Positions 1 through 64,000 of a stretch of 64,000 nt of DNA are shown here, piece by piece (within the stretch, counting starts at the first letter, position 1; every line of letters starts with the position of its first letter). This stretch comes from Methanospirillaceae archaeon (GTDB lineage: Archaea; Halobacteriota; Methanomicrobia; Methanomicrobiales; Methanospirillaceae). A program made the translations under genes and the position numbers. The stretch is taken from NCBI GenBank assembly GCA_016926505.1, contig JAFGOM010000076.1, positions 1 through 64,000 of the forward strand, given 5' to 3'. The notes under the pieces are model-generated. The model was given only the letters and a program-made list of their open reading frames with translations. It ran no database searches and was not told where the DNA came from.

Positions 1-361
1 ACCGGGTTACGTAACTCCATACTCTGTTCCCTGCAGCGAATCTAAAATATTCCCGTCGCAACGGGACGGGATCTCCAATCCCCTCTTCAGATGCGGTGCA
101 CCAGAATAAGATGAAGTATTTCTGTCCGGAATATGAGTGTGTCATCAGGGCAGGATACTACCGTTTCTTCCTGGAACTTTTTTCTGAAAGATTGAGATTC
201 CCCGGCGTTTCCAGATGATGATTAAAATCAGAACAATGCGGGTAAATCGGCTATTCAGATGATTATTAACCCTATTTGGAAACCATCTTCTGATAGCCTC
301 AAGCAACCTTCTTCCAACCGGGATTAGCCTTATTAGCTCTAAAAACAATCAATGTATTACT
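1..361. other. Upstream region of the archaellum operon, no convincing gene
   Basis: No gene here is supported. A plus-strand frame is open from the window edge to a stop near position 109 and could be the tail of a gene that starts outside the window, but its roughly 35 residues match nothing I recognise. A short plus-strand frame from 111 and a 67-codon minus-strand frame (145-348) have no ribosome binding site or recognisable motif. An AT-rich TATA-like stretch at about 329-338 lies near 28 bases before the ATG at 362, so the archaellum operon may be transcribed with almost no leader. Confidence 0.4.
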
Positions 362-1273
362 ATGGCAGTCAACCAGGCGCAGGTCGACAGTATCATCTCA
401 TCTGCCTCAGCCGAGGATCCGGAGATTCAGCTTCTGAAGTTAAAGGATGAAGTTGAACTGCTCAAAACCTCAATTAAACGCCTGTTAATCGACATCCGGG
501 AGCGGATGAACGATGCTGAGAATCCATTGGTCCAGGCACTGAAAGGACAGCCGGTCGAGATGGTGGGGGGCCATCAGGCAGGCATACCAGCACCGATGGA
601 TGCGTACATTGATGATTATGATGAAGATGTGGAGGAGGAAGAAGAGGAGACTGAGGATATGAACGAAGATGAAATGCCGGTACCGGGTGAACCAATAAAA
701 CCGGGATCACCGGCGCCCATGACTGCTCCTGCCGGGGGGGGATATGGATCCGATCTCGCCTCATCACTCTCATCCCTTGCAGCCGAGAAGGATATGCTTG
801 AATCGCTTCGGAACCAAATCTTTTCCGGTCCGCAGGTACGGCCGCAGGAACCGGTAAAACCAAAAAAACCAAAGGAAAAAGTGAAGATACAGAAAGTATA
901 CAGCCTCTTTGAATGGACGATGCAGAATGTGCAGAAGTACGGTCATGACCGGGTGGATCTGATGCTTGAGTCCTACAAAGAGATGGGTCATATCAGTGAA
1001 GAAGCATGCAAACAGGTAAAGGATATCGCCCGGCTTATGTCTCCGTCCATCGGAGAGGTTCATGAGATAAAGGCAGACGATTTTGTTCTTGCCCTCTACG
1101 AGTTAAACAGGATACTCCTGCCGCAGGACTCAACCCTTGACCGTGACATGATAGATCTCCTTATTGAGAAACGGACTGAATCCGTTCAAAAGGAAGGGGA
1201 TGAGACGTATAACAGTATCATCGAGGAGGATATCAATGACTTTGAGTATATCCCCTCTGATGGGGATGAGTAA
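362..1273 (+). CDS. arlCDE: Archaellum protein ArlC/D/E fusion (FlaC-FlaD/E)
   Basis: Cytosolic archaellum accessory protein of 303 residues. ArlC/D/E proteins form the cytoplasmic ring around the motor and link it to the chemotaxis adaptor CheF. Residues about 20-60 are a heptad-rich coiled coil typical of FlaC. Residues 70-110 are a run of Asp and Glu, then a Pro/Gly linker. Residues about 178-260 match the FlaD/E domain (YSLFEWTMQNVQKYG, then a long helix and a basic DIARLM segment). A single fused protein instead of separate C, D and E proteins is common in Methanomicrobia. It is the first gene of a tight operon; no Shine-Dalgarno precedes the ATG, consistent with a leaderless first gene. 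Role is from family knowledge; the domain call is clear. Confidence 0.88.
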   Translation: MAVNQAQVDSIISSASAEDPEIQLLKLKDEVELLKTSIKRLLIDIRERMNDAENPLVQALKGQPVEMVGGHQAGIPAPMDAYIDDYDEDVEEEEEETEDMNEDEMPVPGEPIKPGSPAPMTAPAGGGYGSDLASSLSSLAAEKDMLESLRNQIFSGPQVRPQEPVKPKKPKEKVKIQKVYSLFEWTMQNVQKYGHDRVDLMLESYKEMGHISEEACKQVKDIARLMSPSIGEVHEIKADDFVLALYELNRILLPQDSTLDRDMIDLLIEKRTESVQKEGDETYNSIIEEDINDFEYIPSDGDE

Positions 1274-1284
1274 GGCCGGGTATT

Positions 1285-1791
1285 ATGGCAAGTGAGGCAA
1301 TCAGCAGTGCACTTTTTATCATTGGCGGGGTGGTGGCAGCATCAGTACTGTTAAGTGCCATATTCCCTGTCATCTTCAATGCCGGTCAGACATTCGGGAC
1401 CGTGGCTCATGGGGCAGACGAAAAGATGCGGACTGATTTTGCCATCGTGAATACATTCTCAGCATATTCTAGTACTCCTGCTAATAATCAATATGCACAG
1501 GTGTGGCTAAAAAATACGGGATCAAATGCCATATCCATATATGATATTGAGAAATCTGACGTTTTTATCGGTAGTACCTCTAGTATCACGAACCTTCCGT
1601 ACGATAATGAACTTCCTCTTGAATCCTTTAGTATAACCATAACCGGAGGTGACAACGTCTGGAATATCGGAGAGACGGTTCAGCTGGATATAAGAACTGA
1701 TAAAATTAATTTATCACGAGATGATATCGTTTACTTCTCCTTTGTTCTTCCAAACAGTGTCAGAAAAACGATAACATTTACGAAATCCTGA
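1285..1791 (+). CDS. arlG: Archaellum stator-like protein ArlG (FlaG)
   Basis: Protein of 168 residues with one N-terminal hydrophobic helix (about residues 5-32, IIGGVVAASVLLSAIFPVIF) and an extracytoplasmic beta-sandwich that resembles archaellin. ArlG with ArlF forms the periplasmic complex that anchors the motor to the S-layer. The stretch after the helix, with MRTDFAIVNTF, and the later 'KNTGSNAIS' strand match the FlaG pattern. It lies 11 bases after arlCDE and 9 bases before arlF. The assignment of G versus F between the two neighbours rests on this motif and could be swapped. Confidence 0.75.
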   Translation: MASEAISSALFIIGGVVAASVLLSAIFPVIFNAGQTFGTVAHGADEKMRTDFAIVNTFSAYSSTPANNQYAQVWLKNTGSNAISIYDIEKSDVFIGSTSSITNLPYDNELPLESFSITITGGDNVWNIGETVQLDIRTDKINLSRDDIVYFSFVLPNSVRKTITFTKS

Positions 1792-1800
1792 TTCAATCAC

Positions 1801-2244
1801 ATGGTGTCGTCACTCATAACCAGTGCAATCGGATTAATCATAATACTCATAGCCGGGTACGTGGTAGCGACCGGTATTCTCGTGACCTCTGAAACTGTAA
1901 TAGGAGCACAGAAGGAGATGAGTGCAATCCAGTCAGATATTCTTAATACTGGTATTACAATCACCAATACTGATAATGAGACAGACTGGGTAGCTCTTGA
2001 TGTTGAAAATTCCGGAAATTCAGTTATTTCTGATTTGGGTGCTATCGATATCTATGTCCTGGAAGGTACAACGATGACCCGGTACACCAATAATACGCCG
2101 ATAATCACCCCCACGTCAATTAACCCCGGATATTGGGATCCTGGTGAGACGCTTAATATCAGTACCACACTCAATACTGGACCATACCCGAAATGGGTTA
2201 AGGTCGCCACTCCCAATGGTATCACTGCATCTGCATATCTCTAA
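1801..2244 (+). CDS. arlF: Archaellum stator-like protein ArlF (FlaF)
   Basis: Protein of 147 residues: an N-terminal transmembrane helix (about 8-28, IGLIIILIAGYVVATGIL), a short amphipathic helix, then a beta-rich outer domain with DVENSGNSVIS. FlaF family proteins bind S-layer protein and hold the archaellum motor in place. Together with the preceding gene it makes the F/G pair; the order G then F is reversed relative to Methanococcus. The next gene starts 42 bases on. Confidence 0.75.
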   Translation: MVSSLITSAIGLIIILIAGYVVATGILVTSETVIGAQKEMSAIQSDILNTGITITNTDNETDWVALDVENSGNSVISDLGAIDIYVLEGTTMTRYTNNTPIITPTSINPGYWDPGETLNISTTLNTGPYPKWVKVATPNGITASAYL

Positions 2245-2286
2245 TTGGATTTTAGAACATAGTGATAACAAGGATAGGAAACCACA

Positions 2287-3051
2287 ATGGCAGAATTAGA
2301 CTTCGAGCAGGAATCAAAACAGGCTGACATCTCCCTCCTTCTCGGAGAGGAAGAGTCCCACATCCTGACTACCGGGAATCCGGAGATCGACAAGAAGATA
2401 GCTGACGGTCTGCCTCTCGGTTCTCTTACCCTGATTGAGGGCGAGAACGATACCGGCAAGAGTGTACTGACCCAGCAGATCATCTGGGGAACCATGCATG
2501 CCAACCTGCGGGTCGATCTCTTCTCGACTGAACTCACAACAAAGAGTTTCCTGACCCAGATGGAGTCCATGAGCCTTGATATCTCTGACTTTTTTGCATG
2601 GGGCTACATCCGGCTCTTTCACTGTCACCTGGTTGAGTTCAAATGGACTCATGAAGCAATGAACGATATCTTAGAGCGGATCATCGGTCATGTCAAGTAC
2701 TCAAATGCCGATGTTGCCATCATCGATTCACTTACCATATTCACCGAGTACACAAGCCAGGAAGCGATTCTTAACTTCCTGACACAGGCAAAGAATGTTT
2801 GCGATCATGGAAAGACCATTCTTATCACGATGCACAGTTATGCATTCTCTGATGATGTCTTAACACGGGTCAGATCCATCTGTGATGCCCATCTCTTAAT
2901 GATGCGAAAGCTCATGGGAGAGAAGTATGTCATGGTCATGGAGGTGGTCAAGGTTCGCGGAGCACGGAAAACAACCGGAAATCTGGTCAGTTTTGAGGTA
3001 CACCCCGGATACGGGATGAAGATCATCCCGATATCAGTGGCAAAAGTCTGA
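2287..3051 (+). CDS. arlH: Archaellum ATP-binding regulator ArlH (FlaH)
   Basis: RecA/KaiC-like protein of 254 residues that binds ATP and docks on the motor ATPase ArlI inside the cytosolic ring. Walker A is at residues 52-59 (GENDTGKS), and a Walker B-like strand VAIIDSLTIF follows near residue 140-150. FlaH proteins usually bind but hardly hydrolyse ATP. It sits between arlF and arlI, with one base before the arlI start. Length matches the family (about 230-260). Confidence 0.93.
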   Translation: MAELDFEQESKQADISLLLGEEESHILTTGNPEIDKKIADGLPLGSLTLIEGENDTGKSVLTQQIIWGTMHANLRVDLFSTELTTKSFLTQMESMSLDISDFFAWGYIRLFHCHLVEFKWTHEAMNDILERIIGHVKYSNADVAIIDSLTIFTEYTSQEAILNFLTQAKNVCDHGKTILITMHSYAFSDDVLTRVRSICDAHLLMMRKLMGEKYVMVMEVVKVRGARKTTGNLVSFEVHPGYGMKIIPISVAKV

Positions 3052-3052
3052 T

Positions 3053-4915
3053 ATGGGAAAATTATCAATACATGGGACAGTTCCCTTCCAGGAGGCAGAG
3101 AGTCATGATGTAGAGGAATGCATCGAGAATATTGAGTCATGTGCACTATACCGGATGCTCCCGTTAAATGCCAAGGAGTATGTCCGGGATTACCCTCATC
3201 TTCTTGAGTATCTTCACATCTTCCCGGTTGACGAGTTTGGGATACCGCTCTTCTTCTCAGAGTTAAAGCGTGAGATGCGGACCATGAAGGATCCAAACCT
3301 CATCTACCCTGCCGAACCACCCATATTCATTCATATCTTCTTTGATCCCAATGATGTACGGAATTATTACATCCCGATAGAACCCTCGTTTCTTCATAAT
3401 ATCGGGAAGATCCTTCCGGCAATTGAGTACAAACTTGTTGACCTGCTTGATGCTCTTGAGGAAGATCCCGAAACAGAGGAGGACAGAAGACGGGTTTTAA
3501 AGAACCTGCTGAAACAGGTTACCTACGTAAAAGCGCGCGGCGAGGCAATCGATCCATCTCTCTTACGGATTGAAGGGCCGAAGAATGCAAAGGACCGGAT
3601 CAAGGATTTTCTGGTATCAGATATCGGTTCAACCCCTTCGGCTGAGGCAGAAACCCTCTTTGCTGATGTACCGCGGCTTGCCGACGGCAGGGTGATTGTG
3701 ACCCCGCAGGAGTATACTGCAATTGAGTACCAGATGATCCGTGACAAGGTTGACGTGGGTCTTCTCTTTCCCTTCATCAAAGACATCTTTATCGAGGATA
3801 TCACCTGTGACGGTCTGGGTCCGTTGTTTATTGAGCACAAGATCTTTAAAGGGCTAAAATCTGTTGTCGGATTTGATAATGAGAAGGTTCTTGATGATTT
3901 CTGTATCAAGCTTGCAGAAAAAGCCCGCAGACCGATAACCTACCGCAACCCGATCGTTGATGCAACCCTCCCTGACGGATCCCGTATCAACATCGTATAC
4001 AGTACCGATGTCAGCAGGCGTGGCAGCAACTTCTCCATTCGTAAAGCCATGGATGATGTCATCAGCATCACGAAGCTCGTTGAGTTCAAGACCTGCAGTT
4101 ACCAGCTGGCGGCATATATCTGGATCTGTATCGAGAACGGAATGTCTCTTTTCATGAGCGGCGAGACGGCGAGCGGCAAGACAACGAGTCTGAATGCCTT
4201 TACCACCTTTATCCCGCCGGAAAGCAAGATCGTGAGCATCGAAGATACCCCTGAACTAATCATTCCCCACCGGAACTGGACCCAGGAAGTTTCAAAAGGA
4301 AAAGGGAAAGGTGAAGGAGAAGGAGGCGATGTCACGATGTTTGACCTTCTGCGTGCTGCGCTTCGTCAGCGTCCCAACATGATCATGGTCGGTGAGATCC
4401 GTGGAGTCGAAGGAGCGGTTGCATTCGGTGCCATGCAGACCGGACACCCGGTCATGAGCACATTCCACGCATCAACCGTTGAGAAACTCATCCAGCGTCT
4501 TACCGGTGATCCGATCCTTATCCCGAAGACTTTTATCGATAACTTAAACCTGGTGGTCATCCAGAGTGCGGTGCGGCGGCCTGACGGGAGTACCGTGCGG
4601 AGGATGCTGAATGTGAGTGAGCTGGTCGGGTTTGATCCTGAGAGCGGCGGTTTCTCCTTTGTCGAGGTCTTTACCTGGGACCCGGTCACTGATACGCACG
4701 AGTTTACCGGAAAAGGGTCTAGTTACCTCCTTGAATCAAAGATCGCAACCATGCTTGGTATGCCTGAACATAAAAGGGCCCAGATATACATGGAAGTTGA
4801 GAAAAGGGCTAAGATTCTAGAAAGACTCCATAAAGCAGGGTACACTGATTTTATCGAGCTCTTTCTCATGATGACCAAAGTCAAGAAGCAGGGACTCCTC
4901 GAGATAGAGACGTAA
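3053..4915 (+). CDS. arlI: Archaellum motor ATPase ArlI (FlaI)
   Basis: Type II/IV secretion superfamily ATPase of 620 residues that powers archaellum assembly and rotation as a hexamer under ArlJ. Walker A is at residues 370-378 (GETASGKTT, Lys376). The Asp box and Walker B (MIMVGEIRGVEG) and the His box (GHPVMSTFHAST) follow in order. The N-terminal third is the family's regulatory region. A Lys/Gly/Glu-rich loop (KGKGKGEGEGG) is inserted after the Asp box; such loops are common in methanogen FlaI. Confidence 0.95.
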   Translation: MGKLSIHGTVPFQEAESHDVEECIENIESCALYRMLPLNAKEYVRDYPHLLEYLHIFPVDEFGIPLFFSELKREMRTMKDPNLIYPAEPPIFIHIFFDPNDVRNYYIPIEPSFLHNIGKILPAIEYKLVDLLDALEEDPETEEDRRRVLKNLLKQVTYVKARGEAIDPSLLRIEGPKNAKDRIKDFLVSDIGSTPSAEAETLFADVPRLADGRVIVTPQEYTAIEYQMIRDKVDVGLLFPFIKDIFIEDITCDGLGPLFIEHKIFKGLKSVVGFDNEKVLDDFCIKLAEKARRPITYRNPIVDATLPDGSRINIVYSTDVSRRGSNFSIRKAMDDVISITKLVEFKTCSYQLAAYIWICIENGMSLFMSGETASGKTTSLNAFTTFIPPESKIVSIEDTPELIIPHRNWTQEVSKGKGKGEGEGGDVTMFDLLRAALRQRPNMIMVGEIRGVEGAVAFGAMQTGHPVMSTFHASTVEKLIQRLTGDPILIPKTFIDNLNLVVIQSAVRRPDGSTVRRMLNVSELVGFDPESGGFSFVEVFTWDPVTDTHEFTGKGSSYLLESKIATMLGMPEHKRAQIYMEVEKRAKILERLHKAGYTDFIELFLMMTKVKKQGLLEIET

Positions 4916-4931
4916 CAGCCCGGAGAATGCT

Positions 4932-6533
4932 ATGGCAGAAGGGGGATTTATAGATAAGCTGAGAGCATCAAACCAGGGTAAACTCCCTTTTGAAGGTGCC
5001 CTGAAATCGATAAAAGCCCGGCTTTTTAAATTCATTATTGAAGATAAGCGCATGGGCGCAGATCTGCTCTTTATGATGACCTATATGGCTGCAATCATTA
5101 CGGCCCAGGCAACCCGTCCGGAGATATTTGCATACACCGGCGCCCGCCGGGAGTACGTCTCAACCCGGTATATCCAGAAAGCGTACCTCTTTGTCAAGCG
5201 GTGGGGGTATAGTTATGTCGAATCACTTGTGATGGTATCCAAGAAAGTAAAGAACGAGATGCTCTTTTCTATGCTCAACCGGTATGCAAACGCGATGGAA
5301 TCGGGTGTCCCAGATGCAGACTACATCATGGGAGAGCTTGATACCATCAGGAACGTATACCGGAGTCATTATGAACAGGGAATCGAGATGCTCAAGAAGT
5401 GGGGTGACGCCTATATCTCGCTCCTCTTTTCAGGTGCTCTCGTTGGTATCATCATCATGGTTTCTGTTGCCATATTCGCGCCTGATGATGTCAGTTCAAC
5501 CCTCTCTGTCTCGTACCTTCTGATAGGGACGATATCGGTCCTGGGTCTTGTGATGATGTTCAAGGCAGTTCCGGCAGATCCAAAGACCCACGGACTTTCC
5601 TTAGGTTCACCTGAGCAGAACATGATCCACCGGATAGAGCGTCGTATTGTTCCGGTCCTTCTCATCATCGTTGTTCTTCTGCTTTTTCTGGGAATGAACT
5701 TCGGACTTATCCTTCTCCTTATCGGAATGCTCCTCTTCCCGATTGGAGTTATCGGGTATATCGATCACACCAATGTCACCCAGCGCGATGCAGAATTTCC
5801 CACTTTTATCAGGGGGCTCGGGTCTATTCAGGGAGGAAAGGGGGGTACTATGGTGAGAGCTATCGAGGAGATAGACAAGAAATCACTGGTGGTTCTTGAG
5901 CCTCTCATCGGAGGGGTATATACCAAGTTAAACCTTGGTTTAAACGAACACCAGACCTGGATCCGGTTTGTGAACGACAGTGGCAGTTTCCTTATCTATA
6001 TGTACCTTAACATCTACCGGGACGCACTCGAGCTTGGTGGTGCTGCTGACAAGGTCGGGCAGATCGTGGGCTCTTCCATGCTGGAGCAGGTTCTCTTAAG
6101 TGATCACCGTCAGAACGTCTCGATGGGATTTATCACCCTTCTTGTTCCGATGCATGCGATGATGGTTGCAATCTTTTTATTTCTGTACCATATCCTGACA
6201 ACAATGAGCGTTGCAGTTACCCAGGTGATGAGCACCCTTGAGGATTCGAGTGCTGCTCTTTCAGGGACAGGAACATCGGTTGGCGGATCCCTTGCCGGCT
6301 CCCTCTTTGTTTTTGCAAACTTTGATGATGTTGTCATCGGCAGGTATGTCGTTATTATCGTCTCCATGCTTGTTATATCAAATACCCTTGCCGGCAAGAT
6401 TGTGATGGGTGGTGACCGGTACCTGCTCTATTTCTTTGCCAGTCTTATCTGTGCAGTCAGCGGAATTATTTACGTTATCGCACCGATTTTGATAGGATTG
6501 TTCTTCCAGATCCCGGCATTTGAGGGGGTTTAA
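4932..6533 (+). CDS. arlJ: Archaellum platform membrane protein ArlJ (FlaJ)
   Basis: Polytopic membrane protein of 533 residues, the archaellum platform that converts ArlI action into rotation and assembly. It has two type II secretion F-like cytoplasmic domains (about 50-170 and 290-390) separated by hydrophobic helices at about 165-215 and 235-280, with several more after residue 395. Cytoplasmic loops are basic. It begins 16 bases after arlI and is followed 3 bases later by an unrecognised gene that is probably co-transcribed. Confidence 0.93.
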   Translation: MAEGGFIDKLRASNQGKLPFEGALKSIKARLFKFIIEDKRMGADLLFMMTYMAAIITAQATRPEIFAYTGARREYVSTRYIQKAYLFVKRWGYSYVESLVMVSKKVKNEMLFSMLNRYANAMESGVPDADYIMGELDTIRNVYRSHYEQGIEMLKKWGDAYISLLFSGALVGIIIMVSVAIFAPDDVSSTLSVSYLLIGTISVLGLVMMFKAVPADPKTHGLSLGSPEQNMIHRIERRIVPVLLIIVVLLLFLGMNFGLILLLIGMLLFPIGVIGYIDHTNVTQRDAEFPTFIRGLGSIQGGKGGTMVRAIEEIDKKSLVVLEPLIGGVYTKLNLGLNEHQTWIRFVNDSGSFLIYMYLNIYRDALELGGAADKVGQIVGSSMLEQVLLSDHRQNVSMGFITLLVPMHAMMVAIFLFLYHILTTMSVAVTQVMSTLEDSSAALSGTGTSVGGSLAGSLFVFANFDDVVIGRYVVIIVSMLVISNTLAGKIVMGGDRYLLYFFASLICAVSGIIYVIAPILIGLFFQIPAFEGV

Positions 6534-6536
6534 CTG

Positions 6537-7637
6537 ATGAACCTGTCAGATTCCTCAAGACGGTTTATTCTCTTTCTCGTGATTGTTATCGGGGGATCTG
6601 TTCTTCTCATCTTTGATATTCCTGTGGTGTACCTCATGGTTGCTCTGTTTGGGCTCGCAGGCATCCTGCTCGTTGTAACCGGTGCCATCATCATCGGCGA
6701 TGTTATTCATGAGATCAGATATGTATTAAAAAACCGGAAACCAAAGGTAAAAAAAGTAAAGCCGAAAAAAGAGCCAAAACAAAAGAAAGAGCCAAAAAAG
6801 AGAGATAATGCAGGAAAAAGTTCCCCGTTCTCCCTTTTGTCAGGAAAGGGAGGATCAGATACACAGAAAACAAAGAAGGAGAAGAGTAGTCTTTTCTCAT
6901 CCCTCTCACGGGATTCTGCAGAAAAAGATGTTACCCAACGGGATATAAAAAGGCCAGGAAAAGCAGATACCCCACAACCAGGATCTGAAGAAAAAGACAA
7001 AAGTGAATCCACTACCGGACAGACGGTTATCAGGAAGAAAGAAGAAGATATAGACGCGGATCTCCTTGATGATTTTGATATCGATCTGGATCTTGATTCT
7101 GAGCTGGATTCCATGAATCCTGATGATGAGTTTAAGAGCATCAGGACTCCTTTTGCCGAAGATTCCGCAATGCCTGAAGCGAGCGATGTTCAGAAACTTG
7201 ATATCGCAACCTCTGAGGAAGATGATGAGATAATTTTTGATGAAAATGCGGTTGGTGACGATGATATCGATTCTATCTACAGCAGCGCCATGGATACCGG
7301 TTCGACAAGTGGATCTGATGACATACTTGCAGGTATGGAGGGTGGCGATTCAATCAGTATGTCAGATATCTCTTCCTACTCTTCAGGTGACGACTCCCCG
7401 TATGGGTACGGAGGGGATGAAGAGAGCGAGGAGCAGTACGAACTGGGTGCGTTTGGGAGTGGTGGCGGTGATGATGACCTTATCGCATCCTTAAAAGCAG
7501 ATATAAATGAGCTAAAAGAGAAAGATGATAATTGTCTTTTACGTGATCTCAAAGATATCGATGTATCTGCCGAACAGTTGCAGGAAGAATTACAGGATAT
7601 CATGGATATAATTACTAAAAAGATTAAAAAGAGATAA
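6537..7637 (+). CDS. Unrecognised two-TM acidic protein at end of archaellum operon
   Basis: Protein of 366 residues, not recognised. Two hydrophobic helices lie at about 10-30 and 33-58. Then comes a Lys/Pro-rich segment (about 65-90), a long Ser/Asp/Glu-rich, probably disordered region (100-315) with a very acidic patch near 175-200 (DADLLDDFDIDLDLDSELDS), and a C-terminal amphipathic coiled coil (about 320-366) ending in KKIKKR. The start is 3 bases after arlJ, and cheF follows 27 bases later, so it bridges the motor and the chemotaxis genes. The context suggests a membrane-tethered partner of the cytosolic ring; that is inference only. Confidence 0.8.
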   Translation: MNLSDSSRRFILFLVIVIGGSVLLIFDIPVVYLMVALFGLAGILLVVTGAIIIGDVIHEIRYVLKNRKPKVKKVKPKKEPKQKKEPKKRDNAGKSSPFSLLSGKGGSDTQKTKKEKSSLFSSLSRDSAEKDVTQRDIKRPGKADTPQPGSEEKDKSESTTGQTVIRKKEEDIDADLLDDFDIDLDLDSELDSMNPDDEFKSIRTPFAEDSAMPEASDVQKLDIATSEEDDEIIFDENAVGDDDIDSIYSSAMDTGSTSGSDDILAGMEGGDSISMSDISSYSSGDDSPYGYGGDEESEEQYELGAFGSGGGDDDLIASLKADINELKEKDDNCLLRDLKDIDVSAEQLQEELQDIMDIITKKIKKR

Positions 7638-7664
7638 TAGGTACACAATGGAACAGGGGATTTT

Positions 7665-8486
7665 ATGACTGAGGTTCCGGTCAAGATTGAGAAGGACGGG
7701 GCATGGGTAACATCGAAGATAGATGTTACCGAGAGTGGTCTTACTCTTCGTGAACCTTATAACAAAGATATCCCGTATCGTTCCATTGTTGATCTCCGTC
7801 AGCATAAAACGGTACTTCTTCTCACTGCAACCGGAGAATCAAAGACCGAGAACCATTACAAGATTGCATCGGTAGAAAAGGTGCTTGTGGTCCTAAAAAA
7901 GCGGATCATTATGTCCTGTAATGCATATCGTCTCATGGCGCATTTTATGTCTCCTGCAATCAGGGGTGGGGTATTAGTGACTGATGCGAAATGGGAGAAG
8001 GGAGCTGTTGCCGTATTAAAGACCGGGATCTGGTTTGTCAGCCAGGATAAACAGGTCTGTGTACCTTTAGATGAGGTTACCAGCCTTGAACTGACAAAAC
8101 GTGAACTGCAGAAGAAGAAACTTGACGTGGTCAAGATTGATTTTCTCGATGAGAACGAGGTGGTCACCAGTTTTGTTCTCTGTCCCCTCTCAACCCTGCA
8201 GGTTCTGTACAGCTTTCTTAAGGATGCGACAAAAGACAAGGATATGAAAGGAGCTGAGCTGGATCAGCTTGACGCCCAGTCAGCCCAGGTTGCAATGCTC
8301 GTATACAGTGGCATGGATACGCATGCTATTGAGAACATGTTAAATATCTCCCAGACTGAACTGGATGCAATATACGAGACATTACTGAAGTTAAAACTGG
8401 TTGAGGTAGTGATGATCAGAAAAGAAGTCCAGTTAACACCAAAAGGAGTCAGATATATCACTGAAGCACTCAGACCGCCGGCATAA
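7665..8486 (+). CDS. cheF: Archaeal chemotaxis adaptor CheF
   Basis: Protein of 273 residues matching the archaea-specific CheF family (DUF439). CheF binds phosphorylated CheY and the ArlC/D/E ring, carrying the switching signal to the archaellum. The N-terminal beta-rich half starts with a PH-like pattern (VKIEKDGAWVTSKIDV); the C-terminal 70 residues look like a winged helix (MLVYSGMDTHAIENMLNIS to LTPKGVRYI). The start follows AGGGGATTTT. It lies between the archaellum and che genes, the standard place for CheF. Confidence 0.9.
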   Translation: MTEVPVKIEKDGAWVTSKIDVTESGLTLREPYNKDIPYRSIVDLRQHKTVLLLTATGESKTENHYKIASVEKVLVVLKKRIIMSCNAYRLMAHFMSPAIRGGVLVTDAKWEKGAVAVLKTGIWFVSQDKQVCVPLDEVTSLELTKRELQKKKLDVVKIDFLDENEVVTSFVLCPLSTLQVLYSFLKDATKDKDMKGAELDQLDAQSAQVAMLVYSGMDTHAIENMLNISQTELDAIYETLLKLKLVEVVMIRKEVQLTPKGVRYITEALRPPA

Positions 8487-8543
8487 GTGATACAAACCAA
8501 TATCTAGAGCAGATGCAAGATTATTACAGGAGGATATTTTTCT

Positions 8544-8906
8544 ATGGGCAGAATTCTCATCGTAGATGATACATTGTTTATGCGGACTCTTCTAAAAAAC
8601 ATTCTTTCTTCCGGAGGACACGAGATTGTTGGTGAAGCAGAGGATGGGGATGTCGGTGTCGAGAAGTACAAGGAACTGCAGCCTGATCTGGTGACCATGG
8701 ATGTAGTAATGCCGAAGATGAATGGAATTGAGGCATTGAAGGCTATCAAAAGTCTGGATGCAAATGCCAAAGTCATCATGTGCACAGCAGTCGGCCAGGA
8801 ACAGATGGTAAAACTTGCGATAAAGAGTGGAGCCAGGGGATATATTGTAAAACCCTTTCAGGCACCGAAAGTCCTTGAAGAGATAGGGAACGTCCTTGGT
8901 GCCTGA
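8544..8906 (+). CDS. cheY: Chemotaxis response regulator CheY
   Basis: Single receiver domain of 120 residues. Acidic residues Asp8 and Asp9, phospho-acceptor Asp53, Thr81 and Lys103 (IVKPF) are all present, so it should accept phosphate from CheA. It signals to CheF and the motor. A strong Shine-Dalgarno (AGGAGGAT) lies 8 bases before the ATG. CheB begins 2 bases after the stop. Confidence 0.95.
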   Translation: MGRILIVDDTLFMRTLLKNILSSGGHEIVGEAEDGDVGVEKYKELQPDLVTMDVVMPKMNGIEALKAIKSLDANAKVIMCTAVGQEQMVKLAIKSGARGYIVKPFQAPKVLEEIGNVLGA

Positions 8907-8908
8907 TA

Positions 8909-9937
8909 ATGATTAAAGTCCTCATTATCGATGACTCGATATTCATCAGGACCATAGTCAGTGACATGCTCTCAGGCGATCCTGATATTACCGTCATCGG
9001 GACCGCATCAGACGGGGTAGAGGCTCTTGAGAAGATCCGGGAACTAAAACCTGACGTGATAACCCTTGATATCGAGATGCCAAAAATGTCAGGGTTACAG
9101 GTATTAGAACACAGAAAGGAATTTTCGGTCTTTCCAAAGACACTTATGCTCAGTTCGCTCACCTCTGAAGGCGCTGCAGCCACAAAAGAGGCACTTCTCC
9201 TTGGCGCTGATGACTTTCTCCTCAAACCCAAAGGTATCAGTAATGTCAGGGAGGCAGGTGGCGAGATATGCCAGAAGATACACAATCTCATCTCGATTCC
9301 CATCGTCGAGGTAAAGGAAAAAAGGTCTGATAAAGTAGCACAAACCCTTATTCTTATCGGATCTTCTGCCGGTGGACCTCCGATGTTAGATATTATCCTC
9401 TCCTCATTCCCGACTGATATCAGAGCTGCGGTGGTCGTGACCCAGCACATGCCTACCGGTGGTTTTACTGCAGCTCTCGCTACCCGGCTCAATAAAATAT
9501 CTCCCTTAACGATCCAGGAGTCCTCAAACGGCGATATCCTTTCACAGGGGCGGGTTTATGTCTCAAAAGCAGGGTATCATACCGTTATCTCGTCGTACCT
9601 GGATCCATCCGGAAAAAAGGCAGGAAAAATAATCCATACAACTGCACCGCCCGTGCACAATGTCCGCCCGGCAGTAGATAAAACGTTCATATCAGCGTCT
9701 GAAGTGTATGGACCCCGCATTGTATCGGTCATTCTTTCAGGAATGGGCAGGGATGGGGGTGAAGGGACACGTCATGTGAAAGAGAAAGGAGGAGTTACCT
9801 TTGTCTGCAGACAGGAGGATTGTCTGGTATATGGTATGGCACGATCTGCCCTTGACACCAATTGTGTTGATGAAGTACTCCCGTTAACGACAATAGCAGA
9901 CCGCCTTGCCGAGACGGCAAAAGCCATTGCGAAGTGA
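8909..9937 (+). CDS. cheB: Chemoreceptor methylesterase/deamidase CheB
   Basis: Protein of 342 residues with an N-terminal receiver domain (Asp54 as acceptor) and a C-terminal methylesterase. The Ser-His-Asp triad is visible in LIGSSAGGPP (about 150), VVTQHMPTGG (about 180) and SGMGRDGGEG (about 275). It removes methyl groups from receptors for adaptation. No cheR is found in the window, so the matching methyltransferase must be elsewhere. Translation is probably coupled to cheY. Confidence 0.95.
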   Translation: MIKVLIIDDSIFIRTIVSDMLSGDPDITVIGTASDGVEALEKIRELKPDVITLDIEMPKMSGLQVLEHRKEFSVFPKTLMLSSLTSEGAAATKEALLLGADDFLLKPKGISNVREAGGEICQKIHNLISIPIVEVKEKRSDKVAQTLILIGSSAGGPPMLDIILSSFPTDIRAAVVVTQHMPTGGFTAALATRLNKISPLTIQESSNGDILSQGRVYVSKAGYHTVISSYLDPSGKKAGKIIHTTAPPVHNVRPAVDKTFISASEVYGPRIVSVILSGMGRDGGEGTRHVKEKGGVTFVCRQEDCLVYGMARSALDTNCVDEVLPLTTIADRLAETAKAIAK

Positions 9938-9943
9938 TATGAT

Positions 9944-12900
9944 ATGAGCGAGATGGAGAGTTACCGGCTCCTTTTTGTTGCCGAATCGCGGGAAAACCAT
10001 GAGAGTATCGTTCAGAATCTGTTGATCCTCGAACAGGGATCAGATGAAACTGCCATCGATAATATCTTTCGCTCTGCCCATTCACTCAAAGGGATGTCAG
10101 CCTCTATGGGATACAGCACCATGGAGGAGGTCTGTCATGCCCTCGAGGATGTCTTCTCAAGAATCAGGAATGATACCCTGCAGGTCTCCCAGCAGTTAAT
10201 CGATGACCTCCTCGCCGGGGTCGATGATATCGAGATGATGATTGATGACATTGAGACAGGAGGAGACGGGAATGTTATTGATCTCGAAGCACGGGTTGCA
10301 TCACTGAAAAAATGGCTTTCTGCCGATACCGGTCATCCTCTCCCCGCTGATTCCGGCACGCCTGAAGTTTTACCAGCACGGACACAACCCGGCCAGACAC
10401 CATCATCCCCGTCAGTGACACAGACAGAGCCCTCCGGTTCACGGTCCTATCATGTTCATCTCACCCTCTCAGATACCTGTGATTCAAAAAATTTACGAGC
10501 AATGATTGTTCTGCAGAATCTCGAGAGTATCGGGACCATATCTTCTCTTACTCCTCCAAGGGAGACGATTGAAGATGACGAATCCTTTGACGGGACGATT
10601 GATATCGTAATGACCTCAGATAGCGGTGATGAGGCCATTGCGATTATTACCGGTACCTCTGACATTGCATCGGTCTCAATCGAGAAGAAAGATGTAACCA
10701 TGATAACCGGTGCAGCATCTCCAAAAACCCCTGCACCCCCGTCATCTTCTTCAGTCGGTTTGGTTACGTATAATATCCGTCTCGGGATGTCTGATACCTG
10801 CGATTCAAAGAATTTACGTGCAATGCTTTTTCTGGGGAACCTTGAGGGTATCGGGACCATATCTTCTCTTACACCTTCCCGCGAGACGATCGAAGATGAT
10901 ACCTCATTTTCCGGCTCAATGGAGATAACCGTTCAGACTGATGCAGAAAAAGATATTCTCCAGAAGATGATATCATCCTCTGACTTTGCACATGGCTCTG
11001 TTGAGCAGTCAGGGATACAAACACCGTCCGCTGCACCGGAAGAGACTGCTCATCCCAAAAAGGAAGGAATGGCACCTGTCTCTCCTCCTCCTTCCTCTCC
11101 TGCAGAAAAGCCGGAATATTCTATCCATGTCGTGATCTCAGATATCTGTGACTCCAAAAATTTACGAGCCATGCTGATCGTTTCCAACCTTACGACGATT
11201 GGCGAGATAGTTGCCATCACTCCTCCCGTAAATACCATCGAAGATGATCAGAATTTCACCGGGGTTCTTGATATCAGGCTCGCATCAGAGAGTGATAGAG
11301 CCCGGATTGAATCGTTTCTGAAAGGATCTGATGTAGCCTCCTACACGGTTATCCCACCGGGGGGGAAAGAGGAGCCGGTTCGCGCTACACCTGTGATGAA
11401 GCGATCAGAGGAGAGACCGGCAGAGCAGCGCCCCTCTGTCGCAGCAGCCCGGGATGATGCCGCACCCAAGAAGGTACGCGAGGTCAAGAATATCAGGGTC
11501 GATATTGAGCGTCTTGACCACATGATGAACCTGGTAGAGGATCTCGTGATAAACCGGGGAAGGCTTGAGCTGATTGCAGAGAAGTACCGGATAAAGGAGC
11601 TCGATGAGACCTTAAACATGGTAAATCGGTCTGTTGCCGATCTCCAGGTTCTGATGATGGATATCAGGATGATCCCGCTCAATCAGATCTTTAACCGGTT
11701 TCCCAGAACCGTCCGTGATATTGCAGCAAAGGAAGGGAAAGAGGTAGATTTCATCATCGAGGGTGGAGACACGGAACTCGACCGGAGTGTGATGGACGGG
11801 TTAAATGATCCCCTTTTGCATCTCATCAGGAATGCGATTGATCATGGTATTGAATCTCCCAAAGAACGGAGAGAAGCGGGGAAAAATCCAAAGGGTATCT
11901 TACGCCTCTCTGCCTCCCGTGACAAGGATAATGTTGTGCTGGTTATCGAGGATGATGGAAAGGGACTCAATGCTGAAGTAATAAAGAAAAAAGCACTACA
12001 AAAGGGACTTTCAACAAAGGAAGCACTTGACGATCTCTCTGACGAGGAAGCCTATGAGTTACTCTTCCTTCCCGGTTTCTCAACTGCAGAGAAGATTACT
12101 GATATCAGCGGCCGTGGTGTCGGGCTTGATGTGGTCCGGACCTCTATCAATGCACTTCAGGGTACCATCAAGCTGGATTCTGAATCAGGAATTGGTACCC
12201 GGTTTGAGCTGGTCTTACCTCCCACGATGGCTATCGTTATGGTGATGATGGTCAGGATGAATAACCGGCGTTGTGCCATCCCTATCAATAATGTTGCAGA
12301 GGTTGCAAGTCTTGCTGCATTCCCGATCCGAAGGATAGGAAAGGGCGAAGCAATCCTCATGCGGGAGGAGATTATCACCCTGTACCCGCTTGATGATATG
12401 TTCGGGAAGAGTGAGAATGGTGAGATCCTTATTATTTTACAGTACCAGAACCAGAAAGGGGCAATCATTGCGGATCTCATCGAAGGGCAGCAGGAGGTTG
12501 TTATCAAACCCTTAAGTAAGTTTGTCGGGTCATGTGAAGGGATAAGCGGGGTGACGATCCCGGGTGACGGGGAAGTTGTTCCGGTTCTTGATGTAAACTC
12601 GATTATCAAGGAACCAACCACCCAGAGGAGTACCAAAAAGAAGTCAAAGACCGTTGTTACCTCTGCAGTAACAACCCAGGAAAAGGATAGCGGGATTATC
12701 TTTTCTGAAAAGAACTGTGATACCTTAAAGGAACTGGGAAATATCGGGGCAGCACATGCGGCAACAACCCTCTCAACCATGTTAAACACAACCATCGCCA
12801 TCGAGGTACCTGAAATTACGATTGTCGACCTCGCAGAGGTTTCCCGATATGTAAGCGATGATCGGGCTGCACTGGTTGCCTTTCAGATTCAGGGAGAGGT

Positions 12901-13309
12901 CGGTGGTGACGGGTTTATCATTCTGTATGTAGAGAATGATTCCATCATTCCGCTGACCAATATCATGATCGGTACGTCAGGAACGGATCGCTTGATCGGA
13001 GAGATGGATGAGAGTGCATTAAAAGAGGTTGGCAATATCATGATCTCATCATTCCTCGATGCAATTGCTGCCCTTCTTGGGATTATTCTGCTTCCGTCTC
13101 CGCCATACTTAACGATAGACATGGCTCTGGCCGGAATACAGAGTATCCTTGCTATTCAGAACCAGAGTCTCGATATTAACGAGGTGATGCTCTTTAAGAC
13201 AGAACTCCTCTGTGATGAGTACCATATAAACAGTAACCTGTTCCTGTTGCCTGACCAGAAGATGCTTGCTGAACTTCTTGCGAGGATGGAAAAACTTCTG
13301 GCAGTGTGA
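9944..13309 (+). CDS. cheA: Chemotaxis kinase CheA with three P2 domains and fused CheC
   Basis: Histidine kinase of 1121 residues, far longer than the usual 650-750. Order of domains: HPt P1 (1-105, phospho-acceptor His46 in [13 protein letters not shown]); three repeated CheY-binding P2 domains at about 167-250, 274-355 and 391-465, each with [11 protein letters not shown] and ETIEDD or NTIEDD; P3 dimerisation helices (about 514-585); P4 kinase with RNAIDHGIE and [13 protein letters not shown]5 CheW-like (about 770-900); and a CheC phosphatase domain (about 915-1121) with two D/S-xxx-E-xx-N motifs ([16 protein letters not shown]). So kinase and a CheY-P phosphatase sit on one chain. The upstream GTGAT fits a ribosome binding site. 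Confidence 0.95.
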
Positions 13310-13346
13310 GAATGACGGTTCAATACACTATCCGGGGAAGGGCATC

Positions 13347-13844
13347 GTGACGGTCTCACTTGGGAAAACAAATTTCGATGTGATCCTCATCGGAATCGGG
13401 GAACATTACGTTGGGGACACTGTTCTCTCATCCATCGGTCTTGGTTCCTGTGTAGGCCTTGTTCTTCATGACAAGACGACAGGAATAGGCGGGCTTGCGC
13501 ATATCATGCTCCCTGACAGCCAGGGAAAGACCCCGGAACGGCCGGGTAAATTTGCAGATACTGCCGTTTCTGTATTGTTACAGGAACTGGAGAAGAAGGG
13601 GGCAAACAGAACAACGCTCATTGCAAAACTGGCAGGGGGGGCTTCTATGTTTCAGAACTTTTCAGGGAACTTAAATATCGGGGACAGGAATGTTGAGATG
13701 CTGCGTCTGCTTTTAGCACAGGAGAAGATACGCATCGTCAGTGAGGATGTGGGGGGAACGGTCGGCCGGACGGTTACGTATTACCCCCAACAAAATGCCA
13801 GGTACACGATTAAGTTTGCAACCGGGAATTATATAGAGATTTAA
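13347..13844 (+). CDS. cheD: Chemoreceptor glutamine deamidase CheD
   Basis: CheD of 165 residues, a receptor deamidase whose activity is set by CheC binding. The catalytic Cys and His are in [12 protein letters not shown] and GLAHIMLP. An upstream in-frame start at 13266 would put 27 codons inside cheA with no family match, so I choose the GTG at 13347, preceded by GGGGAAGGG. The 3' end overlaps the convergent TPR-CheC gene by 4 bases. Confidence 0.9.
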
Positions 13845-15559
13845 CTGCTTTGTTCGAGTGAATCCTCGATTAATTTCTCAAGCATGCGGATGATTTCATG
13901 CAGGACCGGGGGGTTTGGGAGCATGAGGATATTGCAGGTCAGTTCATACTCATCACACTGCATCTCAGTCTTGAAGAATACCACGCTCTGATATGAGATG
14001 TTGCTCTCTTCAATGATAAGAGCAAAGAGTTTTTCCGGTTTATCAAAGAGGATCCGGGGTGGAGAGGGAAGCATGATGATACCAAGGAGTTCTGCGGTAC
14101 CGTCAAGGAATGCAGATACCATGATATTTCCGATCTCGTTTAGGGCACTCTCATCCATCTCATCGAGGTTCCTGCTCAGATCCGGGGGAAGACCGAGCAT
14201 GATGCTTGTCATCTGTATAACTGATTCCTTGGGAACATGAAGCACAACATACCCGGCGTCTGAGATTTCTCCTTCCATCCTGAAGTAGACAAGAGCCGCA
14301 TCTTCCTGCTCAAGCTTGGTATTCACGATCCCGATATCATTGATGCTTATCTCAGGGACATTCATCATGATAGGAGTGTTTAACATGGTAGAGAGTGTTG
14401 TTGCTGCGTGCGAAGCCCCGATATTTCCCAGTTCCCGCAATGCATCCATCTGATCGTCTGTTAATTCCACGTAATGCCTCTCTTTGTTGTTTTCCCGGGG
14501 TACTGTTTCTTGAGTCTGCTGTTCATCCCGGTCCCGTTCATCAGGAACAACACCCCCATCGATTTTTTCCTCTGGTGATGGTTCCTGTTCTTCTGCCGGT
14601 TTTTCTGCCGGTATCTCATCTGCATACTGGGACAGGATGGCAGCAATCAGGTCATCATCACTCATGGCTGGTTTTGGTTTCTCCTCTTCTTGAACCGGTT
14701 CAGGAGCAGGAATTTCTGCAACCTCAATGGAGGCTGGTACTGCTGCTTCAACTTCAGGTGGCACCGCTTCGGCAGACTCCAGCGGGAGGGAATCTTTATC
14801 TCCGATATCGGTATCAACGGGAAATATCTCAAAATCTGACTCTTCCTGCGGTACCGGTGACAGCGTTGTTTCTTCGGTTTCATCAGGTTCCATGGCGATG
14901 AAGGGGATTGGAACCGGCTCCGGTGCCGCTTCATACACCGGAAGTTCCGGTTTTTGTGGTATACTCCCCCGGTAATCGCCAACCATCCGGTCTTTGCACC
15001 GTTCGAGGCAGTCAAGAGCTACCGGATCATCAGGAAAGATCAGGAGTGCATCTTCAAATGCTAAAACCGCCTCCTTGTAATTGTGTAGTTTTGCAAAGCA
15101 GTACCCGATTCTTTTGTATGGTTCTACAAAATCAGGGTGAATTCCGCTTGCTTCACGAAAAAATTGCAGGGCTGAGTAATAATTCCCTTTCTTTATCAGT
15201 TCTGATCCCCACTGCATATATCTGATAAATACCAGTTCTTCAGGGGGAATCCGGGGAGCAATTCTCCCGGTTCCTTTTCGCTTCTTCTGACGTACGGTAT
15301 TTATCCGGGATAGATTCTGTTTTGCAACACGGTTATCCGGTTCAACCTGCAATGCCGTCTCAAAGCACCGTTTTGCCTCGGTATAGTTGTTGGTTCTCGC
15401 ATAACAGAATCCCAGATTGATGAGAATTCGTTGATTATATGGTTCATTTTGTACAGCATCCCTGTAATACCGGAGAGCACGGATATAATCACGGTTTTCC
15501 AGGGCTTCATCAGCCAGCCTGATCCTGGTTCTCTGCTCGTTTTGTGTAACTGAATCCAT
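13841..15559 (-). CDS. cheC: TPR-CheC fusion, CheY-P phosphatase
   Basis: Protein of 572 residues. The first 220 residues hold TPR helices in two blocks (repeats near 15-85 and 130-200, with [20 protein letters not shown] and [17 protein letters not shown]). A Pro/Glu-rich linker covers about 220-365. The C-terminal 200 residues are a full CheC domain with both phosphatase motifs (DALRELGN and SALNEIGN), closely resembling the CheC part of the neighbouring CheA (shared [10 protein letters not shown] and MLPSPP). CheC dephosphorylates CheY-P and binds CheD. The TPR half could bring it to a receptor or scaffold; that is inference. Convergent with cheD, overlapping 4 bases. Confidence 0.9.
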
Positions 15560-15616
15560 AAAAATCGTCTGTCAGCACGTGGGATCGCGGGTGTTGGTTA
15601 TGAAAAATTGGTATTA

Positions 15617-15632
15617 CCTAGTATATATCTAC
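15617..15632 (-). promoter_or_regulatory. TATA-like box upstream of TPR-cheC
   Basis: The minus strand carries an AT-rich GATATATAC centred near 15625, about 65 bases upstream of the TPR-cheC ATG, in the 112-base gap after pdaD. It is the best promoter candidate there; no mapping supports it. Confidence 0.4.
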
Positions 15633-15671
15633 ACCGATGTCAACAGACGGTTTATTTTTGAGAGAATTGAT

Positions 15672-16217
15672 TCAGATGATAAAGACTGCAGCAGCGATAA
15701 CCGTGGTCCAGAGTCCGTTCTCATCTCCGTGGGTATACTCACAGACATGTTTGGTAGTGATTATCTTTCCACTCGCTTTGTAGATCTGTTCCCTTTCCTG
15801 CCATGCAGTATCAGGGTTAAACGAGATACCAAGGGTTGTTGCAAGCATGGTAGCAGCAAGATCTTCAGCGTACTCTCCCGAGTCTTCCTTTGTCTCACCG
15901 AATGCATGGTGTTCTGAAAGGTATCCGTATTGGTTTGATTCTTTCGGTAGTGCAAGCCCGATTGCCGCGGTTAACCGGCGATTCGGTTCTTTTGTTTCAT
16001 TGCGGGCCAGTACCACATACACGATCTCACCCGGGGCAAGTTCTTTTAGTCCGTCTTCCCTGGATACCTCAATGCAGTTTGGTGGAAAGATGCTTGAGAC
16101 ATAGACCAGGTTATACCGTTCGATTCCTGCATCGCGAAGAGCTGACTCAAACGAAGCAAGCCGGTCCTTGTGAACCCCTGTTCCTCTGGTAAAAAAAACC
16201 TTTTTTGGTACAGCCAT
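15672..16217 (-). CDS. pdaD: Pyruvoyl-dependent arginine decarboxylase
   Basis: Enzyme of 181 residues converting arginine to agmatine, the first step of archaeal polyamine and agmatidine synthesis. The self-cleavage site VSSIFPPN is present; cleavage between Ser41 and Ser42 leaves the pyruvoyl cofactor on the beta chain. The conserved [10 protein letters not shown] strand and the histidine region after [12 protein letters not shown] fit the family, and length is close to the 165-residue M. jannaschii protein. It is divergent from carA; agmatinase, the next step, is at 49.2 kb. Confidence 0.95.
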
Positions 16218-16469
16218 CTTATAATAAGTTGTTTCGCAGGAAATTAACTTTACCGTCTTCTTCTCTTTGCTCTGATTTTTGAAGGGTAGTTATTTTATTT
16301 TTTTTGAACCGGCGACCCGTTCTCTTCATACCACGATTCGTATGATATCATTGCATAAACAAAATGAGAGATCAGTGGTAAAATTTTTAGGGGGATATTG
16401 GAAAAGGTTAGCTGGTGGTAATAAGAGGTATTGTTAATAGGATTCCAATCACACATGTATGGGGCATTT

Positions 16470-17525
16470 ATGAAGGCGGTTTTGGGGTTAGAAGATGGCA
16501 CGTTTGTAAAAGGAGAGGGATTTGGTGTCCCTGGAGAGCGTTGTGGAGAACTGGTATTCTCAACCCAGATGACCGGGTATATGGAAGCTCTTACCGATCC
16601 AAGTTATCATGGGCAGATACTCATGTTTACGTTTCCCCAGATCGGCAATTATGGCGTAGATACGGATAATTTCCAGAGTAAACGGGTCTGGGCGGAAGGA
16701 TGTGTTATCAGGGAAGCATGTGCAAAACCTGAACATCATGATACCATTCCTCATTTTTTTGAGCAGGAGGGGTTATCAGGGATCAGTAATGTGGATACAC
16801 GAAAGCTTACCATTATCACCCGGGAACAGGGAACACTCCGCGCATGTCTTCTGGCAGGAGATGACAACGAGGAGTATGCGATACAAAAGGCCAGAGATGA
16901 GCCTTTTATCGAAAAGAAAAATCTGATCCCTCGTGTATCTGTCACCGGGCCCTGTCATATTCCCGGTCCCGGGAAGAAGATAGCGGTGCTTGATCTCGGC
17001 ATAAAGAAGAATATGATAACAAGTCTTCGCAAAAGGGGAGCTGATATTACCTTGTATCCGTATCATGCCAGAAAAGATGAGATCCTGGAAGAAGGGCCCG
17101 ATGCCTTGTTTATCAGCAACGGACCCGGTGATCCTGCCTCGGTAACCGGAACCAGAAAGACAGTACAGGATATTCTGGGAGAGATACCGATATTCGGGAT
17201 CTGCATGGGAAACCAGATCTGTGGTCTCGCTCTTGGCGGAGAGACGGAAAAGATGAAATTTGGTCACCGCGGTGCCAACCAGCCGGTACAATTCCGGGAC
17301 GGGACCGTTTCTATCACCTCTCAGAATCATGGGTTTGTTCTTGTCGAAGAGAGTCTTCCTGAGGGATGTGAAATGACGTATGTCAATATGAATGACGGTA
17401 CGCTCGAAGGTTTCTGCGATCCGTACCTGGGAATTTACTGCGTGCAGTTCCATCCTGAAGCGCATAGCGGTCCGCATGATACCGAGAAGTCTTTCTTTGA
17501 TGATATGTTTGCGAGGTTGTCCTGA
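16470..17525 (+). CDS. carA: Carbamoyl-phosphate synthase small subunit
   Basis: Glutaminase subunit of 351 residues supplying ammonia for carbamoyl phosphate (arginine and pyrimidine synthesis). N-terminal CPSase domain, then class I amidotransferase with the nucleophile Cys in FGICMGNQ and catalytic His-Glu in QFHPEAHSG. The motif reads CMGNQ rather than the bacterial CLGHQ, a variant I believe is usual in methanogens. Upstream in-frame starts exist (TTG 16431, ATG 16455); I choose ATG 16470 because MKAVLGLEDGT is the normal family start and GGGG sits 5 bases before it. The stop overlaps the carB ATG by one base. Confidence 0.93.
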   Translation: MKAVLGLEDGTFVKGEGFGVPGERCGELVFSTQMTGYMEALTDPSYHGQILMFTFPQIGNYGVDTDNFQSKRVWAEGCVIREACAKPEHHDTIPHFFEQEGLSGISNVDTRKLTIITREQGTLRACLLAGDDNEEYAIQKARDEPFIEKKNLIPRVSVTGPCHIPGPGKKIAVLDLGIKKNMITSLRKRGADITLYPYHARKDEILEEGPDALFISNGPGDPASVTGTRKTVQDILGEIPIFGICMGNQICGLALGGETEKMKFGHRGANQPVQFRDGTVSITSQNHGFVLVEESLPEGCEMTYVNMNDGTLEGFCDPYLGIYCVQFHPEAHSGPHDTEKSFFDDMFARLS

Positions 17526-20500
17526 TGCCAAAAGATCCTGCAATAAAAAAGGTTCTTCTTATCGGTTCAGGACCCATCCAGATAGGACAGGCGGCAGAAT
17601 TTGATTTTTCAGGGTCGCAGGCCTGCCGTGCCCTGCGTGAAGAGGGTATCGAGGTGGTACTGGTCAACTCGAATCCTGCAACCATCCAGACCGATCCTGA
17701 TATGGCAGATGTCATTTATGTTGAACCTCTCGAAACTGACGTCATTGCAAAGATAATCGAGAAGGAGAGACCTGATGGCATCCTGTCAGGGATGGGAGGA
17801 CAGACCGGGCTTAACATGACCGCAGAACTTGCCGAGATGGGTGCTCTTTCCGGTGTGCAGATTCTCGGAACACCGCTTCAGGCGATTTATCAGGGTGAAG
17901 ATCGTGAGAAGTTCAGGGATTTAATGCAGGAGATCCATGAGCCGGTTCCCAAATCGATGATTGTCAGTTCAATGGATCTGCTCGGGGAAGCGGCAGAACT
18001 GGTCGGGTTTCCTGCAATCATCAGGCCGGCGTATACCCTGGGTGGCTCCGGCGGGGGAATAGCCCATGATATGGATGAACTGGTACGGATAACTGAGCTC
18101 GGACTTGGGAAGTCACGCATTCATCAGGTACTCATCGAGGAGAGTGTTGCAGGATGGAAAGAGATCGAGTTTGAGGTGATGCGGGATGCTGCTGACACCT
18201 GTATCACCATCTGCGGGATGGAGAATGTTGATCCCATGGGTGTTCACACCGGTGAGAGTGTCGTGGTAGCCCCGATTCTTACCCTCCGTGATGATGAGTT
18301 CCATCTCCTGCGAAATGCAGCATTAAAAATTATCCGTGCACTTGATGTCCAGGGTGGGTGCAATATCCAGTTTGCATACAATAACGGTGATTACCGGGTG
18401 ATAGAGGTCAATCCCCGGGTATCCCGGTCATCAGCACTCGCATCCAAGGCGACCGGGTACCCGATTGCACGGGTTGCAGCAAAGATAGCCATCGGCCTGC
18501 GTCTTGATGAGATCCAGAATAACGTTACCGGAACCACTCCTGCTTCGTTTGAACCGTCCATCGATTATATTGTTGTAAAGGTTCCCCGGTGGCCGTTTGA
18601 TAAGTTCAAGACTGCTGACCGGTCACTGACAACAGCCATGAAGAGTACCGGAGAAGTGATGGCGATAGGCAGAAGCCTGGAGGAAGCTTTTGTAAAAGCG
18701 CTCCATTCAATAGATACCGATATAATACGTCACACGTCGCTTTCCGAGATTCGGATGATCCTCTCCCGTCCGACTGACGAACGGTTTCCCTGTCTTTTTG
18801 ATGCCTTCCGCCAGGGGATGACTGCTTTGGAGATAGAAGAACTCACAAAGATATCTCCTTTCTTCCTTGAGAAGATACGAAACATCGTTTTAATGGAAGA
18901 GGAGCTGAAACAGGGACTGACCCCGGAGCGGATCAGGCAGGCTCAGAGGTACGGGTTTTCAGCAGACGAGATTGCAGCGTCTGCCGGTGTGCAGGTATCT
19001 GAACTGACAGGATTATTACGGGATCCTGTCTACAAGATGGTTGATACCTGTTCTGCAGAATTTCCTGCACAGACTCCGTATTTTTACTCAACGTATGAGT
19101 CAGCCTGTGAGATTGAGAGGAGTGAATCAAGCAAGGTTCTGATTCTCGGTTCCGGCCCTATTCGGATCGGGCAGGGAATCGAGTTTGATTACTGTACCGT
19201 GCATGCTGTTCAGGCGCTGCGGGAAGATGGTATTGAGGTGCATATCGTCAACAACAATCCCGAGACGGTCTCAACCGATTTTGACACATCAGACCGGCTC
19301 TTCTTTGAGCCGATGAACCTTCCGGACGTGCTGCATATTCTCAAGAAAGATTTCTACACCGGGGTGATGGTCCAGTTCGGCGGACAGAACTCGGTAAACC
19401 TTGCGGTGCCCTTAAAAAAGGCGATTGATGAGCTGGGTCTGCCCACCCGCATCCTCGGAACGACTCCTGACTCGATGGACGTGGCAGAGGACAGGGACCG
19501 GTTCAGTCTCCTTCTTGACAAACTTGGGATCCCGACACCTCCGAACACCTCGGCAACTTCAGAAGAAGAGGCAAAGATAAAGGCTGAGACGATCGGATAT
19601 CCCCTGCTTGTCAGGCCTTCCTATGTGCTGGGCGGGAGAGCAATGGAGATCGTGCACGACAGCGATGAACTTGCAAGCTACATGCAGGAAGCAGTCCGGG
19701 TCTCGCGCACCCACCCGGTTCTTATCGATTCGTTTCTTTCAGACGCTGTTGAACTTGATGTTGATGCTGTCTGTGATGGGACTGATGTTCTTATCGGTGG
19801 CATCATGGAGCATATCGAGGTTGCCGGTGTTCATAGTGGTGACTCGGCCTGTGTCATCCCGACCCAGTCGTTATCTGCATCGGTTCTCTCACGGGTCACC
19901 GAGTATACGAAAAAGATAGCACTTGGTCTCGGGGTCGTTGGTCTTGTTAATATCCAGTATGCCGTAAAGGATGATGTGGTGTACGTTCTTGAGGCTAATC
20001 CCCGGGCCAGCCGGACAGTACCCTTTGTCAGCAAGGCTACCGGTATACCCCTTGCAAAACTTGCGGCAAAGATCATGATGGGGAAGCAGATAGCTGATCT
20101 CGGGTACTCCCAAGTCGCGATTACGCATGTGGCAGTAAAAGAGGTTCTGCTGCCCTTCAACAAGTTGCCCGGGGTTGACACGGTTCTCGGACCCGAGATG
20201 AAGAGTACCGGCGAGGTGATGGGTATTGATTATGATTTTGGCCGTGCTTTTTACAAGGCATGTATCGCTGCACATAATCCCCTGCCCCTGAAAGGAAACG
20301 TCTTTATCTCGGTTACCGATGAACTCAAGAACGGGATAATTCCTGTTGCCCGTTCCTTTATTGAGGCAGGTCTTGTCCTGTTCGGGACAAGTGGGACCGT
20401 GGATCACCTTGCGCAATATGATATCCCGGTAAATCTCTTACGCAAAGTGAAAGAGGGATCTCCTAATGTTGTTGATATGATTCGTGCCGGTCAGATCCAT

Positions 20501-20701
20501 CTTATCATCAACAACTTCGGGGATAAACAGTCACGCCATGATCATAACAGGATCATGCGGGTTGCGGTTGATTATTCCATCCCCTATATCACGACTCTCC
20601 AGGCAGCAAAAGCAGCCAGTCAGGCGATAAAAACGATTAAGACTGAAGAACTGACAATTGAGCCCCTTTCTTTTTACATCGGATCTGTGCAGGCACGATA
20701 A
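17525..20701 (+). CDS. carB: Carbamoyl-phosphate synthase large subunit
   Basis: Full-length subunit of 1058 residues with the two homologous ATP-grasp halves (each starting VLLIGSGPIQIGQ or VLILGSGPIRIGQ, near residues 9 and 535) and a C-terminal MGS-like allosteric domain (about 930-1058). It makes carbamoyl phosphate from bicarbonate, ammonia and two ATP. Translationally coupled to carA. A T-run follows the stop. Confidence 0.96.
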   Translation: MPKDPAIKKVLLIGSGPIQIGQAAEFDFSGSQACRALREEGIEVVLVNSNPATIQTDPDMADVIYVEPLETDVIAKIIEKERPDGILSGMGGQTGLNMTAELAEMGALSGVQILGTPLQAIYQGEDREKFRDLMQEIHEPVPKSMIVSSMDLLGEAAELVGFPAIIRPAYTLGGSGGGIAHDMDELVRITELGLGKSRIHQVLIEESVAGWKEIEFEVMRDAADTCITICGMENVDPMGVHTGESVVVAPILTLRDDEFHLLRNAALKIIRALDVQGGCNIQFAYNNGDYRVIEVNPRVSRSSALASKATGYPIARVAAKIAIGLRLDEIQNNVTGTTPASFEPSIDYIVVKVPRWPFDKFKTADRSLTTAMKSTGEVMAIGRSLEEAFVKALHSIDTDIIRHTSLSEIRMILSRPTDERFPCLFDAFRQGMTALEIEELTKISPFFLEKIRNIVLMEEELKQGLTPERIRQAQRYGFSADEIAASAGVQVSELTGLLRDPVYKMVDTCSAEFPAQTPYFYSTYESACEIERSESSKVLILGSGPIRIGQGIEFDYCTVHAVQALREDGIEVHIVNNNPETVSTDFDTSDRLFFEPMNLPDVLHILKKDFYTGVMVQFGGQNSVNLAVPLKKAIDELGLPTRILGTTPDSMDVAEDRDRFSLLLDKLGIPTPPNTSATSEEEAKIKAETIGYPLLVRPSYVLGGRAMEIVHDSDELASYMQEAVRVSRTHPVLIDSFLSDAVELDVDAVCDGTDVLIGGIMEHIEVAGVHSGDSACVIPTQSLSASVLSRVTEYTKKIALGLGVVGLVNIQYAVKDDVVYVLEANPRASRTVPFVSKATGIPLAKLAAKIMMGKQIADLGYSQVAITHVAVKEVLLPFNKLPGVDTVLGPEMKSTGEVMGIDYDFGRAFYKACIAAHNPLPLKGNVFISVTDELKNGIIPVARSFIEAGLVLFGTSGTVDHLAQYDIPVNLLRKVKEGSPNVVDMIRAGQIHLIINNFGDKQSRHDHNRIMRVAVDYSIPYITTLQAAKAASQAIKTIKTEELTIEPLSFYIGSVQAR

Positions 20702-20722
20702 GATCCAGTCCCTTTTTTTCAG
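20702..20722 (+). terminator. Poly-T terminator after carB
   Basis: Seven T residues (20713-20719) follow the carB stop within 20 bases, the usual archaeal transcription stop signal. No clear hairpin is seen. Confidence 0.45.
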
Positions 20723-20919
20723 ATGATTCCCGTAAATCAGGGATTCTTAATACCGGCAGCAGCCTATATGAATAGGCATATTATCTGGCAGATGTCACAC
20801 CTCTGCATCAGATAGAGACTCACCATTATCTTCCCTGGTCAGGCAACCAAAGAAAGACCCGGGGGACTGGAATCAGGATGAGACTGGTGTAAAATGACGC
20901 AGGAGATGGAGAGAAGTAC

Positions 20920-22113
20920 ATGGGAAGAGGAACAGTTGTTCTATCCTATTCAGGCGGTCTTGATACATCCATATGTATCCCGCTCTTAAAGGAAGAGTAC
21001 GGATTTGAGAAGGTAATTACCGTTGCGGGAGATGTCGGGCAGAGAAGGGAAGAACTGGCAGTTGCGGAGGAAAAAGGAAAGAAATTTGCCGACCGCCATT
21101 ATACCGCTGATCTCAGGGATGCATTTATAAAACGTTGTATATTCCCTTCGATTCAGGCAAACGGTCTTTACGAGGGTTATCCTATGGGAACAGCCCTTGC
21201 ACGTCCATTAATAGCCGAGGAGGTTGTGGCAGTTGCAAAAAAAGAAGGTGCAACTGCCGTTGCCCATGGATGTACCGGAAAGGGAAATGATCAGCTCAGG
21301 TTTGATGCCGTTTTCCGGACTGCAGATCTCGAGGTTATCGCACCGATGCGGGAGCGGAACATGACCCGGGAGTGGGAGATCAAGTATGCAAAGGAGCATG
21401 GCATTCCGGTTCCGGTAGCGAAGGATAAGCCATGGAGTGTGGATGAGAACATGTGGAGCCGGAGTATCGAGGGCGGGCTTTTAGAGGATCCTGCCTATCA
21501 TCCCCCTGAGGAGATCTATGCCTGGACCCGGTCTCTCTCAGATGCTCCTGATACTCCTGAGGATATCTCAATCGGGTTTGAAAAGGGAGTTCCGGTATCC
21601 TTAAACGGCACTGCATATGCACCCCTTGATCTCATCAGCACGATGAATACGATTGCCGGTACTCATGGTATCGGCAGGAATGACATGGTTGAGAACCGTG
21701 TTCTCGGGATTAAGGCACGCGAGATATACGAACATCCTGCAGCAACGGTTTTACTTGCCTCCCATGCCGACCTGGAACGACTCGTCCTTACCCGCGAAGA
21801 GTATGCATTCAAGCGGATCGTGGATGACAAGTGGTCTGAGATCGCCTATATGGGTCTCATCTATGAACCTTTGTTTGCCGCACTGACTGCATTTATCGAA
21901 AAGACCCAGGAGAAGATGAACGGTACCGTCGATCTTCAGCTGTACAAGGGCGGCGTTCATGTGACCGGGAGGAGTTCACCTGATTCCATCTATTCTGATG
22001 AGATTGTCTCTTTTGATACCTTTGGTATTGATCAGGTTCACTCAGTCGGGTACTCACATTATTACGGTCTGCAGGCACGCCTTACCCGGCAGAAGCAGGA
22101 GAGGCGGAAATAA
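20920..22113 (+). CDS. argG: Argininosuccinate synthase
   Basis: Enzyme of 397 residues joining citrulline and aspartate in arginine synthesis. The N-type ATP pyrophosphatase P-loop YSGGLDTS is at residues 10-17, and the [14 protein letters not shown] substrate motif near 115-130 is intact. Length is normal for the family. It lies 218 bases after carB, a gap that holds no gene but may hold its own promoter; it is functionally linked to carAB and pdaD. Confidence 0.96.
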
Positions 22114-22118
22114 CGCTT

Positions 22119-22134
22119 TCTGTTCCTTTTTTTA
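22119..22134 (+). terminator. Poly-T terminator after argG
   Basis: A run of seven T (22127-22133) directly after the argG stop is a likely archaeal terminator. Confidence 0.45.
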
Positions 22135-22289
22135 CTGCACTGATCTGATTCCTGCGAAAACCGGTCTCTCTGATGACCCGATCACCGTATCATTCCTCTA
22201 AAAATATCGATCGATAACGTTTCTTTCTCTCTCAGGCAGGATAGCGGGCTCGAACAGTGTATGATATGTGGTGTCCGGATCTCTGATAT

Positions 22290-22316
22290 AAAAAAGGGGA
22301 GAGAAATGAAATCTCT
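22290..22316 (-). terminator. Hairpin and T-run after the exported protein
   Basis: Read on the minus strand, AGAGA and TCTCT (22300-22316) can pair around a 7-base loop immediately after the stop codon, followed by a run of T. A plausible terminator for the gene at 22317. Confidence 0.4.
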
Positions 22317-23108
22317 TTATTCTTCAGTACTGACGGTAGCGTCCGGTTCATCAGCCACGCTGCTGTCATTCTCTGCAAGCGTCTCTTCTGCCTCTTCTGT
22401 TAGAGGAACAATGGTCACCACGAAGTTGGAGACAGACTGGGGACCAACCATCATGGCTGCAGTCTCTGAGCAACCAAACGAAGGTGCCTGTCCGTTTACA
22501 AAGAGTACTTTCATCTCTGACTCATCATTACCAGCGACTGTCTCTTCACCCGGGGCAAGCGTCTTTGTCGTCGTCTCCTCACCGCTTACCACGGTTACAT
22601 CAGCCGATAATGCCGTGCAGATGGTACCGCTGCAGTTACCACAGTCCGGAGTGGTGCTGTAGGTAACCTGGTACCCTCCTGAAAGACTGATAAAGGAAGA
22701 GAGGGTGCCGATATCCCCCCAGACATCGGTCGCAACCATACCTGCGGTCTCGTCCTCTGTCATCTTTGCAACCGTGATCCACTGGCCGTCCCCGCCACCG
22801 AGGGTGGTAACCGTAATCATGTCTCCGGCAGCCAGAGTGGTGATCATGGACGAATCAAGGATCAGAGAAGAGGAACTGATCGGTTCGGCCAGGTCACTAA
22901 ATCCACAGACGGGATCTCCTTCCCCGTCTCCATAATCACAGCCGTAACTTGTGGTAAAGGTGGCATACAATGTTTCATTATCACTATCGATGGTGGTTAT
23001 TTCACCCTGCATGGTCATCTCCTGGATGACTGCAGAGACCGGGATCACCATGCAGATACAGAGTGCCATTGCACAGACAATGGCGTAAATCATTTGGTTT
23101 CGTCTCAT
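22317..23108 (-). CDS. Exported protein of unknown function
   Basis: Protein of 263 residues, not recognised. A signal peptide covers about residues 1-28 (IYAIVCAMALCICMVIPVSA). The mature part is acidic, Thr/Ser-rich and beta-like, with cysteine pairs near CDYGDGEGDPVC and CGNCSGTIC that may form disulfides, and an acidic tail. A TTG start 6 codons upstream exists, but ATG at 23108 has GTGAT four bases before it. It is downstream of and on the same strand as the pilus-type genes, so it could be a surface partner of that system (inference). Confidence 0.75.
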   Translation of the reverse strand: MRRNQMIYAIVCAMALCICMVIPVSAVIQEMTMQGEITTIDSDNETLYATFTTSYGCDYGDGEGDPVCGFSDLAEPISSSSLILDSSMITTLAAGDMITVTTLGGGDGQWITVAKMTEDETAGMVATDVWGDIGTLSSFISLSGGYQVTYSTTPDCGNCSGTICTALSADVTVVSGEETTTKTLAPGEETVAGNDESEMKVLFVNGQAPSFGCSETAAMMVGPQSVSNFVVTIVPLTEEAEETLAENDSSVADEPDATVSTEE

Positions 23109-23211
23109 AATTATCACATGCCACAATCTCTTGTGTCATACCATCTATCCCACTCGTACCTGATATTCCTGACGGTGAGTGGCAATTTTTTGGCAGTTAT
23201 TAAAAAAAGAA

Positions 23212-25140
23212 TCAGAATGCAAAGTTGAATGCAATCATGGCAATTATTATCAGGATAGCAGCATGTTTAATTCCTGCCTTCACCGCTGATTCCCCCATAA
23301 GACCGGCAATAAGACCTGAGAAGATTGCCTGAACAAGGCAGGTATGATACAATATCCTGTCTATGGTCTTTAGTGAGAGGTTGCCCAGGTTTGCAAGCGG
23401 TCCTGCCATGGACAGCCCTTCGGTTGATACTTCTGCGAGGACAGCGAGAAATTGCGTGGATATGATCCCAATCACGAAGATAAAAACAAAGAATGACATA
23501 TACACGATAGCCGTGTAGATAAACATCTCACTGAATCGTTCACGCTTTAAGTACTCAGAGATACGGGCATCGGTTGCAGCGATATGAAGCACATCAGCGA
23601 TTGAACTGTTCATCGTGCTTGCTTTTGTAATAAGGGTGACAGAACGGGCAATAAGGCCGGTTCTGACCCGTTCCTCGAACCGGATCAGGGCATCGGAAAA
23701 GTTTGCTCCCCATGAGAGATCCCGGTGAATTCGCTTTATCTCGTAACTTAAAAGTCCGAGATTGGCACTGACGAGGATGCCGATGGACTGGGCAACCGTG
23801 ATGCCAACCTCGTTGATTCCGGCCATCCTGTCAAGAAAATCAGGGATAATCCGTTCCATCCCCCTGATACGCCGGTTCCAGGTCTCAAAGAATGCAGCAT
23901 AGGGAATGATAACAACAAGAAGGACAATCATGAGATAGTCATCGACTGAGTTGATGAGATCTTCAGTCTCTGCTCCCCACGGAGCATGGTACAGGATAAA
24001 GATTACCAGGATTATCGCGATCGGGAGGGTTATATAGACTGACCGGATTGGTTTTTCGATAAACCCTTTCATCGGATGACGAAACCAGTCCTTCAACCCC
24101 CTGACCCTATCATACTTAAGAAGGGCATCAAAGAGCGACTCTTCTCCTTTGCCGGATACAATCCGTACATCAGGAAACTGGTGCAGCCATATGGCCTTTG
24201 TATACCTGATAATATCTTCGTCTTTGATTGATATGGTATCAATAAGGATGATAAAGATGACCGATCCGATAGGAAGGACGGCATATCCCATAAGCGTAAG
24301 CTCAAGGACTGCCGAGGCACCAAGCATCCCCATAACCACCATGATGACAATGAGAAAAAGCGGACCTGCGATAAAGACCGTGACATAGACCTCGGCAATG
24401 AGGGCAAGAAACGAGAGGAACTGTTTCTGCTCAAACTTAGCCTCATCCTGGTACAGTTTGACCCGTTCTGAAAGAAAATCAGCAAGAATGCCTCCGCTCT
24501 CGACGATGGATATCATGTCCTGGAGAAATTCCCGCAATTTTTGCGACGGAGTCGTCTCTATCAGGGATTTAATCGCAGTAACCTGATCTTTTCCAAAGAT
24601 ATCACAATCGCGCACTACCTGTCGGAACTCATAGGCAGTCTGACCGTAAATGGCCGAACTCTCGGATAATGACCGGAATATAACAAGAATTTCCGCCCCT
24701 CCCCTTCTCATGGCATACATGTATGCAACGGCATTATGAAGTCCGATGTTGATCTTTAACTCGCGGTTTTTCTTCTCGAGTGACGGGTACATCTTACCGA
24801 GTGAGAAGACAAGGTAGGTGACAAAGAGAAAGATAAGGATGGAGACTATCAGCTGGAAGAGAAAGGTTGTGAAGAATGCAGAGACAAAAACGGGAACCTT
24901 CAGGTTAAAGATATTTACAATATCAGACTGAATGGTAAACTCGGTCCTGACTCCGATTCCAACGATGAGAAACCCGATAATGGCAAAGATAAATCCTAAT
25001 GCGACTGATGAAAATACAAGGATCGTAAGATATCTCTCAAGGGTGATACCCATCCGTGTTGCCATTAAATTCATCCGTAAGGAATGAAACCGGTAGGGAT
25101 CCCGGTTGATCCATCGGTGAATCAGGTGATAATTATTCAT
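23212..25140 (-). CDS. Pilus-type FlaJ/TadC-like platform membrane protein
   Basis: Integral membrane protein of 642 residues with two type II secretion F domains (about 90-200 and 415-530), each followed by hydrophobic helices (about 235-290, 350-400 and 545-640). This is the archaeal type IV pilus platform family, paralogous to ArlJ in this window. Its start overlaps the stop of the ATPase gene by 4 bases, so the two are co-translated and form an assembly pair. No pilin or prepilin peptidase is seen nearby. Confidence 0.9.
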   Translation of the reverse strand: MNNYHLIHRWINRDPYRFHSLRMNLMATRMGITLERYLTILVFSSVALGFIFAIIGFLIVGIGVRTEFTIQSDIVNIFNLKVPVFVSAFFTTFLFQLIVSILIFLFVTYLVFSLGKMYPSLEKKNRELKINIGLHNAVAYMYAMRRGGAEILVIFRSLSESSAIYGQTAYEFRQVVRDCDIFGKDQVTAIKSLIETTPSQKLREFLQDMISIVESGGILADFLSERVKLYQDEAKFEQKQFLSFLALIAEVYVTVFIAGPLFLIVIMVVMGMLGASAVLELTLMGYAVLPIGSVIFIILIDTISIKDEDIIRYTKAIWLHQFPDVRIVSGKGEESLFDALLKYDRVRGLKDWFRHPMKGFIEKPIRSVYITLPIAIILVIFILYHAPWGAETEDLINSVDDYLMIVLLVVIIPYAAFFETWNRRIRGMERIIPDFLDRMAGINEVGITVAQSIGILVSANLGLLSYEIKRIHRDLSWGANFSDALIRFEERVRTGLIARSVTLITKASTMNSSIADVLHIAATDARISEYLKRERFSEMFIYTAIVYMSFFVFIFVIGIISTQFLAVLAEVSTEGLSMAGPLANLGNLSLKTIDRILYHTCLVQAIFSGLIAGLMGESAVKAGIKHAAILIIIAMIAFNFAF

Positions 25141-27185
25141 GCGGTTATGACAGAGAGATCATCGAGGTTCTCAAGAACAAATTCTCTTCGTATGTAAAAG
25201 GTATGGAATATCTTTGAGACACTGATATAATCATGGATGTTCTGTTCATTCATTGCATTTAAGACAGAGAGTCTCTGGTTGAACTCATCGGTTAACTGCT
25301 CCTGGCTCCATCCCCGTTCGGTTGCGATACTCCCGAGGACCTGAGACCTGCCGGTAAAATTAAAAACGTCCTGAATGGGATCGTACTCATAGACCGTGTT
25401 TACCATGATATTACCGGTTGCCGGATCAATACCGGCAATCTCGACTATCTCCTGGCAGCGACGGACCCGTTCCTTTCCACGGTAAACCTGTGCCTGGATA
25501 CTGATGATGTTTAAAGCCTGAAGCATTGTTCTCGGGACATTGAGTGGCTGGTTCTCAAGCCGGTGAATAGCCCCGTCAACACTGCCTGCATGCATGGTTG
25601 AGAAGGTGGTATGTCCGGTATTCATCGCCTGAAAAAGAGTCTGGGCTTCTTCACCCCTGACTTCTCCGACCAGGATATACTCGGGGCGCTGTCGCAGAGC
25701 AGCTTTTAAGAGCGCAAACATACTGATCGAGTGACTCCCTTCCGTAACCCACTCACGGGTAACACTGGCAATCCAGTTATCATGGTACAGGGTAACTTCT
25801 CTGGTATCCTCGATGGATATGACCTTGGTAACCGGAGGAATAAAGAGAGATACCGCATTTAATGAAGTTGTCTTTCCCGATGCGGTACCGCCGATAAAGA
25901 TGATGCTCTTGTTGTTCTCGATGGCTATCCAGAAGTACACAAGCATGTGCGGATTAAATGTTTGGGTATTAATGAGGTCGATCGGGGTAAACGGTGATTC
26001 CCGAAACTTCCTGATGGTAAACGAGGTCCCCCTGCTCGTGACCTCTTTGCCAAAGCTCAGTTGCAGTCGTGAACCCTCAGGCAGGGTTGCATCGATGAGC
26101 GGATTTCCAATCGAGACATGTTTTCCGGACCGCTGGGCGAGAGATATGGCAAGGTTCGTGAGCGCCTCTGATTCAAAGGTGATATTGGTGATGATATTTA
26201 AGTAGGTGCGGTGATACAGGAAAAGGGGGATATTGTCTCCGTCACAGGAGATATCCTCAATACCCGGATCCTTGATGAGGGGATCGATACGACCCCATCC
26301 AAGGTAGTTGCGGATCAGGTAATACTCAATCTTAAAGATGGATCTTTTTGGTACCTCAACACCGTACTCAGAGAGCAATTCATATACTTTCTGGTCTAAA
26401 ATCCGTCTCCTGTCAATGGAAAGTTCATCATCGGTAAGAATGAGGACCATCCGCAGATCCTCAAAAAGCCGCTCGAGGAGTTCGTACTCAAACTCTGTAA
26501 GTGCGGGTTCGTATAAGAGGTACTCATTCTGACCTGTTTTTTTATTATATACAATAAAAACCTTTGACTTGCCCGGTTCGATCCAGTACTCCTCGATAGT
26601 GGTATAGGTAGAGGTATCGATCGATGTCTCAAGGAGTGTTCCATGGGTATCAAGGTCGTAATCTAAAAAGAGTTCAGGTTTCTTCCGGGAGAGGGTCTGA
26701 ATTATCTTCTTGCCGATACCCTTCTCGGTACTCTCAATCTCGTGGGAAAGTGCTTTTTTCAGGTCTGAATCAGAGCGGGAGACAGGAACTTCTCTCTTTT
26801 TTTCCTGTCGTGCTGCAACCCCCGGGAGAGTGATATGAAATCCGTCAGACTCCGGTACCTTTATGGTGACCGGTTCATCATCGGGTTCGATGACATCATC
26901 CTGGATTATTTCTGACCAGTCAGATGAGATATTGGTTCCGAAATCCTTTGGAGGTGGAGGAAGCACCGGATCATCAGGAAGGGAAATGTCAGACTCAGAG
27001 AGAGAGTGGGTAGATGATACCGGTTTTATTGCAGGTACACCGGTCTTTTTTGTATCCTGTTTTTTGGGTGATTTATTGTCAGAACCGCCTGTTTCTGTTG
27101 TTTTTTTCTGGTTTTTTGATGAGGAAGAACCCCAGGTGATCTTAATCCGTGTCTTTTTTTTCTGAGGGGGTTTAGAGGATTGCAT
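25137..27185 (-). CDS. Pilus-type secretion ATPase (GspE/FlaI-like)
   Basis: ATPase of 682 residues of the type II/IV secretion superfamily. Residues 1-150 are Lys/Ser/Pro-rich and probably disordered; the ATPase core follows with Walker A GGTASGKTT near residue 430, Asp box and Walker B (YILVGEVRGEEA) and His box (GHTTFSTMHAGS). It should power assembly or retraction of a pilus through the overlapping FlaJ-like gene. The long charged N-terminus differs from ArlI. Its promoter must lie in the 226-base gap shared with the divergent KaiC-like genes. Confidence 0.92.
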   Translation of the reverse strand: MQSSKPPQKKKTRIKITWGSSSSKNQKKTTETGGSDNKSPKKQDTKKTGVPAIKPVSSTHSLSESDISLPDDPVLPPPPKDFGTNISSDWSEIIQDDVIEPDDEPVTIKVPESDGFHITLPGVAARQEKKREVPVSRSDSDLKKALSHEIESTEKGIGKKIIQTLSRKKPELFLDYDLDTHGTLLETSIDTSTYTTIEEYWIEPGKSKVFIVYNKKTGQNEYLLYEPALTEFEYELLERLFEDLRMVLILTDDELSIDRRRILDQKVYELLSEYGVEVPKRSIFKIEYYLIRNYLGWGRIDPLIKDPGIEDISCDGDNIPLFLYHRTYLNIITNITFESEALTNLAISLAQRSGKHVSIGNPLIDATLPEGSRLQLSFGKEVTSRGTSFTIRKFRESPFTPIDLINTQTFNPHMLVYFWIAIENNKSIIFIGGTASGKTTSLNAVSLFIPPVTKVISIEDTREVTLYHDNWIASVTREWVTEGSHSISMFALLKAALRQRPEYILVGEVRGEEAQTLFQAMNTGHTTFSTMHAGSVDGAIHRLENQPLNVPRTMLQALNIISIQAQVYRGKERVRRCQEIVEIAGIDPATGNIMVNTVYEYDPIQDVFNFTGRSQVLGSIATERGWSQEQLTDEFNQRLSVLNAMNEQNIHDYISVSKIFHTFYIRREFVLENLDDLSVITA

Positions 27186-27420
27186 GATAAACCTGTGATG
27201 ATAGTTTTTATGTGATACCTGCTATTAGATTGTTGTTATATATGATGATCCCGATTCTGATGTTTTCCATACCCCTGTCGTTTTTCTTAAGGGAAATAAA
27301 AACCAACCGTTCCAATGCCTCATCCTGGTCTTTTTGATGGCGACATCGGGTATCAGTAAGATAAACATATATCATAGCGGGGATATGATTTATTATCACG
27401 CATAAGTTCCAGTGAGTCCA
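27186..27420. promoter_or_regulatory. Divergent promoter region between pilus ATPase and KaiC-like genes
   Basis: This gap separates two divergent operons and must hold both promoters. AT-rich stretches near 27233-27245 and 27361-27373 are possible TATA boxes for the left and right operons. No gene is seen in it. Confidence 0.35.
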
Positions 27421-28248
27421 ATGGAGAAGGATTTTTTAAAACGGATGCCGACAGGGCTTACCAGTCTTGATCCGGTTTTTGATGGTGGTGTTCCAATTGG
27501 CTCGCTCATTCTTCTTTTAGGCGAAATTGGTGCAGGGAACAGGGATTTTGTATATACTTCCATCATTAACCTCTCGCTCAGATCACCGCTTTCTTCTGAC
27601 TCAGACTATATCTATCCAAAAGAGATACACTATGTTACGGTCTCAAAGGTCAGGGATGATATCATGCGTGAGATCTCCCTCTCCTTTAACCCGGACCTGC
27701 TGGAACAGTTTGACAGAATTATCTTTGATGATCTCTCAAATATCTACTTTGACTCAAGTGTTGTTCCGTTCTCCTGGTACAGCAATGTTGAAAATGTCCT
27801 TGATCGCATGGAACAGCGAAAGGTTCGAGAGAACGTTTTTGCAAGTCTGTCAGATACCCTTTCAGCGATCCCGCATGACAGTCTTGTTATTCTTGACTCG
27901 CTTACCGAGATGGCATCCCAGAGTCTTGCTTCCGGTCACTGGGGAAATCTGACGGCATACCTGCGTGGTTTGCAGCGGATCAGTAAATCATGGGGAACAA
28001 CGATCTATCTTATCCTCACAAAGGGCGTTTTTAACCAGTGGCAGGAACTTGAGATTGCCGATGCCGTTGATGCGGTGCTGCACTTTAAATGGGAGGACTC
28101 TGCTGCGGCACGTCGACAGCGGATCATGTTCTTTGAGAAGTTCCGGGGTGTGATGATTCATCTCGAGGAGAAGGATCTCGTGAAGTTCTCAGTCCGTGTC
28201 ACCCCGGGCAGGGGATTTGAGGTCAGCAACATCAGGGTGATCGTATGA
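27421..28248 (+). CDS. RecA/KaiC-like ATPase homologue with degenerate Walker A
   Basis: Protein of 275 residues of the KaiC/FlaH-like RecA superfamily (TGLTSLDPVFDGGVPIGSLILLLG). At the P-loop the sequence is GEIGAGNRD, where the Lys and Thr/Ser of GxxxxGK[ST] are replaced by Asn and Arg, so ATP hydrolysis is unlikely. The Walker B-like strand (LVILDSLTEM) is kept. ATG 27421 is preferred over GTG 27412 as a normal codon with GTGAG upstream. It overlaps the next KaiC-like gene by 4 bases and is divergent from the pilus ATPase, so a FlaH-like regulatory role is inferred. Confidence 0.85.
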   Translation: MEKDFLKRMPTGLTSLDPVFDGGVPIGSLILLLGEIGAGNRDFVYTSIINLSLRSPLSSDSDYIYPKEIHYVTVSKVRDDIMREISLSFNPDLLEQFDRIIFDDLSNIYFDSSVVPFSWYSNVENVLDRMEQRKVRENVFASLSDTLSAIPHDSLVILDSLTEMASQSLASGHWGNLTAYLRGLQRISKSWGTTIYLILTKGVFNQWQELEIADAVDAVLHFKWEDSAAARRQRIMFFEKFRGVMIHLEEKDLVKFSVRVTPGRGFEVSNIRVIV

Positions 28249-28943
28249 GTTCTGATCGGGTTGCTTTTGGTATACCCGGGCTTGACGAGATGCTCTCCGG
28301 AGGACTGATTCGGCGGACTGTTGCAACCATTAACGGGATGTACGGTACCGGCAAGACCTCCTTTGCCCTGTGCTATATCTGGACCGGACTGCGTAATGAT
28401 GAGAATGTCATCTATATCAGTCTTGAGGAGAGTTCTGACCGTATACGGACGTACATGGAACTGAGGGGGTGGGATCTCAGCCCCTACCTCGGAACCCGCC
28501 TGACGCTTGTGAACCTTGATCCATCCAATTTCCATCTCGCGGTAAACAGTGTGAAAAATGAGTTGCCTGAACTCATCCGATCACTTGGTGCCACCCGTGT
28601 CGTGATAGATCCCATCTCGCTCTTTGAGGATCTCTTTGACGAGGATGTCGAGCGGCGCCGTGAGATGATGCGGATCATGGAGGGATTACGGGCCCTTGAC
28701 TGTACGGTTGTTATCACAACAGAATCTGACCGGAACAACCCTTTCTCAAGTCGTCACAACCTGGTTGAGTACTTAAGTGACACGGTGATACTGCTTCGGT
28801 ATGCACGGGGAGATGTGAACTCTGATGTTCATCTCGCAGTGGAGATTGTCAAGATGAGAATGTCATCCCATTCCCGCGAGGTGAAACCGTTTGAGATGCG
28901 TCATGACTCAATAATCGTGTACACCGAAGCAAATGTATTCTGA
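28245..28943 (+). CDS. KaiC-domain ATPase (intact Walker A)
   Basis: Protein of 232 residues, a single KaiC/RadA-type domain (FGIPGLDEMLSGGLIRRTV) with an intact Walker A at 31-39 (GMYGTGKTS), the Glu pair after the second strand (SLEESSDRI) and Walker B RVVIDPISLF. Such stand-alone KaiC proteins in archaea are often signalling partners of motility systems. Its ATG overlaps the stop of the degenerate paralogue by 4 bases, suggesting an active/inactive heteromer. Function not proven. Confidence 0.88.
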   Translation: MSSDRVAFGIPGLDEMLSGGLIRRTVATINGMYGTGKTSFALCYIWTGLRNDENVIYISLEESSDRIRTYMELRGWDLSPYLGTRLTLVNLDPSNFHLAVNSVKNELPELIRSLGATRVVIDPISLFEDLFDEDVERRREMMRIMEGLRALDCTVVITTESDRNNPFSSRHNLVEYLSDTVILLRYARGDVNSDVHLAVEIVKMRMSSHSREVKPFEMRHDSIIVYTEANVF

Positions 28944-29155
28944 ATCAGTGTATCCGAAAGGCTATGCCGGGCACCCATTCTGATACATCCGATCCGGTAA
29001 AATTGATTGTTCCTCATTTTTTTTGGTTTGCAGCCTGATGATATCCGGTTGCATCTCCCGGTAAAAAAAGGGACTGGTAAATTGTTTCTGATACCCGGGG
29101 TTTTCTCTCTTTTTATCGTACCGTTCTGATCGGTCTGCTCATGTTGGTTACAAGA

Positions 29156-29416
29156 CTATATTGCCCCAAGCAGATGGAGTATGATAATGAGGATTGCTCC
29201 GGGAATTCCACCAAGTGCACAGATTAGTACGGTCAGCCAGGTTATGGTGATATTTTGGAACCCGAAATACCCGAGCAGGTGGGTATAATTCACAATAAAA
29301 AGCAGAAGAAGACCCAGAATTGAGTTGATAATAATTTTCGTGATGCTATGCAGTGCAAAGTACAGCATGATCAGGATCAGGAGTCCGACAATCAGGAGAA
29401 AAACCGTTTCAATCAT
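29156..29416 (-). CDS. Small BofA-like integral membrane protein
   Basis: Protein of 86 residues made of hydrophobic helices (about 3-24, 28-48, 60-84) with ITKIIINSILGLLLLFIVN and CALGGIPGAILIIILH. This matches the pro-sigmaK-processing inhibitor BofA family, which is widespread in archaea that do not sporulate. The archaeal role is unknown. It stands alone, with no operon partner. Confidence 0.75.
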   Translation of the reverse strand: MIETVFLLIVGLLILIMLYFALHSITKIIINSILGLLLLFIVNYTHLLGYFGFQNITITWLTVLICALGGIPGAILIIILHLLGAI

Positions 29417-29525
29417 GATAATTCCGGTATAGTGTTTATCTACTCCGTTATATGAGTATTTTTATGGAATGGTCAGGTCTCAGTTCTTTGTTTCCCGGGA
29501 TAACAGTTTCTATTTGTGCAATGAT

Positions 29526-29600
29526 TTTTGTATTGAGCACTTTTGTATTGAGCACTTTTGTATTGAGCACTTTTGTATTGAGTACTTTTGAATTGAGTAC
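29526..29600. repeat. 15-bp tandem repeat, five units
   Basis: Five head-to-tail 15-base units (TTTTGTATTGAGCAC; units 4 and 5 differ by one or two bases) cover 29526-29600. The unit is a multiple of three, so frames on both strands stay open through it (a 61-codon plus-strand frame encodes repeated VLSTF). I see no ribosome binding site or domain and treat it as a non-coding microsatellite-like repeat between the BofA-like gene and tldE. Confidence 0.85.
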
Positions 29601-29685
29601 CCTGATATTGATCTTTGACTGGTTGCAGATCGGTTAAAAAAAGGATACAATTCAGGATTTCTGTTTCCAAACCGGATGCCGCCTG

Positions 29686-30999
29686 TTATGCCTTTCCGAT
29701 TAATGTCTGATCAGCGATCAGTACCGTCGGCAGTATCATGTTCCCTCGTGTTCTGGTCTCTTTAGAGACACATAATACCTGGTTTAAGAGAGAAAACACG
29801 TTACCTGAGAGCATTGCTGACCTGATCGGTTGCGAGAGTTCTCCATCCCTGATAAAGAACGGAGAAGAGAGTTCAACCGAGAAGTCACCACTCATCGGAT
29901 TTGCGGTGTGGGCCCCGACAACATCCCTGATAAAGACTGCATCTTCTTTATATACCGAACCGGCCGGTCCGTTCAGGATGAGGTTATGAAATCCGATACC
30001 GGGAGACCCGGCCATTCCCGTCCTGACTGCACTTGCTGTTGTCTCTTTGCCGTACCGGTACGCGGTGCGCAGGTCATAGGCAAACTGCTGCAGGATCCCG
30101 TCTCTGATGAGATCAATCCTTCGTACCGGAACACCTTCGCCATCCCAGTAACCGTTTGCGCTCCCCCGTGGATCAAGTGGATCATCATAGAGCTGGATCT
30201 TTTCTCCACAGATCTGGTCTCCGATCCGGTCAGCAAGAGCAGAGCGGCCTGCATGAACATTACGCCCGGATAGTGCCGGTACAAGTACCGCATCAAGGAG
30301 CTGGGAGAGGGCATCGGGAGAGAGGACGATATCATAGGTTCCGGTGTCGAGTTCTACACCCCGCTCACCGGCAGAGGCATACCAGGATGCAGTCTTTCCC
30401 ACGGCTATCGGATCGATACGTCGTAATTCCCATGATGCATCATGTTCATACCCGGTAGACTGCCCCTGTATCATCTCAATAGAGGTCGATACGTGGGTGG
30501 TTGGTTCAGTAAGGAAGAGCCCGCCCGAGTTTGCTAGAGTCACGGTGCCGCTTGAGAGCGAGGCATGGGCCGATGTGATGGCAGCATCATGCTCCTTTGA
30601 TCCGGTTATCATCCCGGAGATCAGATTTTTTAAGCAGTCAGAACTGACGTTGAGGTCCGGATCAAAGGCAAGGCGCGTGTTGCTTCTTAATGTGCCTGCA
30701 TCCTTGGGCAGTCCCTCCCAGTTCTGTTTATCTGCGAGGTTCCCGCCTGCGATTGCTGCATACAGGCACTCCTTCCACCGTTTCGGTGAATCTGAAGATG
30801 AGATTCCTATCCTGCCATCATTCACCGTCCGTATCATGATACCGGAAAATCGTGAGGCTGAACCGATAGTAATCTCACCCCTTCTCATATCTGCACGGAT
30901 TTCCTGTCCCTCTCCGATACAAACCTCAACCTCGTCAGCCTTCCCTGCTGCCTCGGCAAAGAGATCCTCAATCAAGACTGCTCCCTCCGATAACTGCAT
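29686..30999 (-). CDS. tldE: TldE/PmbA-type peptidase subunit
   Basis: Protein of 437 residues of the TldD/PmbA family. TldE is the partner of TldD in a heterodimeric metalloprotease that degrades or matures peptides. It lacks the HExxxH motif, as expected for the E subunit, and has the conserved C-terminal GNVFSLL region. Its start overlaps the end of tldD by 32 bases. Second gene of lonB-tldD-tldE. Confidence 0.9.
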   Translation of the reverse strand: MQLSEGAVLIEDLFAEAAGKADEVEVCIGEGQEIRADMRRGEITIGSASRFSGIMIRTVNDGRIGISSSDSPKRWKECLYAAIAGGNLADKQNWEGLPKDAGTLRSNTRLAFDPDLNVSSDCLKNLISGMITGSKEHDAAITSAHASLSSGTVTLANSGGLFLTEPTTHVSTSIEMIQGQSTGYEHDASWELRRIDPIAVGKTASWYASAGERGVELDTGTYDIVLSPDALSQLLDAVLVPALSGRNVHAGRSALADRIGDQICGEKIQLYDDPLDPRGSANGYWDGEGVPVRRIDLIRDGILQQFAYDLRTAYRYGKETTASAVRTGMAGSPGIGFHNLILNGPAGSVYKEDAVFIRDVVGAHTANPMSGDFSVELSSPFFIRDGELSQPIRSAMLSGNVFSLLNQVLCVSKETRTRGNMILPTVLIADQTLIGKA

Positions 31000-32308
31000 C
31001 TTTTAAGAGAATGTGGGGTGCTCCGTCTGAAACTGCTGCAGTCTGGCCATTCTTTCCGCAGAACCCGGCATGCAGCTTCTGATCATTTCCACAGAGCATA
31101 ACCTGATGAAGCGTTCCAAGAATATCTCCTGAAAGCGAGACATCTCTGACCATGGTTGTACATTCCCCGTCTTGTATCAGGTATCCGTACTCGGCATTGA
31201 ACTGAAATACTCCCCGTCCGGGATCCACCTGTCCTCCCCGGGAACCTTTCAGAAGGATTCCATTCCTGCACTCACGTATTATCTCATCATAATCAGCGTC
31301 TCCATTCTCGATAAACGTGTTACTCATCCTGACGATAGGAACCTCTCCTGCCATTCCGCGTGCATGCCCTAAAATCCCGGTATCCTCTCCCAGCGCTGCC
31401 ATGCTCTCCATCGAATGCAGGTATGCAGATAAGACCCCGGATCTGATAATTCCGGTTCTTTTGGTCTCTCTGCCCTCGTCATCGACAGGACAGAATCCAA
31501 AATTATGCAGGGTCGGGTCGTCGGTGATAGAGATCACCGGAGACCCGACTCTTTCACCGATCCTGCCTGCAAAAACTGAACTTCCTTCCTGCACAAGATC
31601 CCCCTCGGCAGCATGACCGACTGCTTCGTGTGCAAATACCCCTGCCAGTTCGGGGTCAAGCACCGCATGTGCAATTCCTCCTTTCGCCGGCTGTGCCTCT
31701 AAAAGATCCCGGGCGATGGTCCCGGCCTGAAGGGCCAGATCCTGCTGGTGCCTGATATTGAGACCATCAATGGTATGACGGCGTTCGTACCCGATCTGGG
31801 TAACGCCATTCCTGCTCGCAACAGCCAAAATGCCAAACCCACACCGGCAGATGTCATAGGTGAACCGATTATCCGAACTGTTAAAGAACGTGACGGTACC
31901 TGTCCGTTCAACATAATTAACCCTTGTATTGACAATATCAGGCAGTTTTGCATGTCGTTCCATCTCAAGAAGAATCTCTGTCTTCTCACCGAGATCGGTA
32001 TCTCTCGGATCTTCTTTTGGTTTTGGAACGGAAAGGACCCGGCATTTGCCTTCGATTATCGATATTGCACCGTTAGTAATCTTTGCAGCTAAAAGGGCTT
32101 CCTTTAGCAGAGATAATGGGAGGGTATCGCCGGGGATACGATCCCCGTTTACCGAGAGAACTCCCCATCCCACCGGTCCGAGGACACGGATGAGTGCAAG
32201 GTCAGTAAAAGAGGTTCCGGCAGCCTCGATAACTCCGTTATCAATATCAATCTGGGTGACTTCTCCGGTAACTCTCCTGACATCGTAGTACCGGTACGGC
32301 AGGCTCAT
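30968..32308 (-). CDS. tldD: TldD metalloprotease subunit
   Basis: Protein of 446 residues with the zinc motif HExxxH in FAHEAVGHAAEGD (about residue 227), followed by the conserved C-terminal cysteine (LCGNDQ). It is the catalytic subunit of the TldD/TldE protease, which in bacteria processes unfolded or modified peptides. Its ATG directly abuts the lonB stop codon. Confidence 0.92.
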   Translation of the reverse strand: MSLPYRYYDVRRVTGEVTQIDIDNGVIEAAGTSFTDLALIRVLGPVGWGVLSVNGDRIPGDTLPLSLLKEALLAAKITNGAISIIEGKCRVLSVPKPKEDPRDTDLGEKTEILLEMERHAKLPDIVNTRVNYVERTGTVTFFNSSDNRFTYDICRCGFGILAVASRNGVTQIGYERRHTIDGLNIRHQQDLALQAGTIARDLLEAQPAKGGIAHAVLDPELAGVFAHEAVGHAAEGDLVQEGSSVFAGRIGERVGSPVISITDDPTLHNFGFCPVDDEGRETKRTGIIRSGVLSAYLHSMESMAALGEDTGILGHARGMAGEVPIVRMSNTFIENGDADYDEIIRECRNGILLKGSRGGQVDPGRGVFQFNAEYGYLIQDGECTTMVRDVSLSGDILGTLHQVMLCGNDQKLHAGFCGKNGQTAAVSDGAPHILLKDAVIGGSSLD

Positions 32309-34393
32309 TTACGCAACCGTCCGTGGTATCTCAAGGTCCCCCGATGGAATCACCCGGTTACTCGCATTTATGGCAATGGTCTTTATTCTCGATACAAATG
32401 TGTCGCGGTTATCTGGTTCCAGGGCGATCTCGAGTACCTCATCGATGGAAGAGACCGGAATTATCTGAACCATATCCTTGTATTTCTCTTCCAGCAACAC
32501 ATCGCCGAGGTTGGACTGGGGGATGATTACCGTTTTGATCCCTGCTTTAGCTGCTGCCTCTATCTTGTACGTCACTCCACCAATCGGGAGGACATCTCCC
32601 CTCACGGAAAGTGACCCGGTCATTGCGATATCCTGTCTCACCGGTATCTGTTCGAGTGCACTGATTGCAGCAGTTGCGACAGTGATCGATGCCGAGTCCC
32701 CTTCGACTCCCTGGTAGGTACCGATGAACTGGATATGGATGTCGATGTCTTTTATGTCTTTCCCGGTGAATTTCTTCAGGATTGCCCCGACATTCTGGAT
32801 CGATTCCTGCGCGATCTCCTGAAGAAGTCCGGTTGCGATGATCTCACCACCGCCTTTTCCCTGGGTGGGAGTAATCGTTGCCATGATAGGAAGGACCGAT
32901 CCGGCATCACTTCCCATCACTGCAAGGCCGTTGACCCTTCCGATCTGGGATCCCTTCACGACAGCCAGGTCATATTCACGGGTTCTGTGAATGTACTGGT
33001 CAGATATCTGGTCTTCAATGGAGCGTGCGGTATTTTTTGCCCTTATTACATGTTCTCTCGTGGTAAAGGGAACGTTCTCTTCCCGTGCCAGATCCCCTGC
33101 AACCCGGATAAGGCCACCCATGTCGCGTAACCGAAGCGTGATATGTCCTTTCCGGTTCGCCCGCCGTCGTGCCTCTGTTAAGAGTTCCTCTATGGCATCG
33201 GCATCAAAATGGGGAATCATCCCGTCGTTTGTTACTTCCTGGGCAACGAACCTGATAAACCGTTCCCGGTTCTCCTGCGTGTCCAGCATGGTGTCTTCCA
33301 TGTATACTTCGTACCCGTTTCCCCGGATACGGGATCGGAGTGCCGGGTGCATCCCTTCAACTGCATCGACATTTCCAGCCGCAACCATGACAAACCGGCA
33401 GGGAACCGGTTCTGTCCTGACCATTGCTCCGCTTGAACGTTCACTCTGACCGGTAATGGCAAACTCTCCTTCCTGGAGTGCAGTAAGAAGGCTCTGCTGG
33501 GATGGGAGGCCTAACGTGTTTATCTCATCGATAAAGAGAACGCCCTTGTGCGCCCGGTGGATAGCACCCGCCTCAACCCGGTCATGGGCCGGGGTCTCAA
33601 GTCCTCCGCTCTGGAAAGGATCGTGCCTGACGTCTCCAAGAAGCGCCCCTGCATGGGATCCGGTCCCGTCCACGAAAGGCGCAGTTGTCTTTTTGTCGTT
33701 TGAGAGGAGGAGCTTTGGGATCATCGCCTCCTCCTTCGGGGTTGCATACCGAAGAGCCATGAAGATAAAGGCAGCTGCGATGATACCCATGAGCCACTGG
33801 TACGTGATAAAGGCATATCCGATGATCCCAATGATGAGGATCATGATAAGCGTGCTTCTAAACTGGGTCTTTTTCCTGGCTTCCGCTTTGTGAGCAGCCA
33901 CGATCTCCTTCCCCCTCCCTGCTTTAACCGTCCGGATGATGGGTTCGTTCTGATCCTCGCTGTTCGGGTAAACTAAAATGTCCTGTAACTCTTCCTTTGG
34001 AAGGAGTTCTGCCATCGCCTTGGCAAGCATGGATTTACCGGTTCCCGGTGTTCCAATCATCATAACATGACGGCGCTGGATTGCGGCTTTCCGGATCACC
34101 TCCACTGCATGTTCCTGGCCGATGACCTGATCAATCAGGCGTTCCGGCACGATAATGGATTTTGAGGTTCCCTCCGGAATCTCCTCCTCTTCAGCTGTTT
34201 CCGGTTCCAAAACCGTGTCTGCCAAATTTCCTGCTTCATCCGATAATTCATCAGGGTTGGTTGGTTTTTTCATTGGATTATCGTCCGGGAAAGTGTCTCT
34301 CTGTTCTTTTTCCTCTGTTTGAGTTATTTTATCTGCTTTTTCATCCATATTGTCGTTATTTGTAGTTATTTCATCAGAATCAGACTGTACCAT
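32309..34393 (-). CDS. lon: Membrane-bound archaeal Lon protease (LonB)
   Basis: ATP-dependent protease of 694 residues. An acidic N-terminus of about 80 residues precedes the AAA+ module with Walker A GTPGTGKS (about residue 110-117). Two transmembrane helices (about 180-220, [12 protein letters not shown] and [11 protein letters not shown]) are inserted in the AAA+ domain, the mark of archaeal LonB. The C-terminal protease has the Ser-Lys dyad (EGDSASIT and [10 protein letters not shown]). It removes damaged and regulatory membrane and cytosolic proteins. ATG 34393 is chosen over an upstream ATG at 34438, which would sit in the divergent promoter; GAGGG lies upstream of it. Confidence 0.94.
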
Positions 34394-34439
34394 TATGATT
34401 TTACCCTCTACCCGTGAGTAAGTGGATATACATTTCATA

Positions 34440-34460
34440 CACGCCTTTAAGTACTTTCAG
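34440..34460 (+). promoter_or_regulatory. TATA box of prs in the lon-prs divergent region
   Basis: TTTAAGTACTTT (34446-34457) is a symmetric TATA-like element. For prs its spacing puts transcription start about 25-30 bases on, close to the ATG at 34481, so the transcript would be nearly leaderless. The element may also serve lon on the other strand. Confidence 0.5.
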
Positions 34461-34480
34461 CTATTACGGATTTGTCAGGC

Positions 34481-35335
34481 ATGAATATACTGAGCACACA
34501 GAGTTCCCAGGTACTTGCAGGAGAGATAGCACATGCAGGGGGATTTCCTCTTATTGATGTTACCTATTCACGGTTTCCTGATGGTGAGGTGTATCTGCGA
34601 ACCGGAGAGGTACGGGGACCGGTTCTTCTGGTAGGGAGTCTTTTTTCAAGCGATGATCTGATAGAACTTCTTCTGCTCATCGATGCATGTGCAGAAGCCG
34701 GGGATATTACCCTTCTTCTCCCATACATGGGGTATGCACGTCAGGATAAGCAGTTTCATGCAGGTGAACCCTTATCTGCCCGTGCGATTGCCCGGGCACT
34801 CGGGGCAGGTGTTTCGCGGGTGTTTACCATCTGCATCCATGAGGAATCAATACTCTCGTATTTCGGGATTGTTGCAAACGATATCAAAGTAACCGGGGAG
34901 ATAAGCAGGTATATCTCTACCATGCCTGTCAAAAATCCCCTGATACTCTCACCTGACAGGGGAGCAGCGTCTTTTGCAGAATCGGTTGCACAATACTGTG
35001 GTTATGAATCCGATTACTTACAGAAAACCCGGTTTTCAGGTACTGAGGTGAGTATTGAACCGAAATCCATACCCGTTGCCGGCAGGGATGTAATCATCGT
35101 CGATGATATCATCTCGACCGGTGGAACCCAGGCAACTGCAGCAGCCCTGCTGTATGAACAGGGAGCATCCCGGCTGTATACCATCTGTGTTCATGGCGTC
35201 TTTACCACCGGGGCTTATACTCACTTAAAAGCAGCGGGATTCTGTGATGTTGTCTGTACTGATACCATCGAACGGGGCTGCAGCAGGATATCGGTGGCTC
35301 CTGCTGTCTTAAAAGCGCTCGGTAACTGCTCATGA
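34481..35335 (+). CDS. prs: Ribose-phosphate pyrophosphokinase (PRPP synthetase)
   Basis: Enzyme of 284 residues making PRPP from ribose 5-phosphate and ATP. Motifs: FPDGEVYLR, MGYARQDKQFHAGEPLSAR, the flexible loop and the PRPP-binding IVDDIISTGGTQ near residue 210. A TTG three codons upstream is rejected in favour of ATG 34481. First gene of prs-nob1-gfcR; nob1 begins in the stop overlap (4 bases). Confidence 0.94.
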   Translation: MNILSTQSSQVLAGEIAHAGGFPLIDVTYSRFPDGEVYLRTGEVRGPVLLVGSLFSSDDLIELLLLIDACAEAGDITLLLPYMGYARQDKQFHAGEPLSARAIARALGAGVSRVFTICIHEESILSYFGIVANDIKVTGEISRYISTMPVKNPLILSPDRGAASFAESVAQYCGYESDYLQKTRFSGTEVSIEPKSIPVAGRDVIIVDDIISTGGTQATAAALLYEQGASRLYTICVHGVFTTGAYTHLKAAGFCDVVCTDTIERGCSRISVAPAVLKALGNCS

Positions 35336-35841
35336 GCAGATCAGATCTGCACGACGAGAGTATGTATCAGATGAACTCATCCACAATCTATGTGCTCGAT
35401 ACCTCATTCTTTTTATACTCCCTTCCCCTTTCCGGAATCCTCTACACAACTCCTGAGATCTGCAGTGAATTACGGGATCTCCGTGGCCGGGCACGGTTGG
35501 AAACCCTGCTGGCAGGAGGTCTCTCGGTTTATACTCCCTCCCCTGCCGGTTATGAGAAGGTGAAGCAGGCAGCACGGGAATCAGGAGACCGGAAAGTTCT
35601 CTCCCCGGCAGATAAAAGCCTGCTTGCGTGTGCCACCGATTTATCCGGTACTGTTGTTTCTGATGATTTTGCCCTTCAGAACGTGGCCCATCATCTCGGA
35701 TTGTCTGTCCTTCCCATCATGCAGCGCCAGGCAAAAGAGAGAAGATGGGAATATGTGTGTACCGGATGCGGAGCGACGGGTATTGTAGGAGATGACTGTC
35801 CTGTCTGTGGCTCTGCATGCCTGCGGAGAAGGGTTAAGTAG
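35332..35841 (+). CDS. nob1: Endoribonuclease Nob1 (PIN domain and zinc ribbon)
   Basis: Protein of 169 residues that cleaves the 3' end of pre-16S rRNA. A PIN domain with catalytic acids ([35 protein letters not shown]) spans about 17-120; a zinc ribbon with CxxC pairs (CTGCG and CPVCG) ends the protein. ATGs at 35362 and 35371 are alternative starts, since residues 1-14 lie before the PIN fold. Coupled to prs by a 4-base overlap. Confidence 0.9.
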
Positions 35842-35855
35842 GAAGGAACCTACCT

Positions 35856-36473
35856 ATGGGTATGTCATCGCTTGATGATCTGATACAAAAAGCGCAGCAT
35901 CTTCGTTCCGAAGGGCATAGTCAGGGTCAGATAGCTGACGAGCTCTCACTCTCCATGGAGACCATAACCTGGCTTCTGACCCGAAAACCAGGGAGTATCA
36001 TCCCAAAAGATGTCTGCATTGACTGGACACCGGTCAGCAGTAATGCAGTTCTTCTCAATTACAGTGCCCATATGCTGCAAACCCTGTATGCCTCTTTTTG
36101 CAGAACAAGTCAGGAAGCAGAGAGTGGTATTGATACAGTAATCGGTATTGCGATATCAGGCGTTCCACTGGCAACGATGATTGCGGTCAGGGAAGAGATC
36201 AGGCTTGCTATTTATCACCCTGCAAAACACAGCATGAGTGATAACCCGCTTGGTTCGATGAGCGGGAATTTCTCTATGGTAGCCGGTGGAAACCGGTGTC
36301 TTGTTATCGATGATGTTATCACTTCAGGAAATACCCTCCGGGAAGTGGTAGCATACATAAAGAGGCATGGAGCAACGCCGGTTGCGTGTTGTGTACTCTT
36401 TGATAAACAGAGTATTCATGAGATAGACGGAGTCCCTGTCTATAGTCTCTATACTATATCACGTATTGATTAG
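35856..36473 (+). CDS. gfcR: GfcR-type regulator with phosphoribosyltransferase domain
   Basis: Protein of 205 residues: an N-terminal HTH (residues 5-45, [21 protein letters not shown]) joined to an orotate-phosphoribosyltransferase-like domain with PRPP loop [13 protein letters not shown] (about 147-160). The family was long annotated as PyrE-like; haloarchaeal GfcR is an activator of sugar-catabolism genes. Being right after prs, it may sense PRPP or a nucleotide (inference). Not a true PyrE by its HTH and length. Confidence 0.85.
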
Positions 36474-36499
36474 CCGTTTTCTCTCCCATAATCTCATCT

Positions 36500-36556
36500 T
36501 TTTCAGAAAGTATATATAGAAGTTCAAATCACAAATTAATGAATCAGAGGATAGAA
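36500..36556 (+). promoter_or_regulatory. Promoter and ribosome binding site of the thermosome gene
   Basis: A strong TATA box AAAGTATATATA (36507-36518) is about 25-30 bases before a likely start near 36540-36545; an AGAGGAT Shine-Dalgarno precedes the ATG at 36558. This is one of the clearest promoters in the window. Confidence 0.7.
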
Positions 36557-36557
36557 T

Positions 36558-38150
36558 ATGCTAGGTCAACAACCAGTAATCATTATTCGGGAGAACGTAG
36601 ACCGAACGCAGGGCTATGAAGCCCAGCGCTCCAATATCAACGCTGCCAAGGCTATTGCTGAAGCAGTACGGTCAACGCTTGGCCCCCGGGGTATGGACAA
36701 GATGCTTGTGAACAACAGTGGAGATGTTGTTGTTACCAATGATGGTATTACCATCCTTGATGAGATTGCGGTGCAGCATCCGGGTGCACGGATGGTCATT
36801 GAGGTCTCGCGGACCCAGGATGAAGAGGTTGGAGATGGGACAACCACCGCAGTCATCCTTGTCGGTGCCATGATGGAACAGGCAGAACTGATGCTGAATA
36901 AGAAGATCCACCCGTCTGTCATTACCCGTGGATTTACTCTTGGTATGAACAAGGCACTTGAGATCGTCGATAAAATGGCGATTCCGGTAAAAGCAGATGA
37001 TAAAAAGACACTGCTCAAGATTGCAGACACTGCAATGACCGGTAAATCGATAGAGTCGATAAAAGACAAGGTTAAAGAGATCGCAGTCGATGCCGTAATG
37101 ACGGTAGCCTCACATGATGGTAAGATTTCGGTTAATGAGGATGATGTCCAGATAAAGAAACAGACCGGGGCTTCCATGGATGATATTAAACTGATTCGTG
37201 GGGTTATCATTGACAAGAACCGCGTTAACAGTGAGATGCCAAAGAAGATTAAGAATGCAAAAGTTGCTCTTGTTGCCTCACCACTTGAGATTAAAAAGAC
37301 CGAAGTAAAATCCAAGATAAAAATCTCAACAATCGAGCAGGTATCTGCGTTTTCAGAACAGGAGAGAAATTCGCTCAAAAAATTTGCTGATGCGGTTCTT
37401 GCATCAGGCGCGAATGTCCTGCTCTGTCAGAAAGGGATCGCCGATGCCGTGCAGTATTTCCTTGCAAAAGGAGGGGTGCTTGCCGTTGAGGATGTCCCTG
37501 AGAAGGACATGAAATTTGCAGCCCGTGCTCTGAGTGCAACGATAGTGAACAAGGCAGATGACCTGACAAAAGAGATGCTTGGAACTGCCGAACTCGTCGA
37601 AGAGGATGACGATGCAGACCAGGTAGTCCTTTCCGGGTGCAGCAATCCAAAAACTGTCACTATCTCGATCCGGGGTTCGTCAGTGTACCTCGTTGATGAA
37701 CTTGAGCGGGCTGTTATTGATGCCACCCGTGTCGTGATGGATGCCATGGAAGATGGAAAGATTATAGCCGGTGGCGGAGCTCCCGAGACCGAACTTCTCA
37801 TCAGGCTCCGGGATTATGCCATCAGTATCGGTGGAAGAGAGCAGATGGCTATTGAGGCCTATGCAGAGTCTTTTGCCTCGATCCCCCTGACCTTAGCTGA
37901 GAATTCAGGACTTAACCCGGTCGATATCCTTGTGTCGATGAAACAGGCACATGCAGAAGGGAAGAGTAATGCCGGGCTGAACGTGTTCACCGGAACCGTT
38001 ACTGACATGGTTAAGGCCGGTGTTGTTGAACCTCTCCGTATCAAGCGTCAGGCAATCATCAGTTCTGAGGAAGCGGTCCATATGCTTATCCGTGTCGATG
38101 ACATGATGGTAAGTCAGAGTTCCCACCGTTCACCTGCACCTGGACTCTGA
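36558..38150 (+). CDS. Thermosome subunit (group II chaperonin)
   Basis: Chaperonin subunit of 530 residues that folds proteins in an ATP-driven double ring. The ATP-binding signatures SNINAAKAIAEAVRSTLGPRG, NDGITIL, QDEEVGDGTTTAVIL and the C-terminal GGGAPETEL are intact. The C-terminus ends in SSHRSPAPGL rather than the Gly-Met repeats of many thermosomes. A single-gene unit. I cannot tell the paralogue letter. Confidence 0.96.
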   Translation: MLGQQPVIIIRENVDRTQGYEAQRSNINAAKAIAEAVRSTLGPRGMDKMLVNNSGDVVVTNDGITILDEIAVQHPGARMVIEVSRTQDEEVGDGTTTAVILVGAMMEQAELMLNKKIHPSVITRGFTLGMNKALEIVDKMAIPVKADDKKTLLKIADTAMTGKSIESIKDKVKEIAVDAVMTVASHDGKISVNEDDVQIKKQTGASMDDIKLIRGVIIDKNRVNSEMPKKIKNAKVALVASPLEIKKTEVKSKIKISTIEQVSAFSEQERNSLKKFADAVLASGANVLLCQKGIADAVQYFLAKGGVLAVEDVPEKDMKFAARALSATIVNKADDLTKEMLGTAELVEEDDDADQVVLSGCSNPKTVTISIRGSSVYLVDELERAVIDATRVVMDAMEDGKIIAGGGAPETELLIRLRDYAISIGGREQMAIEAYAESFASIPLTLAENSGLNPVDILVSMKQAHAEGKSNAGLNVFTGTVTDMVKAGVVEPLRIKRQAIISSEEAVHMLIRVDDMMVSQSSHRSPAPGL

Positions 38151-38407
38151 TTACTCCCTTTTTAAGCGGTTTCTCTCTCAATCAGAGAGATATCCTGAAT
38201 TCGTTGCGAAACCGTCATGAAATATCCTTAAAACCCGTCTGAGGAAAAATTAACCCCCGAAAAAAAAGGGTTAATACGAACCCGGATGGATATTTCTGTA
38301 TTTTTCATTCAATTACGGCAGGTAAAATCTGCGTTTAATGAAATACCGGTAAGACTCTTACCTCAAAAAAACCATTACTACTAGCGAACTCTTTTCTTAT
38401 GGCATGT
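38151..38407. other. Intergenic, thermosome to tRNA-Ser
   Basis: No gene. A T-run (about 38156-38162) after the thermosome stop is its likely terminator. AT-rich segments near 38370-38395 may be the tRNA promoter. Confidence 0.4.
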
Positions 38408-38492
38408 GCCGAGGTAGTCTAGTCCGGCAGGGCGGTGGCCTCGAAAGCCACTGGTGCTGTGCACCTCGGGAGTTCAAATCTCCCCCTCGGCG
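38408..38492 (+). tRNA. tRNA-Ser (CGA)
   Basis: The cloverleaf folds by hand. Acceptor GCCGAGG (38408-38414) pairs with CCTCGGC (38485-38491), discriminator G38492. Anticodon stem GTGGC/GCCAC encloses loop CTCGAAA with anticodon CGA at 38442-38444, read for UCG serine. A long variable arm (about 38452-38467) is the class II mark of tRNA-Ser. T arm GGGAG-TTCAAAT-CTCCC. No intron; CCA is not encoded. Confidence 0.96.
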
Positions 38493-38837
38493 CTTATTAT
38501 CTCTGTTCTGACACTTATTATCGTTTAACCGATACCTAAAAAAGTCAGGATATACGGGTTCGGGTATGTAAGTGAATACTATATCCTGGTTTGTATCTCC
38601 TGATAATGGGTTTTTTCTATGTGATGTAATAGTACAGTATCGTAATAGTAATAACAACTTTCCTGCGTTTTGAAGGTTAAAATCCTCTCTGTATCACTGC
38701 TTGATTTTCATTCGGAATCCATGTCTTCACAGATAGATTTGTCTGAAGATGAATGGATAAAGCAGCCCTGATGTAATTTTTTGGAAGAGAACTTTTATCA
38801 TTACACAGGAGTATTAGGCTACATTGAGAGATATCAT
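38493..38837. other. Intergenic, tRNA-Ser to exported protein
   Basis: No gene or RNA is seen. The upstream TTG at 38781 extends the next frame without a signal peptide start and is not used. No copy of the tRNA 3' end is found elsewhere in the window, so no attachment-site duplication is supported. Confidence 0.4.
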
Positions 38838-40142
38838 ATGAATTCTACTTCAGTAATCTGTATCATTCTTCTTTGTACCGGTCTGATACCGGGCGGGCAG
38901 GCGATTGTCAAGGAGGATCTCCTTCCTTCTCAAAGTGAAATTGCTTCACTATTCGAACCATATCCGTTTGAGCAGGTCTATGATGATTTGTATCCTCAGT
39001 ATCTTGATTATGCCTATTCCTATTACCAGTCCCGCAGTTGGAATCCGGTTATTGCGGGGGAGAGTAAGACTCCACGAGAGGAGGCGAGAATTTTTTTCCG
39101 GATAAAGATCTTCTCCTTTGATCCGGATGATAAATCCGGCAAAATCACTGGAATGAGGCAGGAGATTGAAGAATCAACCGCTTGTGAGTCATATAGTAAG
39201 AAAGAGCATCTGGATATCGGGGATATCGGTTATTACCAGGATGTGTATGATCCCTATGAAGGAGGCCCACCCAGAGCATGCAATATCGCGTATATTACAG
39301 GTAACCACACGGTTGAAGTTCATTATTCCCGGGAGGTCGAGTCTGAGGGATTCTCCTATACGTATGAAGATCCTGCCCAGTATCTAAAGCGATGTATTGG
39401 CATACTAAAAGCTCCGGAAGGTCAATATGATATTCCGGTTACCACTCCAGATCAATTCTCAAGTCTGGAGCCACAAATCATTCCTGATTCACCCGAATAT
39501 CAGGCAGGTGAGCCATATTCTCTTACCATCAGGGTTGCAGATACTGATAAAAACCCTGTAAATCAGGCAGAAGGACTTATTGTCTTCTCATCAGGTGAGA
39601 CCACTCCGGTTCCAGCAGTAACGTTTACCACAGATTCTTCCGGAACCGGGTTAATAACAGGAGTATGGCCACCTGATATCAGAAACCGGGTGAATATCAG
39701 GGTAGAGGTTGAGAAAGACGGATTCAGATCTGGAAGTGATGAGACCTCAGTTTCCTTCAGGAGCGTAGATGTACCGAAAGAGGATCAAAAGGATAGTCTT
39801 AATAAGGAGATCCCGGAAAAAAAGGAGGAAGAGAAAGATAATCTCATTGCCGTAAAGATATCATTCTTACTGTATAAGCCTCCGGGTGGTTCATTTATTG
39901 CAGGTTCGATTCAGAAGCCACATAATGGGGGATATGTTCCCTTTTATCCAGAGAATAGTAAAGATGTATATCTCACGATTGTTGTGACAGACGAAGAAGG
40001 AAATGAACATACTGTTGAGATGAAGACCCGGGTTGATCCGGATGGAACTTTTCGGATCTCTGATTTTGAGAAATATCATATTACTCCTGAAATTGTTTGG
40101 GATGCAATAAGGAAGGATACCTTTGATGTTCTCATCTTCTGA
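38838..40142 (+). CDS. Exported protein with Ig-like domain, unknown function
   Basis: Protein of 434 residues, not recognised. A signal peptide at 1-22 (VICIILLCTGLIPGGQA) starts at ATG 38838, with GAGAGAT upstream. Residues about 30-200 are a Tyr/Asp-rich domain with several Cys. Residues about 215-310 look like an Ig or CNA-B-like beta domain (EPYSLTIRVADTDKNPVNQA). A Lys/Glu-rich hinge (about 318-335) is followed by a C-terminal beta segment. Probably a cell-surface protein. First of six exported genes in this block. Confidence 0.78.
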   Translation: MNSTSVICIILLCTGLIPGGQAIVKEDLLPSQSEIASLFEPYPFEQVYDDLYPQYLDYAYSYYQSRSWNPVIAGESKTPREEARIFFRIKIFSFDPDDKSGKITGMRQEIEESTACESYSKKEHLDIGDIGYYQDVYDPYEGGPPRACNIAYITGNHTVEVHYSREVESEGFSYTYEDPAQYLKRCIGILKAPEGQYDIPVTTPDQFSSLEPQIIPDSPEYQAGEPYSLTIRVADTDKNPVNQAEGLIVFSSGETTPVPAVTFTTDSSGTGLITGVWPPDIRNRVNIRVEVEKDGFRSGSDETSVSFRSVDVPKEDQKDSLNKEIPEKKEEEKDNLIAVKISFLLYKPPGGSFIAGSIQKPHNGGYVPFYPENSKDVYLTIVVTDEEGNEHTVEMKTRVDPDGTFRISDFEKYHITPEIVWDAIRKDTFDVLIF

Positions 40143-40317
40143 CCTTCCTTCTTTTTGAATGGTAAAAAAAATTCATGGATTAAAAATTCGGAAAGGAATG
40201 AATGGATTTGGAATCAAACCAGATTTATTTCGTCTTCTGATCTGTTTCATCTGAATCAGAAGCAGTCTCACTGGTGTTCCGATACTCCTATTTCCTCAGA
40301 AGAGTCATCTCTTTACT

Positions 40318-41244
40318 ATGAAATTAATCCTGCTGAAACTATTCCTCCTGTTCTGCCTCTCGCTTTCTGGCGCAGCACTCCCGTGTTATGCGGCTGTTAC
40401 CGGGGATCCTGCAGTTCATTTTATCGATGTTGGTGAGGGTGATGCGATCTTACTGACACAGGATGATGCCGCCATGCTTATAGACGCCGGCCCGGCCGGT
40501 TCTGCTGATGCTCTTGTCTCATATCTCCGGGATGTGGGAATAGATGCATTGGATGCGATCATAGCAACCCATCCTGATCCAGATAATATCGGGGGAATGG
40601 CATCTGTCATCTCTTCATTTCCAGTCGGGACCTATTATGACAACGGGTCTGATGATGCAGGAGGTCTGCACTCCGGGATCATGGATTCTGTCACGGATAA
40701 AGGAATTCCATATAAATCTGTATCTGGCGGCTCTACCATTCCCTTTACCGCTGATCTCCCGATATCTGTTCTTTCACCGGTTCTGTTATCAGGGGAGTCG
40801 GGTCATGATTCCTTAATACTCACCTTTACTCATGGAAATACTACCTTTCTTGTAACCGGCGGAGCAGATAAAGCTGCAGAGAAGAAGGTATCAGATTTTT
40901 TCAGAAAGAAGGTAACGGTGATGACTGTTGCTGATCATGGCGATGAAGCCGGGACCAGTGAGGAACTGTTAGAAGAGATAAAACCTGATGTTGCCATTAT
41001 CATGGCTGGTATCAGAAATCCTGATAACCATCCGCATCTTGCTACCTTACGTGTACTCAACGAGGCCGGCGTCAGGGAGATATACCAGACCATGCATGAT
41101 GGGACGATTATTATTACTACTGATGGGATTGATTATTTCGTGACAAAGAAACCGCCCCTCGATACCAACACCATAAAGCAGGATACGGACCTTGCATCAG
41201 CGAAAACTACAGCAGAGATTCTCTTTAAAAAGACCGGGTTATAA
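40318..41244 (+). CDS. Exported ComEC-type metallo-beta-lactamase-fold protein
   Basis: Protein of 308 residues with a signal peptide (1-25) and the stand-alone MBL domain found at the end of ComEC (VHFIDVGEGDAILL, then IDAGPAGSAD). The metal motif reads THPDPDN where THxDxDH is usual, so the last His is Asn. Later ligands (VADHGDEAGTSEELL, AIIMAG, DNHPHLATL) follow the ComEC pattern. The lone domain, outside the cell, could act on DNA or phosphate esters; the changed ligand casts doubt on activity. Confidence 0.85.
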   Translation: MKLILLKLFLLFCLSLSGAALPCYAAVTGDPAVHFIDVGEGDAILLTQDDAAMLIDAGPAGSADALVSYLRDVGIDALDAIIATHPDPDNIGGMASVISSFPVGTYYDNGSDDAGGLHSGIMDSVTDKGIPYKSVSGGSTIPFTADLPISVLSPVLLSGESGHDSLILTFTHGNTTFLVTGGADKAAEKKVSDFFRKKVTVMTVADHGDEAGTSEELLEEIKPDVAIIMAGIRNPDNHPHLATLRVLNEAGVREIYQTMHDGTIIITTDGIDYFVTKKPPLDTNTIKQDTDLASAKTTAEILFKKTGL

Positions 41245-41279
41245 TCTCTTTGTTTTCTTTTCTCATTTTCACTACCTGA

Positions 41280-41693
41280 TTACGATTGTTCTCTAAACTT
41301 CTGGTATGCAGAGAGCGCCGGCATCGGTTTGGTTACATCGTCAGGGGAGATGAGGACGTCATCGATACTGGTATTTGAGAAGATAAGTGTCTCTTTTACC
41401 AGAGGAATATCAAAAAAATCCTCAGTCTCTCCTCCTGCCAGTGCAGTAATCATTGCATACAGGGACTGTTCCACCATATCAAAGACCGTTTCGTTTCCAT
41501 ACGAGAAATCCATGGAATAGTGTGGAACCGGTCCCAAAAATTCAGCCAGAAAGGATCCGAATGGAAGATCCTGGAACATATTATGAGCGTAGGGTGTATT
41601 GCCCGGGAAGGGATGGGTATCTGATGCCAGAGCAGGGGAAATGATGATAAAGAGGGCTGTCAGCATGAGAAGAAGGATTCGTAGATGCACCAT
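41280..41693 (-). CDS. Small exported protein of unknown function
   Basis: Protein of 137 residues: signal peptide about 1-23 (LLLMLTALFIIISPALA), then a soluble part with aromatic and Asp-rich segments (HNMFQDLPFGSFLAEFLG and FSNTSIDDVLISPDD). No family recognised. It converges on the ComEC-like gene with a 35-base gap. Confidence 0.65.
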   Translation of the reverse strand: MVHLRILLLMLTALFIIISPALASDTHPFPGNTPYAHNMFQDLPFGSFLAEFLGPVPHYSMDFSYGNETVFDMVEQSLYAMITALAGGETEDFFDIPLVKETLIFSNTSIDDVLISPDDVTKPMPALSAYQKFREQS

Positions 41694-41934
41694 AATTCCT
41701 TTACCGTAATACCCTTTCGTGAATATAAATTCCTGTATGCTACAGCCCTGCTACATGCCGGTAACCGAATCCCGAATCCGGGAATTACCTGCAGTATTAG
41801 TATTCATCCATTTTATCAATCAGAATTTCTGTTCTCTCCTTTTCCATAGAAAACAGGAACGATACTGCCCCATCGTTGCTTCCATTAAAAAGAGATGGAT
41901 TTTGATGGAATCGATAATCGATTCATCAGACAAC
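41694..41934. other. Intergenic, no gene seen
   Basis: The 106-codon plus-strand frame starting at 41719 runs into the antisense of the cysteine-rich gene and has no supporting motif. Nothing else is visible; a promoter for the small exported gene may lie at the left edge. Confidence 0.4.
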
Positions 41935-42702
41935 TTACGTATTCCGCCGTACCAGTTCGCAGGCCGAACCACCGGTATTGCAGGAACAGTCATAAAAAGC
42001 CGGATGGTAGCAGACGCCTTCACAACTCTCCTGGTTTAATTTACAGATAGCCGGTTCTTTGGTTGCTTTGTCCTTTACACAGCGATAGAGAGAGGGATTG
42101 TAGCAGGTCGTGCCACAGAGCAGATCCCCTTTCTTGCAGATCACATCTTCCCTTCCTGTCTCTGAAAAACAGGTGTGATATTTGGGATCAAAACATTCTC
42201 CATTACAGAGAATCTCTCCCCGCTTACAGAGAACAGGGGTTTCGTTACCAGCAGGATAGAGGTACTGGTAGCGGGAACTTAAATAGCAGGATCCATTATA
42301 ACAAAATTCATTGCGGTGACAGAGCTGATACGTACCAAGGAGCACATCCTCCACACATGAGAGGGAGATCGAAGAGTAACAGGTCCCGTTACAGACAGCA
42401 TCCTTGTCTGATGGACAGATGACAGAAGCATTGGTTCCGGAATCAATCGCACATCTGGAATTTACCGGGTTAAAGCAGGTACCATCACAACAGGCGGTAT
42501 GCGGACGGTCACAGATGACCTCTTTTCCGGTTATCATATCGGTTACGCAGTTTGCAAGGATCGGATGGTAGCAGACGCCGTTGCAGCAACGCTCTTCAGA
42601 TGAACAGGTTGCTTCACCGCAGAGGACGTCAGATAGGGCATAACCAGACAGGCAAAAGATTAAAATGATACTAAGAACAGCAAGGAAGCGGGACGGTTTC
42701 AT
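41935..42702 (-). CDS. Exported cysteine-repeat (galaxin-like) protein
   Basis: Protein of 255 residues with signal peptide 1-23 (FLAVLSIILIFCLSGYALS) and about nine short repeats of the form C-x(2-5)-C-xG-xCY-xP-x(5)-C (for example CCNGVCYHPILANC, CDGTCFNPVNSRC, CNGECFDPKYHTC, CGTTCYNPSLYRC). The pattern resembles galaxin or granulin-like disulfide modules. ATG 42702 is chosen over an upstream start because the signal peptide begins there. Likely an extracellular structural or binding protein; which partner is unknown. Confidence 0.8.
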   Translation of the reverse strand: MKPSRFLAVLSIILIFCLSGYALSDVLCGEATCSSEERCCNGVCYHPILANCVTDMITGKEVICDRPHTACCDGTCFNPVNSRCAIDSGTNASVICPSDKDAVCNGTCYSSISLSCVEDVLLGTYQLCHRNEFCYNGSCYLSSRYQYLYPAGNETPVLCKRGEILCNGECFDPKYHTCFSETGREDVICKKGDLLCGTTCYNPSLYRCVKDKATKEPAICKLNQESCEGVCYHPAFYDCSCNTGGSACELVRRNT

Positions 42703-42859
42703 CTGTATACAGTATATCCAATTCATTAAGTTCTTTTCGATACCAGCAAAAACAATACGCTGGGATAGGCATCTTTTTTCCATTTACGAAAAATTAACCC
42801 GTAATGGTAATTTCTGCATCCGAGATCTTTCTCTCCTGTTCCGAAACATTTTATGTGAT

Positions 42860-42944
42860 ATGACTGGTAATATAAATCAGGCATACTCAGAAATTCCATG
42901 AATCATTCAGGTATGGACAGTATAGCCTTAGGAAAGGTCAAATC
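42860..42944 (+). promoter_or_regulatory. Promoter of the PEGA-like gene
   Basis: TAATATAAAT at 42868-42877 is a TATA box about 70 bases before the ATG at 42945; GGAAAGGTCA is a possible ribosome binding site. Confidence 0.45.
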
Positions 42945-43664
42945 ATGAAGATAATACATCTCGTGCTGGTTTTACTCTGTTGTACCGGGGTAGGAATTGC
43001 ATTCTCCTCGGCAACAACGGTTTACGATGAAAAGACGGTAATCAATGGCAATGTAGTCTCCCAGGTTCATTATGATGATGGAGACGCCAGTACGCCGATT
43101 GGCGGGGACATGGGCTGGTATGTCTTCCACTGCCCGATGAATGGAGTAGAGATCTCTCTTGACCAGACCTATGTCGGGACCATTACCGATGGTGAACTGG
43201 CGACACCGGTATACACCACGGCAACTCCATACACCACCTATACGGCAACATACGAGGACTGCTCCCAGATGGCTGAGGTTACCTATGATCTTCCGGGTGT
43301 TCCTGCAAAGGGCGAGACCTTAAATGTTTATGTTCCGATCCAGCCATCACCCTGTCCGACACCTGAGCCCGGACCAATCGGCGGGGATGAAGGCTGGTTT
43401 ATCGTCCACTGCAACATCAATGGCGCCAGTGTATTCTTTGACAACGATTACAAGGGTCAGACCGTTGCCGGAGGATTGTCTGTTCCGATCTACCTGACCG
43501 GTACTCCGTACAACACCATAACCGTGATGAAGAGCGGGTTCCAGACCGCTACTGATCCCATCCAGTACTATCCATCCAAAGGACAGTCCCTGGACGTATA
43601 TATCACATTGAACCGTGAAACCGGGACTGATGAACCGATAGTTGCTGCAGAAAACCCGGTTTAA
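42945..43664 (+). CDS. Exported protein with two PEGA-like repeats
   Basis: Protein of 239 residues: signal peptide about 1-25, then two copies of a PEGA-like module at about 55-130 and 148-225. Each has GGDxGW(Y/F), (F/V)HCxxNG, a Val/Ile-Tyr beta pair (GTITDG, GQTVAG), a TPY(T/N)T turn and a KG(E/Q)(T/S)LxVYxxxx end. A Pro-rich linker (SPCPTPEPGP) separates them. PEGA domains usually bind surface or S-layer ligands. Acidic; no membrane anchor seen. Confidence 0.8.
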   Translation: MKIIHLVLVLLCCTGVGIAFSSATTVYDEKTVINGNVVSQVHYDDGDASTPIGGDMGWYVFHCPMNGVEISLDQTYVGTITDGELATPVYTTATPYTTYTATYEDCSQMAEVTYDLPGVPAKGETLNVYVPIQPSPCPTPEPGPIGGDEGWFIVHCNINGASVFFDNDYKGQTVAGGLSVPIYLTGTPYNTITVMKSGFQTATDPIQYYPSKGQSLDVYITLNRETGTDEPIVAAENPV

Positions 43665-43853
43665 CCCTGATATATTCCTCATTTTTCAGAAGGCGTTCTT
43701 TTTCTACCGGTTATTTCCGGGGATTGGTTATTTGTGCATGATTGAAAGAGTGATATCATCCTATTTTTCCCGGAATTAAAAAAAAGATGCATATGGGAAT
43801 TTGATGTACCCGGTTGGTTACTGATCCTGCGATCGAACTGACTCCTCTGAAGA

Positions 43854-43885
43854 GTACTATATAGATGCACTTCCATAGCTAGGGT
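43854..43885 (+). promoter_or_regulatory. TATA box giving a leaderless nuclease transcript
   Basis: TACTATATAG (about 43854-43864) is 22-30 bases upstream of the ATG at 43886, and no Shine-Dalgarno lies between, so transcription probably starts at or next to the ATG. Confidence 0.55.
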
Positions 43886-44785
43886 ATGGAGCAGCAGATA
43901 CACTGTCTATTCGTATCTCTTATTCTCATTACTATCCTGTCTGCCGGGTGTACGACATTTATCAGGGATGAAACGCACAGCGAAGCAGGATTGGCAATGC
44001 AGGTTACCGTACTCTCGGTAACCGATGGTGACACCATCCGTGTACGTATGCCTGACGAAACAAAGGAAGTGGTTCGTCTTCTTGGCATCGATACTCCTGA
44101 GAAGACTCCGGAGAATAACCATCCTTTTGAATATGGCACAATAGACGATACATCCTATCTTGCTCTCTGGGGTGAAGAGGCAGCACGATTTACACGGGAC
44201 TCTCTCACCAAAGAGACGGTCCTTCTCGCCTCTGATAAGGATGCACCGTCCCGCGATCCGTACGGACGTCTGCTTGCCTATGTTATTTACAAAGGCGAAG
44301 ATTTCAATGCCCTTCTGGTATCACGCGGGCTCGCTCGTGTGTATGTGGCCGAGACCTTCTCCCATAAACAGGAATACCTTGCCCTTGAGGATGCAGCGCG
44401 AAAAGGAGGTGTGGGTCTCTGGCAGTACCGAAAAGATGAAGAGATGCCAGAGCAGCCTGCAGGTGTGTATATCCTTGATGTTATCTATGATGCTGCAGGT
44501 GACGATGAGACAAACCTGAATGGTGAGAGGATATGTATTGCAAACGCGGGTGAAACCCCTGTTGAGATCAAAGGCTGGTGTGTGCAGGAGTCAGGTGGTA
44601 TTAGGTATTCGTTCTCTGATGGAATTATTCCCGGGCACGGACGGGTAACACTCTTTATCGGTTCAGGAACTGACACCCTGACAGACCGGTACTGGAATCT
44701 GGGTACTCCCGTCCTCGGTAACCGGGGAGATACGGTGATGCTGTATGATAATAGCGGGGTTTTAGTAAGCTCGTTTGGATGGTAA
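43886..44785 (+). CDS. Lipoprotein thermonuclease with lamin-tail domain
   Basis: Protein of 299 residues. Lipobox-like LSAGC puts a lipid on Cys22. Residues about 40-180 are a staphylococcal-nuclease fold with the active-site set: Asp in VTDGDTIRV, Arg and acids in VVRLLGIDTPE, Arg in DPYGRLLAYV. Residues about 190-299 are a lamin-tail (LTD) domain (NLNGERICIANAGETPVEIKG). It should cut DNA or RNA outside the cell while tethered. SNase-LTD fusions occur in archaea. Start fixed by the TATA box and lipobox. Confidence 0.9.
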   Translation: MEQQIHCLFVSLILITILSAGCTTFIRDETHSEAGLAMQVTVLSVTDGDTIRVRMPDETKEVVRLLGIDTPEKTPENNHPFEYGTIDDTSYLALWGEEAARFTRDSLTKETVLLASDKDAPSRDPYGRLLAYVIYKGEDFNALLVSRGLARVYVAETFSHKQEYLALEDAARKGGVGLWQYRKDEEMPEQPAGVYILDVIYDAAGDDETNLNGERICIANAGETPVEIKGWCVQESGGIRYSFSDGIIPGHGRVTLFIGSGTDTLTDRYWNLGTPVLGNRGDTVMLYDNSGVLVSSFGW

Positions 44786-44889
44786 CCGGATACGATCATA
44801 ACGCGTCGATGAAATAGTGATTGGGAAAAGGGAAGGGTTGTAGCAATATCCTCCCTTTTCCTGCTCTTCCTGATGATTTCAGATCAGTA

Positions 44890-46248
44890 TCATGCCTTGG
44901 TAAGGACGGTGATTACCCGTTCTACCCGCTGACCCTTGGGAGCGTGAATAAAACAGCAGGGGATCCTGAGATCATGTATAAACAAATGGTATATGGCCAA
45001 CCCGTTCCTGGATACCAGGGACCTGATATCAAGAGAATGCCGGTTTCCATCCCGTGTTCGTATTTGAGGAAAGATAACTACCATTTTTCCGCCCTCTGCA
45101 AGAACCGGTGATAATGCGGCAAGGTACTGGTCATATCTCCGGTTGAGATCAGCCCGGATAGTCTTTGCTTCTCCCGGTTCAGGATAACGGGTAAGTGCAG
45201 GTCCGAGATACGGTTCGGTCACGATCGCCGGAATACTGCCCGGAGAAAAATGCGTTGCCGCCCGGGTTACATCAAGAGAAAATACTTTTTGTATATCAAA
45301 CCGGTTTCGGTTTTCTTTTTTTGCGATCCATGCAAGGTTGTTTCTCGCACCCGTAACACAGCTCTCGTCAATATCTGACCCGAGAGGTAAAAGACCGGAG
45401 AGGAGTGCTTCCTGCAGAATGATGCCGGTTCCACAGAAGGGATCATACAGAACGGTACCTTTCGGAACCCCGGCAAGGTTTACCATGGTTCGTGCAAGTG
45501 CTCCTCCAAGTCCGAGTTTTGACCGTGTATAGGGTCTTTTCGTATCCCGTTCCTCAAACCCGGTAACATCGATGGTATCTTTCAAAAATGCCACAATGAG
45601 AGTGTTTCCTGATTGCCGTGCCATATGCCAGAGGATACATTCAAAACCTTCCTCCCGTATCTTCTTTGACTGGATCTTCTGGGGCAGAACGGTATGTCCC
45701 TGGTATGTTTTTTTATCATCGTAGGCTCTGACACGGTCAAGATCCTCCTGTGGGGGGACATACGTGCATTTTTTTATCCCCTGGTTTTTCAGGGCTTCTT
45801 TTATTGCTTTCTGGAAAAGGTCGAAATATTCTGCATCTCTCTCATTCATCTCATTATAGGCACTGATGCACCAGTGACATTTATCTGCAACAGGGAGGGA
45901 TCGCACCAGTTCATCAGCGATCGCGATGATATGCTCTTTATCACGGACAGGATGATCTGATTTCATGATATATGAGAAGGGAACGGCTGATTTAAGCAGG
46001 GATCCGGATTGTGATACCGGGATAGCCTCCGGTGCGGTGGTGATACATCCGTAAGGGGAGATATCAATACATGATCCGGTCTGTATGTCGCTTTTTCCTT
46101 TTTCTTTTGTTCTGTTTCCTGCAATACAAAGACTCTGCAGTTCGGCAAAAGATAGTACCGGGTTTCTTCCAAAGATATACAGGTGGGAGGAAGAGTCAGG
46201 AATCCGGTTTTCAAGAGGGATTTTTTCGATTATCTCTTCTATCTGCAT
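44890..46248 (-). CDS. Trm11-type tRNA G10 N2-methyltransferase
   Basis: Protein of 452 residues. The N-terminal part (SSHLYIFGRNPVLSFAELQSL) and a THUMP-like region precede a Rossmann methyltransferase with SAM motif YDPFCGTGIIL near residue 271 and DIDESCVTGARNNL. Motif IV reads TEPYLGP, whereas DPPYG is usual for amino-group methylation. It probably methylates the N2 of tRNA G10. The changed motif leaves the substrate less certain. Single gene, between convergent and co-directional neighbours. Confidence 0.8.
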   Translation of the reverse strand: MQIEEIIEKIPLENRIPDSSSHLYIFGRNPVLSFAELQSLCIAGNRTKEKGKSDIQTGSCIDISPYGCITTAPEAIPVSQSGSLLKSAVPFSYIMKSDHPVRDKEHIIAIADELVRSLPVADKCHWCISAYNEMNERDAEYFDLFQKAIKEALKNQGIKKCTYVPPQEDLDRVRAYDDKKTYQGHTVLPQKIQSKKIREEGFECILWHMARQSGNTLIVAFLKDTIDVTGFEERDTKRPYTRSKLGLGGALARTMVNLAGVPKGTVLYDPFCGTGIILQEALLSGLLPLGSDIDESCVTGARNNLAWIAKKENRNRFDIQKVFSLDVTRAATHFSPGSIPAIVTEPYLGPALTRYPEPGEAKTIRADLNRRYDQYLAALSPVLAEGGKMVVIFPQIRTRDGNRHSLDIRSLVSRNGLAIYHLFIHDLRIPCCFIHAPKGQRVERVITVLTKA

Positions 46249-46348
46249 GGAATTCCCCTAATTTTTACGAATACGGATGCACAATATATTGGTCAGAAAA
46301 ACAAAAAATGGTGAGTTACGAAAAAGGTGATGAGAAGAACCGATCACC

Positions 46349-47068
46349 TTACTTCTGTACTGAACCCGGTGCGCTCGTGACAACCTTCAGAGACTCGATG
46401 AGCTCGGGCAGGATCTCAACAGGCATCCCCATGACCATCTCGTTGTCGGCAATGCCAGAGAACTTCCTGGATCCGTCACAACCGAGCGAGAAGTTTGCGT
46501 TTCCGGTCAGGTACGTCTGGGCGGTTGCATCGGCACAGACTGACTGGATACCGGAAAACGATGAATGGATCCTGCCGCCGAGACGGTACAGGAGTGCCTG
46601 TGCCAGTTTGAGCATAATCCGTGGTTCATCTATTATCATGACAATGGTTGGATCAAATGGCGTTGTTTTTAAGGGAGCATACATCGTTGCAAAGGTTTTC
46701 TGCGGTTCCAGTGCAGGAATGGATTTCAGTGTCCTTTTGCATGCCGGCCAGCTCTCGAACTTTCCGAGAGCATAGTAAAACTCACCAGAATCAAGCGAGG
46801 GAGTAATCTCTTTGAGACCAAGTGCAAAACCGCCTCCCTGGCAGCTATGCTTATCAGGGGGTGCAAAAAAGATGCGGCCTTCTTTCCGGGCAAGGTTTAC
46901 CATCTGGCAGTGACGGGTTGCTTCATCGAGTTCTGCAACACCGGCGGGAATGTCTTCCTTGCTCCTGACGATCTTTATGGCAACCGGGGAACCGTTCAGT
47001 GCAAGGAGATCCTGTAATGCAGCCTCTGCTGCTGCATAATCAATGACCGTTCGAATAGTGTCCTTCAT
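46349..47068 (-). CDS. DUF169 family protein
   Basis: Protein of 239 residues of the DUF169 family, common in methanogens and of unknown role. Conserved points seen: the GSPVAIKIV strand, HCQMVNLARKEGRIFFAPPDKHSCQGGGFALGL with two Cys and His, and ANFSLGCDGSRKFSGI. Such Cys suggest a bound metal or a radical-independent role, not shown. ATG 47068 chosen over TTG 47086 because AGGA lies 6 bases upstream. Confidence 0.85.
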   Translation of the reverse strand: MKDTIRTVIDYAAAEAALQDLLALNGSPVAIKIVRSKEDIPAGVAELDEATRHCQMVNLARKEGRIFFAPPDKHSCQGGGFALGLKEITPSLDSGEFYYALGKFESWPACKRTLKSIPALEPQKTFATMYAPLKTTPFDPTIVMIIDEPRIMLKLAQALLYRLGGRIHSSFSGIQSVCADATAQTYLTGNANFSLGCDGSRKFSGIADNEMVMGMPVEILPELIESLKVVTSAPGSVQK

Positions 47069-47120
47069 ACTGTTTCCTGTAAGCAATTATGACAATATGC
47101 AATATAAGGGTTATCGACTG

Positions 47121-47948
47121 TTACAGATGCCTGAGCTTCTCATTGCACTTGATAAAGAAGTTTTTTCCGGTGTTAACGAAAAGGGCAGGCTCTAATGCTT
47201 TTTTTACATCGATGACAGCCTCGTGATCTATCGGTATCGATACCTGTCCGTCGAGGACGAGTTTCACCGGTTTAGGATTTATCAGTCTGATAGAGAGACG
47301 ACGGTCAGAATGAATCAGATGGGGACGGTTTGAGAGCATAAAGGGAGCAAGTGGTATCATTAAAAATCCTTCTACCCTGGGATCAAGGATAGGGCCGCCT
47401 GCGCTCATGGCATACGCGGTCGATCCGGTCGGGGTGCTGATGATAAGGCCATCTGCCCGGAACGATTCTGCAAGGACATCGTCGATGGTTACCAGCAACC
47501 TGAGCATCTTGGCCGGACGGTCGGTGACGATGAGGGCTTCATTTAACGCGGTCCCGACACAGACTCCGTCAATAAAGATACTGATTCGCATTCTCTGTTC
47601 AGTGGATAGATTCCCCTGCAATGTCTCAAAGAATCCGGTTATCTCTTCAGGTTCGATGTCTGCCAAAAATCCTACCTCCCCACAGTTTATTCCGAGAACC
47701 GGCACCTGTACCGGCATCTGCTGGATAGCGAGGAGGATGGTACCGTCTCCGCCAATAATGATGACGAGATCCGGTGGATGCGTCCGCGAGAAGAGAGGAG
47801 CCGGGTTATCGTCGTCTGGTGAACCAACCGGAAGTCTCCGGGTCGCGATCCCGGGCTCATGTCCTTTTTGAGAAAGAGATTCTGCAAGGATATGGGCATA
47901 CGCTGTTGCACGTTCCTCGAGGATCCGTGGAATAATGAGGATCTTCAT
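47121..47948 (-). CDS. nadK: NAD kinase
   Basis: Enzyme of 275 residues making NADP from NAD. The GGDGT motif is near residues 66-70 and NEALIV (the NE/D motif) near 135. ATG 47948 is preferred over the GTG 9 bases earlier because AGGTGA lies 5 bases before it. It follows the inositol/NADP phosphatase gene with a gap of a few bases. In M. jannaschii the two activities are on one fused protein (MJ0917), so their pairing here fits. Confidence 0.93.
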   Translation of the reverse strand: MKILIIPRILEERATAYAHILAESLSQKGHEPGIATRRLPVGSPDDDNPAPLFSRTHPPDLVIIIGGDGTILLAIQQMPVQVPVLGINCGEVGFLADIEPEEITGFFETLQGNLSTEQRMRISIFIDGVCVGTALNEALIVTDRPAKMLRLLVTIDDVLAESFRADGLIISTPTGSTAYAMSAGGPILDPRVEGFLMIPLAPFMLSNRPHLIHSDRRLSIRLINPKPVKLVLDGQVSIPIDHEAVIDVKKALEPALFVNTGKNFFIKCNEKLRHL

Positions 47949-47953
47949 TTGTT

Positions 47954-48730
47954 TCACCTGAGATGAGAGATAACGTCGGAATGGAGGATCCTGTTTGTTG
48001 CAATAAGGTTGCTCTTGATACTCACTGCATCAGGGAATGGTATGGGGTTTTTATCGGTATCTGTTACTTCCCCTCCTGCTTCCTGGCAGACAAGGACTCC
48101 TGCAGCGGCATCGGTTACCCTGAGCATTCCCCTGATATCAATAAAACCGTCGAGACGGCCCGCTGCAACATAGCAGAGTTCAAGGGCGATGGCACCAAAC
48201 TGGCGTGAACGTCTGATTATTGAGGAGAGGTCCAGCAGATCTGCTCTCTGTTTTTTTAATCCGTACATACAGAGCGCACTGGTGCCGAGATCAGCCGTGT
48301 GAGAAACATGAATCCGGGTACCGTTCAGAAAGGCCCCTTTTCCCTTCTCTGCAGTAAATATTTCGTTATTGGCAAGATCCTTGACAAACGCTTTTAGAAT
48401 CTCTCCGTTGAGAGCGAAGCTGATAGAGAGGGCATAAAAAGGGATTGTTGCCAGTGCATTGTAGGTTCCGTCCAGTGGATCAAGAAAGATGGTGCCTGCA
48501 GGTCCGGGCATTGAAATGATTCCTGCCTCTTCACTCACAACCCGTGCGCAAAGCATGTGTTTTTCAATCTGCTTTAAAATACAGGATTCAGCAATATCAT
48601 CGATAACCCTGGTTGGAGTATTATCTGCCCCTGCCCGTAGTATCCGGTCTCCTTCCCGTGTGCCGATGAAAGGATGGATACATACCGAGACATCATCGGC
48701 AATCATGTTGCAGCAGGTAAAAAAATCCAT
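47954..48730 (-). CDS. suhB: Inositol monophosphatase / FBPase-type phosphatase
   Basis: Protein of 258 residues of the archaeal IMPase/FBPase (type IV) family, which in archaea can also be an NADP phosphatase. Metal-binding residues are in VVSEEAG, FLDPLDGTYN and the C-terminal RVTDAAAGVLVCQEAGG. It lies just before nadK, with both co-transcribed. True substrate cannot be told from sequence. Confidence 0.88.
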   Translation of the reverse strand: MDFFTCCNMIADDVSVCIHPFIGTREGDRILRAGADNTPTRVIDDIAESCILKQIEKHMLCARVVSEEAGIISMPGPAGTIFLDPLDGTYNALATIPFYALSISFALNGEILKAFVKDLANNEIFTAEKGKGAFLNGTRIHVSHTADLGTSALCMYGLKKQRADLLDLSSIIRRSRQFGAIALELCYVAAGRLDGFIDIRGMLRVTDAAAGVLVCQEAGGEVTDTDKNPIPFPDAVSIKSNLIATNRILHSDVISHLR

Positions 48731-48779
48731 ATTCTCTGTCCGTTTTTCCTGAATTGACTGATGTATTTATGTGCAGGTA

Positions 48780-48815
48780 TACAGATAAATATAACCAGTT
48801 TTACGGATGTGATTC
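48780..48815 (+). promoter_or_regulatory. Promoter of the aIF5A gene
   Basis: ATAAATATA (48785-48793) is a TATA box 23-31 bases before the ATG at 48816; GGATGTGAT close to the ATG resembles the archaeal GGTGAT ribosome binding site. Confidence 0.5.
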
Positions 48816-49196
48816 ATGAAAGAGCAGACAGAAGTCGGCAAGTTAAAAGAAGGGAGATATATTCTCATTGAGGACGAGCCCTGTAAAATCCTTGCCATTG
48901 CTACCTCTAAACCAGGAAAACATGGTGCTGCAAAGGCACGGGTAGATGCGGTTGGTATCTTTGACGGGATGAAGCGGTCGATCGTACAGCCGGTCTCTGC
49001 AAAGACCTATGTACCGGTTGTTGAACGGAAAGCCGGACAGGTCATCTCGATCTCCGGGAACTCGGTCCAGTTGATGGATATGGGTGATTATTCCAACTTT
49101 GAGATAGTAATTTCTGAAGAGTTGATGGGATCCATAGAGGTCGGAAAGGAGATTACCTATATCGAGTCAATGGGAAAGAAGAAGATTAGCACGTAG
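48816..49196 (+). CDS. eif5A: Translation initiation factor 5A
   Basis: Protein of 126 residues. The hypusination loop SKPGKHGAAK is present with Lys35 as the modified residue. aIF5A helps ribosomes pass difficult peptide bonds. Deoxyhypusine needs a polyamine, made from the agmatine pathway whose enzymes are encoded at 15.7 and 49.2 kb. Neighbour of agmatinase, as in many methanogens. Confidence 0.96.
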   Translation: MKEQTEVGKLKEGRYILIEDEPCKILAIATSKPGKHGAAKARVDAVGIFDGMKRSIVQPVSAKTYVPVVERKAGQVISISGNSVQLMDMGDYSNFEIVISEELMGSIEVGKEITYIESMGKKKIST

Positions 49197-49199
49197 ATT

Positions 49200-49229
49200 T
49201 CCCCTTTACGGGGGTTTCCTGTCTTTTTT
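49200..49229 (+). terminator. Hairpin and T-run between aIF5A and agmatinase
   Basis: CCCC and GGGG (49201-49213) can pair over a 5-base loop, followed by TCTTTTTT just before the agmatinase ATG. It may partly stop transcription between the two genes. Confidence 0.5.
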
Positions 49230-50087
49230 ATGATATCTGGTTTATTTCCTTTATTTGCTGATGCCGGTTCAGATTATGGCTCTGCCATGTATACCCTCTG
49301 TGGTGTTCCGTATGATGGAACAACGTCTTTTAAGCCCGGCACCCGGTATGGTCCGAAGGTAATCAGGGAATTGTCCTGGAATTTTGAGTCATGGATGGAT
49401 GAGCCGGGTTATGACTTTGCCGATATTCCTCTCTGTGATTGCGGAGATCTTGAGGTCGGGGTCATCCCGGACGAGGTTGTATCCGGAGTCAGGCAGGCAG
49501 TAGAAGACCTTGTTTGCGACGGGAAAGTTCCGGTTCTTCTGGGAGGGGAGCATTCGGTCACTATCGGTGCGGTAAGGGCAGTAGTGCCGGACTGGTACCT
49601 GGTCTGTGATGCCCACCTCGATTTAGAGGAAGAATTTCGTGGTTCTCAGCATAACCATGCGTGTACCACCCGGCGGATAATGGAGGAAGGGATAGGAAAC
49701 GTAATTATCATCGGTGCACGGAGCGGAACTGCAGATCAGTACCGGTATGCACGGGATCATGTGATGCTGTATACTGCTGATCATGTCAGGGAGATCGGTA
49801 TCCTTCGCGTTATTGAGGAGATTAAAAATACAGTTAACGGATCCCGGATCTATCTCTCGATAGATGCAGATGTGATTGACTGTTGTCTTACCCCGGGAGT
49901 GGGTACCCCGGAACCGTTCGGGCTCACCCCGCTGGATATACGGGAGGTTATCAGGGCTTTTGCTGCACAGACGGTTGCATTTGACTATATGGAAGTCTGT
50001 GATTTTGATAACGGGCAGACTGCTGCTGTTGCGGTGCAGTTGATCCGCGAGTTTATCGTGCAGAACTGGTTGTCCCGGATACGGTGA
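49230..50087 (+). CDS. speB: Agmatinase
   Basis: Enzyme of 285 residues hydrolysing agmatine to putrescine and urea with a Mn pair. Metal sites: GGEHS, DAHLDL, SIDADVID and the GTPEPFGL loop. The 22-residue lead before the YTLCGVPYDG strand resembles M. jannaschii agmatinase, which supports the ATG at 49230. That ATG directly follows a T-run. Together with pdaD it gives the arginine-agmatine-putrescine route. Confidence 0.93.
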   Translation: MISGLFPLFADAGSDYGSAMYTLCGVPYDGTTSFKPGTRYGPKVIRELSWNFESWMDEPGYDFADIPLCDCGDLEVGVIPDEVVSGVRQAVEDLVCDGKVPVLLGGEHSVTIGAVRAVVPDWYLVCDAHLDLEEEFRGSQHNHACTTRRIMEEGIGNVIIIGARSGTADQYRYARDHVMLYTADHVREIGILRVIEEIKNTVNGSRIYLSIDADVIDCCLTPGVGTPEPFGLTPLDIREVIRAFAAQTVAFDYMEVCDFDNGQTAAVAVQLIREFIVQNWLSRIR

Positions 50088-50105
50088 GTCTCTCTCCTGC
50101 CTCTC

Positions 50106-51761
50106 CTATGTTCTCAGCAGTATCGGGGCATCCAGCTTCCAGATCCACCCGTCATCTTTTCTGACCGGGATATCCTCAAAGGTTTTCTTTGTGGTTCCAT
50201 CGGTATCCCAGGAAATCTCAGCCTTCAGTACTCCTTCATTGCCGCGGATGATGGTATCAGAAACCGTAAAACCCGAGATGGTTATGTTCTGCAGGCGGTT
50301 TGTGACTGCTGCCCGGTAGAGTGCAAGCAGGCTGCACTCTTCTCCTGAAGAACAACTGACATCCCCGCTTTCACAATAGGGATCACGGAACGGGCAGCAT
50401 TTTCCCTGTTCGTGTGCGTAATCGCACTGGATGTCGGTATATTCATTCCTGGCGGTTGTCGTGAGGAGGTCATACAGGCTTTTTGCATAGGTATCAGAGT
50501 TATAATCGGCATTGAATGCATTCTGGTATCGGGTTACGAGGTTTTTGATGAGTTCAGCCTCGGGAAGCACGGGAAGTGAGTCTGACTGCCAGACTCCGTT
50601 CACATCCCTGGTCCAGGTGGTTGTTGCAGGCACGGTAACGGGATTAGTTTCGATGAGCCAGGTAATGTCTCCGGCAAGTGTCCCTTTATTTCCCTGAATC
50701 CACTCATCCCGTACCTGGAATGAGTCAATAACGGCCCCGTTCAGCCTGTCAGTGAGAAGGGTTACTGCATGTGCATTCTCTTTCCAGTTCTTTGTATCAG
50801 GAGATCCCGGTGTTAACCTGCTCGTGATATTAGTGATATACTTCTCCTGATACGGATCCGCATTGATGAGATCCTGGTATTGGGAGAATGCAGGATACAG
50901 GGCGTCTGTCTTCTCTTTGGCATATCCCATTCCTGCATAGGAACCGGTATTTGGATCCGGTATCATGATCCGGATCGAGTACGAATCGATAAAGGAGGAG
51001 TCGACATCAAATATGAAATCTCCCCCTCTATAGAAATTCTCTTTCCAGGGACGGGGATCTTTGAAGTCTTCGTTGTCATCCTCCCATAATTCCGGATTCA
51101 AACCCCCGGGGGGAGTAATAGTCCGAATAACTTCACTGGTAGTATTATCCAGAACGGTGATTGAAAAACGGGGAACAACTACTGAGAGTGATACAACATC
51201 AGCACTGTTTTTTGTTTCTCTTAAAAGAGCTTCTTCTTTTGTCCGAGTCAGAGTATTTGATTCTATTTCAGCCTCGGTAAGACCCTTTGCGAGGCTGACG
51301 TCATAGACCAGCTCCCAGTAGCCGTACGGGATCGTAACCGGGTTTGATATTCCGCCCGATTTTCCATCTATCTGGCTGTATATGAGCATTTTACGCTCAT
51401 CTGCCACGCTTGTCGGGTAGGGACGGGGAGGAGTATATGCCTGGTCTGATTCCAGGGTTACGGTGGTTCGTGACCGGTCCCAGGTGGGGACTGCGGTAGG
51501 AGTAGGTATGGGAGTTTCCGGCAATTCGAGAGGGATAAGTGCCAGTGAATCGGGTTCGGTGATATTTTGTGTTGTCAGGTTGAGTCCCGTGAGATCCTCA
51601 TTTTGGCCATCTGTCTCGTTCTCTGGTTGTATCTCTTCAGATATGTTATCCCTTGGAAGGAACATCACCTCTTCCCCGGTTATCATTGGTTTTATGAAGA
51701 CTGCCATGAAGAGGACAATGATGATTGCGAGAGCTACCATGAAGAGATCACGTTTCTCCAT
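50106..51761 (-). CDS. Membrane-anchored multidomain protein, larger paralogue
   Basis: Protein of 551 residues, not recognised. An N-terminal TM helix (about 5-27) is followed by KPMITGEEVMFLP, a Pro/Thr/Glu linker (35-110) and a beta-sandwich-like domain (about 112-270) shared with the next gene (YSQIDGKSGGIS; YGYWELVYDV; DSYSIRIMIP). Residues about 290-400 and 405-551 are two copies of an NTF2-like module, the second with seven Cys (DYAHEQGKCCPFRDPYC). ATG 51761 is used since the hydrophobic helix begins there. Probably faces outside the cell. Confidence 0.78.
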   Translation of the reverse strand: MEKRDLFMVALAIIIVLFMAVFIKPMITGEEVMFLPRDNISEEIQPENETDGQNEDLTGLNLTTQNITEPDSLALIPLELPETPIPTPTAVPTWDRSRTTVTLESDQAYTPPRPYPTSVADERKMLIYSQIDGKSGGISNPVTIPYGYWELVYDVSLAKGLTEAEIESNTLTRTKEEALLRETKNSADVVSLSVVVPRFSITVLDNTTSEVIRTITPPGGLNPELWEDDNEDFKDPRPWKENFYRGGDFIFDVDSSFIDSYSIRIMIPDPNTGSYAGMGYAKEKTDALYPAFSQYQDLINADPYQEKYITNITSRLTPGSPDTKNWKENAHAVTLLTDRLNGAVIDSFQVRDEWIQGNKGTLAGDITWLIETNPVTVPATTTWTRDVNGVWQSDSLPVLPEAELIKNLVTRYQNAFNADYNSDTYAKSLYDLLTTTARNEYTDIQCDYAHEQGKCCPFRDPYCESGDVSCSSGEECSLLALYRAAVTNRLQNITISGFTVSDTIIRGNEGVLKAEISWDTDGTTKKTFEDIPVRKDDGWIWKLDAPILLRT

Positions 51762-51866
51762 GGGTGAATGTACTACCGGCAGGGATTTAAGGTCTCTCGT
51801 ATGGTGTCTTTGGCCCAAAAAATTGAATATTAATGGGAATGGCAGAGAAAATGAGTAAATTGGGGA

Positions 51867-52517
51867 TTATGACCATTCATCAAGGTATTTTTTTGGTACA
51901 AGGATAGTGATGGTGTACTCCCGGAGTTCCTGACAGGTGACCATAAAATAATAAAGCCGGTCACCCTCAAAGAATCTGACATCGCGGTAATCCGGTTCCT
52001 GATCCGGCCTCCAGGTAAGTGTTCTGACAAGACGGGTATCTACAACACGGTTGTTTTCCCGGATCTCTTCCATGATGTCAAGGATAAAGATGGGATCGGT
52101 TCCATCAGGGACTGCCGAGAACGTGATCTCCCAGTAGGGGAATGGCATGAGGAAGGTTCCGGTCTTACCACTGTACTTACTGGTGATTGATGCAAACGGT
52201 ACCATGGAGATTGCCGGCATCGGCATGTCGGGATCCGGCTGCCAGAGCGATCCCTGTGGTGAATACGTTGTCGTAGGGCTAATGTCCGGGATGAATGGTT
52301 TCTCCGTGATAACCGGTTTAGGTGTGGGGGGATTGGTCATCCCTGGTGTGACCGGCGGAATAACCTGAACCGGGGTAACGGGTACATCAACAGGTGGCTC
52401 CGGGGATGAAGGCAGGAATACAACATCTTCCCCTGTGAGAATGGGTTTTACCACGATGGCCAGGATCAGTACAACGATGATCCCTGCGATAATAACCAGG
52501 TAATCCCCCCTTTCCAT
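51867..52517 (-). CDS. Membrane-anchored protein, smaller paralogue
   Basis: Protein of 216 residues: N-terminal TM helix (6-26), then KPILTGEDVVFLP, a Pro/Thr-rich linker (37-90) and a beta domain (about 100-216) that aligns with residues 112-270 of the previous gene (KYSGKTGTF; FPYWEITFSA; REYTITILVP). The pair has the same start pattern ME(K/R)xD and TGE(E/D)VxFLP, so one arose by duplication with loss or gain of the NTF2-like part. No known function. Confidence 0.78.
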   Translation of the reverse strand: MERGDYLVIIAGIIVVLILAIVVKPILTGEDVVFLPSSPEPPVDVPVTPVQVIPPVTPGMTNPPTPKPVITEKPFIPDISPTTTYSPQGSLWQPDPDMPMPAISMVPFASITSKYSGKTGTFLMPFPYWEITFSAVPDGTDPIFILDIMEEIRENNRVVDTRLVRTLTWRPDQEPDYRDVRFFEGDRLYYFMVTCQELREYTITILVPKKYLDEWS

Positions 52518-52694
52518 GATATGTACCTATCTCTCTTTTCATCTATAAGATACTGTAAGCTTTATTATCCCAGTCTAACTGTCCTTTTGTGTCCCGGGGC
52601 TCTTCCGGGATACCATCCTTTTTTCTCTCCCTGCTCCCGAATGCTTATCGTGTAGTTACACCCAGTACTAGAGGTATAACCGAGGAGATACAAG

Positions 52695-53579
52695 ATGTCA
52701 GAAAATACAACCAAACCGTCAGATACCTGTGATTCTAACTGTTCCTCATGTCCGCATGGAACCACCTGTGAGGATGCAGAAAAACGAAGTAATCTTCCTC
52801 CCAAGGCGGCAGTCGATGTCAGACATGTTATCCTTGTTCTTTCAGGGAAAGGAGGTGTCGGCAAGTCGACGGTATCGGTGAACCTGGCCTATGCCCTCTC
52901 GAACAAGGGGAGGCAGGTCGGACTCCTTGATCTTGATATCCATGGGCCGAACATCCCGAAAATGCTCGGTATTGAGCAGCACCAGCTCCTTGCAGAAGAT
53001 AATAAGATAGTCCCGGTCAGGGTCACGGGATCCCTGCAGGTGGTATCCATGGCATTTCTGCTTCCACAGCCTGATTCTCCGGTAATCTGGCGGGGCGCCA
53101 TGAAGAATACCGCAATAAGTCAGTTTTTAAATGAGACACGATGGGGTTCCCTTGATTATCTTGTCGTGGATCTTCCCCCGGGAACCGGGGATGAGGCGTT
53201 ATCGATTGCACAACTGGCACCAAATGTACGGGGTGCGGTTATCGTGACTACCCCGCAGGATGTCTCGACCTTAGACTCGACAAAGGCAATCTCTTTTGTT
53301 GAGAAGATCGGGCTTGAGGTACTTGGTGTTATCGAGAACATGAGCGGGTTTGCCTGTCCCCACTGCGGTGAGATGATCGATCTCTTTGGGTCCGGCGGTG
53401 GGGAGCGGATTGCAAAGGCTCATAACGTTCCGTTCCTTGGAAGCATCCCTATTGATATCGAGATGCGAAAAGCCGGGGATGAGGGTCGTCCGTTTATCAT
53501 CCGGAAGGGAGAAAAGACACCCTCCTGGATCGCGATCAATGAGGTCATGGAGCGCCTGGTATCGGTTGTTGAAGGGTGA
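52695..53579 (+). CDS. Mrp/NBP35-type Fe-S cluster carrier ATPase
   Basis: Protein of 294 residues that binds and transfers Fe-S clusters. An N-terminal CxxxCxxCxxxxxC cluster motif (residues 12-25, CDSNCSSCPHGTTC) precedes deviant Walker A GKGGVGKST (51-59), and the dimer CxxC motif is in FACPHCGE. GAGGAGAT lies upstream of the ATG. The next small gene overlaps or abuts its stop. Confidence 0.94.
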   Translation: MSENTTKPSDTCDSNCSSCPHGTTCEDAEKRSNLPPKAAVDVRHVILVLSGKGGVGKSTVSVNLAYALSNKGRQVGLLDLDIHGPNIPKMLGIEQHQLLAEDNKIVPVRVTGSLQVVSMAFLLPQPDSPVIWRGAMKNTAISQFLNETRWGSLDYLVVDLPPGTGDEALSIAQLAPNVRGAVIVTTPQDVSTLDSTKAISFVEKIGLEVLGVIENMSGFACPHCGEMIDLFGSGGGERIAKAHNVPFLGSIPIDIEMRKAGDEGRPFIIRKGEKTPSWIAINEVMERLVSVVEG

Positions 53580-53581
53580 GT

Positions 53582-53890
53582 ATGGATTATTTCCGCATCC
53601 TCTCCGGAATCGAGGAGCCTCTTCCGGTCTACAACGATATTGTAACGTGCCTTACAGATATCTCCCTCTTTCCGGATCTCATCGAGCCTATCTACCGAAG
53701 CGCAATCCTGCTCTCTGATGAAGACCTGCTCCGTCTGAGGTTTGCCCTTTTACGGCTGCAGATGTATGCGGACATTAACCGGAACCAGGATCTTGACCTT
53801 GCACAGCAGGTAAAGTACGTGGCAGAGATCCTGCAGGAAACCCTGTTTGGAGAGATTCTCATCACCATGCGTGAACAGGAAGAAGAGTAA
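53582..53890 (+). CDS. Small helical protein of unknown function
   Basis: Protein of 102 residues, almost all helix-forming, acidic (SLFPDLIEPIYRSAILLSDEDLLRLR). No family recognised. Either GTG 53576 (4-base overlap with mrp) or ATG 53582 could start it; the ATG has GGGTGAGT before it. Coupled to mrp, so it may be an Fe-S or regulatory partner (inference). Confidence 0.7.
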   Translation: MDYFRILSGIEEPLPVYNDIVTCLTDISLFPDLIEPIYRSAILLSDEDLLRLRFALLRLQMYADINRNQDLDLAQQVKYVAEILQETLFGEILITMREQEEE

Positions 53891-53914
53891 CTGGAAGGAA
53901 AGCCTGTTTTTTCG

Positions 53915-55438
53915 ATGAGTCCGAATACGTCTTCTGACTTTCATCTTACCCTGTGTCCTGCCCCTGGTGGCAGCATTGAAGAGATATGTACTATCCTTTC
54001 TTCCCTGCACCTTTCTATTGGCAGGATCCGGTTTGATGAGGATATCGATCCGGGATACCTTTTTGTCTCGGTATCAGGATGCAGGGCGGCATATGAATCA
54101 TCCATAGAGTTGTTACAAGCGGCAGGGTACTGGATCATGCATGACCAGGATCCGGAAATCATATCAATTGAGATATATCACGATCCGGTCCACCCGGTTA
54201 TTGTCTCACTCCTTAGTAAAGCACAGGAACAGGGCCTTCGAATTCTCTCTCTTGATGCCGATGACCGGGGAAAGGACCCATCCCGTTTTCGTGCAACCTG
54301 TATCTCGCCATCTGTCCCTGTTGCAGAGGCATTTCAATCCTGGGTGCAGGAGCAGTTTCCTGGTGCCTTGTGTAATATATCAGATGATGATGCGCATAAA
54401 CGAGGATTTTATGATACGTATGCTGCGTCAATCCGGGCGATTACTGATGGTACCGCCCGTCCCCCTGTCTACGATCTGGTGAACCGGTTCTCCCATGCTT
54501 CACAGTCCCTGACCTGGTTTTTGAGGGATTACCTGACTACGCTCAGACGGGCACTTGAGAATGGAGAGGAACTGCAGAAGAGCTGCACAGATGCCTTTTC
54601 TGCAACAATACAGAAGATACCTGTTGCAGAGAATCTTATCCTTCATTGTTTTCAGCTTCCCTGCGGAGGCAATATTTTTCTTCTCGATTCCCCGCAGGAG
54701 CTGGTTATGGTCGATACCGGGTACGGACTGTATCACGATGATGTCATGCAGATGTTTGCTGCAATCGGAATTGATATCTCCCGGCTTACCCGCATTATCA
54801 TAACCCATGGTGACTCTGATCACTGTGGTGCGGCCGGGTATTTTTCTGTACCGGTATGTGCTCATGAGGGGACCGGGAAGGTTATTGCAACCCGGAACCG
54901 TGCTACCGGCTCTATTCACGAGGACTGGATCGTGCAGGAGGTATATACCCTCATGATAAACCTCTTTGGCAGAATGCATCCCGGAGAATCGTTTCAGTTC
55001 TTTCCTCCCGCCGGTGATGAATATATCGAAGGGTTTGCCGTTCTTGACCGGATGGAGATAGGGGGATGTGAATTTTTTATCCTGGAAAGTCATGGCGGGC
55101 ACCAGCACGGGCTTATTTACCTGTACTCCCGTGATGCAGGGTTGCTTTTTACCTCAGACACGATCCTTAATCTTTCCGGTCTTACCGAAGGCAGGAGACG
55201 ATATAATGGGTTTGCCGTGTATCTCGTCACCACGGTTAACGTGGATCCGGCCCTGGTAAAGACGGAACGGGCTGCGCTTACTGCTCTTGCCAGGAAGGCA
55301 GATGATCTCTGGCATACAAAGACCGGTCATCCTCTTTATGTCGCCTGCGGTCACGGGCCGGTCTCGGTTGTTACTGATTCGGGTCTTGTCCGCACCGGAA
55401 CAACCATGCAGTACACCCATGTGTCAGGTCTTACCTGA
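53915..55438 (+). CDS. Metallo-beta-lactamase with large N-terminal domain
   Basis: Protein of 507 residues. About 240 N-terminal residues are not recognised (two alpha/beta blocks with PGGSIEEICTILSSLHLSIG), followed by a metallo-beta-lactamase-fold domain with ITHGDSDHCGAAG (His298, Asp300, Asp302, His303) and later CGHG (ACGHGPVS). MBL enzymes hydrolyse esters, thioesters or nucleic acids, so the substrate cannot be told. It lies after mrp and the small gene on the same strand. Confidence 0.82.
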   Translation: MSPNTSSDFHLTLCPAPGGSIEEICTILSSLHLSIGRIRFDEDIDPGYLFVSVSGCRAAYESSIELLQAAGYWIMHDQDPEIISIEIYHDPVHPVIVSLLSKAQEQGLRILSLDADDRGKDPSRFRATCISPSVPVAEAFQSWVQEQFPGALCNISDDDAHKRGFYDTYAASIRAITDGTARPPVYDLVNRFSHASQSLTWFLRDYLTTLRRALENGEELQKSCTDAFSATIQKIPVAENLILHCFQLPCGGNIFLLDSPQELVMVDTGYGLYHDDVMQMFAAIGIDISRLTRIIITHGDSDHCGAAGYFSVPVCAHEGTGKVIATRNRATGSIHEDWIVQEVYTLMINLFGRMHPGESFQFFPPAGDEYIEGFAVLDRMEIGGCEFFILESHGGHQHGLIYLYSRDAGLLFTSDTILNLSGLTEGRRRYNGFAVYLVTTVNVDPALVKTERAALTALARKADDLWHTKTGHPLYVACGHGPVSVVTDSGLVRTGTTMQYTHVSGLT

Positions 55439-55510
55439 TTCCTCTGACTCCTTCTTTTTATACCAGTAGAAATCATCAAGAAGACCGGTATCGTATCTCT
55501 CTACACAGGT

Positions 55511-56107
55511 ATGATTCACCGGGTACAGGATATGATGCGCCTGATGGCGCATGAGATAGAAGCAGTCTGTAAAACGATCTCTGATATACAGGTTCAGTCC
55601 TTTGTTGACGAGATCCTTGCTTCGGGCCGGATCTATGTGATGGGAGCAGGAAGATCCGGGCTTGTAGCAAAGGCGTTTGCAATGCGGCTGATGCATCTTG
55701 GACTGACCAGCTATGTGGTCGGTGAGACGATTACTCCGGCACTGCTGAACGGAGATCTTGTGATTGTGCTCTCCGGTTCCGGACAGACCCGGACGATCGC
55801 AGAGATCGCAGAGACCGCAAAGAGCATTGGCGGCCGGGTTGCTCTTGTCACGTCAAATCCTGACTCAGCTATCGGGAAACTTGCCGATGCCACGGTTGTA
55901 ATTGCGCAGCACAGGGAGGATATTCCTGATGATTCGGTGAATTTTGATGTACGGGAGATGCTTGGTGAACACCGGTCTTTTGCGCCGTTAGGGACATTCT
56001 TTGAGACTGCATCGATGACATTTTGTGATGCGGTCATCTCGTACCTCATGGAGGAGAGAAAGATTGACGAGGCCGAATTAAAAGGCAGGCATGCAAATAT
56101 TGAGTAG
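55511..56107 (+). CDS. hxlB: 6-phospho-3-hexuloisomerase
   Basis: SIS-domain protein of 198 residues, converting 3-hexulose 6-phosphate to fructose 6-phosphate in the ribulose monophosphate route (used in archaea in reverse to make ribulose 5-phosphate). SIS motif MGAGRSGLVAKAFAMRLMHLG and SGSGQTRTIAE are intact. No phosphohexulose synthase is in the window. Next gene is 9 bases on. Confidence 0.9.
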   Translation: MIHRVQDMMRLMAHEIEAVCKTISDIQVQSFVDEILASGRIYVMGAGRSGLVAKAFAMRLMHLGLTSYVVGETITPALLNGDLVIVLSGSGQTRTIAEIAETAKSIGGRVALVTSNPDSAIGKLADATVVIAQHREDIPDDSVNFDVREMLGEHRSFAPLGTFFETASMTFCDAVISYLMEERKIDEAELKGRHANIE

Positions 56108-56116
56108 TGATGTTGT

Positions 56117-57220
56117 ATGGGATTTGGATCGATAGCAAGGCGGGCAGAGCAGGTATCAGAATCACAGATCCGGAAGTTCTTCCAGGAAGCAAAACCGGGA
56201 TCGGTCAGTCTCTCGCTCGGACAGCCTGATTTTGTCACTCCGCTGCATATCAGGGAAGCTGCCATTGCAGCAATCAGGGAAGGGAAGACCGGATATACGT
56301 TCAACACCGGGCTTTTGGAGTTACGGGAGGCGATATGTGCCAGGCTTGCCACAGACAATGACCTTTCGTATAACCCTTCCCAGGTTGTCGTGACGGCGGG
56401 AGCCGGCGAGGCAATTTTTGTTGCGATGCAGGCACTGGTGAATGCCGGAGACCGGGTGCTTGTTCCAGACCCCGGGTTTGTCTCGTACCGGGAGTGCGTC
56501 ACCCTTGCAGGGGGCATTCCTGACATGGTTCCCTTACAGTCGGATCTGCATCTTGACATTGACGCAGTTCAGGAGCGCTTATCAGGAGCGAGGATGATGG
56601 TTTTAAACTCTCCTGCCAACCCGACCGGTGTTGTCGAGCCAAAAGAGTCGATACGGGCCATCGTTGAGTACGCGGCAGATGCCGGGGTATGTGTCCTCTC
56701 TGATGAGGTGTACGAGCATTTCGTGTACGGTGCAGAGACGGTGAGTGCTGCCCGGTTTTCAGAGGATGTGATAACCGTGAACGCAACGAGCAAGACGTAT
56801 GCGATGACCGGCTGGCGGGCCGGGTACCTCGCAGGGCCGGAGTCGTATGTGCGGCAGTGTACAAAGATACACCAGTACTGCCAGACCTGTGCCTGTTCGA
56901 TCTCCCAGTATGCAGCGCTTGCTGCATATACCGGTGACCAGTCCTGCGTGGCAGAGATGCGGGATGAGTATGCAGCACGGCGCGATATGCTCTGCCAGGG
57001 TCTGCAGGATCTCGGGTTCTCGTTTCCCATCCCGGAAGGTGCTTTTTATCTTTTTGTTCCGATGGATGCAGACACATTCTCTTCTATCATCGATCACGGG
57101 GTGGTTATTGTGCCTGGTGATGCGTTTGGCAGTGGTGGTGGCGGGTATGCACGGTTCAGTTATGCAGCATCACGCGATATCATACAGACTGCATTAAACA
57201 GGATAAAGGACGCAGTATAA
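56117..57220 (+). CDS. Class I aminotransferase (aspartate-type)
   Basis: PLP enzyme of 367 residues. The PLP lysine is Lys226 in NATSKTYAMTGWRAGY; the PLP phosphate region GAGEAIFV and the NPTGVV turn are normal. Likely an aspartate or broad amino-acid aminotransferase. It is followed by an M42 peptidase 5 bases later, so the two are probably co-transcribed. Confidence 0.9.
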   Translation: MGFGSIARRAEQVSESQIRKFFQEAKPGSVSLSLGQPDFVTPLHIREAAIAAIREGKTGYTFNTGLLELREAICARLATDNDLSYNPSQVVVTAGAGEAIFVAMQALVNAGDRVLVPDPGFVSYRECVTLAGGIPDMVPLQSDLHLDIDAVQERLSGARMMVLNSPANPTGVVEPKESIRAIVEYAADAGVCVLSDEVYEHFVYGAETVSAARFSEDVITVNATSKTYAMTGWRAGYLAGPESYVRQCTKIHQYCQTCACSISQYAALAAYTGDQSCVAEMRDEYAARRDMLCQGLQDLGFSFPIPEGAFYLFVPMDADTFSSIIDHGVVIVPGDAFGSGGGGYARFSYAASRDIIQTALNRIKDAV

Positions 57221-57225
57221 GAAGG

Positions 57226-58281
57226 ATGGAATCTGCAGCAATGGAAGCACTGATACGAAAGCTCTCTGATGCCCACGGGGTGTCAGGTTTCGAAGAGAAT
57301 ATCAGGAATATTATCCGCGAAGAGCTTGCCGGATTCGTGGACGATATTGTCGAGGACCGGATGGGAAACCTCATCGCGACACGGCGCGGGAGTGATTTCT
57401 CGGTAATGATCGCGTCGCACATGGACGAGATCGGTCTCATGGTCCAGTATATTAATGATAAGGGATTTCTTTCGTTTGTCACCATCGGAGGATGGCATGA
57501 ACCGATTCTGCCGACACGGCGGGTCGTGCTGCACGGGACAAAGGGATCGGTGACCGGTGTGCTCGGATCCAAGCCTCCCCATGTGATGAAGCCTGAAGAC
57601 CGGAAGAAGCAGCCGGAATTAAAGGATATGTTCATCGATGTCGGCGCACGCAGTCCTGAGGAGGTGGCAGACTTAGGAATCGAGATCGGAACACCCGTAA
57701 CCCTTGATGTCACGGCCACCCGGCTTGCAAACGGCAGGCTTACCGGCAAGGCATTTGATAACCGGGTAGGGGTGGCAGTCCTTATCGAGCTCCTTCGTCG
57801 GATGGAGACCCCGCACACCGTATACGGGGTATTTACCGTGCAGGAGGAGGTAGGGCTGAAAGGTGCCAAGGTCGCTGCCTTCCGGTTAAAACCCGACATT
57901 GCGATTGCAACCGATGTGACGATCCCCGGCGATCATCCCGGAATCCAGATAAAGGATGCGACGGCAGAGCTCGGCAAGGGACCGGTGCTTTCTCTTGTGA
58001 ATGCTTCCGGTCGTGGTCTGATTGCAGATCCCCGGCTTATTGCCTGGCTCCGGCAGGCAGGAGACAAGAACAGTATCCCGTACCAGCTCGAGGTCGGGGA
58101 TGGCGGGAATACCGATGCTACCATCATCCACCTTGAACAGGGAGGGATCCCGAGTATCCCGGTCTCGGTACCGACCCGGTATATCCACTCCCCGGTTGAG
58201 ATGATCGATCTTGCCGATGTCGAGGCAACGGTGCAGCTGCTCCTTGCTGCCATGCGGAAAAAACCCGGGTTTAAGAAGTAA
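57226..58281 (+). CDS. M42 family aminopeptidase
   Basis: Protein of 351 residues with the M42 metal ligands in order: His and Asp (ASHMDEIGLM), Asp (GKAFDNRVGVA), Glu pair (VQEEVGLKGA), Asp (ATDVTIPGD) and His (PTRYIHSP). It should remove N-terminal residues from peptides as a tetrahedral complex. ATG 57241 is an alternative start 5 codons on. Ends the run of co-directional metabolic genes. Confidence 0.93.
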   Translation: MESAAMEALIRKLSDAHGVSGFEENIRNIIREELAGFVDDIVEDRMGNLIATRRGSDFSVMIASHMDEIGLMVQYINDKGFLSFVTIGGWHEPILPTRRVVLHGTKGSVTGVLGSKPPHVMKPEDRKKQPELKDMFIDVGARSPEEVADLGIEIGTPVTLDVTATRLANGRLTGKAFDNRVGVAVLIELLRRMETPHTVYGVFTVQEEVGLKGAKVAAFRLKPDIAIATDVTIPGDHPGIQIKDATAELGKGPVLSLVNASGRGLIADPRLIAWLRQAGDKNSIPYQLEVGDGGNTDATIIHLEQGGIPSIPVSVPTRYIHSPVEMIDLADVEATVQLLLAAMRKKPGFKK

Positions 58282-58463
58282 ATCTCTTTACTCCCGGTTT
58301 ATGTCAGGGGATCTGAAAGATTCTTTGGTTCCGGCACGGGTATCTTCACGGTTGGTTTGTTCTCCAGATCCTTTTTTTCTTCTCGTTCTCTGGCCATACC
58401 TGCGTTCAGAGAGTGGTGTAATGTTCATCTTTCCGATATGAGATTATCCTGATACTGATGATA

Positions 58464-59840
58464 TCACCCATGATAAGACATATCATACATCATTTCAATA
58501 TCGTTTATTGTGTATATCAGATACCCTTCATGCAATAATTCATCCTTTCTTTCAAGGTCCCGGACAAATAAACAGAATTTTCTCTTCTTCCAGATTTTTT
58601 CATCGAATAAGACCAGTTCTGCTTTTTTCTCCAGATGATGCAACACCTGATACGCTCTATTAAGAGATAGTTCTTGATATTTACACTCACCAAATACTAC
58701 CGTCATCGATCGGGTGTCAAAGACAATAAAATCAATTTCTTCCTCTTTATGCCACCATCTGCCTGAATTCTGGCCAGGGTACAGGTGGGGAATAACTTCA
58801 TCCCGAATGAAGGATTCAAATTTTTTTCCGAAGAACTGAGTATGAGAGATTGATACTGACTGGGAAAGCTCTATAAACCGTCTGTTTGGATACACAAAGG
58901 AATACCAGTAATCGATGAGAGCATCAGATACCTTGTACAGACTTTTTTTGGGTTTTCCAGTGACAGGAGTTTCTTTCCCGATAAATCCAAGTCGAATCAT
59001 ACTATCAAGATAGGGATACAGATTCCTGGTATCAAACCCGATTGATGTACTGATTTCAGAGGGAGTTGTCCTCCCTTGAGCGAGAGATAAAAGGATAGCC
59101 TGATAGATTTTCAACTCGCGAAATTCCTGTGATAGTAAGAAATAAGGCTCACGATAGAAATAACCGAAGGTATCTAAGAACTCATTTTTAACAAAACTTT
59201 CAGGGTTAGAGTACTCACCAGCCCGGTTCAGATACTCCGGAATGCCGCCCACAATAAAATAAAACTGAAGATTAGTTTCAAAAGACCCCTGAAGGAATTC
59301 ACGTGCTTCAGAAAAATTCAGAGGTTTTAACAGGATATCCCTATCTCTTCTTCCATAGATTGGAGATGTATGGGAGAGAGCTGCATCACTCATAAGGCCC
59401 AGTAGCGATCCGGTCAGAATTATGACCCATGGTGAAGAGAGAAGTTTCGTATCCCATGCTTTTTGAATGGCAGATAACACCGACCGGTCAGATTTAATCA
59501 GATAACTGAATTCATCAATGATGAGATATGAGCGCTGTTCTGGCAGATGTGAACCCAGATAATCAAAATATTGTGACCATGTGTGAATAGGGAGATCAGC
59601 CAGAAGGGGATCTGAAAGATATTGGGAGGTGAGGCTTTTCAGGCCTTCTATCTGGACAAGCGGGGCAGTATCTTCTGCAAAAAATAATATCCCCTGTTTA
59701 TCCCGGATAAATTCCGACAGCAGACGGGTTTTTCCAACTCTCCGTCGTCCATAGAGAATTATTAGACTGGCAGTGGTTTTACTCCACTCTTTCTCAAGTA
59801 CACGAAGTTCTTTCTCCCGGTTAATAAATTGACGAATCAC
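58464..59840 (-). CDS. Archaeal AAA ATPase with DUF234
   Basis: Protein of 458 residues of the archaeal ATPase family found in many lineage-specific copies. Starts INREKEL; Walker A LYGRRRVGKTRLL at 29-41; Walker B-like LIIDEFSYLI near 105-114; C-terminal winged helix and DUF234 nuclease-like domain (VFGECKYQE near residue 390). The family is often near mobile or defence genes; its exact role is unknown. Start is GTG 59840, with a palindrome just upstream. Confidence 0.88.
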   Translation of the reverse strand: MIRQFINREKELRVLEKEWSKTTASLIILYGRRRVGKTRLLSEFIRDKQGILFFAEDTAPLVQIEGLKSLTSQYLSDPLLADLPIHTWSQYFDYLGSHLPEQRSYLIIDEFSYLIKSDRSVLSAIQKAWDTKLLSSPWVIILTGSLLGLMSDAALSHTSPIYGRRDRDILLKPLNFSEAREFLQGSFETNLQFYFIVGGIPEYLNRAGEYSNPESFVKNEFLDTFGYFYREPYFLLSQEFRELKIYQAILLSLAQGRTTPSEISTSIGFDTRNLYPYLDSMIRLGFIGKETPVTGKPKKSLYKVSDALIDYWYSFVYPNRRFIELSQSVSISHTQFFGKKFESFIRDEVIPHLYPGQNSGRWWHKEEEIDFIVFDTRSMTVVFGECKYQELSLNRAYQVLHHLEKKAELVLFDEKIWKKRKFCLFVRDLERKDELLHEGYLIYTINDIEMMYDMSYHG

Positions 59841-59841
59841 G

Positions 59842-59885
59842 ATTAGTACTAATTATGATTAGATATAATGCACATATATATATTC
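59842..59885 (-). promoter_or_regulatory. TATA box and palindrome at the DUF234 ATPase start
   Basis: TATATATAT-like box at 59874-59882 lies 34-42 bases before the GTG; a perfect 12-base palindrome ATTAGTACTAAT (59842-59853) sits at the expected transcription start and just before the start codon, a possible repressor site. Confidence 0.5.
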
Positions 59886-60008
59886 TGGTCATCATACTCA
59901 CATCAATACCTCATGAAAGTCAGGGAAGAGTGTTACCGAACAACATTTACATATCAGTCCTGATAAAAGATCAGGATCTGCAATCATCGCCTGCAAATCC
60001 GATATCAA

Positions 60009-60031
60009 TATTATATACTATCGTAACGATA
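60009..60031 (+). promoter_or_regulatory. TATA box with adjoining palindrome upstream of mcrB
   Basis: A TATA-like TATTATATA (60009-60017) is followed by the perfect 13-base inverted repeat TATCGTAACGATA (60019-60031). A repressor bound here would block transcription initiation. It is about 170 bases before the mcrB ATG, so a long leader would result. Confidence 0.4.
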
Positions 60032-60202
60032 CGATGAGAAGTAGGCCCCTTTCCATGGTCGATAGGATAGTCTGTAATCCTGACAAAGGATTTGCAGTCG
60101 GGAATTATTTCCCATTGCGTTTCATGGATATGTGTCCAACTGTTGTTTGGTAACGTTCTTCCCTGATTTTCATAGGAATACTAAAGAACTCGCAGAGATG
60201 AG

Positions 60203-61966
60203 ATGGTGACAGAAGAAGAAAATTATGATTATATTGATGAAGATTCTGATTCAAAGTATGGAGGATGGAAGTTCATTCCCCCAAATCGAGCAGATAAATC
60301 ATTACATAAATCAGCTTTTTTGCATGGTGGTTGTACAATTCCAGCAGATTACCAGGAATTTTTTGGAATCCAAACTCTGCAATTAGGAGATAAAAAACCA
60401 GTGAATCTGGTCTATAAAAATAAAACATTTAACGCATATTTTACAGCCAGGCTTAGAGCCAATACAATTAATAGAACAATTCAATGGCATGGTGATTTTA
60501 GTTCATTAATTCAACGTCATTTCCCTGTAATCACTGATCACTTTCGAAAAAGTGAAAAAAAATTAGCAGAATACCCGAAAATGCAATTTATTAAACGAAA
60601 CGGGAATGATGAATATGAGATTCAATTTATCGGAAATGATTTGCTGGAAAGAAACCAAATACATCATGACATAAAAAAACAGGTCATTCTCTATGGCCCT
60701 CCGGGAACTGGAAAAACATATAAATCAGTTATTCGTGCTTATGAGATTATTTTTGGAGATAATGATCCTACTATTACGTTCAAACTCTTGCAGGAGAAAC
60801 TGAAAAAACAAGGTTCAGGAGATAGAAATCTCTCTCAATTTTCATGGGTTGATGCCATTATTTTAGCGTTTGATGAGATTGGTAAAAAAAACATTCAGGT
60901 ACGCGATATTATAGATACAGATGTTATAAAAAAATTTAGTGTATTGCGAAAGAGCCATAAGGTCTCTAATACGATCTGGTATACACTCCAAAGAGAGTCC
61001 AGAATGGATTCTGAAACAGTACATTTAAAAAATAAATCAGGAAAAGAATTATTTGATAAAGACAAGGATTCAAATTGGTTTCTGACAGATAACGGACAGC
61101 AATATCGGCAAAGTCTGATTGAAGATCTACAAATTTCCCCGGAAACAGCATCTTCTCAATTCAATTTTGTAACCTTTCATCAATCATTCTCATATGAGGA
61201 TTTTATCGAAGGAATTCGTCCTAAAGTACAGGATCCTGAAGAGGGCACAATATCATATGAGATAAAAGATGGAATATTTAAAGAAATGTGTAACAATGCA
61301 CGTCTTTTTCCTCATAATAATTACGTCCTAATCATCGATGAGATTAACAGAGGTAATATCTCAAAGATTTTCGGAGAACTCATAACCTTACTTGAAGATA
61401 ATAAGCGTTCCGGAGAAGCTGAGGAGATCACAGTTACGTTACCCTATTCCGGTCACGAATTTAGTATACCAAACAATGTGTATATCATTGGAACCATGAA
61501 TTCAACCGATAAATCTATTGCATTGGTCGACATTGCACTTCGAAGGAGGTTTTACTTTGAACGTTTAGATGTTAATTATGAGTTGATTAAAAATCAGGAT
61601 GCAAGAATATTCCTCTCTGAACTTAATGGTATTATCTGTGCATTAAAAAACCCGGATTATGAGATAGGTCATTATTATCTCATGAGTATTCCTGAATATG
61701 ACACTGGGAACGCTGAATTAGAAAAGGTATTTTTTACAAGGATCCTTCCCCTCCTTGAGGAGTATTTTTTTAATGACTGGGAGGCACTTGCAACCATACT
61801 TGGACGGAACTCTATCAAAATTGAGAAGAGGAAGAAGTTGGTATGGGATGAGGATTCCGGTAAATTCGAAGAGGATTCCGGCGATACGGATCAGATATAT
61901 GGTCTCTCGATCGATAAATCAACTGTTTTTAAAGGCACCATGAGTAATTTGGGTATTCATCAGTAG
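60203..61966 (+). CDS. mcrB: McrB-type GTPase of a modification-dependent restriction system
   Basis: AAA+ NTPase of 587 residues, the motor of a McrBC system that cuts modified DNA. Walker A GPPGTGKT is at 165-172, Walker B YVLIIDEINRGNISKIFGE follows, and the McrB signature GTMNSTDKSIALVDIALRRRF is present. The first 150 residues, probably the modified-base reader, are not recognised (FIPPNRADKSLHKSAF to RLRANTINRTIQWHGDF). About 130 residues are inserted between Walker A and B. It is AT-richer than the metabolic genes, suggesting transfer. Confidence 0.93.
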   Translation: MVTEEENYDYIDEDSDSKYGGWKFIPPNRADKSLHKSAFLHGGCTIPADYQEFFGIQTLQLGDKKPVNLVYKNKTFNAYFTARLRANTINRTIQWHGDFSSLIQRHFPVITDHFRKSEKKLAEYPKMQFIKRNGNDEYEIQFIGNDLLERNQIHHDIKKQVILYGPPGTGKTYKSVIRAYEIIFGDNDPTITFKLLQEKLKKQGSGDRNLSQFSWVDAIILAFDEIGKKNIQVRDIIDTDVIKKFSVLRKSHKVSNTIWYTLQRESRMDSETVHLKNKSGKELFDKDKDSNWFLTDNGQQYRQSLIEDLQISPETASSQFNFVTFHQSFSYEDFIEGIRPKVQDPEEGTISYEIKDGIFKEMCNNARLFPHNNYVLIIDEINRGNISKIFGELITLLEDNKRSGEAEEITVTLPYSGHEFSIPNNVYIIGTMNSTDKSIALVDIALRRRFYFERLDVNYELIKNQDARIFLSELNGIICALKNPDYEIGHYYLMSIPEYDTGNAELEKVFFTRILPLLEEYFFNDWEALATILGRNSIKIEKRKKLVWDEDSGKFEEDSGDTDQIYGLSIDKSTVFKGTMSNLGIHQ

Positions 61967-61998
61967 GAGAGAGACATAGATAATAGTGAGTATTCATC

Positions 61999-63378
61999 GT
62001 GCATACACTTGAGTTGTTTGAATGGGAAAGGGGAACAAAAAGGTCTCCTTTTACCGACTCTGAACTAAGAGCCTTAAAAAAATTTAACGATCTCATTCAT
62101 AGAACCGAAAAAACAGATGCTCTGACAGTCACGTACGGAAAAATCTTCACGTGCTCCTTTGTTGGGATTATCCAGATCGGTGAGAAAAGAATTGAGATAC
62201 TCCCAAAATTATACAATCCTTCGCTAGATAACAGAATAGAAACTCTTTCCAAACCTGAAAAGGAGAAGCTCTACCGGATTGCACGGAAAAACCTCTTCTC
62301 TCTTCTCTCAATATCAGGGACGATACCCACCTATCGATCTAAAATATCTCAATATGGGAAGGAAAAGGACTTTTATGAATTTTTTATCTCTCTCTTTTTA
62401 TCTGATCTTGAGAGAATAATGGGTCATTCATTATATCATCAATATATCAGCCAAAATGATGAACTCGGTCATATTAAAGGAAAATTAAATTTCCAGGAAC
62501 AGATACGAAAACTCCCATCTCAATTCAATACCTTTTCCTGCAGTTTTGATGAGTTCTCAATAGATAATCCATTAAACCGACTTATTAAAGCTGCTTTACA
62601 GAAAATACGGACATTCAGTAAATCTGAAGAGAATAAGAAACGTGCATTCACTTTTTCTATGCTCATGGATAAGATCACGGATGAAGTTATTGTCCCTTCA
62701 CATTTCTCTGCATTTCATTTCGATCGGTTAAGTGAAAATTTAAAAGGGCTTGTAGAGTTTAGTCTTCTAATCTTGTTTGGATCCACCTATTCAGCACAAG
62801 ATGGTTCTTTTCAGTATTATGCCTTAATTTTTGATATGAATCTTGTTTTTGAAAAATATGTTCTTACATTATTGCGAAGATCTCTTCAGGAATACACTTT
62901 TGATTATCAACATGACCTTCATCTTGCAAGTGATTATCACCCGGACATTGAATATAAGAGGAAGAAAAAACGGGTAATTCCTGACCTCGTCGTCAGAGAA
63001 AACGGAAAACCTATTGCAGTCATCGATACTAAATATAAACCAGATCTTGCGAATGGATTTATTTCAAATGCAGATTTTTACCAGATGATGGCATATAGTG
63101 TTGCGAATGAATCGGACGTCGCTTTATTATTATATCCAGATATCCGACATGAAGCTGGTGGTTTAGAGAGAGAACATTTTGTTGTGTTGGATAAACTAGA
63201 AACCGAGGAAAAGATGGAGAGGAATGTTTTGATCTCTGCCCGTTCAATACAATTATTTGATGACAAAGGAAGAATTAGACGGAGATTGGCAGAACGGGAT
63301 ATAAAATCATTAAGGAGTGTGATATCCAGGTACATGTGTCTGCACGGGAACAGTGCCTTGCATGATGGCCCGGAGTAA
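61999..63378 (+). CDS. mcrC: McrC-type nuclease
   Basis: Protein of 459 residues, the nuclease partner of McrB. The C-terminal PD-(D/E)xK site is seen as IPDLVVRENGKPIAVIDTKYK: Asp329, Asp343 and Lys345. Start is GTG 61999, preceded by no strong site; mcrB ends 33 bases upstream. Both genes look intact, so the restriction system may work. Confidence 0.92.
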   Translation: MHTLELFEWERGTKRSPFTDSELRALKKFNDLIHRTEKTDALTVTYGKIFTCSFVGIIQIGEKRIEILPKLYNPSLDNRIETLSKPEKEKLYRIARKNLFSLLSISGTIPTYRSKISQYGKEKDFYEFFISLFLSDLERIMGHSLYHQYISQNDELGHIKGKLNFQEQIRKLPSQFNTFSCSFDEFSIDNPLNRLIKAALQKIRTFSKSEENKKRAFTFSMLMDKITDEVIVPSHFSAFHFDRLSENLKGLVEFSLLILFGSTYSAQDGSFQYYALIFDMNLVFEKYVLTLLRRSLQEYTFDYQHDLHLASDYHPDIEYKRKKKRVIPDLVVRENGKPIAVIDTKYKPDLANGFISNADFYQMMAYSVANESDVALLLYPDIRHEAGGLEREHFVVLDKLETEEKMERNVLISARSIQLFDDKGRIRRRLAERDIKSLRSVISRYMCLHGNSALHDGPE

Positions 63379-63618
63379 TTGAATTGCAATTGAATCCTGA
63401 CTGAATTACCGTCTCTCTCAAAGGATGAGTTGATAATCATCATCATTTCCTGCCTTAAGGGCATGATATGAGGTTTTTAATAGGTGAAATGACAATCAAC
63501 CAAATTTTAGGTAATATCAATTTGCGGTCAGGTTTCGTCTGAAAAGAAGGAATATCTCTCCTAAAACCAGCGGGTACTGAATCTGATGAGTACATATGAG
63601 ATCTAAAGACTGATCATC

Positions 63619-63752
63619 CTAGGAGGCTGTCCGAGAATGTGAATTTGCTTTTTCGACTGATCATTTTGAAGCGTAATTCAAATTTAGGGCATTTTTTGAG
63701 TTCTAATTTTTCATAATTTTTCAGAGAGTATAGTTCTCGGACAGCCTCCTAG
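63619..63752. mobile_element. 134-bp element with perfect 19-bp terminal inverted repeats (MITE-like)
   Basis: CTAGGAGGCTGTCCGAGAA (63619-63637) and its exact reverse complement (63734-63752) bracket an AT-rich, gene-free core. The outer CTAG on each side is itself a palindrome and could be a target duplication, which would make the repeats 15 bp and the core element 126 bp. This is a typical MITE form. It ends 13 bases before the transposase stop codon, so it may alternatively be one end of that insertion sequence. Confidence 0.75.
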
Positions 63753-63764
63753 ATTCCCGCCAAT

Positions 63765-64000
63765 TCATAACGAGTTCGGCGGCCTTACCCCCAGCTCATG
63801 ATACAACCGTTTTTGTTCATTAAGCATCTCACCAACCCGGAGGGTTCTGCCCGGCTGCGTAAAGCACTCAATAACATCGATTTTATCTAAAAGACCCGGC
63901 AGGGTGTATTTTTTAAGAAGGTCGGTCACCTGCATCTGTTTTTTGATATATAACAGGAAGATCAACGCAATAAACTGAACAAATAACTTCCCCTCAAGAC
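63765..64000 (-). CDS. Partial transposase (C-terminal end), cut by the window edge
   Basis: The last 78 codons of a minus-strand gene that continues beyond position 64000. The readable end (LEGKLFVQFIALIFLLYIKK, then MLNEQKRLYHELGVRPPNSL) matches the C-terminal tail of IS4/IS1634-type transposases, from memory. The catalytic DDE part is outside the window. Whether the element is complete cannot be seen. Confidence 0.7.
   Translation of the reverse strand, partial: LEGKLFVQFIALIFLLYIKKQMQVTDLLKKYTLPGLLDKIDVIECFTQPGRTLRVGEMLNEQKRLYHELGVRPPNSL

Follow-up and report, generated by a model that had tools for sequence, protein, structure and literature searches.

Two described archaeal systems bear most closely on the genes reported here. 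The first is the archaellum, in which the KaiC-like protein ArlH binds the ATPase ArlI and is thought to stimulate its activity when ATP-bound; autophosphorylation of ArlH leads to its release from ArlI (PMC8978795). The second is the euryarchaeal ATPase/TadC module (haloarchaeal PilB/PilC and A. fulgidus GspE; clade 2, PMC4858521), which has an overlapping ATPase–platform pair, an ATPase outside the archaellum clade and pilins that are often encoded elsewhere. Makarova et al. (2016) reported KaiC genes (arCOG01172/arCOG01173) beside such VirB11/TadC operons in Methanomicrobia; archaeal loci of a pilus ATPase and TadC that have KaiC neighbours, and whose pilins are made in trans, have been described since 2016 (PMC4858521). 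The PilB3 locus carries no pilin, yet it is needed for pili made of PilA, which is encoded elsewhere (PMC4858521). A third point of reference is TIGR03880 (KaiC_arch_3), a family of single-domain KaiC proteins annotated as hypothetical.

The locus described here lies in a window of 64,000 nucleotides from a Methanospirillaceae archaeon (contig JAFGOM010000076.1, positions 1 to 64,000) and consists of two divergent gene pairs, as follows.

23212–25140, minus strand: J, platform (TadC/PilC/ArlJ-type) membrane protein of 642 residues with two T2SSF domains (Pfam)
25137–27185, minus strand: I, pilus assembly ATPase (VirB11/GspE family) of 682 residues (Pfam T2SSE, 115 bits)
27186–27411: intergenic region of 226 bases that separates the divergent genes I and H1, read directly from the sequence; presumably two putative back-to-back promoters
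27412–28248, plus strand: H1, degenerate KaiC/ArlH-fold protein of 278 residues, a pseudo-ATPase candidate (weak Pfam KaiC match)
28245–28943, plus strand: H2, single-domain KaiC ATPase of 232 residues (Pfam KaiC, TIGR03880)

The initial annotation described a FlaJ-like and a FlaI-like gene overlapping by 4 bases, facing a divergent pair of KaiC/FlaH-like genes with an overlap of the same length. Both overlaps are real: the open reading frames lie at the coordinates above, with I upstream of J on the minus strand and H1 upstream of H2 on the plus strand, and H1 and H2 both match KaiC. The Pfam T2SSF match of J (97.5 bits) falls in two stretches, and no relative of J was found by sequence among solved structures. 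An N-terminal extension of about 180 residues is present in I.

The genome holds an archaellum in addition to the four-gene system, and the true archaellum H-I-J genes occupy 2287–6533 of the same window.

362–8486: archaellum operon with its own KaiC-fold ArlH, ArlI, ArlJ and CheF
1285–1791: protein with an archaellin match
2287–3051: ArlH
3053–4915: ArlI
4932–6533: ArlJ
7665–8486: CheF-like protein, with chemotaxis-type genes after it

The block resembles the archaellum ArlH-ArlI-ArlJ core in joining a KaiC-fold protein to an ATPase of the hexameric class and a platform protein. It differs in having two H-like proteins rather than one, in the absence of ArlC–G and in a divergent arrangement rather than a single operon; moreover, its I protein belongs to another clade, and H1 and H2 score 28.9 and 39.8 bits, respectively, against the ArlH model NF052589, far below the cut-off of 215. 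With the euryarchaeal ATPase/TadC module it shares the overlapping gene pair, the position of the ATPase outside the archaellum clade and the adjoining KaiC-family genes. The difference here is that two KaiC-like genes are linked, one of them with a dead P-loop, and that they are co-inherited with the motor. The likeness to PilB3 is drawn only at the level of the module. H2 is a member of TIGR03880 above its cut-off; in contrast to the hypothetical status of that family, both a conserved partner and a candidate target can be named for it.

An intact and a degenerate KaiC-like protein

H2 scores 164.5 bits against Pfam KaiC (PF06745) and 306.7 bits against TIGR03880 (cut-off 249.45). It aligns with KaiC along its length and contains both the LEE pair and, near the C-terminus, the K-[LM]-R-x-[ST]-x-H stretch, which reads K-M-R-x-S-x-H in H2. 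KaiC uses these two elements at its ATP site and at the contact between subunits. The match of H1 to PF06745 is 31.7 bits (cut-off 26.6).

As the initial annotation noted, one of the two H-like proteins has no P-loop lysine. This protein is H1, in which GEIGAGNRD stands where H2 has GMYGTGKTS, and the lysine is therefore gone from H1 only. In the motif lists of relatives GK[ST] occurs in none of the 136 readable H1 rows and in 121 of the 123 H2 rows. The lysine of H1 is retained only in eight Methanospirillum-type rows, where it is not followed by S/T, and the P-loop stretch of H1 relatives reads G-[AGS]-G-x-x-[ED]-[FL]. The remainder of H1 is strongly conserved, with about 33 invariant columns in 16 rows. 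As judged from these alignments, the broken P-loop is ancient and near universal among the relatives. Because the loss is so widespread and the other residues are so well conserved, H1 is a long-lived degenerate KaiC protein and not a recent wreck, and its interpretation as a decaying remnant was ruled out.

H1 is predicted to have the KaiC/FlaH fold. Its AlphaFold model (pLDDT 82) gave a Foldseek TM score of 0.72 (target-normalised) to both the KaiC CI domain and FlaH (PDB entry 4YDS). Translation of H1 probably starts at the ATG at 27421 and less likely at the GTG at 27412, since the methionine corresponding to the former is invariant in 16 relatives.

Gene order and joint inheritance

The arrangement J and I on one strand, H1 and H2 on the other (J– I– H1+ H2+), was found in 101 of the 140 loci read, a count in which some genomes appear twice (the named loci overlap the G handles) and most of the remaining loci are cut by contig ends or are without a partner. 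Since the arrangement recurs in more than 100 loci, the possibility that these are chance neighbours in one genome was ruled out. In this order (Methanomicrobiales) the block is flanked by LonB-TldD-PmbA-BofA and by the archaeal ATP synthase operon. This flanking gene order is also conserved, so adjacency alone is weak evidence within the order and is partly plain synteny. In the window, BofA-like, PmbA, TldD and LonB genes (29156–34438) adjoin H2, and this block is conserved across the order. The same divergent four-gene block occurs in other orders and families of the phylum with other flanking genes (loci L179–L182 and L185), and at L184 and L186 it is found with altered orientation or extra copies. 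The four-gene set that the initial annotation proposed to look for in other methanogens is thus present both in this order and beyond it, although some lineages are without the linkage.

Two further features were noted at these loci. At L184 the gene for a protein of 534 residues (9984–11588) overlaps the 5′ end of H1, and its product may be a sensor that signals to H1–H2. At L179 (8358–8924) and L181 (11512–12054), which we tentatively label Methanocella-like, a conserved protein of 180–188 residues lies beside H2 and is followed by a third KaiC-like gene; the L179 copy of this protein has no Pfam match.

To follow the set across the order we surveyed 150 genomes of the Methanomicrobiales. 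H1 was found in 100 of these, and H2 in 87 at a threshold of E ≤ 1e-30. The J orthologue is present in 97; it was separated from paralogues by E-value and, mostly, by an uninterrupted frame, according to our judgement. J and H1 occur together in 97 genomes, H1 only in three, J only in none and neither in 50; the Fisher test of this co-occurrence ignores relatedness, and its p-value is not to be taken at face value. The initial annotation had named separation of the two halves in other genomes as grounds for refutation; by these counts the halves mostly stay together. Of the three genomes with H1 only, G090 is split into 250 contigs and carries H1 close to the start of one, and the remaining two have completeness values of 76% and 70%. 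Thirteen genomes have H1 without a listed H2; they are mostly Methanocorpusculum-like, and a diverged H2 adjoins H1 in the loci that were read. Presence and absence are both found within single genera (g4, g16, g20, g24 and g31), which indicates that the whole unit has been lost more than once. Comparison with the archaellum, using its platform protein, gave 78 genomes with both, 22 with the set only, 33 with the archaellum only and 17 with neither, which is not a significant association. The four-gene unit is lost whole and independently of the archaellum. Co-occurrence and conserved arrangement together support the proposal that these four genes form a coherent unit.

There are nevertheless lineages in which the halves stand apart. 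In some Methanocorpusculum-like genomes (L069–L076) H1–H2 remain beside PmbA while I–J are elsewhere, and in the I tree the relocated I is sister to the in-place I. In such genomes H2 has decayed, with the P-loop lysine changed to arginine and the LEE pair lost. Tentatively labelled Archaeoglobi-like loci (L194–L198), as well as L183 and L190, carry H1–H2 without I–J nearby, and tentatively labelled Halobacteria-like loci (L187–L189 and L191–L193) carry H1 alone, without H2 or I–J and with the same broken P-loop. Near some of the lone H1 genes in the latter are genes for a coiled-coil protein and for a zinc-ribbon protein similar to transcription factor S. These cases suggest that the pair may have a wider role. 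The pair is not absolutely tied to I–J, which keeps alive the alternative that H1–H2 are a general KaiC-type signalling pair, acting on transcription or some other process, that stands beside I–J through conserved gene order and affects the pilus indirectly or not at all. The KaiC-like protein CirA of Haloferax, which affects motility and cell shape through regulation (PMC13286277), lends this alternative some weight. The near-perfect joint presence and joint loss with I–J in this order and the recurrence of the divergent block in other orders, in different surroundings, argue against it, and we consider it unlikely overall, while according it an appreciable chance.

Pilins and the phylogeny of the ATPase

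The initial annotation stated that no pilin is nearby. This is true within the window, where there is no pilin in the four-gene block or just beside it, but it is not a property of the system because relatives carry pilins in the locus. At L179 J is followed by a Pilin_N (PF07790) protein scoring 36.8 bits and by a larger protein that resembles a pilin, and at L185 another Pilin_N protein, with 83.8 bits, is encoded between I and H1. At L054 and L055 an archaellin-family (PF01917) protein (78–94 bits) follows J. In Methanocorpusculum-like loci L066–L068 a small protein with a pilin-like N-terminus is found between H1 and I; the one copy searched has no Pfam pilin match. Within the present genome a search for pilins located Pilin_N genes on other contigs, including stand-alone pairs on contigs 5 and 82, and one prepilin peptidase gene (Peptidase_A24, PF01478) on contig 56 (30.2 bits, cut-off 26.5). 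The location of pilin genes away from I–J fits the case of PilB3 (PMC4858521).

In one family (f2; L054–L059) the archaellins directly after J form a dedicated clade, and a pilus-type motor stands there beside an archaellin-type subunit. In the five genomes concerned this clade (96/99) is apart from the archaellins of the archaellum loci of the same genomes.

We also note a secreted protein (22317–23126) after J on the same strand in the window, which was not seen at this position in the loci of relatives. It was considered as a hidden pilin and rejected, as it has no family match and, by eye, has a Sec-type signal peptide and no class III motif. One might suppose that I–J drive not a long filament but a pseudopilus that serves secretion or the uptake of DNA, with H1–H2 as the switch, and both this secreted protein and the absence of a major pilin from the window locus could be cited in favour. 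However, typical pilins or an archaellin adjoin J in relatives, and the secreted protein is without either a family match or a counterpart after J in the relatives' loci, so that we regard a pseudopilus as quite improbable.

The nature of the motor was addressed through the phylogeny of I. Against the FlaI model I scores 408 bits and does not reach the cut-off of 550. The closest solved structure is that of A. fulgidus GspE (PDB entry 2OAP; 493 bits), compared with 298 bits for Sulfolobus FlaI. In a tree of 54 rows, which included archaellum ATPases, the I proteins of the order, A. fulgidus GspE and paralogues, the archaellum ATPases (ArlI and Sulfolobus FlaI) form one side of a 100/100 branch, with I outside. 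The I proteins of the order form a 100/100 clade on the other side, and A. fulgidus GspE and two paralogues from this genome (contigs 80 and 109) also lie on that side. From this placement opposite the archaellum ATPases, I is assigned as a type IV pilus ATPase. The label 'FlaI-like' given to it initially is appropriate at the superfamily level only, as I falls below the FlaI cut-off and is closer to GspE than to FlaI. A PilB3-like C-terminal domain (PF23989) was sought in I and did not reach the cut-off (16.3 versus 27 bits). Two elements of a non-archaellum archaeal type IV pilus are therefore present: a VirB11/GspE ATPase of the pilus clade, identified by both T2SSE and the tree, and a TadC/PilC-type platform encoded with it.

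We note in addition a locus on contig 109 of G000 (L077, 6775–11448), with another I, a platform protein in two parts (310 and 340 residues) and a divergent KaiC-like protein of 205 residues whose P-loop is also without lysine (GSACSGIEYF). It is a second case of a pilus locus that adjoins a degenerate KaiC gene.

The suggestion that the block repeats the H-I-J core of the archaellum is correct insofar as the same three functional classes are present, but not by descent. No ArlC/D/E, ArlF, ArlG or archaellin gene was found in the four-gene block or adjoining it, and a second archaellum is ruled out by the I tree and the lack of significant association with the archaellum. A reduced second rotary motor of the archaellum type, comprising an H-I-J core without the ArlCDEFG stator parts, would share its three classes with ArlHIJ and might draw on the archaellin-family gene after J in one family, but is highly improbable in view of the position of I outside the archaellum ATPase clade, the missing stator genes and the independent occurrence of the set and the archaellum.

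Proposed role of the KaiC-like pair

In our view, it is reasonably likely that the four genes belong to a type IV pilus, distinct from the archaellum and of the euryarchaeal ATPase/TadC kind, and encode its cytoplasmic motor (I), its membrane platform (J) and a dedicated regulatory pair (H1–H2), with the KaiC pair gating I. By analogy with ArlH and the archaeal swimming motor, the pilus motor is probably under the control of this pair. We infer the formation of a complex, the gating of I and the filament itself, and envisage them as follows. I and J would assemble a thin filament from pilins with class III signal peptides, made in trans in this genome; the Pilin_N genes that stand alone in pairs on contigs 5 and 82 are candidates. 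H2 would carry the ATP cycle, either binding and turning over ATP or phosphorylating itself. H1 would keep the fold, be unable to bind ATP in the usual way and serve as a scaffold, an adaptor or a non-cycling subunit of a mixed ring with H2. The H1–H2 assembly would dock on I and, in the manner of ArlH on ArlI, toggle filament assembly according to which nucleotide it holds or whether it is phosphorylated.

A bolder proposal joins two statements: that a mixed H1–H2 KaiC ring is a dedicated, nucleotide- or phosphorylation-driven switch of the pilus ATPase, and that in one family the pilus-type motor assembles a dedicated archaellin, and not a PilA-type pilin, as a non-rotating filament. Taken together these are speculative, and we think it doubtful that both hold.

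The initial annotation raised the possibility of a regulated pilus or secretion system of a type not described. Of this suggestion, the pilus-type system and its KaiC-like partners are upheld, but 'not described' is too strong given the 2016 precedent (PMC4858521). A search of the literature, in which few subscription papers were covered, gave no account of a paired active and dead KaiC unit or of its joint inheritance.

The ancient and conserved loss of the P-loop in H1 points to a functional role of the dead subunit and speaks against decay. KaiC-like proteins are regarded as hubs of archaeal signalling, yet few direct targets are known for them outside the archaellum. For H1–H2 the ATPase I is a clear candidate target; the pair is inherited jointly with it in many lineages, and its two members differ, one being active and the other dead. 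This combination makes the gating of type IV pilus motors by KaiC-like proteins directly testable.
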